DNA of 64,000 nucleotides, from contig NC_061863.1 in NCBI RefSeq assembly GCF_907164915.1, positions 33,453,133 through 33,517,132 of the forward strand, in the 5' to 3' direction. The DNA comes from Impatiens glandulifera. Its lineage: Eukaryota; Streptophyta; Magnoliopsida; Ericales; Balsaminaceae. Under the pieces are notes generated by a model. It was not told the DNA's origin. It worked only from the letters and a program-made list of their open reading frames with translations, and did not search any database. Both the position numbers and the translations under genes were made by a program. Every line of letters starts with the position of its first letter. Within the stretch, counting starts at the first letter, position 1. Positions 1 through 64,000 of this stretch are shown here, piece by piece.

Positions 1-452
1 TTAGGAAGTTTGGTAGAGTTCTGCTCGGCATGATTTAGACTTTGCTAAGAGAGAGAGATGGAGTTCAAGAGATTTTTAATTTGAGATGTGTTAAGTTGAT
101 TAGGAAATGGCCCTTTACATAGATCCGGTTTTGGAGGGAAAATATCAACATTGAATGTCAGTTTTGTCTTATTGGAGAAGAGAATATTTATGTTTCCAAA
201 GTGTGTTGGGAAGAGGTTACTTTTGACCGATTGCGGAGCTCGAGGTAGGGATTTAGTTGAAAAGTAACCAAGTTAGTTGGGTAGTAATTACTCATGTAGT
301 TGGGGGTTACCTCATTAATTAAATGTTACTTTTCATTAATGACTGATGCAACAGCAAACTGAAAAGTAACCGATTGAAATCGAAGATAACCTAGACTAAA
401 CCGAAGATAACATTGATGAAGCCGAAATGATCATAAAGAAGTTGAACAGAGA
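1..452. other. Non-coding interior of element 1 beyond its accessory ORF
   Basis: No credible reading frame. By comparison with element 2 this should be the spacer between the first and second accessory genes. The words accgatt and aaccgaagataac recur around 360-410, a weak local repetition. I see no LTR start here, so the element continues to the left of the window. Confidence 0.5.
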
Positions 453-487
453 TACAACCGGTGCGTGCAGCAAAATGACCGGTTGTA
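453..487 (-). other. Hairpin just after the accessory ORF stop (element 1)
   Basis: Positions 453-462 and 478-487 form a perfect 10-bp inverted repeat (arms tacaaccggt and accggttgta) around a 15-nt loop containing gcagcaaaatg. It begins 13 nt downstream of the stop codon in the sense direction. Equivalent hairpins with different stems and a similar loop follow accessory ORFs A and B of element 2. Likely a 3'-UTR RNA structure; function unknown. Confidence 0.7.
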
Positions 488-499
488 AAAGGAAGTGAC

Positions 500-1261
500 T
501 TAATATCCGCTGGAGGTGACGGCACCGTTGGGGTTGTTGCGGCGGTTCCTCCTCTTCCAAGTCTTCTCAAACCGCTCAAAGAAGGAGTCAGTGACTTCCT
601 TGGTGAGCACTTGAGCTTGGTTCAGACCTTCGCCTGGACAAGTCGGAACTCCAAGCTCCAGAAGCAGACAGCTCAGTTGGGGAACGAGGCCAACTGTTCG
701 AACGCCAATCATCCAGATTAGGACGTCGAACAGTATCCTTGACCAATTAAACGCTGTACCGGTGGTGATAACAGCCATCATGTTAAAGGTTGCGGTACAG
801 TAGGTGTTCGTCACATCTCTCCCTAAGATGCTTCGACCGATCACGTCATTGAGGAGCTGATATTCAGCCCTCAATAGTGACTTCGTACCATGGTCATCAA
901 CGGGTTGGTTAGACCGTGCAAAGGTGAGGGAAATTTCGGCCTTTAAGTCGGCCGGAACATTGAGATCGGTTAGCCCTTGCTTTGGTAGGCTGAAACACCT
1001 TGTAAAGTCATTTTCGGTGAAGTCAAAGACTATACCTCCCACTTTTGATTGGATATGAGTATCAAAATGAGGAGTTCCTCTGAAAACCCTAGCATTGTAG
1101 AGGAATTCCAGGACAGATTCGGAGTAGATGACATGCTTGTCATCTAGGAAATACTGAAGATCGGTGTCTTCAAGTGATTTGATCATCTTGAATACATCAT
1201 AGTGTTCAGTGCTCAGGGCAGACTTGAAGTCCACTTGAAGGATGTTTGGAAACTAAGACAT
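500..1261 (-). pseudogene. Accessory ORF of element 1 (paralogue of element 2 ORF A), nonsense at codon 3
   Basis: Reading from the ATG at 1261 the third codon is TAG (1253-1255), after which the frame is open to a TAA at 500-502. The full frame is 254 codons including the stop, exactly the size of ORF A in element 2. The protein shares with ORFs A, B and C an N-terminal VDF/ADF block, a segment around LPKQGLTDL, then a YQLLNDVIGRSILGR block, an NWSRILFD block and a PQLS block. These occur in the same order in ORF A. It lies directly after pol and has its own TATA box and 3' hairpin. No enzymatic motif is visible. It may belong to the domain families annotated as putative plant transposon or retrotransposon-associated proteins; I cannot confirm that without a profile search. 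Confidence 0.75.
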
Positions 1262-1322
1262 TTTTGTCTTAGTGAGAGAGGGAATTATAACTTGTGATTG
1301 TTTTGGTTAAGGTTTGCTCAAC

Positions 1323-1329
1323 TTATATA
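1323..1329 (-). promoter_or_regulatory. TATA box of the element 1 accessory ORF
   Basis: Sense-strand TATATAA lies 62 bp before the ATG at 1261. The three accessory genes of element 2 have TATA boxes at similar spacing, which makes chance less likely. Confidence 0.55.
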
Positions 1330-1775
1330 ATAGTGGAAGGATGATCTTATTATCCAGTGTGTCACAAGTAATGATGCTTATTAACCATAGGATAGAAGGT
1401 GTTGCATGAAATAAGCATGTCTATAGCCTAGGTTGTTGGTCATATGCCTGGACTGTGAAAGATATCATATCTTCACGTCTTTTTAGGTGTGACCATTTTA
1501 CTCCGAAAAGGTAATTTTTCAGAACAGATAAGTTTAAACACAGATAATTATTCCACTTTTGTTCGAAGACCAAATAGTCTAAGATAAACTATTTCCGAAC
1601 CGGTCAGTTATCAGTTGTTCGTCCTGATGCGATTATTTGGTGCATGCACTAAATAACCGGTCGGTTTACTCTGACTGATGAACCATGCGGTTCTTCCATA
1701 GAAACCTTGGTAAATTTGGAATTCGACAATTTTGGAAGAACTATCGGTTTTGTATGTCCGAACCGATTTCCCTTT

Positions 1776-4700
1776 TTAAGCATCCTTAGGGATGATCTGA
1801 CTAATATCAGTTAAACCGAGTGTAAGTATGAATTGAGAAAACTTAGCTTCCTGCAGAGGCCTTGTGAAGATGTCGGCTACTTGTTGATCTGTCGGTACGT
1901 ATTCCAACCGGATATGCTTCAGCATGACATGTTCCCGAATGAAGTGGTGCCTTAAGTCAATGTGCTTGGTTCTGGAGTGTAGAACCGGGTTGTAAGTGAT
2001 TTCTATGGCACTTGTGTTATCACAGAAGATTGGAGACTCTTCGGCTGTGATACCGAAATCCTTCAGTTGTTGTTGGATCCAAAGAAGCTGTGAACAGCAG
2101 CTTCCGGCTGCCAGGTATTCGGCTTCTGCGGTTGATGTGGCAACTGATGTCTGTTTCTTGCTGTGCCATGAAACAAGCCGATCACCTAGGAATTGGCATG
2201 TTCCGCTGGTGCTTTTTCTATCAACCTTGCAACCTGCATAGTCTGCATCTGAATAGCTTGTTAGGTTAAACGATGAGTCATTTGGATACCACAGACCGAC
2301 GTCAGGAGTTCCCTTGAGGTATTTCAAGATCCTCTTTGCGGCTGTGTAATGAGACTGTTTTGGGTTGGCCTAGAATCTTCCACACACACCGACTGCAAAT
2401 AGAATATCCGATCTACTTTCTGTCAGGTATAGAAGGGAACCGATGATGCCTCGGTAAGCGGTCAGGTCTACCGCTTGACCTTCATCATCTTTATCTAATT
2501 TGACCGATGAACTCATTGGAGTAGCCGCTGAGGAGCATGTGTCCATCCCAAATTTCTTTAGGAGTTCCTTAGTATATTTAGGTTGGCTTATGAAGGTTCC
2601 TTCTTCGAGTTGCTTAACCTGGAGACCTAGAAAGAATCTTAATTCCCCCATCATACTCATTTCAAATTTGTTAGTCATCAGAGTTGAAAATTTATCACAC
2701 AACTTAGGATCGGTTGATCCGAAAATGATGTCATCTACATAGATTTGAACAAGTAGGATATGTTCCTTCTTCTCAAACCTAAAAAGTGTTTTGTCCACCG
2801 AACCGATGGTGAAGTCATGATTCAACAGAAATGTGGTTAGTGTGTCATACCAGGCTCTAGGAGCTTGCTTTAGACCGTATAAAGTTTTGTTTAACCGGTA
2901 TACATGGTTTGGAAATTCAGCATTTTTGAAACCGGGTGGTTGCTCAACGTATACCTCTTCACGAAGGTCACCGTTCAAAAATGCACTTTTAACATCCATT
3001 TGAAAAACTTTAAAGTTTTTGAAAGCGGCAAAAGCTAGAAAAATCCTAATAGCTTCAATCCTAGCTATAGGGGCAAAAGATTCTTCAAAATCAATGCCTT
3101 CTTCCTGTTTGTATCCTTGTGCCACTAACCTAGCTTTGTTCCTTGTGACCAAACTGTCTTCATTGAGTTTATTTCTAAATACCCATCTTGTTCCAATGAC
3201 CGGTTGATCTTTAGGTCTAGGGACTAGGTACCAGACTTTATTACTCTCAAACTGGTTCAACTCTTCTTGCATTCCCAAAATCCAATCCGGATCTGACAAT
3301 GCTTCATCCACTCTTTTCGGCTCAATCTGGGATATAAAAGCGGAATTGAAGTATTCCTCCAGAATTTGACGCCTAGTTCGAACAGGTTCTGAAGGGTCAC
3401 ATATAATTTGCTCAGGAGGATGCTTGGTATTCCTTTTGAAATTCGGTTCAGAGGTGTCTACCAAATTACCGTTTACCTGATCAGGGCTAGACATATCGGT
3501 AGGCTGAACAGGGATGTGAGACCGACCAATTTCCTCGGCTTGGACCGAAGTGTCAACTTCCTGTCGTGGGACAGCTTGATCCGGCTGGGTTTCATCATTA
3601 CCCATTTGGTCATGGACAAATCGCCTGAAAACCGGAATTTCATCTTCACTATCAGAATGGATATTGTTGTTTTCCAGTCTGTTGTGTAGATCAAAGCATG
3701 ATGCAGTGTTGCTTTCAACCGATTCATCGAAAACAACATGAAGTGATTCCTCCACGGTTGAGGTTCTATTGTTATATACTTTATATGCTTTACTTACTTC
3801 TGAGTAACCTAACATGATCCCAGTATCGGTTTTTGCATCAAAAGCGGATAGATAGGTTTTACCATTTATATGAATGTAGCATTTACAACCGAAAATCTTA
3901 AGATATTTGAGGTTGGGAACCCTGTTAAAATAAACCTCATAAGGTGTTTTGTTGTGAAAATTGTTAATTAAAGACCGATTTTGTGTGTAGCATGCAATAT
4001 TGATAGCCTCAGCCCAGAATTTCTAAGCAATACCCGAGTCGGCTATCATGGACCGTGCGGCTTCCTTGAGAGTTCGGTTTCTTCTCTCGGCCAGACCATT
4101 TTGTTGAGGAGTCCTAGAACTAGACAACTCGTGTCTAATACCGGATTCATCAAGAAATGCGGTTAAAGTGCTGTTTGTAAACTCGGTTCCTCTATCACTT
4201 CTAATACTATTGATACGTGTTGATTTTACATTTTGCAAACGTTTAAGTAGTGTGATCAAATTTGATGCAGTTTCACGTTTGGATGGTAGAAATATTACCC
4301 ATGTGTACCTAGAGTAATCATCAATAACTACCATAGTGTAAAGCATACCTCCTAGGCTGATGACCTGAATCGGTCCAAATAAATCCATGTGAAGAAGATC
4401 TAAGAATCGGTTAGATTGAATGTTTCCTTTACTCTTAAAAGTTGACCTAGTTTGTTTACCCATTTGACATGCTGAACAAACCTTATCCTTATTAAACACT
4501 ATGTCAGGAATTCCTTCAACTAGCTTTTTACCGCGAATATAATTTAAGGTTTTCATGTTCAGATGGTTTAGTCTCTTATGCCACAGCCAGGTTTGATCGG
4601 TTTTAGCTATCATGCATACAGGATATTCTACTTTAGTTTTCTAGTCTACCTTGTAAATGTTTCCTAGCCTATTTCCGGTTAGGAGTATGGTACCTTGAGA

Positions 4701-4990
4701 ATTCTTAACTAGACATGCATGTTTAAGAAATTCTACAGTGTACCCAGCATCACACATTTGACTAATGCTTAGCAAGTTAAAACGTATGTTTTCAACTAAG
4801 AGTACATTATCAATTGTTAGGTTACCATGAACAATCTTACCCTTGCCCACAGTTCTACCTTTTGAGTTGTCACCGAAGGTGATTAATGCACCGGTTTCTA
4901 TTCTGATATCGGTTAGAAGATTGTTGTTCCCGGTCATATGCCTGGAGCAACCACTGTCCAAGTACCATTCAGAGTTTCCTAGCCGGTTTC
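1776..4990 (-). pseudogene. pol: pol polyprotein of element 1 (protease-integrase-RT-RNase H), three in-frame stops
   Basis: One continuous reading frame interrupted by TAG codons at 4641-4643, 4023-4025 and 2370-2372. Visible in order: aspartic protease motif DSGC; integrase zinc-binding region (HKRLNHLN then CSACQMG), the DDE residues in [15 protein letters not shown] and [11 protein letters not shown]; reverse transcriptase with [23 protein letters not shown] and the catalytic YVDD; RNase H with [10 protein letters not shown] and [11 protein letters not shown]; and the end near VADIFTRPLQE. Comparison with the intact element 2 shows the stops replaced Trp at the first site and Gln at the other two, so all are explained by C-to-T change on one strand. 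The frame before the protease is blocked by a TAA close to the start, where element 1 appears to have lost bases relative to element 2. Confidence 0.92.
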
Positions 4991-5296
4991 TTTAAATCCT
5001 GCAAAATGTACATATTTACAACTGTTTTGGTACCCACATTTACTTGGGTCCACAGGCGATTAGTCCCTTGGGTATCCAGACCTTGACAAATCGGACAACT
5101 TTTCTTGCTAAGGTCTTAACCGTCTTTTTGGCACTCGGTTTTGGATCTTTCGGTTTTCCTACGAAGGCCTTAAATAAGGTGATTTTTGGTTTGTCCTATG
5201 CGGTTGTGGATTTGCTCTCCTATTTTTGAGCAGATTGGCTTTTCTTTTCTCAGGGTCAAGCCACTTCTCAGAATCGGTTGGACCTACATAGGTTAG

Positions 5297-5658
5297 TTTT
5301 TATTCCGTATAATAGGCAGTTAATTCCTCTTCAGCAGTTAAGGAAATTATGACAAAACTTACAAAAGGAAGGTCATTCTTTGAGAGCCTTACTTTGTCTA
5401 CGGGTTTTTGGTCTTTGGATCTATCCTTTTTGTATCCTAAACCAAACATGCAAAAAGGATGTCTGTTATAACTACACATTTTCTTTACCATATCACTAGA
5501 TCTCTTATATGCGACCATTTTATACTGGAGTCGGGCATTTTCTTCCTCGGTCAATTCTCGAACTGGCTCATTAGACTGTTCGGTCTTAGGTGATGGTTCA
5601 GGTGCTGACTCGGTTTCTAAGATAGGGGTTTCATTAGGTTGTATGATCTCTAGTTCGG
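5297..5658 (-). pseudogene. gag: C-terminal part of element 1 gag, out of frame with the main gag ORF
   Basis: A second frame (best part 5300-5554) carries residues matching the C-terminal third of element 2 Gag, including KKMCSYNRHPFCMFGLGY against the KQMCNYKRHPKCRYGIGY block there, and the segment before VGPTDSEKW. The main gag frame ends at 5659 and this piece is in another phase, so a frameshift lies in the poorly conserved linker near 5560-5660. Confidence 0.7.
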
Positions 5659-6813
5659 TTAAGATGGTACTATGAGGTCGGTTCTAAAGTTGGGTTGCTT
5701 AGGTAATAGAGCTAGTAGGTTCTTATACTCTGCTACCATATCATTCAATGCATTATATAACTCATCTTTAGTAAATTCTTCACAAGGAGAGTAAAATACC
5801 TTTTCCTCATTCGCCATGAGGTAGGTGAGTTCATCATCACTGTCACTGTGAGCCCATAAGCTTCCTCCATCATCGGCTATCAGTGCTTTCTGAACCTCAC
5901 TCCCTTCACCGGTTTGTTGATAGTTGTTTCGATTATTTTGATTGTCCGGTTTCCGGTCATCCCTCCTCGGTTTTCTGCATTCCCACTTAAAATGTCCCAA
6001 ACAATTGCAGTTATAACACCTTACGTTTGATTTATCACCGTAGGTGTAGTTGTTTGTCGGTTGGCTTCTCTTCATGAATCTCCCAAATTTCTGTGCAAGC
6101 ATTGCCATGGCATCCTTAGTGAACTGTTCAGCGGTTCTGATCGGTGCAGGTACAACCGGTTCTGTGGATGTGATCAATGCTCTGGTTGAGGTTGAGGCTG
6201 AGACTTCTTCTTCAGTTCTAGTTCTCATTTCAAACTCATATGTCTTAAGATCTTCGAATACATCGTGTAGCTTCATCTTACTTAGGCAGTTTGATTCCCT
6301 CATCACCATTGTCTTTATATCCCATGCACTTGGAAGAGATCTTAATGCTTTCATGATAACCTCCTTGTTATCATACCTCTTGCCAAGGGTTGCTAGCTCA
6401 TCCAACACACCTGTGAACTGGTCACTATATTCTCTCATTGTTTCTCCCGGTTTCATCTTGATGCTTTCAAACTTCTGAGTAGCTACCATTACCTTGTTTT
6501 CCTTGGTTCTTTCATTTCCCTCATAGATCTGAATAACCGTTTCCCATGTTTCCCTTGCGGTTTTGCAGTCTCTGATCTTGCAGTACGTGTTTTTGTCCAC
6601 ACCGTTGGTGATCCGGTTTCTGGCATGGTTATCCAGGTTGTTTCTTCTCCTATCTTCAGCTGTCCAATCCTTCCTGCCCTTATCAATAATTATCGATCCT
6701 TCGGCTAGAATGAACTGCATTTCGTCATCCATGGTGATTAAGTGTAGGTGCATGCGTGCCTTCCAGTTGGCAAAGTCATCACCTTCTAGCATTGGGGGCC
6801 TATCGAATGACAT
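5659..6813 (-). pseudogene. gag: gag of element 1 (capsid plus zinc knuckle), truncated by frameshift
   Basis: 384 codons from ATG at 6813. The protein begins MSFDRPPMLEGDDFANWK, the usual copia Gag start, followed by a conserved helical core with IYEGNERTKENKVMVATQKF and MKPGETMREYSDQF. A single CCHC zinc knuckle, CYNCNCLGHFKWEC, follows at about residues 265-278, and after it an Asn/Arg-rich tail. Gag forms the virus-like particle and packages element RNA through the knuckle. It starts only about 25 bp from the primer site, as expected for a 5' gag. The frame stops early compared with the 604-residue Gag of element 2. Confidence 0.88.
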
Positions 6814-6838
6814 GCTTGCTTGAGTATTGAAACTAACT

Positions 6839-6850
6839 GCTCTGATACCA
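6839..6850 (-). other. Primer-binding site of element 1 (tRNA-Met initiator type)
   Basis: Sense strand TGGTATCAGAGC, the standard plant initiator-methionine tRNA complement, two bases inside the 5' LTR. Confidence 0.93.
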
Positions 6851-6852
6851 AT

Positions 6853-8063
6853 TGTTAGGATCTAGGTCGCGGCTGGAGGACCGGGGTTGGGCTGGTTAAC
6901 GCGTCTTACTCAAAGGGTGGTGATTAATCCGGTTAGAGATTAATACCGGGGTTTCAATACTACACAAACTGTCACAAACCCTTGAACCAGGTTCAAGCGC
7001 GGAAGAGGTTTGTTTCAGGTTGAAGCAGCACACTCATGAGATAGGCAGAACCGGTTTTTGGATAAGATAGGTTTGGAAGTTGCTAGGTCGGTTTTGTAAC
7101 TTGGTGATTCGGTTTAGGTAGTGTAGAGTCGGTCAAAGTGATGTAGGTAGGTTAGTACAGCTCGGTTATAAAGTAAATCAGACGGAAAGTAAATAACAAG
7201 ACAGGTTTTTATGGATGTTCGGAGATAAAACTCCTACGTCACCCCTTCCTCTCGAAACCGCGAGAAGGATATTCACTAAGGAATACAAACACAATCCGAT
7301 CGAGACTTATTTCCTGCTCGATAACACCAGTACAATTTTAACCGAAATTGTAAAGATTACACTTCAACTTAGCACTTATGCTTTCTAGAGATAGAACACA
7401 CTCTTTTCACTTGTAGATTAAATGTTCACTGTGTCCCATTTACTCCTCTTCAGCTGCTCCTTTTATAGGTGAAATATGCCAAAGGTCAAATTTCACTTCC
7501 TTGAATTTGATTGGCTGAGCAGAGGTTCAGTGATTCAGACCTGGCGGACAACTTTTCAGACCTGGTGGTCTGTTCTTCCAGTATGTAGGTCAAACCGGCT
7601 AGGTTTGTCTTTTACTCAATGTGGTAACTGTCGGTTAGACAGCTGTCTGTACTTGGAAGATTGCCTTTCTGATTTATCCTGAAGTGGAAAGATTTTGTAG
7701 GACGGTCTTCTGCAGCCTGCAGCCTGTCCTCAGACTTGTATGAATATGGCAATGCTCAGTCTATTCCTTTGGTATCATTCTCAACAGATACCTGAAGTAT
7801 CTTCTTATACTGGTCGGTTATTTGAGTTAACCGAATGGCTTCCGGTCATTCCTTGAGCTTCTAAGTGACCGACTGTCTGGTGTTTTCCGGCCTTCAGTTT
7901 TGACCGATCTTGCATTCTTTTGTGCGGTCATATTTCTGGTCGGTTTGATGACTTGACCGGTAGAACTTCTTAGTCCGGTTGATTACTTTGACCGGTCCGG
8001 TTATTTGTTCCTGCATGGGAAGTTTATTTGTGTTAAGTTCTGTTAACCGGTCTAATTTTATCT

Positions 8064-8067
<4 letters not shown>
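6853..8067 (-). repeat. 5' LTR of element 1 (1215 bp)
   Basis: Starts TGTTAGG next to the primer site and ends in TAACA before an AT microsatellite. It contains a sense-strand TATAAAA at 7461-7467, the leader block shared by all LTRs in the window (about 7207-7246) and the small U5 hairpin at 6981-6997. The other LTR of the element is outside the window, so no target duplication can be checked. Confidence 0.88.
7461..7467 (-). promoter_or_regulatory. LTR promoter TATA box, element 1
   Basis: Sense TATAAAA in the middle of the LTR, at the same relative place as in element 2 (57251-57257). Confidence 0.65.
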
Positions 8068-8103
<36 letters not shown>

Positions 8104-9039
8104 AATTAAAGAGAATTAAGGAATAATGTTAATGAATTGATATAATATATAAGGTATAATATATATTATAAATTAAAAATTAAAGAGAGTATTAAGAAAT
8201 AATGTTTATATATATATATATAAATTTTAGATGAATAAAAAAAATCTTCTATTATTTATTTTAGATTAAGGTTAATGATTAATAATAAATTAATTATATT
8301 ATATCTTTTAATTTAAGATTAAAGTGGATATAAAAAGGGAAATATATCTTTTAATTTGAGATTAAAGTGGATATAAATTTGAGATTAAAGTGGATATAAA
8401 AAGGGAAACTTAATGTTTCTGCAATAAGAATATTTGAAATTTGGTCAAGTAATAATACGATACATTACAAATTTCAAAATCAAGTAAGATTTTACTTACG
8501 GTATAATTTTATTTTTTATAATAAAATAAATTAAATGTTTCTTGGAAAATTATATATTATTGATTTGGTTATATACAATAATATGACATTTAAAATAATG
8601 ATATTATTGTTCATTATTTGGATTATATTGATTGATATAAATAATCACCATAGTAACAATGTTTGTTGAAATTAATCAAGACAATTTTGAATGGTAGTAT
8701 TGTGTAATTTATGTGATTATATTATTTGGCCCAAAGAATGATAATTAATTAACAAAATTGCATTAATACCTGTGATGGTAAATATGTAATAATTATAAAG
8801 TCTTATTTATGTGAATAATTAATCCATCCAAAGATAAATTTATTATTTGATATGTCTTATTATTAATGTTTGATCATTACACCAAAATACTATTAACAAT
8901 TAATATTAATGTCCAAAGACTTGATATTAATGTTGCATTAAGTATTTTGAGATGGGATAAATCATTATTCGAATTTAGTTGTCACTTAAGTTTATAAATG
9001 TGAGCAACCATTTTATTGAATATTCTAAGTGATTAAGGG
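8068..9039. other. AT-rich non-coding DNA with a TA microsatellite
   Basis: Begins with about 30 bp of alternating TA (8068-8098), followed by AT-rich DNA with short near-duplications, such as the tttaatttgagattaaagtgg words around 8350-8400. No reading frame or element end recognised. Confidence 0.6.
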
Positions 9040-10522
9040 CTATAGTTTTTTTAGACGAGACTGCAATATTTTTTTTGAGGATATTGAGTTTGAGGGAAGA
9101 AATGATTTTGTCTTTAAAAATTATTTAGATCAATAATTCCTATTGTGGAAGATTTGATTTATATCTCAAGTATTTTTTACATTGATAAGAATTTTATTGA
9201 TATTGATGATAATGTTCAAAAATCAAGAGTAACAAGACAATATTGATTAAATTCATTAAGTACAAACTCAACAACTTCAAAATCAAGTGTCTTTATTACC
9301 ATCCAGTTTAATTGTATTTTTTTATAAGGACAATTTATGGTACTCATTACATATTTTGATATGGAGATTCACCATGATAGATGTTAAGGGGTTTTTCAAT
9401 AGAGACATTGAAAAACAATTTGTTGCAATGAGAAACTTTATGTCGAGAGACCAATTTAATATGATTTGCAAATTAAAGAAATTCATATATAGACTTATAG
9501 AAGCATCTCGTTAGTGATACCATAAATTTTAAAAAATAACAATTCTCACTTTTGGTTTTGAGGTGAATTTAATTGATTATTTGTGTATTACATGTTCAGT
9601 GGGAGTAAACGTCTATTTATGATTTTATATATGGGTGACATTTTATTTGTCACAAATTTTTCTTGACATTAAGTAGCCAATACTTACGAGATATTTGAAA
9701 AGAACTAAGAATTAAATGCAAACATATAGAAAGTCGGAAAGTCTTAAGATCAATGAGTATTCTAACTTCGATCATACGGGATGCCAAAACAGTATGAAAT
9801 CCACTTTGGGTTATATTTTTCGCTAGCTGGTTTTGTCATGTCTTGAAAAAGTATCAGACAAACACTTATGACATCATCCACTATTACAACGGAATTTATA
9901 AAATGTTACTAGGCATCAAATTAAGTGATATTGACATCAAGTTTATTGTTATGAAATAAATGATACAAAGTTTATAAATTTCTATAAAATATTTATGTAC
10001 AAACTCTATGGTTATGAACCTCTTGATAATGTGTTTATCGTCCAGTGTCTTTCATAAGAATATTTCTCGTATGAGTGTCGTAGAGATCGATAATCTCTAA
10101 CTTCAGTGGGAGTTTGTAGTTTGGTTGTCTTTCAGTTTAGTTATTTTATTGGTATTTATGAGGTTTTTTATTCTGATCAGAAACCAAGTATTATTCAGTT
10201 CATTATACTTTGTATAATTATGTTTAAAGTATGATCTCACTAAAGTCAAATAGGACCAGTTGAAAATTAACATGAAAAGATCACATTGCATGGAATTTTC
10301 ATTCCTCACATTTATGATATGATTTGTCAATTAATTGTATTGATTTATGTGATCATTGTTGGGTCTAGTTGTGCTTAAATACAACGACGAGCTCTTTGGT
10401 CCTATATTGATATAACTAATTGATAAAATTGTTTATACAACATATGATTGAGATTGCACAAAACTTTAGGCGCAATATGATTTATACATTTATTTTTGTA
10501 CATACGTGACCTAGTGGGAGAT
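9040..10522 (+). pseudogene. Heavily decayed copia pol, RT to RNase H, plus strand
   Basis: Readable islands in the order of copia pol. The FEDIEFEGRNDFVF linker before RT is near 9075. RT follows around 9390-9510, where MICKLKKFIYRLIEASR aligns with the usual CKLKKSIYGLKQASR. Next is an RNase H piece near 9760-9900 (CQNSMKSTLGYIFSLAG). The region ends in the polypurine word AGTGGGAGATTG (10512-10523). Many stops and frameshifts. This copia lineage is different from elements 1 and 2 and is in the opposite orientation. Confidence 0.75.
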
Positions 10523-10740
10523 TGTTGGAATTTTTAGGGTTACTAGTAAAATAAATAATTGGGGAAATGTCATATTTAATATAAGCCAAAATAATGTGAT
10601 CTAATGTGATTAAGTTTATGGCTTATGAGTGTATTTCTCATGAATATAAAGTGAGGATACCTAAGTGACATTTCTAATTTTATGAAGGGGCTGAATTAAA
10701 AATAATTTAACTATAATAACTAACTTAATGTTAGTTATAT
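10523..10740 (+). repeat. Truncated 3' LTR of the plus-strand copia remnant
   Basis: Starts TGTTGG immediately after the polypurine tract. Homology to the gag remnant of another element begins near 10744, so the LTR is cut there. Confidence 0.55.
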
Positions 10741-10743
10741 GTA

Positions 10744-11247
10744 ACGGTAATGGTCCCCATTTGAAGTACGAACAATTCTCCTTTGCGTCCCCATCAATAG
10801 AGAGAAATCTATTCACGTACTCATCAAATGGATTGCGTCAAACTCGATCATTGTTTCTCCATGACACATTTTGAAACTGTCGAACTGTTGTTTGGCAACC
10901 ATAATCTTGTTCTCCTTTGTTTTCTCATTTCCCTTACAAAGTTGGGTGAGTCTGTCTCAGATCTCCTTGTCAGTCTCACACTCGATGATGTAGTTAAACA
11001 TGCTGTTGTCAAGAGATCTGTACAAGACGTCTAATGCCATGTTGTTGAGGTTGTTTCTCCTCTTGTCTTCACTGGTCCATTCAGATTTCTCCTTTTCAAT
11101 CTTGATGGGACCATCTGTGATAACACTCTACATGTCGCCATGAAGAGAGGAAAGGTGAGCACGAACTCTCTTCTTCCACACAATATAGTTTTATTTTGAG
11201 AATGTGGGGATTGCGATAGCACTGTCATCTTTGGTTATGGTCGACAT
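10744..11247 (-). pseudogene. gag: Truncated gag remnant belonging to LTR-I
   Basis: From ATG at 11247 the frame reads MSTITKDDSAIAIPTF and later WTSEDKRRNNLNNMA, GNEKTKENKIMVAKQQF and KMCHGETM. These align with element 2 Gag (WTSEDRRRSNLENH, GNERTKENKILVATQKY, RMKPGEN). Three in-frame stops (TAA, TAG, TGA) occur; the TGA replaces a conserved Trp. Only the N-terminal third is present and the rest is missing. Orientation and distance fit the LTR at 11291-12569 being its 5' LTR. Confidence 0.8.
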
Positions 11248-11275
11248 TCTTGGTGATAGCTTGAGATTAAAACAG

Positions 11276-11287
11276 GACTCTGATACA
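11276..11287 (-). other. Degenerate tRNA-Met primer site of LTR-I element
   Basis: Reads gactctgataca on the plus strand, close to the intact gctctgatacca of elements 1 and 2, three bases from the LTR start at 11291. Confidence 0.65.
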
Positions 11288-11290
11288 GAT

Positions 11291-12569
11291 TGAAAGGATC
11301 GGTAACACCAATAGAGACAGGGGTCTAATTATTGATGACAACTTCTTATAAAAACGATTTGATAGAAATCTTGTTAGGGATTTATATAACTTTCTATTCT
11401 TCACAAACCCTTGCAAACTCTTGAAGCGATTTAAGTGCGGAAACGTTTCCTCAGGTTTGAAGCTAAGAACCAATGAAAGAGAAGAGGACAAAATGTAAAA
11501 GACACAACAAGTTGTTTATGGATGTTCGGAGAAAACTCTCCTACGTCACCCCTTCTTCCAACCACCAGAAGGATTCACTATACTTTTATTTGAATCAAAT
11601 ACAGTTTCAGTGCTAGCTAACTGTTGAACATAATAGACTCTGTTCAACTTACAGTATGTTTTAGAATATCACTCAGCTAGACAATGTTTTGATTCTATTT
11701 CTCTCTTGATGTACAAGCTCAGTAAGCAAGTAAGCAATTCGTAAGATAGCGTGTAAGTGCGGAAGCTCGTCCGTTATCCTTGAAGATCTTTAAATAGAAG
11801 ACAGATACCGACAGTCAAATCTACTGCATTAAAACGTGGCAAGCACCCATTGGAAAGCCTCCATAGTACACGAGTACAACAGACTTTGTGCACAAAAATT
11901 ATGGCTGTACTAATCTGGTAGTGCGCCGAATATTCTTCTAGGAGTGTCCTACAAAGAAAAAGTAGTGGAAAGAATAATGATTGGAGCAGGAGTAGCGTAT
12001 AACTTGTTGATCGTGGGTAGACGAATGCTGACTTCAAACAACTGCTGAAGCAAGGCATTAGACGTGCTCCATTAGACTGCCAAGTCTAATGAAGTTAGAC
12101 GCCCGCGTCTAATAGTTGGATCCATTAGACCGCCAAGTCTAATAGAGTTAGACGACACGTCTAACTACGGGTCACTTCAGACTAGTCTGAAGGAGTTAGA
12201 TGCCCTGCATCTAACTTTCATCTGTTAGACTGTACGTCTAACTACGTATCTGTTAGACTGCACGTCTAACTACGTATCTGTTAGACTGCACGTCTAACTA
12301 CGTATCTATTAGACTGCACGTCTAACTACGTATCTGTAAGACTGCACGTCTAACTTTGTATCTGTTAGACTTCACGTCTAACTACATATCTGTTAGACTA
12401 CACGTCTAACAACCAACACGTCTAATAAGCCTATTTCAAGCTAAGTCTAACTTAGCATATTTTGATGCACCTGCACACAAACAATTTAGAAGGATTAGTT
12501 TCATTCTTATTTAAGTTTTACACAAGTTCATCATCAAAATACCTTTAGTCAAAATAATTTGACCCAACA
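11291..12569 (-). repeat. LTR-I, 5' LTR of a related copia family
   Basis: Begins TGAAAGGATCGG and ends CCCAACA. It has the U5 hairpin (11420-11435), the shared leader block (about 11515-11554), a TATTTAAA promoter-like site near 11790, and a hairpin satellite in U3 (12057-12425). It resembles LTR-III (23955-26370) most closely and is much shorter because its satellite is smaller. Confidence 0.8.
12057..12425. repeat. Hairpin minisatellite inside LTR-I
   Basis: About a dozen units. The core unit near 12230-12420 is roughly 28 bp: TTAGAC, five bases, GTCTAA, then ACTACGTATCTG-like spacer. Each unit is a 6-bp inverted repeat with a 5-nt loop. The first units (12057-12200) are longer and of the attagac..gtctaat type. 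Confidence 0.85.
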
Positions 12570-14136
12570 CATTCCATAGATTCTTGTTCTTCTCCCTTGA
12601 AGTACTTCTCCATCATGTCATTTGTTCTCGTTGAATATATAATATGTTACTATTATTATTTTAGTAACTTAATCTCTTTGTTTTTTAAGACGGGTATGAT
12701 CATTGCGATAATACCACATTTTGGAAGAATCAAATCAAGGTCGTCTTCAAACTTTACACCTATTTGATTCTCTAATTTCGGTTCCATTTTGAGTCTGTCA
12801 TGGTAAAGAAGATTATAGTTGAAAGACTTCCGTCTTTAGAGTAAAAGCTTCCCAATTCTTTACTTATTTACTGTTCCAATATTCTTTCCTTCTAAATCAT
12901 TTTATACATGACATCATTTTTCTATCTTTCTTTGGTTTTTACAAGTAAACTTGACAAGACTACAGTTGTGAATGTCTTAGTAAATAAAAATCCCATAAAA
13001 TGTAAAATCTTTGTATGTATTTCTTCTCTCTAAAAGTACATATTATCACCACTATTTCATGTTATAGATTTGTGATGGTTGTAATTATTTGCAGTGTCTT
13101 TTCAATCCAAACTTATTAAGACTCTCATTTATTTGAAGTTACGTAAATTTGAGGAAGCATTGTTTATCTGACTTTCTTTTGATTATTTTAAATTTCATTT
13201 CAGCTAGTAGGCTTTAGCAAAACGAAACAAGGGCACCTTTGATTAATCTACCAATCAAATTAATAACTAGATTGTCAAAATAAAGTTAACACTTAACAAT
13301 TTAATTCTTTTTGCATTACTTGTATGTTTTTTTTTTGTAATTCTGTATACAGCTAAATTCGAAGTTGTAGAGATTACAACAACTTATGTTGTGAAAACAC
13401 ATGAGACAGTTGAAAGTCAGTATTGAATATTGATGATTCAAAGAGAGTATGAGTTATGTTGATGCCTATATCCAACACAAAATGTTAAGTTTATAGTCCT
13501 GTCGGTTGGATCATGACTCTCAAAGTTATATCCAATATACTTATGTAGTATTATAATTAGCTAACTAATTGGAATTCTTAACTTGTCTACTTAGTGTATA
13601 AATAATTAATACTAATTTCATATCAAATTAGAAATACACATATCATGACATTTCGAACTAATTAAAGACATCTCTCCTCCTCCTAATAAGAGAAGAAACA
13701 AATGCATTATAATAACTAATTGATTGTAATCTGCATCACAAGAAGAAGAGCTTGTCAATCTTCTCACTCCTTTAACTCATTGATATAATGTTAAAGAGCT
13801 CATTGCAATTGCGACACTTGGATAATGTTTTATTTCAAACTTTTATTTTGTTGTCAATGGTATAACTTTACCTGCTTCTGTGATCCTCAAAAATATACTA
13901 CTTTAGTAATTTTTTAAAGAGACTGTTCACTGTTTTGAAAATATTATTTTTATTTTTTGACAAATAATTGATCAAATACAGCTAGATCATACCAAACAGC
14001 CAACAAAGTCTGTTATTCTTATAAATTTGGAATCCAATTTGGATCCTCGCACATAAAGATTCTTCTTCTAGGTCTAGCAAATCTCAAGATATTAGGTAAC
14101 AATACTACCAAATAGTAATAGTTTCAGTTTCAGGAT
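12570..14136. other. AT-rich non-coding DNA
   Basis: No recognisable element ends or gene. A minus-strand run near 12680-12800 stays open for about 40 codons (LKMEPKLENQIGV then LDLILPKCGIIAMIIP). I cannot match it to a family and it lacks a start, a full exon structure or neighbours. Confidence 0.5.
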
Positions 14137-15023
14137 CAAAGACGGTTAAAATCGAGAGTTTATGTAAAATCGTTTTGTAGATGTAAACTCGTAAAATCTA
14201 GATTTTACTTAAAATCGTAAGAGTTTACATAAATATATATTTATTTAAAAATAATTTTTAAAATAATATATAATCAAATTCATATCTAAAAGAGTAACAT
14301 AATTATTCAATACAAAAATAATATATTCTAATATTTAACCGATTTAAATTTTATAATATAAATGTATTATTTATACATAATTTATACCTAAAATTTTATT
14401 TAAAAATTATTAATTATTAAATTATATATAAAATAAAGATAAAATAATTTTATTTATTAATTTTAAAAAAAGTATTCATATTTATAGATATATATTAAAA
14501 TAGTAAATAACTAAATAAATTTGAATAATGTATATATTATTATTTATTATTCAAAGAATTATATTATTAATATAGGAAAATCCTAAATTTTTTCATTCTA
14601 TCCGTCATTATCTCTTTTGGAAGCATATAGCCATTTTTCTTTCTCTCTCTATTTCCTTCCATAGCCGCCGGCCGGATTTTTCTTTCTCTCTATTTTCTTT
14701 CATAGCCGCGACTCACATACTTATTCTTCTATCATTAAAAGCAACACTTACAGGTAGACCGATTCTTCTTTCATTATTCCGATTCTTCACAGATCTCTCT
14801 ATTCCATTTCATACATCACTATAAAAAGATTTAGGAAGAAACTAAAGATAAAATTGTCCGGTAATATCAATTTTATCGCGTTTATCGATTTCAACAAGTT
14901 AAATCGCGATTTAACTACGATTTTGATTCTAAACGATTTTATTTGACTCTTGACTCGTTTCTCCTTAGTCGACTCGCAAACTCGGACGAGTTTACGAGTT
15001 GACTCGCGATTTTGACAGCTTTG
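14137..15023. mobile_element. Non-autonomous hAT-type DNA transposon, 887 bp
   Basis: Flanked by a perfect 8-bp direct repeat TTCAGGAT (14129-14136 and 15024-15031), the hAT target-site length. Ends are imperfect inverted repeats: left CAAAGACGGTTAAAATCGAG, right end in reverse complement CAAAGCTGTCAAAATCGCGA. No transposase frame inside. The left part has an 18-bp perfect palindrome at 14191-14208. The middle (about 14600-14860) is a less AT-rich, CT-rich stretch with GCCGCCGGCCGG, possibly captured host sequence. Confidence 0.85.
14191..14208. repeat. 18-bp perfect palindrome within the hAT element
   Basis: GTAAAATCTAGATTTTAC reads the same on both strands. It lies in the subterminal region, where hAT transposases often bind repeated motifs. 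Confidence 0.8.
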
Positions 15024-15031
15024 TTCAGGAT

Positions 15032-16089
15032 CTCACTAATCACTAATCTAGCTAACATTTGTTCCCAAATCATAGAATGAATTCCCAAAAGTTGGCCCTA
15101 CTTTTTCATAAGTTACAATAGTTTCCATTTTAATTTATTAAAGGCTAATCACATATTAAATAAAAAGATTACAAATATAGATAAACTTGATGGATTTATA
15201 CAAAATAGACTATTTTATAACAATACTTCTCCATCTCTAATATGTTCATCTACTATATTATATTATAGCATCCTTCAGCCTCTTGCCTCTAAGAACAACA
15301 TATATCTAATGGTCGTTCCACCTACTACAATAACAAATATTCTAAATTATTCAATACTTAATCAATCATATTCTACATTAATAAAAAAAATACTTCACTA
15401 TATGATTAAATACTACTTGTATTATAATAAATACCCATCAAATTAGCATAGTGATAAGCGTCGACTTAAGACACCAAAATGTCATGAGTTCGATTCCATA
15501 TGAAAGCACTATGATTTGAAGCAGATGACATGACTGTGGGGAGCCACCAAATGCATACATATGAGTCTTATAGTATCATTTATAACGATATTTCCTCACT
15601 AAAATATTCTAAACATAATTCACTAGATGTTAATATTGTCCATTAGTCACACATGAAATAGACCCAAGTAGTTCTTTTATACCCTGATATGAAAAGGTAT
15701 ATATGCAACTATTTGTTTCTTCTCTTGGATATTTGACAACATTAACAAATTGAAATATAAAACATTTTAACAAAGTGTAAATGAGACCATATCGACTAGT
15801 GATGATTGATTGCTTACTTTAGTTTTTCTCTTTCTTGAATTTTTTCTAGGTCACCTTCTAAACTCTAGCCTGAAACTGATTTTTTTAATCCCTTTCATTA
15901 TTTAGAGAGTTCCCTTCATTAATAATCTCTCCATCCTCTTTATTATTGAAAAGAAAAGCTCCATCAAACACATTAGCTTGAAAATTTGCATATACCAACT
16001 TACATAAACCCAAAAGACTATCTTTAATAATCTTGTAAGTGTTCTAATTCTCCGCTATCTTGCTACTCAATTGAACAAAATAACCTACA
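15032..16089. other. AT-rich non-coding DNA around a SINE
   Basis: Apart from the SINE at about 15440-15600 I see no gene or element. Short frames only. Confidence 0.5.
15440..15600 (+). mobile_element. tRNA-derived SINE-like element
   Basis: An A-box-like tagcatagtgat (15444-15455) and a B-box gagttcgattcc (15486-15497) lie about 30 bp apart, the split internal RNA polymerase III promoter of tRNA-derived SINEs. The body between them reads like the start of plant SINEs. The 3' end and target duplications are not clear. Confidence 0.6.
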
Positions 16090-17760
16090 TAGTTCTTTTA
16101 TATAAGATTACTTTTAATTAATTTAGGTTCTAAGGATTCTTCATCGATATTTGAATATTTAACTCCAATATATTAAACCTTAGCACCTCGTGTCTATCTT
16201 TTAAATATGTACTCACTAGGAATGTCCAAAACATTAATGATCGTATATAATTTCAAAATATGAGAACACAAGGTCTCTATAAACTCAAATTTTCTACAAT
16301 CACACTAAACTCTTTCACATGATGGATGAAATGTACTATGTGATAATAACCATTTTCTCGAGGAATAACATTTTATTTCACAATTGAACTAACATCCTCA
16401 TAGGGTTCGACGGTATTATTATGACATTTGAACCACTCGTCTTTGAACCACTTGAATTCATCGAGAATTTAAATACTTCTTGCTTGCTTTAAATATTCAA
16501 TAGGAAGTTATACAAAAAGGAACATTATAATTTGATTTGAAATTAGCTTTTTACTCCATATATCAACAATCTTCAAGAAATCTTTTAAAATAATGAAATA
16601 ATAATAAAAACTGTGTTTATAAGTGACGTACATTTTCACATGGCTGTTCAAACTTTCAACTCTTTGGGTTATAGTCATATCCGCGGAAAATATGTGTCGT
16701 CCATACACCAAAATCCATTTCTCCCTGATGTGAAACATACGCTTAAATCAATCATTATTTTCTTGTGAATACTTGTTCAACATCATGGACAATGTTTCAA
16801 GAAAGTCTTCCTCTTCATCGAATTCATATATACATGTGGAAAAATCCCTAGAAAACTCTCTAAACTGAGTAGAAACACCACTCAAATATATAGAAGAATT
16901 CTAATAAATATACTAAATGCATAATGGATAATATGTTGTTGGTCATATAGAAGTTGAAGCCTTTTCCATGACTACATCTTGAACTGTAAATATTTTTGGC
17001 CTCCTATATTCTCAAAAAAAAAATTATAAAAATACCATTCAATGGCCAAAGAACTTTTATCATGCAATAAAGAAACACCAAAAACTATTGATTGCTTATG
17101 GTGATTAATACCTACAAATAATGCAAATGGACGACCCTAATTATTCCTCCTTTATGTTATATCAAAACAAACAATATATCTAAAATTAGAACAATCAGCT
17201 CTTATTTTTGCATCAGACCATAAAATATTGGTTATCAAATTATCCTCATCAACTTGAATAGCATAAAAAACTATTATCACTAGATTTTTATTTTTGCAAA
17301 TATTTTAAAAACACCTCACGTGTTCCCAACCATCAGACTTCTTTTTCTTTTCGAATGTAAGTAATTTATGTAATCTTAAGGAATAAAACATACAAACTGT
17401 TTACTTCCCACTTGTCTGACCATGAGATCATGAGATAATTTTTGAAAAGATTCTGACATCACTTGTCATTGTCATCGCACTATGTAGTTTAATTGAAGAA
17501 CACATTTTTCTATGGCTTCTATGTGGATGAGTTTTGTTTGGACTTGAAAGATAATGATTATACTCTTTAAATATTACACCACAATAAATATGTCATATGT
17601 TCGGTTACATATCTTCATTTTAGCTTCACAACCAAATCTTGTTTTAGGTCGACTATTTTTCACATAAACTACTCGTTTATATTTTTTTCTCTTACCTTGA
17701 GCACTTTAACATAATATTTTACTTAAATTATCACTATAACTACTTTTCTTTAAAAAATGA
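16090..17760 (-). pseudogene. FAR1/MULE-type transposase remnant
   Basis: On the minus strand, readable pieces appear in family order despite many stops. An N-terminal RPKTRFGCEAKMKI is near 17600-17650. The transposase core follows near 17000-17200 (GRPFALFVGINHHKQSIVFG, then WYFYNFFFENIGGQ). The best-preserved frame is 16508-16738 with FHIREKWILVYGRHIF and MTITQRVESLNSH. A C-terminal SWIM zinc-finger-like CDCRKFEFIETLCSHILK is near 16260-16340. This is the architecture of FAR1-related and Mutator-like transposases. Terminal repeats were not found. Confidence 0.75.
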
Positions 17761-17879
17761 TCCATCCACTTTTATTATGAAATGGATAGTCGTTAAAGAA
17801 CAACGATAAAAGCATTACATTTGTGAAAAAAATCACACAAATTATACAAAATTAACGTGTGCAAAGATCTTCCAAAAGG

Positions 17880-18569
17880 GAAATGAGCTCTCCGACTGAA
17901 TTTGTTGGTTTCCCACTTTGAACTTAATATAATGTTAGGATGATAGCATTGTGAAGGATTTGCAATGGTCGTTTCAGATTGTTTAAGGTTCTACGATTAC
18001 TCTCCATCCAAATTTACCAACCATAAAATAATGGGGGATATAACTTCATTGTTTAAGGCCCACAAATTTAGCTGCCTCAATCCACATTTCCCAACACGCA
18101 CCAATAGTTCTTGACATAGCCCAATGAATACCAATAATAATCCAAAGAAGATTCCAAATACTAGCGACACCCTTACAATATAAAAGGAGATGAGAGACCG
18201 TCTTCACATCCCTAAGATACATACAACATCGACTAACTAAGATAAGACCCTTGCGCATACATCTATCATTAGTTAGAATACCAACGTGGATTGCATTCCA
18301 CCCGAAAAATAAGATTTTAGTGGGAATCTTAGACTCTCATAATTTCTCACAGTACAACTCAGTTGGAACGACTCTATTAATAGATAATAACAATGTCCCA
18401 CATGAAACTTGTACAAATTTCTCCATCGCATCGTATCCTGGTTCAACGGAAACACACATTTGTTGGATACTAATGATAACAATCTATCATGAGAACAACT
18501 TTTCTCCAATAATAACCTCATTCTATATTTGATACGATGCGCAAACTCTTGAGAGCGATGGTCGTACAT
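17880..18569 (-). pseudogene. LINE ORF2 C-terminal remnant (zinc-binding region after RT)
   Basis: Two minus-strand frames (18569-18273 and 18258-18046) read in order like the C-terminal region of plant L1-type ORF2: a WRNLYKFHVGHCYYL segment, then CMYLRDVKTVSHLLLYCKG and SIWNLLWIIIGIHW, the usual Cys/His zinc-binding block. The RT core is absent. No poly-A tail or target duplication was identified. Confidence 0.7.
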
Positions 18570-18739
18570 ATTTCTAACTATAGTATCTCTACAAATAGAA
18601 TTATTGTTTATGACTTATAGACACCCCTTTTAAGTTTCTTTTTAATTATTGTTTTTTTTATAAAAATTATTGTTTGTTTTAAATTATATATTTAGGCTCT
18701 TTGGGCTATAATTTGCACCCGAAAGGCTTCATACTTGGT

Positions 18740-19200
18740 TAGGACCGAGTGTGAGCTACTGCAAATCTAGGACCAACGATCTTCACTTGAACGAGATTGG
18801 CTGCACACCCATGACTAAGAGACCAAACTTGTTACTACTCATACTGTGACTATCCCGATGCTGACCTAGGATAGAGAAACTACACCTACTAATGGTGAGG
18901 ACCGATGTTATTACTCACCTATGACCGAGAATTTGAATCTTCTGTGCACCTGGGACCGATATTGTCTTCTACAACTAAGAACAATGTTTTTTGTTGTACA
19001 TATGACCGATGACCCCTGGTTTTCTGCACCCAAGGACTAAGGGTCGTTGCTGCTGACCAATGATCAACGATGTTACACGCTGGGGGACAAAGGATCGATG
19101 TGAATGCACTCTGTTCAACTGAGGGTGCATATTCTGACCGAGTTAGGTTTGCACCTCGACTAAAAATCAGGTTTTGAGACGGTGGAGGCTAACCTCGATC
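18740..19200 (+). repeat. Degenerate GACCGA-type subterminal repeats
   Basis: Words of the form (c)tagGACCGATg, often preceded by gcacc or ctgcac, recur roughly every 35-50 bp, with heavy divergence. The inverted counterpart is at about 20290-20440. Confidence 0.55.
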
Positions 19201-19734
19201 CTTGTGCATATTTTTCATATATTTTGTCTTTTTTAGACATTAGGCTTTCATTTGGGTTTCTGTTGGCTTTATTTTATTTATGTTTGTGGCTTATGTGATC
19301 AAATGATAGCATATAAAATATTTTAAAACATTGTAAAGCGTAAGTGATTTTAAAAATGGCCAAAATTAGTTAGTAGAGACCTTAAGGGCATTGTGGGACA
19401 TAAAGTCTAAAAAACCTTTCTCACAAACAATCGCTAAACTCATTTCTCTTAATTTCCTAATTTTATTAAATTATGTGGCAAATCTATTCTCGTGATGAAA
19501 TTAAAATTGAAAAAAATTTAAGTAGACCTTTGACATACTTCACATTAAAAAATTTTCAATCTCTTCCAGATTCGACGAGATGGTAAGTTATAAAATTGTC
19601 TACTAAGCCTATTTTAAAAAATACTTATATTTTCAAACCTTAAAATTAAACTGTAAATATAAATTAGAGAATGATTGAAATCTTACCAAGGATTGGAGAA
19701 CACTCCTTAAACCTTAAGGAAGCTTTTAGGATGC

Positions 19735-19995
19735 ATGTATCCAAACTTTAGAGCTTTAAATAGAAAATTTGAAAAATTTGAAGCTTTGAGCTTCATTGAC
19801 ATATTTTCAGATTTCTTTGATTTAAGGCTTGAGATGTTATCTCTTGGCTTCGGAAATGTTCATGAAATTATTTATAGCTGTCCAAAGTTAGTTGATCCAC
19901 CTAAGTGGATCGAATTAGCCAAAATCATTAATGGTGTTTTAGCTATTCTTGGCTCAAGTGGCCGGAATAGGGATGATTCATCCCTATTTTCGTAG
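19735..19995 (+). CDS. Unrecognised 86-codon frame inside the inverted-repeat element
   Basis: From ATG at 19735 the frame encodes a protein with FEKFEALSFIDIFSDFFDLR and PKWIELAKIINGVLAILG. No motif I recognise. It is followed 21 bp later by another frame (20017-20283) that may be a continuation after a stop. It could be host sequence captured by the transposon or a relic of its own gene. There is no evidence of expression, and chance is possible. Confidence 0.25.
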   Translation: MYPNFRALNRKFEKFEALSFIDIFSDFFDLRLEMLSLGFGNVHEIIYSCPKLVDPPKWIELAKIINGVLAILGSSGRNRDDSSLFS

Positions 19996-20016
19996 GAGAA
20001 ATGATCATTTCACCTT

Positions 20017-20283
20017 TTGAATAAGCCTTTTTGGTTGACTATGGAGGAAGTTCCAAATTTGGAGAATCAAGTGATTGGATTTCATCCTTATCCATCTGGT
20101 GTCACGATGAGAAAGACGATTGAATGCAAAAATGGCGTCGTTTTGCGCGCATTTGGCATTCCGTCAGCATTCTATCAAGTGTCTTTGGCGATTAGGCACT
20201 CCGTTAGCGTTACTGCAACGCACGTCAAGCTACTGCATGTGAATTTTCTCAATCCTATGTCAGCATTGACGGTAGAAATATGA
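20017..20283 (+). CDS. Unrecognised 88-codon frame, possible continuation of the previous one
   Basis: Encodes NKPFWLTMEEVPNLENQVIG and later RAFGIPSAFYQVSLAIRHSV. No family recognised. The second half runs towards the right inverted-repeat arm, and its C-terminus may be read-through of repeat sequence. Start codon not confirmed by context. Confidence 0.2.
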   Translation: MNKPFWLTMEEVPNLENQVIGFHPYPSGVTMRKTIECKNGVVLRAFGIPSAFYQVSLAIRHSVSVTATHVKLLHVNFLNPMSALTVEI

Positions 20284-20657
20284 CCAACAATAGGTATATG
20301 AGCTCTCAGTTCTGTGTTAGCATCGGGTGCAGGAACGTGACCAGAAATATGTCTATATTTATTGGTCCTAGGTTAGCAGTCGGCCTCCTTTACGTACATA
20401 TCGTCGGTCCTGGGTCTACATTAGCTCACACTCGGTCATTGACATGCAACAAGCCGTCCTTGAGTACAAATTATATCCCAAAGCGTCTAAATATAAAATA
20501 TACAACACAAATAAAAAATAATTCAAAATAAATTTAAAGGAGTGTCGGAAGTGACAAGAAGTTAGCCCAGGACTAAGTCCTATTGGTTTGATAAAGAACC
20601 TCAGGTCCATTCTGTCAGTCCAAAGCATCTAGAAAATTAGACTAGGCACAAAGTTAG

Positions 20658-22380
20658 TATTAGGATCGGTGCTAAAAATAGAGACTAGGGTCTAACTATT
20701 GTTAACAACTTGTATACTTCAGTTTGATTTTAACCCTGTTAGAAGTTAAAATCTGTTGCTATTCTTCATAAATCCTTCGAACTCTTGAAACAGTTTCAAG
20801 TGCGGAATTGTTCATCGGATTTGAAGCTTTGAACCGATGAAAGATGAATGCTAGAAAGTAAAAAACATAGGAAGTTGTTTATGGATGTTCGGAGAAAACC
20901 CTCCCACGTCATCCCTTCTTCCACAACCGGAAGTATATGCACTAAATACTTTGAATCAAATACAACTTACTAACCTAGCTAACTCTTTGTTGAACAGAAC
21001 AACCTCTGTTCAACATACAATATTCTCATAGCTAGACAATAATTGATTCTTTCTTTTTTGAACTTGAAGAGTGTAAGAAATCAGTAAGTGCAAGAGTAAG
21101 CTTATGAATCTAGTAACCTAGCAATGTAATTCGTCAGTTGTCCTTAGGCATCTATTTGTAGTAGAATGACACCAACGGTCGAATCTTCTTCATGGACACG
21201 TGGCAAGCGTCCATTGGAAGCCCTCCCATAATATCATAAATCTACAGACTCTGAGAAACATGGATCGTGGCCGTACCGAACTAGTATTGCGCCGAATATC
21301 CTTCTGAAATTGTCTTGTACTAGACAAACCGTTGGAAGGACATTTGCGTACATGGCGTTCGTTCACTGAATACAATTAGTTGGCTTGTCAGACTGCACAA
21401 AAGTGAGTGAAGTAGGAGAAGCAGGCAACTAGTTGATCGTGGTTAGACGTATGCTAACTTCAAACGACTGCTAAAGCGAGGCATTAGACGTGCACCATTA
21501 AACCAATTCTAAGAGAGTTAGACGTCAACGTCTGACTGCGCATTCAATTAGACCACCAAGTCTAATGGAGTTAGACGTCCTTGTTTAACTACGTATTCTA
21601 TTAGACTATCAAGTCTAATGGAGTTAGACGTCACCGTCTAACTATGTTTCCCATTAGACTACCAAGTCTAATGGAGTTAGACTACAACGTCTAACTACGT
21701 ATCAGTTAGACTGCTACGTCTAACTACGTATCACATTAGACTATAAAGTCTAATGGAGTTAGACTTGCAACGTCTAACTACGTTTCCCATTAAATTACCA
21801 AGTCTAATGGAGTTAGACGTTCTTGTCTAACTACATATTCGTTAGACTGTAATGTCTAACTATGTATCACATTAGACTACAAAGTCTAATGGAGTTAGAC
21901 TACAACGTCTAACTGCGTTTCCCATTAGACTACCAAGTCTAATGGAGTTACATGTTCTCTTCTAACTATGCATCTCATTAGACTGTCACGTCTAATGGAG
22001 TTAGACTTCAACATCTAACTTTGAATCCTATTAGACTACCACGTCTAATGGAGTTAGACTTCAAGGTCTAACTTCGTATCCCATTAGACTACCATGTCTA
22101 ATGGAGTTAGACTTCAGCGTCTAACTTCGTCTAATTAGCTTTCTTAGAACACGTCTAAGTTAGCTTAGTCTAATGCACCTGCACAAAACCAAATAGACAT
22201 TTTAGCTTTATTCCTAACTAAACATCATCAAAGTTCCGTTTTAAACATCATCAAGATTCTGTTCAAAACATCATCGAAATTTTATTGTTTAATGTTTCAA
22301 AGCTTTTTTTTTGTTTCTAAGTTAATTACTTCTCACTTAATTAAATGTTTTCTTTACTTTGTTTTTTCTTTTTCCCAACA
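20658..22380 (-). repeat. LTR-II, 3' LTR with hairpin satellite
   Basis: Begins tattaggatcgg (a decayed TGTTAGG) and ends CCCAACA, directly followed on the right by a purine-rich tract in the sense strand (22381-22396), so it is the 3' LTR of a minus-strand element. It carries the U5 hairpin (20784-20800), the leader block (about 20876-20920) and a long satellite (21483-22140). LTR-IV is its closest relative in the window. Confidence 0.8.
21483..22140. repeat. Hairpin satellite of LTR-II
   Basis: Alternating palindromes: CCATTAGACT..AGTCTAATGG (10-bp arms) and GTTAGAC..GTCTAAC (7-bp arms), joined by tacgtttc-like spacers, with a period near 50-55 bp and about a dozen double units. The same type occurs in LTR-IV. 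Confidence 0.88.
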
Positions 22381-23954
22381 ATTTCCACCTTTTTGATGAT
22401 GTTAAAACTATGCAATTTTAATAAAGCAGAATAAACACCTATCAAAATGAAATTGAAATCAAAGTAGTTCACCAAAGTATTCAAGCATAAGTTTAAAGTA
22501 CGAAAAGAAGAGGAGAAAGATTTAGGGTTCTCCCCGTTTCTCTTTGGGTAAAATGAATGGAAGACACATCTTCCCTACTTGAAGTAGATCCCTTCTCAAG
22601 ATTATCCAATTTGGACTGCATGTCTAGCATATTTTGTTGAATAAAATTCATCGCATCCAACATGGAGTTATAGAAGTTTGCTCCTCCGGGAGAAGCTTCT
22701 TCAAAAGATCGAGCAGCCGAGGACACGGCTTGAGAACAAGCTGGGGCAGTTCGAATGAGACTCACATGCACATTTACTTATAAAGAACACTCTAGTTCTT
22801 TGTCTTTAGGAGGGGAAGAGGGCGCCTTTGATCCATCTTGAGACTGATCCTATTCGTTTAAGATATCGGCACAAACCTAATGAATACCTTCTGAAATACC
22901 TTCAAAGTGAAGAGGTAAATCATCAACTTTGTCAACAACGTCGGTCGGTGTCTTGATGGGTGATGATGGAGGAGAGGGAATTGGACTTTCTTCCAATGGT
23001 GGGGATAGTGCTTCTTCCTAAGATGAGGATGAGGATGACTCATCTTTATCAGATTGTCCCCCCTTAGTAGAGGGAATCTTCTTAGATTCTGCTTCCTTCA
23101 AGGGTTCCCCTTAACTTCTGATCCAAGAGACTGATCAGCTAGATTTGCTGATTCTTCCTCAACAATAGGAGAATTTTCTGCTTCAAGATTAGGATGAGCC
23201 ATTTCAAATGTCTCCTTCCGAGAAATAGGTGTGAAAATCTTCAACAAAAATATCCTCTTATTCTAAATTAATTTCAGATTGAACCAAGTTCGGGGTCTGT
23301 TTAACAATACGCTAGGTCATCGACCACTTTTCTTCAACAGAAATATTGTTCAGATCAACAAGATAGGCAACACCCTGCTCCTTATCTTCCGAAATAATCT
23401 GATCATCTTCAGAGATTTACATCGGCTCGTCTTGGATAGACAACAAATTATCAAAAAATACAACCCAGAAGACTTAGTGCCGTGAACGTGTTGCAGGACT
23501 ATTGAGCAATAATTGTTCATAATTAGATCCAGTCACTTTAAAGCATTCTGCTCTGTAAGAGCATCCCTATCGAGCGGTTGAAGTTTTCCTTTTTTGTTTC
23601 AATCATGGGAAAAAGAATACGTCCCATGATATTGGCCACCACAAGATTCTTCCTTTTGAGGGCTTCAAAGACCTCTTTTGTCTTAGCCCATTTCAAGACT
23701 CTATTCTCCATCTTAGTCAACTTCTTCCATTCTTTCTCAATTTTGCCTTCCGAAATAAATTCATCAAATTGAGTGACTAACCTGTAATTCAACTAGGTAT
23801 CGAAGATTTCAATCTTCTCATCCTCTTCTACTTCAACTTGCTCCATCATAATATTCACAATGCAGCTGGCCTCCGAAACCTTTTCTGGAATGTCTTTGGC
23901 AATGCCTTTTCCCTTCCTAGGAACTACGGCTGGTTTAGGAGAGGGCAAAGGTTT
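22381..23954 (-). pseudogene. Interior of the LTR-II element: remnant of the long accessory ORF
   Basis: A purine-rich tract (sense AAAAAGGTGGAAAT) adjoins LTR-II. Further right, minus-strand frames at 23538-23792 (KIEKEWKKLTKMENRVLKWA, then GRILF) and upstream (PRKGKGIAKDIPEKVSEA) align with the middle of the long accessory ORF of element 2 (KQWEKLIQLEERALTLAN; QVDKGKGILIEETTETG). A frame at 22493-22771 corresponds in place to its C-terminal part. Gag and pol are missing. The piece ends abruptly at LTR-III. Confidence 0.6.
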
Positions 23955-26370
23955 TGATAGAATCGTCGTAATCGATAGAGACGGGGGTCTGACTATTGAT
24001 GACGGCTTAAGAAAAACGGTTTGATAGAAATCCTGTTAGGGATTTACATCACTTTCTATTCTACACAAACCCTTGCAAACTCTTGAACGATTCAAGTGCG
24101 GAAACGTTTGCTCAGGTTTAAAGCAAAGAACTATGAATGAGAAGATGACAGAATGAAAAACACGCAGCAGTTTGTTTATGCATATTCGGAGCAAACTCTC
24201 CTACGTCACCCCTTCTTACAACCACCGGAAGGATTCACAATACTTTCGAATTAAATACAGTCGCACGATTAGCTCACTATTGAACAGAACAAACTCTATT
24301 CCACTTACAATATGATGAAGTATAACACTCAGGTAAAACAATGCTTTGATTCTAAATCTCTCTTGACAAACACACAGTAAAGTAAGAAAGCAGTTCTTAA
24401 GATTGTAAAATCAGTAGATCTCTTGTATGCGTATTTTTCAGTGTTCAGCAAATTGTGTCCGAAAGTTCTTCCGTTGTCCTTGAGGATCTTTAAATAAGGA
24501 GCAGGTATCAACGGTCGAATCTTCTATAATGACACGTGGCTAACTTCCATTGGAACGCCTCCATAGTACACACCAGACTTTGAGCACCAGGATCGTGACC
24601 GTACTAATCTGGTAGTGCACCAAATATTCTTCAAGAATATTCCAGCAAAAACAAGTAGTGGGAAGAATATTTTCTTACGTGGCATTAATCAATTGGTTGT
24701 AACTAGCTGTCGTACTGATCTTCACTGGAAAGTGGAACATGAATAGCGTACATCTAGTTGATCGTGGGTAGACATATTCTAGCTTCAAGCAACTACTTTA
24801 AGCATGACATTAGACGTATTTCACTTAGACGACCTCATCTATTGAAATTAGACGCCCACGTCTAATAGTAGGATCCATTAAACCACCTGATCTAATGGGA
24901 TTAAATTGTACGTCTAATTATAGTTCCCTTCAGACTAATCTGAAAGAGTTAGGCTGCACGTCTAACTCTAATCTATTAGATGACACATCTAACTTTGCAT
25001 CCCTTCAAACTAATCTGAAGGAGTTAGACTGCATGTCTAACTCTCATCTGTTAGACGACACGTCTAACTACGCATCCCTTAAGACTAATCTGAAAGAGTT
25101 AGATTGAACGTCTAACTCTCATATATTAAACGGCATGTCTAACTACACATTTCTTTAGACTAATCTGAAGGAGTTAGATTGCACGTCTAACTCTCATCTG
25201 TTAGACTACACGTCTAACTACGTATCCGTTAGACTGCATGTCTAACTACGTCTGTTAGACTGCACGTCTAACAACGTATCCGTTAGACTACACGTCTAAC
25301 TACGTCTATTAGACTGCACGTCTAACAACGTATTCGTTAGACTGCACGTCTAACTACGTCTGTTAGACTGCACGTCTAACTACGTCTGTTAGACTGCACG
25401 TCTAACTACGTCCATTAGACTATACGTCTAACAACGTATCTATTAGATTGCAAGTTTAACTACGTCTCTTAGACTTCACGTCTAACTATGTCTGTTAGAC
25501 TGCACATCTAACTACGTATCTGTGAGACTGCACATCTAACTATGTCTGTTAGACTGCACGTCTAACAACATATTCGTTACACTGCACGTCTAACTACGTC
25601 TGTTAGACTGCACGTCTAACTACGTCCGTTAGACTGTACGTCTAACAACATATCTGGTAGACTGTACGTCTAACTACGTCTGTTAGAATGCACGTCTAAC
25701 TACGTCTGTTAGACTGCACGTCTAACAACGTGTCCATTAGACTACACGTCTAACTATGTCTATTAGACTGCACGTATAACAACATATCCGTTAGACTACA
25801 CGTCTAACTACGTCTGTTAGATTGCACGTCTAACTACGTCTGTTATACTGCACGTCTAACAACGTATCTGTTAGACTGCACGTCTAACAACGTATCCGTT
25901 AAACTGCACGTCTAACTACATATCCGTTAGACTGCACGTCTAACTACGACTATTAGATTGCACGTCTAACTACGTATCCGTTAGACTGCACATCTAACTA
26001 CATCTATTAGACTGCACGTCTAATAACGTATCTGTTAGACTGTACGTCTAACTACGTTTGTTAGACTGCACGTCTAACTACGTCTATTAGACTACAAGTA
26101 TAACTATGTATCTGTTAGACTGCACGTCTAACTACGTCTTTCAGACTGCACGTTTAATTACGTATTCGTTAGACTACATGTCTAACATAATGCATCTAAT
26201 GACCAATCAGTCTAATGAATCTCATTAAGACTTAGTCTAAAATAACCTGTTTTCAACACACCTGCACCAAAAATGATTAGACGACATAAATTGAGTTTTA
26301 TACACACTCATCATCAAAATTCCAATAGTAAAAATACTTTGACACTTAGTCGAAATAATTTGACCGAACA
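23955..26370 (-). repeat. LTR-III, 2.4-kb LTR swollen by satellite expansion
   Basis: Begins TGATAGAATCG and ends GACCGAACA, followed by a sense polypurine tract AAAAAGGGGGAAAT (26371-26384), so again a 3' LTR on the minus strand. U5 hairpin at 24082-24096, leader block about 24174-24215, TATTTAAA near 24490. About 1.4 kb of its length is hairpin satellite. It is most like LTR-I. Confidence 0.85.
24800..26195. repeat. Large hairpin satellite array in LTR-III
   Basis: Several dozen tandem units of about 21-28 bp: TTAGAC-TGCAC-GTCTAA followed by CTACGTCTG or CTACGTATCCG. The left end (24800-25200) has a longer form with ttcagactaatctgaa palindromes. Every unit carries one or two ACGT cores. 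Confidence 0.93.
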
Positions 26371-26551
26371 ATTTCCCCCTTTTTGATGATGATGTTAAAA
26401 CATTGTATAGGTAACAAAATAAGAATTTATCATGTAAAGAAAGAGTTAAACTTGTTCACCCATCTTACAAAATATCTTTCCAAAACCAGTATTCAGAAAC
26501 AGATTTCAAGGAACAGAGTTCATAAATTAATAGAGGAGGAGAAATGATTCT
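26371..26551 (-). other. Short interior piece next to LTR-III
   Basis: Contains the polypurine tract, then about 165 bp resembling the start of the LTR-II interior (aggaggagaaatgattctc against agaggagaaagatttaggg). It is cut at about 26552, where LTR-IV sequence begins. Confidence 0.6.
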
Positions 26552-27923
26552 CAATAATATTCTCACAGCTAGACAGTAATTGATTCTTTCTCTCTTGAAC
26601 TTGAAGAATGTAAGAAATCAGTAAGTGCAAGAGTAAGTTTGTGAATTCAGTAAACTGGCAAGGTAACTAGTAATTCGTCCTTTGTCTTTCGGCATCTATT
26701 TGTAGTAGAATGACACATCCGGTCGAATATTCTTCATAGACATGTGGTAAACGTCCATTGGAAGGTCTCCCATAATATACGAAATCTGCAGACTCTGAGC
26801 AACATGGATGGTGGCCGTACCGAATTGGTAGTGCGCCGAATATCCTTCTAAAATTTTCTTGTACTGGACAAACCGTTGGAAGGTCATTTGCGTACATGGC
26901 GTTCATTCATTGTATACACTTATCTGGCTTGTCGAACTACACAAAAGTGAGTGGAGCAGGAGTAGTAGACAACTTGTTGATTATGGTTAGACTTATTCTA
27001 ACTTCATACGGCTGCTGAAGCGAGGCATTAGACGTGCTCCATTAGACCAAGTCTAAGAGAGTTAGATGTCAACTTCTAAATGCGCGTTCCATTAGACCAC
27101 CAAGTCTAATAAAGTTAGAAGTCCTCGTCTAACTACGTATTCCATTAGACTATCAAGTCTAATGGAGTTAGACGTCATTGTCTAACTACGTTTCCCATTA
27201 GACTACCAAGTCTAATGGAGTTACACTACAACATTTAACTACATATTAGTTAGACTGCTACGTCTAACTACGTATCACATTAGACTATAAAGTCTAATGG
27301 AGTTAGACTTACAACGTCTAACTACGTTTCCCATTAGAGTACCAAGTCTAATGGATTTAGACGTTCTCGTCTAACTACGTATCTGTTAGACTACAACGTC
27401 TAACTATGTATCGCATTAGACTATGAAGTCTAATGGAGTTAGACTATAACTTCTAACTACGTTTCCCATTAGACTACCAAGTCTAATGGAGTTAAACGTT
27501 CTCGTCTAACTACGCATCTCATTAGACAACTACGTCTAATAGAGTTAGACTTCAACATTTAACTTCGCATCCCATTAGACTACCACGTCTAATGGAGTTA
27601 GAATTCAACGTCTCACTTTGTATCCCATTAGACTACCATGTCTAATGGAGTTAGACTTCAACGTTTAACTTCGTCTAATTAGCCTACTTAGACCACGTCT
27701 AAGTTAGCATAGTCTAATGCACCTGCACAAAACCAAATAGACAACTTAGCTTTATTCACAATTGAACATCATCAAAATATCGTTCTAAACATCATCAAGA
27801 TTTTGTTTAAAACATCATCGAAATTATATTGTTTAATGTTTCAAAGCTTTTGTTTGTTTCTAAGCTAATTACTTCTCACTTAATTAACTATTTTCTTGAC
27901 TTTGTTTTTACTTTTTCCCAACA
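26552..27923 (-). repeat. LTR-IV, LTR lacking its left (U5) part
   Basis: From about 26552 it follows LTR-II from its position 21025 onward (ctcacagctagacagtaattg) and ends CCCAACA at 27921-27923. The U5 hairpin and leader block are missing, so it is a truncated copy. It may be the 5' LTR partner of LTR-II, with LTR-III inserted or recombined between them. Confidence 0.7.
27025..27715. repeat. Hairpin satellite of LTR-IV
   Basis: Same alternating palindromes as LTR-II (CCATTAGACT..AGTCTAATGG and GTTAGAC..GTCTAAC), about a dozen double units, each copy with its own point changes. Confidence 0.88.
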
Positions 27924-30900
27924 GTTAGGTTAATTTTCTCGGTGTTGTGTGTAGTAGCATCTGGAAGCATTAGAAACATCAGGAAAGCGTCGGTCTTCAC
28001 GTGTAAAGGTTCTCCTCGGTTATCCATCACCCGTGCGCGCTCTAGGGTTTGTTTCCTTGGTCGGATGTGCCACTAATCATCAGAAAGTCTGTTATTCTTC
28101 TAGTTTTCGTCCTAACCCTAGTTTAACTAACTTTTGGTGATCAATATTGTCCCCAAATTTTATAAAAGTCTTTAGAATGGCAAGTAACACATATAAGTAA
28201 TAATATAAATTAAAAACACACAATCAAAATAAACTTGGAATTAAATAGAATAGTACATGATTATTTCATGCACAAATGTGTGGTTAAATATATGAGAAAT
28301 GATTGGGGAAGGGAATTTGGGAGAGAGAATTTGAAAGGTAATGACGTGGCGTAATCTGATTCACTGAAAAAATAAAAAATTTCTCTTTCTTCTCTCTCCT
28401 CACTCTTTATTCCCTCTCCCAAATTCGCTCCCCTATCACTCCTCTAAATATATCTTGTTCTTGTGTGTTCTTCGGTCAAGTGAGCTTTTGATTTTCTGTT
28501 TTCAAGATCCACTCGAGCTAAAAATGACTTATATTAAAAATAAACAAATACAACCAAATAAATTTCAGTTTTAATTATTTTTCAAAGTACAATAACAACA
28601 GGGTTTAAACAAATGAGATTCATCACCGATCATGTATATGTTCAATGTTTTAATTAAAATTTTGGTTTGGGTAAACTATTTTTTATTTTTAAAATGATGA
28701 AATTAAGCTCGAATAAAATTTTATTTTAAGATTTTAAAAAGTACATTAGCCGAGAACCATAATTCTTGCTAAGTTTAATTGTTTTGACCAAATTGTTGCC
28801 AAGTTTAATGGTTTAGATCTTCTTCAAATAGAGAGGGTTTCTCTAAAGATCAAAGTTTCAAATCATCATCGTTTAAACTCAATAAGCCTTATTCCACTTT
28901 GTCTTGGAACAGATCCAAACGGTTAGGCCAAGGAATACAAAAACTAAACCATTTAAAAGAGTTTTACATAAAAGGGACTCTCAGTTTTGATTTTATTTTA
29001 ATTTTGTTTTTAGCTTTATGTTTTTTTCTTGATTTAATTATGTTACATGCTTCACATATTATTTACATATATACAAACATGCATAAATCAAAAGGCCAAT
29101 CAAAACTAGAAATTTAAAGAAACATGCATGAAATCAAATATAAAAGCTAATTCAAATTCAAAAAGGTGTGCAAAGGGGCTTATAATGGGCTGCTCCTTTG
29201 CTTTTCCTAGAGGAATTAGTTGAGTTAAGAATTCGACAGCGTAGGGTTTGCTTTATGGAGGAAGGAAATTGATAGCCTAGGGGTGCTTGGAAATAAAAAA
29301 TAATTGTGTAAATTACAAGGAGCTAAGGGTGGTATTTATAGGAATTTCCTGACAAACCCTAAGGCCTAAAGCCCATTTACTCCCTTAACGTCATGAGGAA
29401 AGGTTCCTATTGACCTTGTCTAAAAAATGTTTTTTTTTAAAATTAAAATGTCAAGTATTAAGGTATCATGCTAGTCTCATGATATTTATTATTTTAATTA
29501 AAATAACAAAGTCATTTCTCTTTTTTCCTTACTCACATTCAAGCTCATGTTCATGAGACTTCTAGGTCCTTCTATTTGAGTAAGACCTTTATGAGTATGG
29601 GGAAGAAAAGTCCTGGGAAAGTTTATTGGCAACAGGGGATCCTTTTTCACCCAGACCTATCTACCCTATGTATTCGAGGGGGAGGCTAAAACCGAAAAAG
29701 ACATAGTTCCACACATATAAGACATGTAGAAGGTTTCCCATCTATATCTATCTTGCTTGACTGGGAAGAGAAGCAATCCCTATTTTGGTTTTTTTACTAT
29801 ATTAAACAGCTGAGATATGTGATGATGGTACATAGGAATTTTTCCGATGTAGTATTTAGAAAAACTTAAGTTTCCCCGAAAAAGCTCTCCACGCATACTC
29901 TTAGAAAGAGCACTATTTTTCTTAAACAACAAAAACAAAACTCCGATAAGAGTCAGAGAACTTTAGACCTGATTCCCAAATTAAGATACGTAGGCAACCC
30001 ATGTGGGCTCGGTCCATCGGCCAATGTTTAAGCCATTCTTCCCCGTTGTGGGACTTTGTCAAATCAGTCACCCTTAGGCATTCCTCGCGATATTTCCAAG
30101 TGTTGAGTCATCGAACCCGTTTGGACCTGATTCCTCCTCGAGAATACGTAGGAAGCCCACGGAAGCCCGGTCCATTCCATCGCTAAGTTGATCTTTCCTC
30201 CTTTGTCATGTAGTCCCCATCCCTTCAATCACACCAGGGGAATGACTCTACGATGACCCTCTTTCAATAAAGTTCGGATGTCATCCTGTTCCAAACCTCT
30301 CCTTATTCAAAATAAAGAATAATCCTTTCATGTAGCCTACCACTCGTTGGGCATGAATCTTCGAGGTAGTTTCCATAACAGAATTATGGGATTCTTAATA
30401 ATGCCTAGTGGAGAACTAATATTATAACCATACTAAGGGCATAGTCTCCTAGATTCTTAAGGCAAGCCGAACAGGTCATTCCCTTTCTCGAAAATCCATA
30501 TCTTTCTCTAATGGGTTTCCAAGACTCATCACCCTCCCCATCAGTCTTCCCCGTAATTGTTCTGAAGTCAACCGCTTTAAACTAACGGTCATGAGTAGAT
30601 GCTCAGCATTCTTTCCAGATAGGGTGAAACGCCTTGACCTTCCTCAAGAGATGACTAAAGGTCTCCGTCCACCGGATAAAAGTAGTTGAAAGCGACAAAA
30701 GAACCAAGACAATGACACCCTAAAAGGGGGAAGAATCAGAAGGATTAAAACACATCAGAAATGGAAAGAGTCGCCCAAAAAGAGAAAAAAACTACATAGC
30801 TTAAAACAAAATCACCCTAAAAAAGAAAATGAAGCAAAAGAGAGCTTCACTAGAGGATATTCCCGATCACGCGGATATATGTTAACCTGCCCCATGGGCC

Positions 30901-31650
30901 TAAAGCTATGCCGATCACCGGATGGTGGTCTTAAGGCACATCTCGAAATTTTCCATTGGGTAAAACTCCACCGATCACCCAATGGTGTTCATTCATAAGG
31001 CGATGTACCTCCGAGGAGGAAAACACCGATAATCAGATGATGATCATATGGTGTTCATACAAGACGTCACAAACCTAAGGGAAAGGAAAGCGCTAGTTCC
31101 GATTTGAAGACATAAGAAGAGGAGACCGCATCAAGTCTTACGCTTATTAATATGGTCGGTGATGGAACCCAAGGTGCACGAGATGAATCTGAAATGGAGG
31201 TTTCTAAAGTAGATCAAGACGAGCTTAGGGATATTTGTACACAATTGGGAGTGTTGACGTTTTATCATAAAGAGGAAGCTTATAAAGCTCTTGAATGGCT
31301 TATTAGTCTTAGTGCTATAATAGAAGTTACAACAGAGCACTTATTCAAAAGATCTCTTTGGTAAAGACTAGCGCCCTAGCTTCCTGAAAAGAGAGGATTC
31401 AGTATCAACGATTAGCATCCCATTCTCAAAGATAAGTAAGAGCATTTTTTTTATCTATTAAGTCAAAGCTAAGAGACTATAATCTGAGGGTTGATAGGAG
31501 ACCTTCGCTCCTATTAGCTAAAGGTAAAATGATTAATCATTTGGAAGACTACAAAGAGTGAAACAAACGATCTAAACACTAATCTTCATTTGGGGTTGGG
31601 GTATGAATATGACTTAATAATAATAGAAAAAGATCAATAGATAGTAGCCC
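27924..31650. other. Unassigned repeat-like non-coding DNA, possibly from a large LTR element
   Basis: No long frame. Two similar blocks about 135 bp apart (around 29970-30010 and 30125-30165) share gacctgattcc, atacgtagg and cggtccat. They are reminiscent of leader or LTR sequence of very large Ty3-type (Tat/Ogre) elements, which I recall only loosely. Around 30890-31040 the words ccgatcac(c)ggatggtg recur imperfectly. A sense TATAAATA on the minus strand (29333-29340) could be a promoter. A plus frame at 31152-31364 (MVGDGTQGARDESEMEVSKV) is unrecognised. Confidence 0.35.
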
Positions 31651-32391
31651 CACAGAGCGGTAAATGATTTAGTTACCGGAAATGGGAGAGTGCAAGACAA
31701 AGACGCAAGCAAGGAGCGAGGGCAGAGAACGAAGAAGCGTATCACAAAGCGTTGGTTTGGGTAGAAGACCTCTGGAAGTTAATTATTTAGTACGAGAGAT
31801 GTTGAACTACATCAATCGACAGTACCAACTAGGGATTCCAATCCAACTAACTTGATGAGGAAAGGATGAATGAGAAAGAAGGTTTAAACGGAACCTCATA
31901 GATGAAACTCAATCTTTGACTTTTACATCGATGTATCGTAGGTCGGGTCATATGAAGGATCTATCAATTGGATCATTTCCTTGGCTTGACTTACGTTTAA
32001 TTTAGATCTTTTGGCCCCATTTAAAAATTTAATCTGGATCTTAGATGGATCATTGAAGACTCACACTTTTCCCCATTAGCCTACAAAAAGAGTTTGTTAA
32101 AAAATAAAATCAAAACAATCTATGGATGAAAACCAAATGATTATATTTTTAATTATTCCTATGCCTAAGGAACAATTCTAATTAATTCATTTTATTAAGG
32201 AAATAAAAGGCTAACTAACTAAGTCAAATTAAAAAAACATTAATTAATTTGCAAAATATAATATAACAACTAATCTAATTAATGCCTAACCTTATTGATT
32301 AAACAACAAAACCTAACCTAATTACATAAACATATTTAACAAAAAAACAATTCAAACATTCTTTAAAAAATTTAAAATGTTAATATGAATA
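31651..32391. other. AT-rich non-coding DNA
   Basis: No recognised gene or element end up to the LTR start at 32392. Confidence 0.5.
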
Positions 32392-32565
32392 TGTTGGGTC
32401 AAATTATTTTGACTAAAATAAACTAAAGAATAAACTTATTCTATGTCGGCTTTATTTTGATGTCTATTTGTTTTGGTGTAGGTGCATAAGTCTATGCTAA
32501 TTTAGACGTGGTCTAAGCATGCTAAATAGACGTCAAACGTAGTTAGACGTGATAGTCTAACTCCT

Positions 32566-32968
32566 TTTTTTTTGTGGGGAAAACAGCTTAGTGCCATTTC
32601 ATTAAAAAAACCCAAAAGAGGGAAAAAAATACAAAAGTTTAACATCAGATCTAGAAAATTTCTAGATTTGACAATGAAACAATAATTGAATTACAGACAA
32701 TAACAATAATCAATTAGAGCCTACATCGTTTTTACTTTTATTCTACTTGTGACCTTCTCAAACGAAATATCCCATATCTGGCAAAGCTTTCTATTCTCTT
32801 CATTCCTTTTGATTCCTCTCCAAGATTGAATGAGTGAATTTCCATCTGAAGTTATATCTCTCCAAATATCTTCAACGGTTCTACTTCTTCCACTGTGAGT
32901 TCTTGAATTTCTTTCTTTCCAGATATTGTAGATTACTGCTCCAAAATAGCATTTCAACATACTTACAT
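32566..32968 (-). mobile_element. LINE 3' end inserted in LTR-V
   Basis: A run of T at 32567-32575 (poly-A on the sense strand) is followed by the same 3' tail as the LINE at 60455-62817 (catttcattaaaaaaaccca). Then comes a minus-strand frame (32960-32721) whose KCYFGAVIYNIWKERNSR and DIWRDI match KCGFAAIIYHVWAERNAR and HVWRDI of that LINE. Heavily 5'-truncated. Target duplication not found. Confidence 0.85.
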
Positions 32969-32974
32969 AGAAGG

Positions 32975-33115
32975 ATCTTAAAACAAGTACAACTTTTTAA
33001 CCAACTAGACTACAAAGACTTTTTAAACAAGTACAACTCTTTAACCAACTAGGCTATTAAGACTTTATAGAAACAAGTACAACCTTTTAACCAACTAGGA
33101 TAATAACACTTTGAA
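32975..33115. repeat. Three-copy minisatellite next to the LINE fragment
   Basis: Units of about 42-47 bp, each with aacaagtacaac, ttaaccaactag and a variable tail. Lies between the LINE fragment and the rest of LTR-V. Confidence 0.75.
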
Positions 33116-33880
33116 ATTTTAAGATTTTATCTAGAACCACTAAACTATACTATTAGTGGATATTTGGCGCACTACCAGTTCAGTACGGCCACGATTTGTT
33201 TTCTCAGAGTCTGCTGTATTCTGGTACTATGTGTGTCCTACCAACAGACACTTGCCACATGTCCAAAAATAATATTCGACTGTTGGTGTCCTTCTACTAC
33301 AAATAGATGCTCAAGGACAATGGATGAATCTCTCGGTTACTAAATTCATAAGTTTACACTTGCTATTGCTCTTACTGATTTTCATTCATCATTCAAGCTT
33401 AAGAGAGAGATTCAATTACTGTCTAGCTGTGAGAATATTGTTGAGAATATTGTAAGTTGAACAAAGATTGTTCTGTTCAAAAGAGAGTTAGCTAGCTTAG
33501 TAAGTTGTATTCGATTCAAAGTATTTAGTGGATATCTTTCCGGTTGTGGAAGAAAGGGTGACGTACGAGTTTTATCTCCGAACATCTATAAAACTCCCTT
33601 ATTCTTTACTTTTTTCCATTTACATTCAGTTGTTCAAAGCTTCAAATTCAAAAAATACTTCCGCACTTGAATCCATTTCAAGAGTTCGAAGGATTTGTGA
33701 AGAATAGAAACAGATACTAATCCCTCACAGGATTACTATAGATACGTTTATCATAAGTTGTTATCAATAGTCAGACCCTAGTCTCTATTGTTAACACCGA
33801 TCCTATCAGGATATATATTTTATATTTTATAATTTTTAAGTTTTATAATATCTAAGGTAATTAATTAAATAGAACCTCGA

Positions 33881-34954
33881 ATATTCAAAGTATCCTTTAA
33901 ACTGTATCTAAAAGAGTTAGACGATGTCTAACTACACTTCTCTTTAGACCGCATTTAAAGGAGTTAGACGACGTCTAACTGTGCTTCCCTTTAGACCGCA
34001 TTTAAAGGAGTTAGATGACGTCTAACTGTGCTTCCCTTTAGACCGCATCTAAAGGAGTTAGACACTGTCTAACTGCACTTCCTTTAGACAATATCTAAAG
34101 GAGTTACACAACGTCTAATTGCGCTTATCCTTTAGACCGCATCTAAAGGATTAGACGATGTCTAACTACGCTTCCCTTTAGACCGCATCTAAATAAGTTA
34201 GACGACGTCTAATTGCGCTTCCCTTTAGACTGCATCTAAAGGAGTTAGACAACGTCTAATTGCGCTTATCCTTTAGACCACATCTAAAGGAGTTAGACGA
34301 CGTCTAACTATGCTTATCCTTTAGACCATATCTAAAAGAGTTAGACGACGTCTAACTAAGCTTTCCTTTAGACCGCATCTAAAGGAGTTAGACGACGTCT
34401 AACTGCGTTTATCCTTTAGACCTCATGTAAAGGAGTTAAATGACGTCTAACTACGCCTCCCTTTAGACGTTATCTAAATGAGTTAGACGACATCTAACTA
34501 CGATTCCTTTTGGACCGCATCTAAAGGAGTTAGACGACGTCTAACTACACTTCCCTTTAGACCGCATTTAAAGGATTTAGACGACGTCTAACTGCGCTTC
34601 CCTTTAGACCGCCTCTAAAAGAGTTATCTTTTAGACTTCGTTTGATGTAGTAAGACATCTACTTTCGAACTTCAGACTCCATTTTATAACTATCGACGAC
34701 GTCTACTCACGTTTGATGACTTGAAACGTTTATCCACCAAGACGTCTACTTGCGCTTCTTCTTTAGACCTGTAGCCGCGCAAAGGAAATTTCAAAGTTTT
34801 GTCATATTTGTTTGCAATATAACATTAAGCTCTTCATCTTTTATTGATCATAACTACGTTTTACTTTGTTTAATCTGTATATCATCAAAATAATATCAGC
34901 ATTAAATAAACTTATTTCTTTAGTTTATTTTAGTCAATTTAATTAGACTCAACA
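33881..34954 (-). repeat. LTR-VI fragment made mostly of satellite
   Basis: About 33900-34630 is satellite. The remainder to CTCAACA (34948-34954) resembles the U3 end of the other LTRs (tagtttattttagtcaattt). The U5 and promoter parts are missing; the left junction is near 33880. Confidence 0.65.
33900..34632. repeat. Hairpin satellite of LTR-VI
   Basis: About 16 units of roughly 45 bp, each with two palindromes: CCTTTAGA-ccgca-TCTAAAGG (8-bp arms) and GTTAGACG-a-CGTCTAAC (8-bp arms). The arms differ from those in LTR-I to IV but remain self-complementary. Confidence 0.9.
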
Positions 34955-35030
34955 AATTTGAATAATATTAATTTTATCTAAAATATTTAAATATAAAAAA
35001 TATTTTAAATATAATTTTATCCGTGTAAAT

Positions 35031-35498
35031 TGTCACGGTGCCTCAATATTCCTAGCCCAAGAGGAGGCCCAATCGTCTAAGTAGGCCCAACCCAAGTAAT
35101 ATTCTAGTTAGAAGTCATGTGCTAGATTAGTGTCATTAATTGGTAGTTAAAAGACATTGACCTAGATTAGTGCATCATTAATGGACTATAAAAAGGCATG
35201 TCCTAGATTAGTGCGTCACTTATTGAAAGTTAGGAGAAATACCCTAAATTAGTGTGTCACTAATTGACAATTATAAGGAATGCCCTAAATTAGTGTGTCA
35301 TTAATGTGGTAGCCATAATGAGGCCTATAAAGTTATATAATATTATTCTTTATAAGAGTTTATTCTCCTTCTAGAATTTTGTTTCATTTATAATAAGAAT
35401 CGAGTGTCGCTTCGAGTAAGGCTAACTAGTTACTCCTTCTTGCGAAGATCGTAATTAGTGCCGCATGAATCGTTGGTGAATAGACTGAGCCCATGACA
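35031..35498 (+). repeat. Left LTR of the Gypsy-like derivative
   Basis: 468 bp. Contains about five degenerate 45-bp repeats with cctaaattagtgtgtcactaattg, each able to fold as AATTAGTG-tgt-CACTAATT. It lacks about 60 bp found in the right LTR near 36500-36560. Confidence 0.85.
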
Positions 35499-35640
35499 AG
35501 TGGTATTAAAGTAGAATGACGAAGAGATCGAATGAAAGTACAACTACTAGAAACGTGGATGTAGTGGAGAAACGGGAGGATCCAAAAATACCAAAGAAAG
35601 GGGAAGATCAAGAGATGTTATCGCTGATATTGTCGCCAGG

Positions 35641-35922
35641 TTGGAGAAAGTAGAACTCAACATGGCTTACGCACAAGATAACTTTGAGGAACTAAAGGAA
35701 TGTATTGCCGAGCTCGAGAAGGAGAGAGACGAGCTTCGAGAAGGAATGCCCGTTGGATTATCAAAGAAACTCCACCATAAGAGAGAGGTGGATCACAGAG
35801 AAGAGTTAGTCAAATGTACTAAACCATCGGCGACAGTTCTTTATCGCATGAAACCTCCCGAATTGGAGGAAGTGAAGAGGCAACCAGAGGAGTTCCTCTT
35901 CAAAAAGAGAAGTGCAAAATAG
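35641..35922 (+). pseudogene. N-terminal gag-like frame of the Gypsy-like derivative
   Basis: 93 codons; the first part (VELNMAYAQDNFEELKECIA, then ELEKERDELREG) is a predicted coiled coil, as often found at the start of plant Ty3-type Gag. The later part is unrecognised and lies at the deletion junction. The first codon is TTG; no confident start. Confidence 0.45.
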
Positions 35923-35999
35923 CCAAGGTCGCCAAAAGAATGAAGAAATGGGAGGACAAGAAGAGAAGACACTTGGAGTTCGGAGGAAACCGAGTAATA

Positions 36000-36190
36000 G
36001 TAAAACTTCTCCTCCATCAAGGGAGACGATTTTCCAAAGTTCACAAGGGGCTTGTGAGGCAATACGAAGGTCCTTTCGTAGGGTAGAAACGGGTTGGAAA
36101 GCTAGAATATCTCTCAAAACTTTTGTCGCATTTTGAGACATCATCCAGACCTACAAAGAGGATGCGACGAGGACGTCGCCGGAATGAGTG
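36000..36190 (+). pseudogene. C-terminal integrase remnant of the Gypsy-like derivative
   Basis: The frame reading FSKVHKGLVRQYEGPFVG then KRVGKLEYLSKL matches the region of plant Ty3-type integrases after the catalytic core (typically VHKGL.RRYEGPF..RVGK..Y). One stop interrupts it. Confidence 0.7.
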
Positions 36191-36198
36191 TGGGAGAA

Positions 36199-36727
36199 TG
36201 TCACGGTGCCTCAATATTCCTTGTCCAAGGGGAGGCCAATCGTCTAAGTAGGACCAACCCAAGAAATATCCTAGTTGGAAGGCATGTGCTAAATTAGTGT
36301 CATTCATTGGTAGTTAAAATGTATGACCTAGATTAGTGCATCATTAATTGACAGTAAAAAGGCATGTCGTAGATTATTGTGTTACTAATTGACAGTTAGG
36401 ATGAATACCCTAAAATAGTGTGCCACTAATTGGCAATTAGAAGGATTGTCCTAAATTAGTGCGTCATTAATGTGGTAGCCATAATCAGGTCTATAAATAC
36501 CTCAACATTATTAATTTGTAAATCACCAAGTATTAATTTGTAAATCACTAAGTATTCAAGTTATATAATATTATTCTTTGTAGGAGTTTATTCTTTTTCT
36601 AGAATTCTTGTGTCATTTCTAATAAGCATCGAGTATTGTTTCGAGTAAGGCTGACTAGCTACTCGTTCTTGCGAAAATCGCAACTAATGTCACACGGATC
36701 GTTAGTGAAAAGACCGAGCCCGTGAAA
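36199..36727 (+). repeat. Right LTR of the Gypsy-like derivative
   Basis: 529 bp, same start and repeats as the left LTR, plus an extra segment with attaatttgtaaatcac in two tandem copies (about 36507-36555). Confidence 0.85.
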
Positions 36728-38158
36728 AAATGTAGAGGATTAATACTAGTATATTTTAATAATTCTGCTTACAAAAATCTCAACCAACTTACAATTCTTT
36801 TTTTCAAATTATTTTATTAAACATTCAGAAAATTAGTTTGATGTAGGGATTTGAAGATTAATTTTGAGTATTTTTTTAAAAAGAACTTATATTATATTAT
36901 TGTAATAATTAAATAATTTAATTTATAAAATAAAATTCTATTAAAAATAATAAATTTATTTTTTTAAATTTAAATTATATAATTTCATAAATAATAATTT
37001 ATCCCCGCTCCCATCTTGGCCAAAAATAATTTTAATTCTGAGAGTTACATGACAGTAATAAAGAATTTTGACAGATATACTTCAATTAACAAATAGTTAT
37101 CGATTGACTAGATACATTTGTCATTTGTGTCCTTTATTTTTCAAGTCACAAGTACCTCTTCAATATTGACCTAATAACCAATAACTGATATACATGTATC
37201 TATATATAAGTTGTTCATTATGTTTCTTAAAAAACTCCTAGCAATAAATCAAAAAATAATTTAAAAAAACTGTTCCTGTAAGATATTTAAGGAGGTGTAA
37301 AGTTGTTCTTATTTATAACTTACTGAGTCTTTTTTTTGTTTTGTACAAACTAACTAAGTTTTTACTTATTATATTTATTTATTAATGTGTTTATTTATTA
37401 TTAAAATAAGATATATTATATTGATTTTTTTAAATGCAAGGTCAGAATTAGTTTTTATTTATTTATTATATATGTGAGTATGTTTGTATGTATTATTGAA
37501 ATTAATTTGTGAATAGAGAGTTTAATATAAACAAAGAGACTTTGATAATGAGATTCACCATCCTAAGTTAGGTCTCCCGTAAAACAGAGTAGACCTAAAC
37601 TTAAATTTCGTTTTGGTTTAATTTGTTCATTATTCATTAATTTTATTTTTATAATTAGCTACCCAAATATTAGATATAAGTCAATTAATTTTTTTCTTAG
37701 GGTAAAAAACTAACATTACTTCCATATCCATTTAAAGCAATCCAACCTTAGTTGGTCAATAAATAAAAGATGTTATTGACTAGTTAACTGCAAATCAGTC
37801 TTTTCTCGAAATCAACTATGTACCCAAAAACCTTTAAACACAGACAACTAAGATTTTGTTTTTTAGAACATGAAAAAAGTCCTCTGAAGAAAAGAATGGT
37901 AGAGGCATTGAAAAATTGACTTTTATGCTGAATAATTTAAGTATGTAATAAAAGTATAAACCCAAGAGCCGTGATAAGGATGTTTAGAAATAAGAGGTTT
38001 GTTGATTGGGTCATCACTTTCTAGCTGTTGTGGCTGATAGTCCGTTATAAATGGGACCACTTCTCAATAGCTCCCATCTCAAATAATGTTGTTTCTTTTA
38101 GGCCCCATTTGAATTTGGAATATGTTTTTTGTTTGTTATTTTTTAAATTTTAAATTAA

Positions 38159-38255
<97 letters not shown>

Positions 38256-40690
38256 ATATGATATATATAAGAGTTTTATAATTAAAAGTATTAAAAATAA
38301 ACAAATTGTCACCATTAGGACGGTTATAGGGCGAGGTCAGTTATGGTAGCTTAGGGTCACCGCCTCCCAGAGACACCCTAAAATTTATTATAAAAAAAAA
38401 AACTACTCTACAAAGCCTCCAAGCCTCAAAACCTTAATTTATTTTTTAAAATTATTCTCCAAAACGTTATAATAATTAACTAGTTAAACTAGATTAAATT
38501 TGTTAAATAGAATACAAAATCAGTATATATTTTTAAATTAACATAAAATATAGTTAGATAAATAAATAAAATATGAACAATATTTTTTTTCCTAGAATAC
38601 CCAAAATTTTTTTACCAACAAACTTAACCATTTGAGACACCAAAGTCTAAACATAAAAAAATTCATCAAAGAACAAACAAATATAATATAAATCTAACAT
38701 AAGTAGAGATAAATTGAGTAAATATATAAATATATTATATTTTAATCTGGTAAAGTAAATCTAATTATTATTTGAAATTCGAACTCATTTTTAATGTTAT
38801 TTTTAAACCCTAAACTCTAAACAAATAATATAAATCTAACATAAGTTGGAAATTTGAATTGTATTATAGTGGACTCAACTATCATAATTTTAGTCATATA
38901 TGTTTTTTTTTGTCACATAAATAAATTCCCATCTTCTTATTTAAACATAATAATTTTATTTTTCTTAATTAATTTATCACATTTATACAAACAAAATAAC
39001 AATTCATTATTTTTTCGATTTTCAATATATTTTCATATATCACACATTTTTTAATACATCAAATCGTTTATTGAGTGTTTTGTACGCGTATATATAGAAC
39101 AAATATTAAATCAAAACAAAAATACGTCTAAATTGGTATACCATACACAGTGTTAAAGTTATTTAAAAAATAGATACAAAATCTATCCTTATTCAAAATT
39201 ACTAAACTTTTTCCTTAAATTACACATTTTTGTTGTCACACATACAACCTATAACAATTTAGAGAAAGTAAATCTCAAAAAGAATACGAAAACAATATTT
39301 AATTTTAAAAAATACATCCAAAATATTGTTAAATATTATTTCATTTAAAAACGTGAGAAATTAATTAGACAAACTAAAAAGATACATTAAAATAAGATAA
39401 CATGTTTATGTTTTTGTCTATTTAATAAAAATATTAAATAACTAACATTTTGATAGTTCGAGTACAATACGACACAGTTCAAAGTTTGAGCTCCATTCGA
39501 TAAAAACGATCAAAGTTCAAACCTCAAATATGAATTGACAGCCACCTTAACACATTTAAGTTAACATAATTTTTTTGTTAGTTTGCACTAAAATTTAATT
39601 AAATAGACAAAATAGATATTACTTTAATTTAAGACCTTCTCGAATACAAGACCTAACTTTGTTAGGCAAGCCACTTTAACACATTTATTCTAATAATTTG
39701 TTTCAATAAAAAATATAAAATAAGTGTGGACACATTTAAGGCGTTATCTAGAAGCAAATAAGGCGTAAACGTGAATATTATTTAGTTGGGATTGATGGGT
39801 CCAATCCAATTAATCATGAAGAGAGTGATGATATGAATTAGTTGATGATTTATGAAACATGAAGATTGATATCTAAGCTTCGCTGTTTAGGTTTGGATAT
39901 ATCAAGAAATTTGATACGACTTGATATACATGGAAAGGAACATTGACAGCCATATCATTATCAACGACAACCAATTACACAACTCCACTTTTCTGTTTTT
40001 CGTTTCAGTTTCTATTCCCTAACGTCAAATTAAGCTTCTTCAATATTTTTTAAGGTCATTATTTGATTCAATAATTTTTATCACTATATATTCATTTGAT
40101 TGATTTAATAATATGTCAGATAAATATTTTGAAGAAAAAATATTTTAAGCTAGGTCCAGTTCACCATATCTCTTAGAGCTACATTGATAGTTTTTTTATT
40201 ATCAAAAACACACTTAATTACTTCAATTTATGGTTCAAAATACTAAAATACTGGAGCTTCTTCCGTATATATTCATTTGATTAATTTAATAATATGTCAG
40301 ATGCATATTTTGAAGAAAAAATATTTTTTTTGGTATAAAAACATTTAGAAGTATTATTATAATGATAAATTTTATATATTAAAATTATATAAAATATTTT
40401 AATTAATTAATTAAGAAACGTGATTATCGGAGAATGAGATGAAATAATGATTGATTTGTTTTGTTTAGTTGTCCGGATATGATAAGATAAAAATAAACCA
40501 AAAGTTAGTTAGATACATGGAATTAAAATATAGTTTTATATGCCAACATTTTTTTTATATATTTTATAATTTTTATTAAACACTTAAATTAGAATTTGAG
40601 GGTCATTTAAAAGATTATATTTGGGGAGTGATTTTGTGTAAAAAAATGGAAAGAATATTAATGTAGATAAAAAATTGATTATAGCATGAG
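36728..40690. other. AT-rich intergenic DNA
   Basis: No gene recognised. Contains an AT microsatellite (38161-38253) and two copies of a 65-bp segment with tttaataatatgtcaga (about 40086-40146 and 40267-40330). It also has short recurrences of cacctt/ctttaacacattta near 39540 and 39670. Confidence 0.6.
38161..38253. repeat. AT dinucleotide microsatellite, about 46 units
   Basis: An uninterrupted alternating AT run in the given sequence. Length in such tracts is often assembly-dependent. Confidence 0.97.
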
Positions 40691-40724
40691 TGGAAATTAT
40701 ACTTTTAGAGACGGCAAAAGCCGT

Positions 40725-41215
40725 GTTAAAATTCATAATGCCGACGTTATCGGCGACCAAAACCGTCGAACGTCGACGTTAAAGATTTGAACGTTCAAAG
40801 TTTTTGATTTTTAACCACGACGATCTTACCCTAAAGACGACATTGATAATTCTTTCTGATTCGATTATTAACGTCGGCGTTAGAGAAGGAGAGTCGACGT
40901 TGATAAAGAATGATATTAACGTCGGTGTTAGGGGAGGAGAACCGACATTGATAAAGAATGATATGAACGCGCCGACGTTGATATCGTTCTTTATCAACAT
41001 TGGTTTTACCATAATGCCGACGTTGATATCAATCTTTATCAACGTAAGTTGTACCCTAAAACCGACGTTGATATAATTCTTTATCAACGTCGGCTTAATT
41101 CTAAATTCAACATTTTTAATACTTGCTCTCGGATTGTTTGAACCTTAAATGGTTGTCTTATTAACGTCGGCATTCATCTACGCCGATGTTAATATAGTTT
41201 TTCATCAGCGTTGGC
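40725..41215. repeat. Subterminal inverted repeats of the CACTA element
   Basis: At least ten copies of the 8-10 bp word aaCGTCGGc or its complement gCCGACGTt in both orientations. They are often linked by ttgataaagaatgatatt-type spacers, so adjacent copies form hairpins. CACTA transposases bind such repeats. Confidence 0.8.
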
Positions 41216-41328
41216 AATACTTGCCCTCGGGTTTTTGACAATTTTGAAATTTATCAAACCTGTTTTATATGTTGACCATTCATAAATAAAAATCAAATCC
41301 AATTTCAACAAAAATCTCAAATCGTATG

Positions 41329-43001
41329 TCAATCTAGTACTACTAGGGGAGGAGAGGAAATCCTAGACATAAACGTCTCTATAGCCTCTTGTTGTGCGCG
41401 CATATGCGCATATAGAGTGTCCTTCCATGCGTCCTGCTGTGCTATCCTTAACACCTCAGCTTCCTGTTGTACGCACATCTATTCCTGTAGAGCTTCCTAA
41501 TGTGCGCGCATCTGCTCCATCTCCTCTCGCAGGTTCGTATTCTCCTCCATCAGCATTTGTTGTGATACGCGTGAGCTCTTGACGCTCGAGGAAGAAATTC
41601 CCCGTTGATCGGGTCTAAAATGAGTTGGATGTATTCTCGATACCACCCGGTCACCCTTTCGTGTCATGTCGTCCCAAAGCAGCCTCATAGACCTCAAGAG
41701 ACGACAAATTATGGTTTGCTTCTAGCCGCTCGTGCATCACAGTAAACAATCAATTATGACATTAATATTAGTAATTTAAACTTAGTTAGACATGCAAACT
41801 AAAATGATAGAAATGATTACAACTTACAATGACCTGCTGAACTTGGGGAGAAGACACGGGAGTCGGATCCTCGATGGTCGCTCTCCTAGTATGCATATGT
41901 AGGAATAAGTGTGCATGACTAAGAGGGTGTCCAATCTCCCTCTCATGTAAAAATAACATACATATCATCTGTTAGATATTATAGAAATTTAATACTCTAA
42001 CTAAAACTTACCATATGTCGCTCCATCTGCGAAAGAGTTTGCTGCCGGTGTGGCGGTATATAACACTTTTGCTCTGTTGTTGGCGTTGATCTTATTTATT
42101 TTCTACAATTAAAACACACAAGTTGTTAGTTAATAGTCTAAAAAATATATAATGAAATATAAATGACTACGTACTATAACATAAATTTTGCCGCGAAGTA
42201 GTGATTTTTATGTAGATAATTCCAATATTCAAAAAACATTTCTGAGGAGGGTTTGGTATTATTCTATCTTTGTCCTTAATATATGGGTCGATGTAATTCG
42301 TCTTGTTCGTATCTCTCCATATATCCCATGCTTTCTTTTCTTGTGACATCACCTTATCTATATAGTAGTCAATGGAAATAGTTGTTGAAGACTTGAAAGG
42401 ATCCTTAAAAATAACAACATATTTAGGATTGTGAAAGTTTCAAATTATAAGATAACACGTAAAAAATATCAAACTCACGGAGATGGACAAACATATATGG
42501 TTTAATTGGGATTGGAACAAATTACACCAATTTTTGAGACGATGTGGCAAAACCTTGAGTTTCTGGACAACACTTCATATATAAAAAGACCATTAGCAGG
42601 CGTTATCGTATATAGGCTTTCCATCCAAGTCCCTTAACTCCAACCTCATCTTCTTCTCGGTTTCTATTTTCGCAAGAACCATGTTTATGTTCTTCCCGTC
42701 CCCTCCTCGATGAAGACCCTGCAAAATAACATTAAAATGAAATTTGTTACAATTTATATAATCATTTTAATATCACGTATAAGTTATTAATAACTACATG
42801 TAGTCTCAAGAATGGGACAATCCACCACCGGGTGACAGACTGCTCGAGAATGCTAGAATCTTGATCATTTAGTCTTTCAATATCATGAAGTTGTGATCCC
42901 ATAAAGTGCATATGATCGTCGGACTCTACATCATCTACACGAGCTCGAAGGTCATCCAAATGTCTCGATAATGCTCGTCTAGTACCACGTTTAGGTGCCA
43001 T
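41329..43001 (-). pseudogene. Second CACTA gene, plant transposase-24-like, with introns
   Basis: Starts at ATG 43001 (MAPKRGTRRALSRHLDDL), just after an acceptor-like TTTTTTGCAG. Further exons follow after GCAG or TAG acceptors. They carry LHRGGDGKNIN and KKMRLELRDLDGKPI; WDIWRDTNKTNY; NANNRAKVLYTATPAANSFA; REIGHPLSHAHLFLHMHTRR; and a Gln-rich coiled-coil end (EEMEQMRAH, QQEAEVLRIAQQDAWKDTL) stopping at 41329-41331. That order (basic/PIPGxx region, NRxK block, PSxxELFxxTH-like block, coiled coil) fits the CACTA ORF1 family annotated as plant transposase Ptta/En-Spm. Scattered stops suggest decay; exon limits are approximate. Confidence 0.65.
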
Positions 43002-43045
43002 GATATCTGCAAAAAATAATAAAGTTAAAAATTTTAAATAAGTCA

Positions 43046-43749
43046 TCATATTTGACACACACAAATAAAACTTGTGTAGATGTTTGAATAACGGAGATTT
43101 ATCTTTGGGACAATTTTCCATCCATGTCTAGATGCCATATCTTTAGCATAAAAAACATGGTGTGCTTGATTTGTCATTACAATCGGATCATGACTTTGCG
43201 TTCTCAATGTCCTATTCACATTAACACTTACAAACCCATATTTATCTACTTTTATACTACAATCTTGGAATGTACATCAAACTATGTACACTTGAAAAGT
43301 ATTACTTGGTTACCACCAAAATACTAAACTTCTATGATATATGTGAGTACTCCGTAGTAATTTATCATTTCGGCCTCATTATTGCCAACTACATAGACAC
43401 CACTATTTTGTGTGGTTATCCCTACGTCATGCTTCTCGGTATTGAAGTTGTACCCGTTTATTTTATAGGAGTAATACTTCTTATTATAAATTATCGGACC
43501 ACTCAAAGAATCTTTAGACTCAAATTTCAATCTAATTCATCATTCAATTTCCCCACTTTCGTCTTGAAATAACTTATATAAAGTTTATCGCGTTCAAGAT
43601 TAGAATTGATTCACCCTGTATCGGTCAACCCTTGTGTGGATTTATTGCATATAATGAAATTTAATTGTAATTAGTGAATTACAAAATTCACACTTTGTCA
43701 TTAATCAAATTATGAACTCTTACTTTTCATATTGTTCGACTTCGATACA
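43046..43749 (-). pseudogene. C-terminal domain of the TNP2-like CACTA transposase (DUF4216-like)
   Basis: Best frame 43530-43324: YNFNTEKHDVGITTQNSGVY, then EMINYYGVLTYIIEV. In other phases it continues with VILFKC and MASRHGWKIVPKINLRYSN. This matches the domain at the C-terminal end of TNP2 transposases (TTQNSGV, YGVL, LFKC.W, FVL..Q..QVFYV). It is separated from the rest of the gene (57863-60370) only by the copia element, whose duplication ATACA marks the cut. Confidence 0.75.
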
Positions 43750-45013
43750 TGTTAGGATCGGGGACGCCCTTGGAGGACCGGGGTGTTTTCCGGTTTCTAG
43801 TAAGGGTGGCCGCTTACACAACACACAACACTCAACTTTGGTGATAGTCCGGTTAAAGACTAAAACTGTTCTCAGCACTGCACAACCTGTCACAGACTCT
43901 TGAACCGGGTTCAAGGGCGGAAATGTCTGTTTTAGGTTGAAGCAACGTTTGCGACTTTAGATGATGTTTAAGAAGGAGTCGGTTTAATGGAGGTGAGTGA
44001 CCGGTTTTAGGAGTATGATTAGTTTGCGGTTTTCGTTAAGAAAGCGGGAAATGAAAGTGAGGGAAAGAACACGAGACAAAGATTTGTTTATGGATGTTCG
44101 GAGCAAACCCTCCTACGTCACCCCTTCCTCTCAGGTTATGAGAAGGATCTCCACTAACTCTTTAGAGTTACAATTACACTTCCGGTCGAGCCCAACTTCG
44201 CTACTCGCCGGTTACACCAAACTCACACTTTGATGTAATACAACTACTCAACACAATAACACACGAAGAACTTCCGGTTTTAGGCACACCGGTTTTGGAA
44301 TGCAGGACTTTATCTCTCTAGAATTTATTGCTTTATGACTTTCAGAATTTATGATGCTCACAACTACAACTACCGAACTGCATTGAATGAAGACGATCCG
44401 TCTTCCTTTTATAGCTGAAAGTAGCCAACGGTTACTTTCTTCTCTCTCTTGCGGATTGGTCGATCATTATCACGCCTGTTTGCAGAGAGGTTGCTTGCAC
44501 GCTTCAACTTCCTCAACACCTGGCATTCATGCAGGTGACTCTGAGCATAGGATGACATAGCCGGTTTTCAGATTGAGACACGTGTTGAACATCCGCTTCC
44601 GGTTGTCAGCATCGTATCAACAAAGCATCATTGCTTTCCTCGCATGCTTCTGATCGGATCCGATCTTCTTTTATTCTTTCGAGACACGTTTCTTCCGTCA
44701 TGGTACGTCACTCTTGAAATTTGAATCTTCTGACTTTTGATCTGTACTATCCGGTTTCTGTGTCTTGTGCATTATGATCCGGTTGGAGTGTAATCTTTTG
44801 TTCTTCGTTAACCGGTCGCTTGAGAAAGTGAAACCGGTTCCTCTGATCTTTAGCTTGATCACTTGAAGCTGGTTTCTTTGAAGTATATCAGCAACCGGTT
44901 TCTGATGCCCCAACCGGGTCATGCGGTTTTTAGAAGTACCTGCACATGAAGATTAACCTCTGTTTAGTTCGTCTGGCCGGTTCCAAAAATTAATCTACTT
45001 AATTTTTCTATCA
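43750..45013 (-). repeat. 3' LTR of element 2
   Basis: Nearly identical to 56594-57857. TATA at 44407-44413, U5 hairpin 43899-43915, leader block about 44086-44126. Confidence 0.97.
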
Positions 45014-45205
45014 ATTTCTCCCTTTTTGATTATTTAGAATAAATATTCAAAACATGTAATATATGGCCGGTTTTTAAAAGAATTTGCTTAGTAGCCAGTT
45101 TAGAAAAATTAATCTACTTAATTTTTCTATCAATTTCTCCCTTTTTGATTATTTAGAATAAATATTCAAAAATTGTACTGTATGGCCGGTTTAAAAACAT
45201 GAGTT
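45014..45205 (-). repeat. Polypurine tract and 119-bp tandem duplication beside the 3' LTR
   Basis: Sense purine tract AAAAAGGGAGAAAT lies at 45014-45027 next to the LTR. The last 25-30 bp of the LTR plus the tract are repeated 119 bp further in (LTR-like end at 45132, second tract 45133-45149). Confidence 0.85.
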
Positions 45206-45300
45206 TGATTGTTTTTGAAAGAAAAATGTTTCAAAAACATGAGTATGATTTTTGAGAGAGATATGTTTCAAAAACATGAGTATGATTTTTGAGAGAGATA
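45190..45300. repeat. 37-bp minisatellite after ORF E
   Basis: Two exact-looking 37-bp units with tgtttcaaaaacatgagtat (starting at 45227 and 45264), and a diverged unit before them. Overlaps no credible coding region. Confidence 0.85.
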
Positions 45301-45386
45301 TGTTAGAACATATTAGAAAGAGCAGAGTAACCAAGTTTCTGAAACAGAATAAAGCATAATTGTTCAAAGTAAAGAAATAAAGAGGT

Positions 45387-48248
45387 TTAGGGCTTGGATG
45401 ATCCCCCCTTGTGTTGATTTTTTTCTTGCTCCTTCTCCAACCGTCTTCTTTCTTCTTCTTTCCTTGCTCTGTGTTCTTTAGCACGTCTTTCGGCATCGAT
45501 CAGCACACCGGCCCATACACTTGAATGACCGGTGCCCTTATTCTTGAGATCAAAGTTGGCACAAACTGGCTTTGGTGTTGGAGGCGGTGGAATATTTGGA
45601 GGTCTGAAGCTTGGAGTTGCTGTGGATTCTCCGGTTGTCCTTTTCTTCCGTTGATGGAGTTCCTCCGGATCTTCTTCTTCTTCCTCATCAAGCGGTTGTG
45701 CATTTATCACAACTGGTAAGGCTGTTTTCTGTTCTGCCCTCTTCATCACATTCTTAACTGCACTTCGCTTTTTCTTGTTCCTTGTACTCATGGAGTGGGA
45801 CGGTTGAGCCAGAGAGAGTTCCTGGGCGTTGGCCTGCTCTTCCTCGTTGCATTGTTGGGCAAGTGCATAGTCTTTATCTTCAGTCTCCTTCTGTAACCGT
45901 TCCCTTTCGATCTCTTCCTCTTGCAGTTTCTTTGCGGTTTCAGCATCCTTTTCGATTTGCGTCAGAGTTGTAGTGTCTTGAACCTTGGACATTTCCCCGA
46001 TTTGAATAGCCATTGCCTGCACCATGTCCAAAAGTGGAGCGGTTGCGGTTTTGACGGACTCGGGAATCATGGTTTGTACTGTTGTCTGCATGGTCGTGTC
46101 AATCATCGTTTGTAGAGAATTTGACAGTTTGTCTTTAGCCACTGCAATTCTTTCGTCGGTTACGGCTTTGAACTTTCCAATGCAAGAGTCAACCGTTTCA
46201 GCCATCGCTTGCTTGATTTGATCTATTTCCAGAGCTTTGACCGGCTGAGAGGCTTCTTGTTCCAGGTTTTCAGAGGTTCCGGATGTCTCACTGCTCATAA
46301 AAAATGGCTTACTTTGATATAACTCAGCATTGTTGAATTGACGTTGGCAACTTTTCCACCACTACATGTCAAGACGATCAAGATTTCGCACAAGCTGTTC
46401 TCGTACCCCAAGGAATCGTTCGGCCATCCTCATTTCGATCGGGTTTAGCGTCTTTCCTTGGGTTCCTTGAAACGCATTCTCAACTGCCTGTAACCGAGCA
46501 TTTTCAAGGATTACCGGAGCTTTGTTAAACGCCGGTTGAATTAGGTTGGTGTTAGCCAAAGTAAGTGCCCTTTCTTCCAGCTGGATGAGCTTTTCCCATT
46601 GTTTGTTTCCACTAAAACCTGGAAGCATGTCGGATAACTTGGTTTCGCATCGGAGCTTCACCCACAAGATGTATGGCGCTAGCGCATCACTTGCCCCTTT
46701 GTTCATATCTTGAATACACTCCTCGAAAATCTCATTTTCTTGTTCTATGGTGTAAGGAGTATCGTCCCCGGTTATGGCTTCATGTTGAGGATTGGTTTGT
46801 AGCGTGCCTGTTCCGGTTTCCGTTGTTTCTTCAATGAGAATTCCTTTGCCTTTATCTACCTGAGTGGAACCTTCAGGTGTTGGTGCTGGTTGATTTTCTG
46901 TGATCATCTTCCCTCCTGCGGAACCGGAAGGTTCCTGTTCTTCAATATTTCCCTCCTGAGCCGGAGGTGTAATTTCTGTTGTGTTGGCCGTCTCATCGAC
47001 CGGTTGTGCTTCGTTTTGATCAGGTACTTCAACCTGATCATCTGGCTTTCGACGACTTGAAACATCGTCCTCTTCGGTTTCTCTTGTGATCTCCTGGACC
47101 ACATTCTGAATTGCTTCTGAGGTATTCAAGCCCACATCGGCCAATACCTCTTCAACTTGCTTACTGGGTGACTTGGAGGTTGTAGAGTGAACATTTGCCT
47201 CCGCCTCCTCCTTTGAGTTTGACTTGTTCTCCTTGCTCCCCGAAGATTCGGTTTGCCTTGGAGAATTGGATGGGATGGGAACTGGAATAACGGTGTTGAT
47301 TGGGATGGGCTGAAATACATCTGCGGTTCTTTCCGGTGGATTGTCCGAGGAAAGCGTTTTCTCGGAGTCCGCCGGTTTCTTTGAACTCTTCTTCGCAGCT
47401 ACCTTCTTCCTCCTCTTCGGTTCTGGTGGTACTTCTGCTTCAACCGCTTTTCTTGACGGTTTCTTCTGTCTTGTTTCTTCTTCAACTGGAACCAATGAAC
47501 TGCCTCCCTTAGATGATTTAGTCTTTGAGGATTTTGGTTTGATCGTCTTCTCCGGTTTTTCGGTCATTGACTCAGAGTCAAGGATGTTGGAGATCGGAAG
47601 AGGTATGCCTTCACCTAGTTCCACATTGAGGAACTCAAGAATTTTGACGATTTGCATAGCATAGGCCTGCACCCGGCCATCTTTCTTTATCACCATTTGA
47701 CAAAACTCTTCGTATATAACGTATCCCCAGTCCACCTTGTCTCCGCGGACAATGGCCAACAACATTCAGAGCTTAAATTTTATGAGGTTATCAAAATTAC
47801 CTCCCCTTCTTTGGAGTGATTTGGCGATGACGGTCACTAACCATCTGTATTCCGGTTTTAGCTTGATCTTCCGGCTGGTGTGAATCACCAGATCCTGACC
47901 TGAGAAAGATACAACCAACCGGGCAGCATTTGATTCTGCTTCGGTTAAGTCAATCTTTAGGTCCGAACCTGTGTTGGGCAGACCAAGGGCTTCCGCAAAG
48001 ATTTCTTCAGTGATGAGGACGGCCTTCCCGTTGACAGTAGCCGAGATCTTCCTCTTCGACAGCGTCGCCGTCGCTAAGAACTCCATCACCGCCGCCGGAT
48101 GAATGATGAACGGACCAGAAAGGAACTTCTCCAACCCAGATTCTCGTAGAAGTTGAAGAACAGCCTTGTTCTTGTCGTCAGCGTGCTCGTCAATATCTGC
48201 GAAATCTACCTGCAACATCCATTGAAATGGATCTTTGCCTAGATCCAT
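45387..48248 (-). pseudogene. Long accessory frame ORF C/D/E of element 2, 954 codons with two in-frame stops
   Basis: One continuous phase from ATG 48248 to 45387. A TGA at 47766-47768 and a TAG at 46362-46364 split it into 160, 467 and about 325 codons (an ATG at 46298 opens the last 303). The N-terminal domain (LQVDFADI; ESGLEKFLSG; ALGLPNTGSDL; then, past the TGA, MLLAIVRGDKVDWGYVIYEE) matches ORFs A and B across the TGA, so C and D are one protein. The middle is Ser/Thr/Glu-rich with a basic PKRRKKVAAKKSSKKP (possible nuclear signal) and DKGKGILIEE. The last third has a Glu-rich coiled coil, RNKKKRS, an acidic run and PPPPTPKP. Either two recent nonsense changes or read-through; no catalytic motif seen. 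Confidence 0.7.
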
Positions 48249-48773
48249 GATAGTATTTGAGAGAGGAAGATGAGGAGTGACGATGATCGGAGAGAGGAAA
48301 GCTTTGAAGTTCTGGAAACTTTAGAGAGAGAAAGCACATGTGTTGAATGGGCTGATTTGAGTTTATATAGATAGCGGTTCCAAGCGGTTTTGAAGATGAA
48401 CCGTCAATTTGATGTTTTGGCGCCAACTTTCCCTCCAAAAAGTTACTGCCGTAACTTTCGGCGGTAAAAGCGGAAATTCGATGGGCGGTAAATTTTGAGA
48501 GGTAAAACTATGGGCGGTTAAGATTTTTCAAATTTTCATCTTTGCTCGAAGTTCCGGTTTCTCTTGAAGTCTTGTTAACTGAAGATTGTTAAGTTAACTT
48601 TAAGTTTTTGTATAAGCTTGAAAAACCGGAAAGGAATAATGTGAATGAAAAACCGAAGACTTTTTAAGAGTTGAAACATTTCATTAATACGAGAAAGGAA
48701 ATGATTAACATAGGAGCGGTTCTGGTCGTACAACAAAATGACCAGAAACCAAAAAAAACGAAAAGAAAGAGAA
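48249..48773 (-). promoter_or_regulatory. Spacer before ORF C with TATA box
   Basis: Sense TATATAAA at 48362-48369, about 115 bp before the ORF C ATG, followed by a CT-rich leader. The upstream end holds the ORF B hairpin. Confidence 0.6.
48718..48750 (-). other. Hairpin after the ORF B stop
   Basis: Arms ggttctggtc (48718-48727) and gaccagaaacc (48740-48750), ten pairs with one bulge, around the loop gtacaacaaaat. It starts 24 nt after the ORF B stop. The stem differs from the other two hairpins but pairs; the loop is nearly the same. Confidence 0.7.
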
Positions 48774-49532
48774 TTATTCAGTAAACCATCCTCCTTCCAA
48801 CCTCCTTTCATACCACTTCTCCATGGTGTTTTGAGGAGACCGTTCCTGAATTCTTAACACACATTTATAGATCATATCTATAGTGATGGTGTTGAAGAAT
48901 CCAACTAGAACACCTTTTCCAATGTTGCGACGTTTGGACATGAGAAACCGGGTAATCTGAGGAGCGTAGCTGATCCTTCCTCTTTTACCGGTCATAAGCT
49001 GCTTCAGCTTATTGAAGAGATAGGATGCCCAGTTGATGGCGGTTTCGCGGATGATGGCTATCATAATATCGAATGCCTCCCGGCTGTAGTTTTGATTGGG
49101 CATTCGGCCTATGATAGACCTTTGGACCAAGTCGTGAAAGACTTGGTAGTGTGGAGCGAGATCTTCTTTCTTCCCAAAATCCTTAACAGGAGTGTATGAA
49201 GAAGAGAAGATTTTGAAAAAGGTTTCCTTAGCCGGTAGATACGGCGTCGGAAAATCAGAGAAACCTTCCGTTGGAAGGTGAAAGAAGGAGGCAAATTCCT
49301 CCTCAGAAAACTGGAGGAACTGACCGTCGATGATGGTGCGAATGCTGCCATCATCCAAAACATGACCGTTGTTGTAGAATTCGCACACCTCCTCCACGAG
49401 GATGAGGTCCGAACCCTTGAGAAAGCCTTTCAGGCCAGACTCTATGACATGCTGATAAATGCATTCATAGTCGTCGCTGTGCTTGATGTCTTCAAAATCA
49501 ATGATCAGGGTGTTTCTTATCTCAGCAGACAT
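48774..49532 (-). CDS. Accessory ORF B of element 2 (252 aa)
   Basis: Intact frame from ATG 49532. Same domain as ORF A: IIDFEDI near the start, VIESGLKGFLKG, EEFASFFHLPTEGFSDF at about residues 77-93, YQVFHDLVQRSIIGR, then INWASYLFN and a YAPQITRFL block near the C-terminus. No transmembrane segment, zinc knuckle or catalytic signature is visible, so an envelope role has no direct support. It has a strong own TATA box and a 3' hairpin. Length is almost the same as ORF A (253) and the element 1 frame (253), which suggests a constrained fold. Confidence 0.75.
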   Translation of the reverse strand: MSAEIRNTLIIDFEDIKHSDDYECIYQHVIESGLKGFLKGSDLILVEEVCEFYNNGHVLDDGSIRTIIDGQFLQFSEEEFASFFHLPTEGFSDFPTPYLPAKETFFKIFSSSYTPVKDFGKKEDLAPHYQVFHDLVQRSIIGRMPNQNYSREAFDIMIAIIRETAINWASYLFNKLKQLMTGKRGRISYAPQITRFLMSKRRNIGKGVLVGFFNTITIDMIYKCVLRIQERSPQNTMEKWYERRLEGGWFTE

Positions 49533-49634
49533 GATGATGAAGAGTGAATAAGGTTTGAGAGAGTTCTTGAGCTTTCGAATTTTTGGAGAGAAGAATGCTT
49601 GAAGGCGTGTTTTGAAAAGTGGAAGTTGAGCCCC

Positions 49635-49642
49635 TTTTTATA
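49635..49642 (-). promoter_or_regulatory. TATA box before ORF B
   Basis: Sense TATAAAAA in the context GGCTATAAAAAGGGGC, a textbook plant TATA, about 103 bp before the ATG at 49532. Confidence 0.7.
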
Positions 49643-49883
49643 GCCTGGAGTGAATGAGAGCATTTAATGAGAGGATTTTAAAATCTAGCCGTTTATGCTT
49701 AGTCATTAATGATTTTGTGATTTTCCAAGAGAATAAAGGCAAGTCTTGTCAAATCAAGTCAGGCATGCTTTTTGATAATGAGAATTTATGTTTCCAAGAG
49801 TGATACGATTTATTTTGATACGACGCATTGAATATTTTAGATTTTGACTTGGAAAGGATAGAAATCTGATTCATTGATTGGAG

Positions 49884-49921
49884 TACGAAACCGGTAGTAC
49901 AGCAAAAGTACCGGTTTTGTA
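49884..49921 (-). other. Hairpin after the ORF A stop
   Basis: Arms 49884-49896 (tacgaaaccggta) and 49909-49921, 13 pairs with one G-U, around the loop gtacagcaaaag. It starts 34 nt after the ORF A stop. Confidence 0.75.
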
Positions 49922-49954
49922 AAGAAAAGATAAGAGAAAAGACGAAAGACAAGT

Positions 49955-50716
49955 TTAGACATTTGATGACTCAACCGCTTGAGCATTTGAAGCCTCAGCC
50001 GCTTGAATTCTTCTGGCTTTAACCGCTTCCCACCGGTCGATCATCTCTTGTACTCGTTCTTTGGTGAGCACGTGCCTTGGGTGAAGAGTGACGAAGGCTC
50101 CGGAGTGGATGTCCAGACTTGCACAGAAACCGCTCAGCTGAGGAGCGTAGCCGGTTTTGTTGGAGAGAAGCATCTTCTTCAGGTTACTGAAGATGATCCA
50201 GGACCAGTTAACCGGTGTCCCAACTGTTACGGCGATCATCATCTCGAAGACCCTTTGAGTGTAATAGTAACTTTTCTCTCTACACAAGACAGATTTTCCC
50301 AGAATCTCGCAGAGAATCTGGTACTTGTGAGAAAGTTGACTCTTAGCACCCCAGGGTTTAACCGGGATGTCAGATCCAGAGAACCGGCGACACATCTCTT
50401 CCATTGTCACCGGAGAATAGGTTAGATCGGTTACCCCTTCATTGGGTAAGCCGCAGTATACAGCGAAATCCGTCTCGCTGAATAGGAATTTTTGACCGTA
50501 AACTTGTGCAACGAGTATATCTCGATGCACCTCTTTCGCGGTTTCAAACAGTTCTTCGACTACAAGGTAGTCGATGATGAACCTGTTTTCAAGAAAACTT
50601 CTTAGCCCACTCCTTTCTATGGCTAAGAACATTTCCTTTACTTCATGATCCTCATATTGGTAGATTGATTCAAAATCTGCCAATAGGATCTTCTTGGCTA
50701 GGGAGTTGGTATTCAT
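49955..50716 (-). CDS. Accessory ORF A of element 2 (253 aa)
   Basis: ATG at 50716 (MNTNSLAKKILLADFE) is preferred; the frame is open 13 codons further but only from a TTG. Blocks shared with ORFs B and C and the element 1 frame: ADFESIYQ, ERSGLRSFLENRF, FSETDFAVYCGLPNEGVTDL (about residues 80-99), WGAKSQLSHKYQILCEILGK, MMIAVTVGTPVNWSWIIF, YAPQLSGFCASLDI, ending in a charged, Ala-rich tail. First accessory gene after pol. The leader has a run of 14 A just before the ATG. Function unknown. Confidence 0.75.
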   Translation of the reverse strand: MNTNSLAKKILLADFESIYQYEDHEVKEMFLAIERSGLRSFLENRFIIDYLVVEELFETAKEVHRDILVAQVYGQKFLFSETDFAVYCGLPNEGVTDLTYSPVTMEEMCRRFSGSDIPVKPWGAKSQLSHKYQILCEILGKSVLCREKSYYYTQRVFEMMIAVTVGTPVNWSWIIFSNLKKMLLSNKTGYAPQLSGFCASLDIHSGAFVTLHPRHVLTKERVQEMIDRWEAVKARRIQAAEASNAQAVESSNV

Positions 50717-50810
50717 GTTTTTTTTTTTTTTGAGAGAGAGGGGATTTTGTCTCAAGAATGATACTTGTGAATAGTGAACTTGTGATGTTTTGAAGAGGAT
50801 TAAGGATGGT

Positions 50811-50817
50811 TTATATA
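50811..50817 (-). promoter_or_regulatory. TATA box before ORF A
   Basis: Sense TATATAA in GGGCTATATAAACC, about 95 bp before the ATG at 50716, with a CT-rich and A-rich leader. Confidence 0.65.
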
Positions 50818-51435
50818 GCCCGGGGATTCGGCTTGGTCTTTAATGAGGTTAAGCATGCCTGATGATGTCATCAGCTATTTAATAGACTTAACTTGTTGAA
50901 GTAACTAATGGTTATTTCCAAGATAAATCTAATAATTACTAAGATAGCAATGATGAAAAATATCTATTGACAAGATGTAAGTCTTCCTCTCTTGATGATG
51001 GACACATGTCGTCATCTCGATTGTGGTAGACTTGTTTTTAATTAATCACAGGCTTCATTTTTCAAAACATGCACGAAAACTCGGTCAGTCATCTCAGGTT
51101 AACCGGAAAAGTTCATTTCATCAGACCAGAGTGCATATGTACTAAGCGGTTTTCCATGACCGGTTTTAGTAGGATATTTTCGTTTATGAAGAAGAGTTGA
51201 TTAATATCAACAGTTGTTCAACTTTGGATTTGTTTTATCCACTTCAACCTGGTTATTTCAACCGTATTAGTAAGCATACATTTGATTTGAAATTATGAAG
51301 TGATCGGGCATAACCGGAGACTTCCTCCCAGTTAGCATATTTGATTTATTTAATGGCCTATTTGAATATGGTTTGAGAAGCTTTAGCTTCTCCCTGAACA
51401 CATATCCCGGTTTTATATACACGCATGCATTATGA

Positions 51436-54400
51436 TTATATCAATTGATTAAGATTAGTAAGACCCAAGATATTTCGAAAATGTGAAAACTTAGGTTCCT
51501 GTAGCGGTTTCGTGAAGATGTCCGCTACTTGTTGCTCGGTCGACACATATTCCAGCCGGATGTGTTTCTCCTGAACATGCTCCCGGATGAAATGGTGTCG
51601 GATGTCGATATGCTTTGTTCTCGAGTGCAACACCGGATTGTATGTGATCGCTATGGCGCTGGTGTTGTCACAAAAGATTGGAGACTCCTTTGCTTCTATT
51701 CCAAAGTCCCTGAGTTGCTGTTGAATCCAAAGGAGTTGTGCACAACAGCTTCCAGCCGCTAAGTACTCCGCCTCTGCGGTTGACGTTGCAACGGACGTTT
51801 GTTTCTTGCTGCTCCAAGTGACTAACCGGTCACCCAGAAACTGACAGGTTCCACTTGTACTCTTTCTGTCGATTTTGCACCCCGCGTAATCGGCATCTGA
51901 GTAGCTTATTAAATTGAAGCTCGAGTCTTTTGGGTACCAAAGTCCCACTTCTTGAGTTCCCTTCAGATATTTCAAGATTCTTTTAGCCGCCGTATAATGA
52001 GATTGCTTTGGATTTGCTTGGAACCTTCCGCACACTCCAACCGCAAACAGAATATCAGGTCGGCTTGCCGTGAGATACAACAGCGATCCGATCATTCCTC
52101 GATATGCAGTGATGTCAACGGCTTGACCATCATCATCTTTGTCTAGCTTCACGGAAGGACTCATTGGCGTAGCCGCTTCGGCACAGGTATCCATCCCAAA
52201 TCTCTTCAGCAGTTCGGCTGTATACTTCGGTTGGCTTATAAAGATTCCGGCTTCCATCTGTTTAACCTGAAGTCCTAGAAAGAAGCTCATTTCTCCCATC
52301 ATACTCATTTGAAATCTATCAGTCATCATTTTCGAAAATTTGTCACATAACTTTGGATCGGTTGACCCAAATATGATATCATCAACATAAATTTGAACAA
52401 GTAGAATTTGCTCCTTTCTTTCAAATTTAAAGAGGGTTTTGTCTACCGAACCTATTGTAAATTTGTGATCAAATAGAAATTGTGTCAAAGTATCATACCA
52501 AGCTCTTGGAGCTTGTTTCAAACCGTAAAGGGCTTTATTCAGCCGGTAAACGTGATTTTCATGTTCTGGATTTTTAAAACCTGGAGGTTGGTTAACATAC
52601 ACCTCTTCATTTACTTTACCGTTTAGAAAAGCGCTTTTTACATCCATTTGATAAACTTTGAACTTTTTGAAAGCTGCGTATGCTAAAAATATTCTAATGG
52701 CCTCAAGTCTAGCTACAGGGGCGAATGATTCTTCAAAATCAATGCCTTCTTCCTGCTTATATCCTTGAGCCACTAACCGGGCTTTGTTCCTTGTAACTAA
52801 ACCGTCTTCATTGAGTTTATTTCTGAATACCCATCGTGTGCCTATAACCGGTTTGTTTTTCGGTCTAGGAACTAGGTACCAGACTTTATTTCTCTCAAAC
52901 TCGTTTAATTCCTCTTGCATTGCCAAGATCCAATTTGGATCTGACAACGCTTCATCCACCTTTTTCGGCTCAATTTGTGATATGAAAGCAGAGTTTCCAT
53001 AGTGATCCAAATTTTGTTGCCTAGTTCGGACGGGTGAGGATATGTTACCTATTACTAGTTCAAGAGGATGATTTTTGTTCCTTCTGAGGTTAATCCGAGA
53101 CGTGTCTACCAAGCTTTCGGTTGGCTGATCAAGGTTAGACTGATCGGTAGGTTGAACAGAGTCAGACCGACCGATTTCTTCAGTAGAAACTGAAGCGTCA
53201 ACTTTCTGCGGTAAGGCAGCTTGATCAGGCTGAATTTCAACATCAACCGCTTGGTCCTTGACAAAGCGTCTAAAAACCGGAACCTCGTCTTCATCATCAG
53301 AATAGATATTGAAATTTTCCATTCTGTTGTGAAGGTCGAAGGGTAATGCAGTGTTTCGCTCAACCGATTCATCGAAAACAACGTGTGCGGTTTCTTCAAC
53401 TGTTAAAGTCCTAGTATTGTATACTCTGTAGGCTTTACTCACAGCTGAATATCCCAACATTATTCCCTCATCGGATTTAGCATCAAAAGCGGTCAAGTAC
53501 TTCTTGCCGTTATTGTGAACAAAGCATTTACTACCAAAAATTCGAAAATACCGTACACTTGGAATTTGATCAAAATAAATTTCAAAAGGAGTTTTCGAAA
53601 ACCGTTTAGTTACTAAAGATCGATTTTGTGTATAGCAAGCGGTGTTGATAGCTTCAGCCCAAAACTTTTGAGCGATACCTGAATCGGCTATCATTGACCT
53701 TGCGGCTTCCTTGAGAGTTCGGTTTCTTCTCTCAGCCAGGCCATTTTGTTGAGGAGTTCTGGCACTAGGCAACTCGTGCCTAATACCGGAATCATCAAGA
53801 AAAGTAGTTAAATTACTATTTATAAACTCAGTTCCTCTATCACTTCTGATTTTGTTTACTTTAATAGATTTTTCATTTTGTATTCTCAAAATCAGTTTAA
53901 TCAAGTTTGGAGTTGCTTGATTTTTAGAAGCTAGGAAAGTAACCCAAGTAAATTTGGAGTAATCATCAACAACTACCATAGTATAATGCATGCCTCCTAA
54001 ACTAGTTACTTTAACCGGACCAAACAAATCCATATGCAACAATTCTAAACATCTTTCAGATTGATAATTTCCTTTACTTTTAAAAGATGATTTCACTTGT
54101 TTTCCCATTTGACATGCAGCACATACTTTATCTTTTGAGAATTTAACGTTTGGAAAACCGTGAACTAGTTCCTTGGAACAAATAAAGTTAATCGTTTTGA
54201 AATTCAAGTGATTTAGCCGTTTATGCCAAAGCCAGTTTGGATCATTTCCGGCTATCATACACACAGGTTTTTCGAAATCAGTTTTCCAGTTCACTTTGTA
54301 AATGTTTCCTATCCGGTTACCGGTTAACAAAGTGTCATTATTTTGATTTTTGACCAAGCATGAGTTTTTATGAAATTCAACTTTGTAGCCCACGTCACAC

Positions 54401-54699
54401 ATTTGGCTTATGCTTAGTAAATTAAAGCTTAATTTTTCTACTAATAGCACATTATTTATGGATAGTTCACCATGGACAATCTTACCCTTGCCCACGGTTT
54501 TACCTTTTGAGTTATCCCTGAATGTGATGAATGCTCCGGTTTCGTACTTGATGTCGGTCAGTAGCTCCTTGTTTCCGGTCATGTGCCTTGAGCATCCACT
54601 GTCCAAGTACCATTCAGAATTCTTCAACCGGTTGCTCCTCCTAACCTGCAACAAACAATTATTTACACCTTTTTGGTACCCACATTTAGTTGGGTCCAT
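51436..54699 (-). CDS. pol: Pol polyprotein of element 2, intact (1087 aa)
   Basis: Protease motif DSGC at about residue 33. Integrase follows: zinc-binding HKRLNHLN and CAACQMGK (about 160-200), catalytic [15 protein letters not shown] and [13 protein letters not shown] has [31 protein letters not shown] and YVDDIIFGS. RNase H has [32 protein letters not shown] and VADIFTKPL. The start at 54699 ([11 protein letters not shown]) follows the gag stop by 37 nt in another phase, with an in-frame TAA at 54706-54708, so Pol is not a simple frameshift fusion. Copies RNA to DNA and integrates it; all catalytic residues I looked for are present. Confidence 0.95.
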
Positions 54700-54736
54700 G
54701 GTTGATTAGTACCTTTGGGATCCAGACTTGAATTAG

Positions 54737-56551
54737 TCAGATCACTTTCCCGGTTATTGTTTTGATAATATTTGGCTTAACTTCTTGGCCGTTGCTCAAG
54801 AATGCCTTATGTGGTGATGGGCTTCTTTGATGTCGAGTTTTATTTTTACTTGGTTTCCGGTTGGCTTTCCTTCTCTCAGGATGAAGCCATTTTTCAGATT
54901 CGTTAGGACCTACATACTTAAGCGTTTCTTCCGGTTTTAGGTCATTTTCGGTTTGTGAACTTTTGACAAATTTTATAAACGGAAGATTATTTTTCGTTAG
55001 TTTCATCCCGTTAGATTGTTTTGTTTCATTTTGTTTACTTGGATCATAACCGATACCATATCTACACTTCGGATGTCGTTTATAGTTACACATTTGTTTC
55101 ACTACTTGACGTGATCTCTCCCACGCAGCCGTGACGTACATTGCTCGTTCATCGGTTTCGGTTACCGGTTGAACTGTCTTCTCATTATCGGAGAATAGTT
55201 CATCCGGTTCATACGTTTCGATTTCACATGTTTTATCGTTTTCATCATTTATTTGTTCGGTTTTAGGTTCTACAGGTGTTGGTATATACGCAGATATATT
55301 TCTGAACTCAGCAACCATTTGGTTGAGTGCAGAAACTAAATCTTCTTTAGTAAACTCATCAGAAGAGAAATCAAATACCTCTTCGTCGTTTGCCATGAAG
55401 CAGGTTACTTTCTCTTCACCATCTTCATTATCAGAGTATGCCAACTCGCTTCCACCGTCGGATGCAATGAGAGCTTTTTGAATCTCCTTTCCTTCATCAG
55501 CATGTTGATCATCGTTTCTTCGGTAGTCGTTTCGTTGGTTGTTGTTGTTTTCCCGATAATTATTTCCTTGATAATTGTTTCCCTGATACCGGTTGCCTTG
55601 ATAGTTATTCCCTTGATAATTATTTCCTTGATAGTTTCCTTCCGGTTTTCTATCGTCTCTTCTTGGTTTTCTACACTCTGACCTGAAATGTCCAAAACCA
55701 TCACAGTTATAGCATCTCTTGTTTGATTTATCTACATAGTTATAATTAAAATCATTATTAGATGGTGGCTGGCTCTTCTTCATGAATTTCCCGAATTTCT
55801 GGGCTAGCATTGCCATCACATCGTCGGTAATTTGATCGGTGTTTTTGACTGGAGCCGGTGCGGTTGATACTGGAGCCGCCGGTTCCACCGATGTGACCAA
55901 AGCTCTTGTTGCGGTTGATGTGGATGCTTCATCTTCGACCCGAGACTTGATCTCGAATTCGTAGGCTTTCAAGTCCTCAAACACATCATGCAACTTCATC
56001 TGCCCAAGGGTACTTGATTCCCTCATCACCATGGTCTTAATATCCCACGTGCTTGGCAAAGATCTTAGAGCTTTGATGATCACTTCTCGGTTGTCATATT
56101 TCTTTCCGAGTGTCTGAAGCTCGTTTACTACGCTGGTGAACCGGTTGCTGAATTCCTTCATATTTTCTCCCGGTTTCATCCTTATGTTTTCATACTTCTG
56201 CGTAGCCACCAAGATTTTATTCTCCTTGGTTCTTTCGTTTCCCTCGTGGATCTGAATGATCGTTTCCCAGGCTTCCTTTGCATTTTCGCACTCTGATATT
56301 TTGTTCAAAGTGTTGTTATCTATAGCCTTATAGATATGCCTCATGCAATGGTTTTCCAGGTTACTTCTTCTCCGATCTTCACTCGTCCATTGGCTTTCCT
56401 CCTTGTTGATCTTGATCGGTCCCTCTTTCAGAACTCGACTCATCTCATCATCTAACGTAATCAGATGTAGATACATCTGTTTCTTCCAACTACTAAACGC
56501 TTCGCTGTTTAGCATTGGCGGCTTGTCGCTGTGGGTCATGCTTCCTACCAT
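54737..56551 (-). CDS. gag: Gag of element 2 (604 aa)
   Basis: Start chosen at ATG 56551 (MVGSMTHSDKPPMLNSEAF), 29 bp inside the primer site; the frame is open further upstream into the LTR but only from a TTG. Gag core: WTSEDRRRSNLENH, HEGNERTKENKILVATQKY and RMKPGENMKEFSNRF. A CCHC knuckle CYNCDGFGHFRSEC follows at about residue 285. Directly after it are six or more NYQGN-type pentapeptide repeats (plus strand about 55540-55640) and an acidic C-terminal region with CNYKRHPKCRYGIGY. Builds the particle and packages RNA. Confidence 0.93.
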   Translation of the reverse strand: MVGSMTHSDKPPMLNSEAFSSWKKQMYLHLITLDDEMSRVLKEGPIKINKEESQWTSEDRRRSNLENHCMRHIYKAIDNNTLNKISECENAKEAWETIIQIHEGNERTKENKILVATQKYENIRMKPGENMKEFSNRFTSVVNELQTLGKKYDNREVIIKALRSLPSTWDIKTMVMRESSTLGQMKLHDVFEDLKAYEFEIKSRVEDEASTSTATRALVTSVEPAAPVSTAPAPVKNTDQITDDVMAMLAQKFGKFMKKSQPPSNNDFNYNYVDKSNKRCYNCDGFGHFRSECRKPRRDDRKPEGNYQGNNYQGNNYQGNRYQGNNYQGNNYRENNNNQRNDYRRNDDQHADEGKEIQKALIASDGGSELAYSDNEDGEEKVTCFMANDEEVFDFSSDEFTKEDLVSALNQMVAEFRNISAYIPTPVEPKTEQINDENDKTCEIETYEPDELFSDNEKTVQPVTETDERAMYVTAAWERSRQVVKQMCNYKRHPKCRYGIGYDPSKQNETKQSNGMKLTKNNLPFIKFVKSSQTENDLKPEETLKYVGPNESEKWLHPERRKANRKPSKNKTRHQRSPSPHKAFLSNGQEVKPNIIKTITGKVI

Positions 56552-56579
56552 CTTAGGTTGCTTGAGTGCTAAGATCCTC

Positions 56580-56591
56580 GCTCTGATACCA
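56580..56591 (-). other. Primer-binding site of element 2
   Basis: Sense TGGTATCAGAGC, matching plant initiator-methionine tRNA, two bases from the LTR. Confidence 0.96.
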
Positions 56592-56593
56592 CT

Positions 56594-57857
56594 TGTTAGG
56601 ATCGGGGACGCCCTTGGAGGACCGGGGTGTTTTCCGGTTTCTAGTAAGGGTGGCCGCTTACACAACACACAACACTCAACTTTGGTGATAGTCCGGTTAA
56701 AGACTAAAACCGTTCTCAGCACTGCACAACCTGTCACAGACTCTTGAACCGGGTTCAAGGGCGGAAATGTCTGTTTCAGGTTGAAGCAACGTTTGCGACA
56801 TTAGATGATGTTTAAGAAGGAGTCGGTTTAATGGAGGTGAGTGACCGGTTTTAGGAGTATGATTAGTTTGCGGTTTTCATTAAGAAAGCGGGAAATGAAA
56901 GTGAGGGAAAGAACACGAGACAAAGATTTGTTTATGGATGTTCGGAGCAAACCCTCCTACGTCACCCCTTCCTCTCAGGTTATGAGAAGGATCTCCACTA
57001 ACTCTTTAGAGTTACAATTACACTTCCGGTCGAGCCCAACTTCGCTACTCGCCGGTTACACCAAACTCACACTTTGATGTAATACAACTACTCAACACAA
57101 TAACACACGAAGAACTTCCGGTTTTAGGCACACCGGTTTTGGAATGCAGGACTTTATCTCTCTAGAATTTATTGCTTTATGACTTTCAGAATTTATGATG
57201 CTCACAACTACAACTACCGAACTGCATTGAATGAAGACGATCCGTCTTCCTTTTATAGCTGAAAGTAGCCAACGGTTACTTTCTTCTCTCTCTTGCGGAT
57301 TGGTCGATCATTATCACGCCTGTTTGCAGAGAGGTTGCTTGCACGCTTCAACTTCCTCAACACCTGGCATTCATGCAGGTGACTCTGAGGATAGGATGAC
57401 ATAGCCGGTTTTCAGATTGAGACACGTGTTGAACATCCGCTTCCGGTTGTCAGCATCGGATCAACAAAGCATCATTGCTTTCCTCGCATGCTTCTGATCG
57501 GATCCGATCTTCTTTTATTCTTTCGAGACACGTTTCTTTCGTCATGGTACGTCACTCTTGAAATTTGAATCTTCTGACTTTTGATCTGTACTATCCGGTT
57601 TCTGTGTCTTGTGCATTATGATCCGGTTGGAGTGTAATCTTTTGTTCTTCGTTAACCGGTCGCTGGAGAAAGTGAAACCGGTTCCTCTGATCTTTAGCTT
57701 GATCACTTGAAGCTGGTTTCTTTGAAGTATATCAGCAACCGGTTTCTGATGCCCCAACCGGGTCATGCGGTTTTTAGAAGTACCTGCACATGAAGATTAA
57801 CCTCTGTTTAGTTCGTCTGGCCGGTTCCAAAAATTAATCTACTTAATTTTTCTATCA
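56594..57857 (-). repeat. 5' LTR of element 2
   Basis: 1264 bp, TG...CA ends. TATA at 57251-57257, shared leader block about 56930-56970, U5 hairpin CTTGAAC-cgg-GTTCAAG at 56743-56759. Confidence 0.97.
57251..57257 (-). promoter_or_regulatory. LTR promoter TATA box, element 2
   Basis: Sense CTATAAAAGG context; drives the genomic RNA if the element is active. Confidence 0.75.
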
Positions 57858-57862
57858 ATACA

Positions 57863-60370
57863 ATTTCACAAAATGTATACGTGAGCATGCTCCCGATCAC
57901 CTGGTTCGTATGGGTAAAAGATTGCAATTTATAAATCTTCCTTTTCCAAGAATATAGATAGTATTGAAGTTCGTTGTATTGATGTCACTATTGACTCTTG
58001 ATCTTCGAAATATCGAGCATATAAACACATACTCTCGTGCAAAAGGTAACTCTCATTAATTGACCATTTAGGAAAGTTTTTTTCTGAAGGTACTTTTTCA
58101 AGGTACCCATATATTGTTCAATTGGATACATACATCGATACTGGAAAATCCGCCTAGTAAAGCCTCAAAGGCCAAGTGTACAGGAAAAAGTACCATTATA
58201 TCAAAGAATGAAGGTTTTTTTTTCAATTTATAATGGGTCAAATCAATCGGAAGAACCTATACAAGTGCACTAGAGTATCGTACACTTCATCCGAAAGTAA
58301 AGAACGTGTGGCAAGTAGAATTAAATACTGTAATAGGATGTGACAATCATGACTCTTCAATCCGGAAATATTCTTATAAATTATGTTTACACACCCTCCA
58401 TTAATTGAATAGAACCCTTCTGGCATTTTTATATTTTTAAGAGACATACATAATCGTTTCATCTAATTCGAGGAAAGTGCGTATGTGGTTGTTGGACATT
58501 GAAGAACACCATTGACCTCAACGGGATGCAATGAATTCTTTATGTTTAATAATTCCAAATCTTTATGAGCTTTAAGTCCATCCTTTGTTTTTTCTTTGAA
58601 ATCCATGATAGTGCCAAACACACTATCACAAATGTTTTTATCAATAATATCACATCTAAATTATTCCTCAATAAGAAAAAATTCTAGTATGGTAGTTCAA
58701 AAAATATGCTGAGTTTATTTCAATTATCACCACGAGATTCATGATGAATCTTTACCTTCTTGGAAGCTATTTAGTCAAACACTTGCCTTTCAAAACTTGT
58801 ACCTGTATTAATAATTCGGTTATAGACAAATGATTAGGTGTCGATCTTAACTCTTTATTACCATCAAAATAATCTTTTCCCTTGCGCTAACAATGAGTAT
58901 GTGGAAGAAACCTTTGATGACTCATGTAACACTCTTTCTTGTAGTGTACCAATCTTAGCAAAGTTGTATCCTTATTACAATACGGGCATGCAAGTTTTTC
59001 CCTTCGTACTCCATCTAAATAAATTTGCATATGCCGGAAAATTATTAATAGTTCACAACATAGTTACCCGCATATTGAAATATTCTTTAAGACTTACGTC
59101 GTAAGTCATAACACCGGTATGCCACAACACTTTTAACTTGTCAATTAATTGCTAGAGAGACACGTCAATCGAATCCCAGAGACTTTTTAGTTTGGGGAAT
59201 AACATGGAAAGAATGAAGTTATTTTTATACATACAAATTGTAGGAGAGACGTTGTGAGGGATAATAACAATAGGTCAAATGCTATAAGAAGTCTTTTCAT
59301 TTAAAAAATGTTGGAACTCGTCACTTGCGAGAGAACGTCATACATTCTGAGGCTTAGAGGAGAAATCATTGAACTTTTCATCGAATGATGTCCATGTTAT
59401 TGAATTAGATGGATGCCTTAAGACTTCATTATCAACATTAATATTATCTTTATGCCAAGTCATCTGAGGAGCGGTTTTGGAGCATATGTGCAACATTTGC
59501 AACCTCGGTGCTAGTTGGAAATATAGTAAAATTTTATTTGGAATGAACTTCCCATTCACCTTTTTCCGAAGCCTACCAATTGATTGATTGATCTTCCATC
59601 TAGACACACCACAAACATTACACTCTTGTAAATATTTATCTTCTTTATGAGATATCATACAATTATTCTTACAAGCATCAATTTTTTCATACGTTAAATC
59701 GATGTATGTAATAAATTTCTTGCACTCATAGTATGAAATTGGAAACTCCGAATTAGGTGGTAATATTTTCTCTTTGAGTAATTTTAATAACAAATCTAAT
59801 AAAGTGTGGTCCATTGACCAACATTTTTTATGTGGAGTAATTTAGGAATGGTGGAGACTTTTGAAATCAGGATTCTTCGTACAATGGAAGTTTTGAATAA
59901 TCCAACAACCTATAGAATGCCTTAACATCGTCAACAAAGCAATCATTATTTGAGGTTTTAGCGATTGAATACAAATCATTTATGATGTATTCCATAAATT
60001 TATCATTCTCTTGATCAATTTCTTCGTTCATTTCATCATTAACATCATTATTTCCTACTCCACCCTGATTTTCATCTCTAAAGTCATCTAGTTCATCATC
60101 TTTATCATTACCGTCGACCCTTACATTCGAAGATTTCGATTCTCCATGACAATACCAAAAATTGAAATTTTGAAGGATTCCTAACACAATTAGATGACCA
60201 CTCACCACTATTCTATTCTCATAGGTTCAATTTGCACATTTTACACAAGAAAAAGCAATTGAATTTATGTTAGTAGACCTAATCGCGAATTCTATGAACA
60301 TTTCAACCATTTGAATATAATTTGGATCATATCGGCATAGAGTCATCTAACTTTTATTGGGAACTTCCAT
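57863..60370 (-). pseudogene. TNP2-like CACTA transposase, N-terminal and central parts
   Basis: Starts near ATG 60370 (MEVPNKS). It reads through a transposase-associated region (RYDPNYIQMVEMFIEFAIRS, then WYCHGE), an acidic linker, and KAFYRLLDYSKLPLYE. The best frame (59814-59338) has DLLLKLLKEKILPPNSEFPI, KKFITYIDLTYEKIDACKNN, ECNVCGVSRWK, ALAPRL-type LQLAPRLQMLH and EVLRHPSNSITWTSFDEKF. Weaker pieces down to 58000 match LRLVHYKKECYMSHQRFLP and the YP.ERYLGTLK region. Stops and frameshifts throughout. It continues at 43749 on the far side of the copia element. Confidence 0.85.
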
Positions 60371-60454
60371 TTTAACTAGGAATTAACAGACAATAATGAA
60401 ATTAATATATACTTATTTAATTACTAGCAACATATAATACAAATATATAAGTCT
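60371..60454. other. CACTA upstream sequence before the LINE
   Basis: AT-rich. Ends with the LINE target duplication atatataagtc (60444-60454). Confidence 0.6.
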
Positions 60455-62817
60455 CGTAATAGGAAAATGTTGACTCAATGGAATGTTACTGTGCTTAATC
60501 TTATTCCCAAAAACTTCGTGCCCGAAAAAATACAAGATTTTCGTCCCATTTCCTGTTGTAATGTTGTGTATAAAATTATTTCTAAAATTCTCTCTAAGCG
60601 CTTTCAAAGAGTTATTTCTAAGATAGTGAGTCTAGAACAGTCTGCTTTCATACCCGGTAGGTCTATATCGCATAACATCCTTCTAATGCAGAATCTTCTT
60701 AAGGGTTATGGGAGAAGGAAGATTTCTCCTCGAGTTGCGTTTAAAATTGATACATAAGGCATTTGATTCCGTTAAATGGGGAACTATTCATGATTTTCTT
60801 GTTGTTTCTGGTTTTCCTAGAATTTACATTGATTGGATTATGTAGTGTGTCTCTACCTCCCACTTTGTTGTTTGCGTTAATGGTGTACACGGGGGCTATT
60901 TCAAAGGCGAAAATGGTGTGAGGCAGGGCGATCCTCTCTCTTCTTATATCTTCGTGTTGATCATGGAGATCTTTGAGAGTGTCTTAACGACATTCCGAAA
61001 GAATCGCCATTACACTTTCCACCCTTTCTGCGAAGAGGAGAAGATCACTCATTTATGTTTCGCAGACGACTTATTCTTACTTGCTCATGCTGATGTTGAA
61101 ACCATTAATACTATAAAAGATGCGCTTAACTTCTTTCCTGATGTTACAGGTTTAACAATTAATGTTGATAAAAGTTTAGCATTTTATGGTGGTGTTGATG
61201 ATGAGACAAAGGCTAGGATACAAGACATTATGGGCATCCCCGAGGGTTTGTTTCCGGTACGTTATTTGGGCATTCCGCTCACAACAAGACAGATTCAAAT
61301 TGTTCATTGTAGGCCGCTCATTGAAAAAGTTAAAAACGTCGTTATGGGGTGGGCAGCCAAGAAGCTTTCATATGCGGGCAGAATTGAGTTGGTTGGAAAC
61401 GTGGTCATGGGATTAATCGGTTACTGGTCTCAGCAAATTGTGCTCCCGAAGAAAGTTATGAAAGAGCTCGATACTATCATGCGTAATTTTATTTGGGGCA
61501 GCCAAGGACGTGGAGGAAAGAAAGTCAAGTGGATCGACATTTGCAAACCGAAAGACGAAGCTGGTATTGGACTAAGGAGTTGTATTGAGTGGAATCGGGC
61601 TGTTACCTACAAACATCTTTGGGCTTTACAAACTAAACAAGATTCTCTATGGGTCAAGTGGGTGCACTCTCGGTTCTTGAAGCGTGAATTGAGCATATGG
61701 ACTTGTAGAATCCCGGATGACATGACTTGGTCGTTGAAGAAGATTTTGAAACTAAAAAACAGCATTGGTTCGATCTTTGATATTCGTATTGGGGATTGGT
61801 GTGGTACTCTCTTTTGGCACGATCCTTGGTTTGAAAACCAGCCGTTGATTACTAAAGAAGAATTTCGAGGTTTGAGAATAAGAAGGGATTGTGAGTTTGC
61901 CACGATTGGAGACATTGATGCTGGACGTTGGGTCTCAATTATAAGACGAGTTCCGGAAGGAAGACGAGTATTAGACTATTTGAGCGGAATTCGTCTAAGC
62001 GATAGGGCTGATGTTCATTCTTGGGCTACCGAGGAAGAAAGTAAATTGAAGTCGAGAATGGTTTGGAATCTAATTAGAGAAAAAGGACTAAACGTCGATT
62101 GGGCTGCTCTTGTTTGGTCTTCAAAGGTCATTCCGAGGCATCGTTTCATTCTTTGGTTGGCTTTACGTGATAGGCTTAACACCCCGGATCGGATTCTTGC
62201 CTACATGGACATTCCGGATGCTAACTGTTTGCTTTATGATGGGAATACGGAGTCTATTAGCCACTTGTTTGGGAGCTGCCCGTTTGTTAAGTCTCTTTGG
62301 AGTAAGTTCACGTTGGATTTGGGCTTTGTTCATTTACCGGGTTCATGGTATGAGATAATTGTTGCTGCCCGCATCAAGGCTAAAGGTAATAGATTTCCAG
62401 CCAATGTCTTCAAATGTGGTTTTGCTGCCATTATTTATCATGTATGGGCCGAGAGAAACGCAAGAGTATTTGGGAGAGTTCGTCGCGACGTTGAGCATGT
62501 ATGGAGGGATATCGTGTTTGATTGCGGTGCGCTAATTGGTACGTGGAGGCGGGTTCCCAAAGGTGAGCGTGAATGGACCCTTTGTCGGGAGTGGAAAATC
62601 GATTATGACAAAGTGACATCTTTTAATTTTTCGAAAGCTAGTTAGTTTCTTATAATTGATTGTAAGTCTCGTGTTTGCTTTGTTTGAATGTTTGTTTACT
62701 TGAACCTAACTTTAACTCTCTAGATTTGTTAAAAAGTTAAAGGAGACTATGTCCGTTTTTTTCCCATTTTGGGTTTTTTTAATGAAATGACAATAAGTCG
62801 TTTTCCAAAAAAAAAAT
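60455..62817 (+). mobile_element. 5'-truncated L1-type LINE with poly-A and target duplication
   Basis: Bounded by the 11-bp duplication atatataagtc (60444-60454 and 62818-62828), with an A-rich tail at 62807-62816. Only the RT half and the C-terminal region of ORF2 remain; endonuclease and ORF1 are missing, the usual result of incomplete reverse transcription. The same tail occurs in the fragment at 32566-32968. Confidence 0.88.
60467..62645 (+). pseudogene. LINE ORF2: reverse transcriptase and zinc-binding C-terminus, one frameshift and one stop
   Basis: The first frame (to 60757) has DFRPISCCNVVYKIISKILS and FIPGRSISHNILL. A one-base insertion near 60758 shifts it, and a TAG lies at 60843-60845. 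The rest is open to 62645: NGVRQGDPLSSYIFVL, the catalytic FADDLFLL, WAAKKLSYAGRIELV, then KSRMVWNLI, a Cys/His block (CLLYDGNTESISHLFGSC) and VWAERNARVF near the end. Typical plant L1 ORF2 without an RNase H domain. The absent N-terminal half makes it inactive. Confidence 0.9.
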
Positions 62818-62828
62818 ATATATAAGTC

Positions 62829-63430
62829 ATTTAACTAAACATGCAACCCTAATAATCCAAGTCTACCATTTCTCAAAATATGCAACCATATATAAGTCAT
62901 TTCTCTAAACATGCAACCCTAATAATATAAAACATAGGCTAATTTTAGAACTTACCAAATCTAGAATGCCGACAATGATTAATTCTTATTTGATTCAACT
63001 AGTAAAACTGAAAATAAAGAACAATGTAAATCTATCAACAAATATTATTTGAAAATAGACAAAATAAAACATAAATCTATAACTTTATCAATCTATAAAT
63101 AAACCCTATAAAACAACCTAAATCAAACAAAATAAATCAACCCAAATCAAACAAATAATCAAATATATCAAACATTCAAACCTAAATTAATAATATAAAC
63201 CTAAATCTATCAATAATACCTATCAAACAACCTGATAAATTAAGTTAAATAAAGAAAAAGGTAAAAATTATTAAGAGAGAAATAATTAATTAAGTTGAAA
63301 TAAGAAAAATGCTTTAATTGATTAAAATGAACATAGGTGAATAAAAATAAGTTTAATCAATGCAACATATGATTTAAAACATAGTGTAAAATGCTTTAAT
63401 GATGTTCTTGTGAACAAAACAAAGTTGTGC
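62829..63430. other. AT-rich DNA, probably CACTA upstream region
   Basis: Two copies of a 70-bp unit (62821-62890 and 62891 onward) share tataagtcattt and aaacatgcaaccctaataat. Short aaacaacct/ctatcaa words recur to 63250. No gene. Confidence 0.5.
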
Positions 63431-63860
63431 AAATGTTGTATGCGCTAGACAACTCAAGAGACGCCTATCTTCAGCAGCAGTTTGAAGAAGTGCGCGAGAA
63501 GACGTCTCACTTCAACAGACACCTCAGTCTAAAGAAGTGTGCGAGCAGACGTCTCACTTCAATAAACGCCTTGGTCTGAAAAAGTGCACCAACAAACATT
63601 TCACTTCAATAGACGCCTTGGTCTAAAGATGTGCGCGAGCAGACGTCTCACTTGAATAGACGCTCTGGTATGAAGAAGTGCGCGAGCAGACGTCTTAGTT
63701 CAATAGACGCTCTGGTCTGAAGAAGTGTGCGAGCAGACGTCTCACTTCAACAAACGTCCCAGTCGGAAGAAGTGCACGAGCAGATGCCTTGCTTCAATAG
63801 ACGTCTGAAGAAGCGCGAGAAGATGCCTTGTTTCAGCAGCCGTCTAAAGAAGCATCCTAT
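63430..63860. repeat. 47-bp minisatellite with gagcagacgtctcacttcaa units
   Basis: About eight units, each with AGACGTCT (a perfect palindrome), cttcaatagacgc, and gaagaagtgcgcgag, diverging at both ends. The acgtct words recall the LTR satellites, but no LTR end is visible before the window stops. Confidence 0.85.
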
Positions 63861-64000
63861 TAACCACACAACTTATTAGCATAGCGAACAACAAATTTCG
63901 TTATAAGTTGTCTGCCAAGTCAGCTTTATACGCTTAATAGCTACGTACTCGATTATTCCTCTAACCCACGTTGTACTTTCCAGTACACCACGTTCTACCG
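63861..64000. other. Non-coding right edge
   Basis: No gene or element end recognised. May belong to the LTR-like sequence carrying the minisatellite. Confidence 0.4.

Follow-up and report, generated by a model that had tools for sequence, protein, structure and literature searches.

Three VANC-like accessory genes after pol in a copia retrotransposon of Himalayan balsam: a candidate self-recognising anti-silencing module

LTR retrotransposons form the bulk of many large plant genomes, and their escape from host DNA methylation is an open question; the additional genes found behind pol, although long recognised, still lack a proven function. VANC21 is the anti-silencing factor of VANDAL21, a MULE DNA transposon of Arabidopsis, and removes methylation; VANC proteins are described as having the sequence domains DUF1985 / DUF287. 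Sireviruses are recognised by a copia pol, a large element and long LTRs. Expression of their ENV-like genes is reported to involve internal promoters or stop suppression, their repeated motifs with a CGG-CCG core have been likened to stress factor sites, and their polypurine tract octamer AGGGGGAG occurs in several copies, 10 bp ahead of the 3' LTR (PMC2829016, PMC3414828). The Pfam family PF20167 (Transposase_32, putative plant transposon protein) includes the 3' aORF of sunflower Athila 14 (PMC11728184).

We analysed a window of 64,000 nucleotides that holds a 14.1 kb copia element on the minus strand. Its two LTRs differ at 8 of 1264 positions, a target site duplication flanks it, and it is a recently active retrotransposon of Himalayan balsam. 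Its framework is as follows:

43745..43749, second copy 57858-57862, no strand: target site duplication ATACA
43750..45013, minus strand: 3' LTR (1264 bp), 8 mismatches to the 5' LTR, 18 AACCGG/CCGGTT sites
45014..45027, minus strand: polypurine tract adjoining the 3' LTR, reading AAAAAGGGAGAAAT, with a second copy at 45146
51436..54699, minus strand: pol, with integrase core and RVT_2 (E 9e-78)
54737..56551, minus strand: gag, copia-type, PF14223, its start placed at the first ATG downstream of the primer binding site
56580..56591, minus strand: primer binding site TGGTATCAGAGC, which we take to be of the initiator tRNA-Met type
56594..57857, minus strand: 5' LTR (1264 bp), from the LTR pair comparison

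An earlier note, made from the letters of this DNA, had called the element copia, and the PF14223 gag, RVT_2 pol, LTRs and target site duplication bear this out. The copia genes, the size and the LTR length are also Sirevirus traits; because the published octamer AGGGGGAG is absent from the whole element, we do not assign it to that lineage. Likeness to Sireviruses extends to a sense gene after pol in a copia element and to element-specific words in the LTR and ahead of the gene, a number of which contain a CGGT/ACCG core, whereas the Sirevirus motifs are 10-20 nt palindromes in LTRs and linker, and the ENV-like gene there is described as single, with membrane and coiled-coil segments (PMC2829016, PMC3414828).

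Three accessory genes (A, B and C) lie downstream of pol, all on the minus strand and each preceded by its own conserved TATA box:

50851..51030, minus strand, upstream of A: low-diversity non-coding island, mean pi 0.025-0.034
50812..50817, minus strand: TATA box of A, at -101, kept in 38/40 copies
49955..50716, minus strand: accessory gene A, 253 aa, predicted VANC21-like fold (ORF list, alignment, dN/dS, model)
49637..49643, minus strand: TATA box of B, at -111, kept in 40/40 copies
48774..49532, minus strand: accessory gene B, 252 aa, predicted VANC21-like fold (ORF list, alignment, dN/dS, model)
48364..48369, minus strand: TATA box of C, at -121, kept in 40/40 copies
47766..48248, minus strand: N-terminal part of accessory gene C, its head domain, a 160-codon ORF ended by a stop private to the window copy
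46362..47765, minus strand: ORF D, the continuation of C, holding the end of the head domain and then a K/E-rich linker
45387..46298, minus strand: ORF E, 303 aa, charged

Shared blocks in A, B and the start of C, on one strand, had been read in the earlier note as three paralogous genes after pol. Local alignment scores, each set against 500 shuffles per pair, gave z values of 44 (A-B), 23 (A-C) and 16 (B-C), and of 51, 34 and 13 for A, B and C against the related frame of another element in the window, element 1. Judged by alignment, the three are homologous beyond chance, and their paralogy stands. What did not stand is C as a 160-aa gene, for it is longer, and the place of ORF E at the low end of the interval, since it showed no kinship to A, B or C in anything seen here. 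In one other copy (L012), C and D form a single ORF of about 628 aa, and the K/E-rich linker bears an NLS-like stretch. The in-frame stop that separates C from D in the window copy is absent from 38 of the 39 other copies, the remaining one being deleted at the site. Conserved stop suppression at this junction was ruled out, because of the 40 copies only the one in the window has the stop.

The 39 other copies were drawn from 150 B matches listed out of 18610 first-look candidates, and all were chosen without stops in B, so that B is open in 40/40 copies by choice; 126 of the 150 listed matches have no stop in B. In-frame stops occur among the 40 copies in A (8), D (14), E (7) and the end of pol (3), and in none within the 160 codons of C (junction codon excluded). 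The earlier note would have abandoned its reading had the ORFs been found only in this copy and free of coding constraint; the order pol-A-B-C-D-E recurs in all 39 other copies fetched. Pairwise Nei-Gojobori dN/dS on stop-free copies, which is not tree based, is about 0.1 for each of A, B and C and indicates coding constraint. A, B and C are thus a coding paralogous family under purifying selection, common to many copies.

Element 1 belongs to a different family, and it also has A, B and C:

500..1234, minus strand: element 1 gene A (other family)

B and C of this element are located just past the window edge (in L009, at 7830-8531 and 6334-7206). The earlier note had counted one further homologous gene in element 1; such a gene is present, as one of three. 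Of the lengths it gave, 253 and 252 hold for A and B, while the element 1 frame, begun at a GTG, gives 244 aa and reaches 253 only if an upstream ATG is counted, which has an in-frame stop at codon 3. On the tree, B pairs with B (support 100/97) and C with C (100/99) across the two families, and A with A in only 34% of bootstraps, too few to support that pair. Since element 1 has the same three genes, the duplications are older than the family split; a recent duplication inside a young element, a candidate we considered, is ruled out by the same trio. The accessory gene was duplicated, as the note had proposed, but long ago.

Structure predictions for A and B, far from giving unrelated folds, match one PDB entry far ahead of all others: 9LNJ, VANC21 with its target DNA. 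The likeness covers the DNA-binding region over about 200 residues of the predicted models. Sequence searches found less. A sequence profile against the PDB gave no relative (one chance match, E 0.25); NCBIfam gave none for A and B and two chance-level matches for C+D; and hmmscan of the A, B and C pieces and the element 1 proteins gave no DUF1985 or DUF287 at E up to 1, with filters too insensitive to exclude remote kinship. Every piece tested fell below the 45-bit gathering score of PF20167: the best was C+D of L012 (35.4 bits, E 1.3e-8), followed by element 1 C, A and B (22.7, 20.7 and 15.3 bits) and window B and C (19.4 and 17.8), and a Pfam search of window A gave no match. The Pfam domain is present in 13 of 120 listed Dorcoceras homologues, and kinship to PF20167 runs through these. 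Athila 14 resembles our element in its sense ORF after pol, with sub-threshold Pfam matches here for B, C and element 1 A/B/C; it differs in being Ty3/gypsy with one such ORF of 487 aa, where we find copia with three (PMC11728184).

The hexamer AACCGG shows strong enrichment across the full length of the element, within coding regions as well as outside them, and this was noticed before the VANC21 fold match. There are 65 in 12.8 kb of the element and 3 in 41.8 kb of other window DNA. Element 1 holds 31, and across the genome there are 6574 close triples of AACCGG but 1152 of the reversed word; AACCGG therefore also occurs in other elements, and the density contrast holds for window DNA. Its sites resist change in the accessory region, and third-codon positions within words are unusually conserved in the accessory genes (gag and most of pol lay outside both tests).

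We consider it fairly probable (roughly 0.6) that A, B and C form a VANC-like self-recognising anti-silencing module, in triplicate, on an LTR retrotransposon. The observed basis is homology, gene order, selection, conserved TATA boxes, the match of the predicted folds, enrichment of the word and, in the accessory region, conserved word sites. On this account, A, B and the C head would each be a diverged copy of a single VANC-like DNA-binding domain related to Transposase_32. Each gene would be transcribed from its own internal TATA promoter, apart from the LTR-driven gag-pol RNA. The proteins would bind a short element-specific word, AACCGG here and more often AACCGA in the element 1 family, which the element may have accumulated over LTRs, spacers and even coding regions; AACCGG could be their landing site. 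Coating their own element's DNA, they would keep host silencing (DNA methylation) away, as VANC21 does for VANDAL21. Labour may be split among the three genes, for example through different or combined half-sites, with the C tail serving partners or nuclear entry. Among the roles that the earlier note left open, silencing suppression is thus favoured, by DNA rather than RNA binding, given the fold match, word enrichment and site conservation.

Likeness to VANDAL21, as described in print, also includes a gene coded by the element that evolves fast beside a conserved core gene, and a family-specific short word enriched in the element. The differences are that VANDAL21 has one such gene and ours three; that a DUF1985 sequence match is undetectable here; and that the word there is YAGTATTAY, in tandem same-orientation arrays in non-coding DNA, where AACCGG is dispersed, in mixed orientation, and in coding DNA too. 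Because the carrier is a copia element with gag/pol, LTRs and a target site duplication, not a VANDAL (MULE), we class A, B and C as VANC-like, not VANC.

The proteins might instead be AACCGG-binding transcription activators, or regulators of integration or copy number, that do not counter silencing. The fold and word evidence is also compatible with this, the LTR has the highest word density (14.2 per kb), and each gene has a TATA box. Promoter sites would suffice for such a role, yet 22 words lie in gag-pol, third-codon positions inside accessory-gene words are conserved too, and the only clear structural neighbour, VANC21, removes methylation; we regard this reading as unlikely. Rather improbable, in our judgement, is that the words are host transcription factor sites (MYB-like CNGTTR or DREB-like) unrelated to A, B and C, whose role would then lie elsewhere, for instance in RNA silencing suppression. 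AACCG fits plant MYB-type cores, and the presence of both words in element 1 would be consistent with a host factor common to the two elements; the likening of Sirevirus CGG-CCG motifs to stress factor sites points the same way (PMC2829016, PMC3414828). Such a factor leaves two things unexplained: coding sites in all frames beyond synonymous shuffles, and the shift of preferred word to AACCGA in element 1, within one host.

An env-like, particle or movement accessory role, as proposed for the Sirevirus ENV-like gene, would suit the position after pol, the sense orientation, the long charged tail of C and the internal promoters or stop suppression reported for Sireviruses. We find it very unlikely: A, B, C+D (L012) and E show no membrane segment in a simple hydropathy scan (highest 19-residue mean 1.56), in agreement with the earlier note, and the predicted fold is VANC21-like, with no viral protein fold matched by the A model (best E 0.19). 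Element 1 A reaches 1.81, inside the fold. That base composition, codon use or a former internal repeat produced the enrichment incidentally is highly improbable, even though the word has a single CpG and recent copies may have decayed little. Coding regions hold 37 words against 9.4 (max 21) in synonymous shuffles that preserve protein and codon use. Of the 33 gag-pol sites, with both words counted, element 1 shares only 12, so that sites turn over and do not descend from one repeat. No other hexamer among the 24 with a CpG that were tested is as well conserved as AACCGG.

If A, B and C are a VANC-like module, the structural link ties a Pfam family of unexplained role to an anti-silencing factor that binds DNA, and a candidate target word comes with it; together these make both the function of the extra genes and the escape from methylation accessible to straightforward assays of binding and methylation. 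If words are preserved within codons, the need to evade silencing would also limit how coding sequence can vary. More tentatively, and with the odds somewhat against it, after-pol sense genes of large plant LTR retrotransposons (Transposase_32/PF20167, possibly also Sirevirus ENV-like genes with their CGG-CCG motifs) may form a general VANC-type self-recognition class, in which self-written words in LTRs, spacers and coding regions are read by accessory proteins to stay unsilenced, word and reader change together at family splits, and triplication gives several readers.

Two-domain Dorcoceras gene models were not used as evidence for a trio: their two domains are 90-95% alike in the 4 proteins compared, which suggests local copies or fused gene models. 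The homologue search is biased because it started from a C-like protein, and an A/B type outside Impatiens is not established from its 126 proteins. All 28 Dorcoceras sequences included in the tree sit on the side of C. In this biased set the C head is the best match of 118 of the 126 proteins; of the remaining 8, 7 are ties to within 3 bits, and the last, P0028, scores 15 bits higher with element 1 A.

The main element in this Impatiens glandulifera window is a copia retrotransposon of 14.1 kb on the minus strand, bounded by two 1264-bp LTRs, and its gag and pol carry the copia domains. At plant substitution rates of 0.7-1.3e-8 per site per year, the LTR divergence corresponds to an element age of roughly 0.25-0.45 million years. 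Within 45014-45160, the polypurine tract and the first LTR bases are present twice before the 3' LTR (45027, 45146).

Features of the main element
43750-45013, minus strand: LTR, 1264 bp
56594-57857, minus strand: LTR, 1264 bp, differing from the other at 8 positions
Both element ends: flanking 5-bp repeat ATACA, identical on either side
3' of pol, all in pol sense, in order: A (253 aa), B (252 aa), C (160 codons), D (467 aa), E (303 aa)

The earlier note had proposed that A, B, C and an accessory frame of element 1, a copia element of another family partly in the window, are paralogous. They are: pairwise alignments score 13 to 51 SD above 500 shuffles, at a mutual identity among A, B and C of about 28-33%. 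The ordered blocks it described (DF, SGL..FL, LP..G, NW) recur in six aligned A/B/C-type sequences, with 13 invariant columns. The proteins are mildly acidic overall. C is the head part of a longer gene: in L012, a natural copy of the main element fetched from the genome, C and D form a single 628-aa ORF, in which the head domain is followed by a K/E-rich linker with an NLS-like stretch. The stop at the C/D junction of the window copy is absent from 38 of 39 other copies, the remaining one being deleted there. An in-frame stop lies inside D in 14 of 40 sequences. Intact copies exist.

Genome searches returned at least 150 places with B (from 18610 candidates; matches listed 88-100% identical) and at least 150 matches with A (those listed 95-100% identical). 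For 39 of the listed B matches we extracted the surrounding region, and all 39 contain the end of pol, A, B, C, D and E in the same order, with local damage in some. Pairwise dN/dS was 0.08 for both A and C, 0.11 for B (copies selected as stop-free), 0.18 for E and 0.19 for D; the final 87 codons of pol gave 0.05. These 39 cassettes and accessory-gene ratios of 0.08-0.19 speak against the possibility, raised in the earlier note, that the accessory ORFs are private to one copy and free of coding constraint.

Element 1 does have an accessory copy, as had been noticed, and we found its own B and C in L009, its stretch outside the window. Between the two families pol is 77% identical, whereas A, B and C are only 33-39% identical. 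The closest cross-family partners are A-A, B-B and C-C. In the ML tree, in which the program flagged long branches, the B pair (100/97) and the C pair (100/99) are supported and the A pair is not; the triplication is thus older than the split of the two families. With element 1 B as query, we recovered the element 1 family and a sister family at about 77-81%.

The only meaningful Pfam match of the A/B/C-type proteins was PF20167 (Transposase_32), always under its cut-off; this domain is also reported in a 3' sense ORF of the sunflower Ty3/gypsy element Athila 14 (PMC11728184). A profile from six Impatiens proteins found 6 proteins, 2 of them from Dorcoceras hygrometricum, and broadening the profile gave 1290 hits out of the 7994 candidates scored. 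The best 120 of these 1290 are named Dorcoceras, with PF20167 in 13. A/B/C-type proteins are very numerous in Dorcoceras hygrometricum; the names that many of them bear (dystroglycan-like, delphilin-like, splicing factor 3B subunit 1-like) look like artefacts of annotation.

The enrichment of AACCGG was recorded before any fold search. The word occurs 65 times on either strand of the main element (one LTR counted) versus 4.2 expected, with 18 in the LTR (1264 bp), 22 in gag-pol and 25 in the accessory region; in window DNA belonging to neither element (41.8 kb) there are 3, and 16 of AACCGA. Within coding DNA it lies in all frames, and its 37 occurrences compare with a mean of 9.4 and a maximum of 21 in 1000 synonymous-codon shuffles, which preserve proteins and codon use. 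The excess is clear in gag, pol and D (reached by 0/1000 shuffles), marginal in A (26/1000) and C (33/1000), and absent in B (230/1000) and E (569/1000).

Site conservation was assessed over 6.6 kb of alignment covering the accessory region and the end of pol. On average 88% of copies retain the 23 window sites that could be scored, versus 70% for local CpG hexamers, and 21 of the 23 are above their local value. At third codon positions, CpG bases show a pi of 0.029 inside the word (n=12) versus 0.206 outside (n=148). When every copy serves in turn as the reference, AACCGG ranks first in conservation among 24 CpG hexamers and third of 227 overall, AACCGC being close behind. Two causes could underlie this low diversity, selection on the word and shielding from the CpG decay that methylation drives, and a reading of A, B and C as VANC-like proteins that recognise their own element's word and counter silencing fits either.

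The top word of element 1 is AACCGA (53 versus 6 expected; AACCGG, 31). Its CDS pieces hold 19 AACCGA (shuffle mean 5.4, maximum 14) and 15 AACCGG (mean 5.1, maximum 13). The AACCGG:AACCGA ratio is 65:20 in the main element versus 31:53 in element 1 (p 2e-7), or 22:11 versus 15:21 in gag-pol only (p 0.054), where 12 of 33 sites are common to both. Genome-wide, AACCGG triples with gaps of at most 30 bases number 6574, versus 1152 for the reversed word. We built 64 clusters from the first 100 places listed, and for 26 of them a partner lies on the same strand at a distance of 7-16 kb, versus 6.6 (maximum 19) at random, which is the pattern of an LTR pair. Hence other elements carry the word too. 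Four known cassette elements lie in the clustered stretch, three with clusters in the expected span and one without.

A and B have a predicted fold match to VANC21, the anti-silencing protein of VANDAL21, which is reported to bind a 9-base word dense in VANDAL21 and to strip methylation from it; VANC proteins and their words evolve together (PMC5735166; PMC10398659). Fold, word, selection and rapid divergence are together explained most simply if A/B/C-type proteins do the same job on their own element, binding the word and removing methylation. We infer DNA binding, AACCGG as the target, and the effect of these proteins. VANDAL21 carries word arrays, whereas the Impatiens element has a different word layout; the carrier and the sequence domain matched are also unlike those of VANC proteins, and we therefore class A, B and C as VANC-like, not VANC. 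Cis motifs and trans factors, with VANC named as the example, are discussed in a 2026 study of how LTR elements are methylated (PMC12844716). The literature searched (top-ranked matches, with subscription journals mostly and preprints wholly outside its scope), including passages of PMC7264820, PMC11963269, PMC12786077, PMC13317346 and PMC8756742, yielded no VANC-like protein in an LTR retrotransposon. Sirevirus repeated motifs are described as element-specific, several with CGGT/ACCG halves, and accompany ENV-like genes (PMC2829016), which suggests a wider link. DUF1985 (PF09331), a VANC domain in Arabidopsis by a published account, is above cut-off at at least 150 places in the Impatiens genome, where VANC-like MULE genes may exist alongside the retrotransposon cassette.

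TATA boxes precede the ATG of A (-101), B (-111) and C (-121) and are kept in 38/40, 40/40 and 40/40 copies, respectively.

Stretches upstream of A, B and C
50851-51030: low-diversity stretch upstream of A, pi 0.025-0.034
49651-49770: stretch upstream of B, pi 0.058, not below much of coding DNA
48391-48450: low-diversity stretch upstream of C, pi 0.037

Element 1 has CTATAAAAG at -114 of C, TATATAA at -95 of A (counted from its GTG) and, at -90 of B, a degenerate TATGTAA and nothing better. From these upstream sequences we infer that A, B and C would be three separate transcription units; ENV-like genes of Sireviruses are reported to use internal promoters (PMC3414828). The low-diversity island upstream of A contains, at 50859-50874, a 16-nt palindrome, CTGATGATGTCATCAG, which is possibly a site for a host or element factor.

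Elsewhere in the window, 20000-36000 holds long arrays of tandem repeats (families D1-D3) spaced at 26/28/53/47 bp, and within 10001-43000 the top words are of the CGTCTAAC type. No ORF of at least 120 aa was found in 8000-43700. At 60918-62645, on the plus strand, a 575-aa ORF with reverse transcriptase and zf-RVT domains is probably the remnant of a non-LTR (LINE-type) element.
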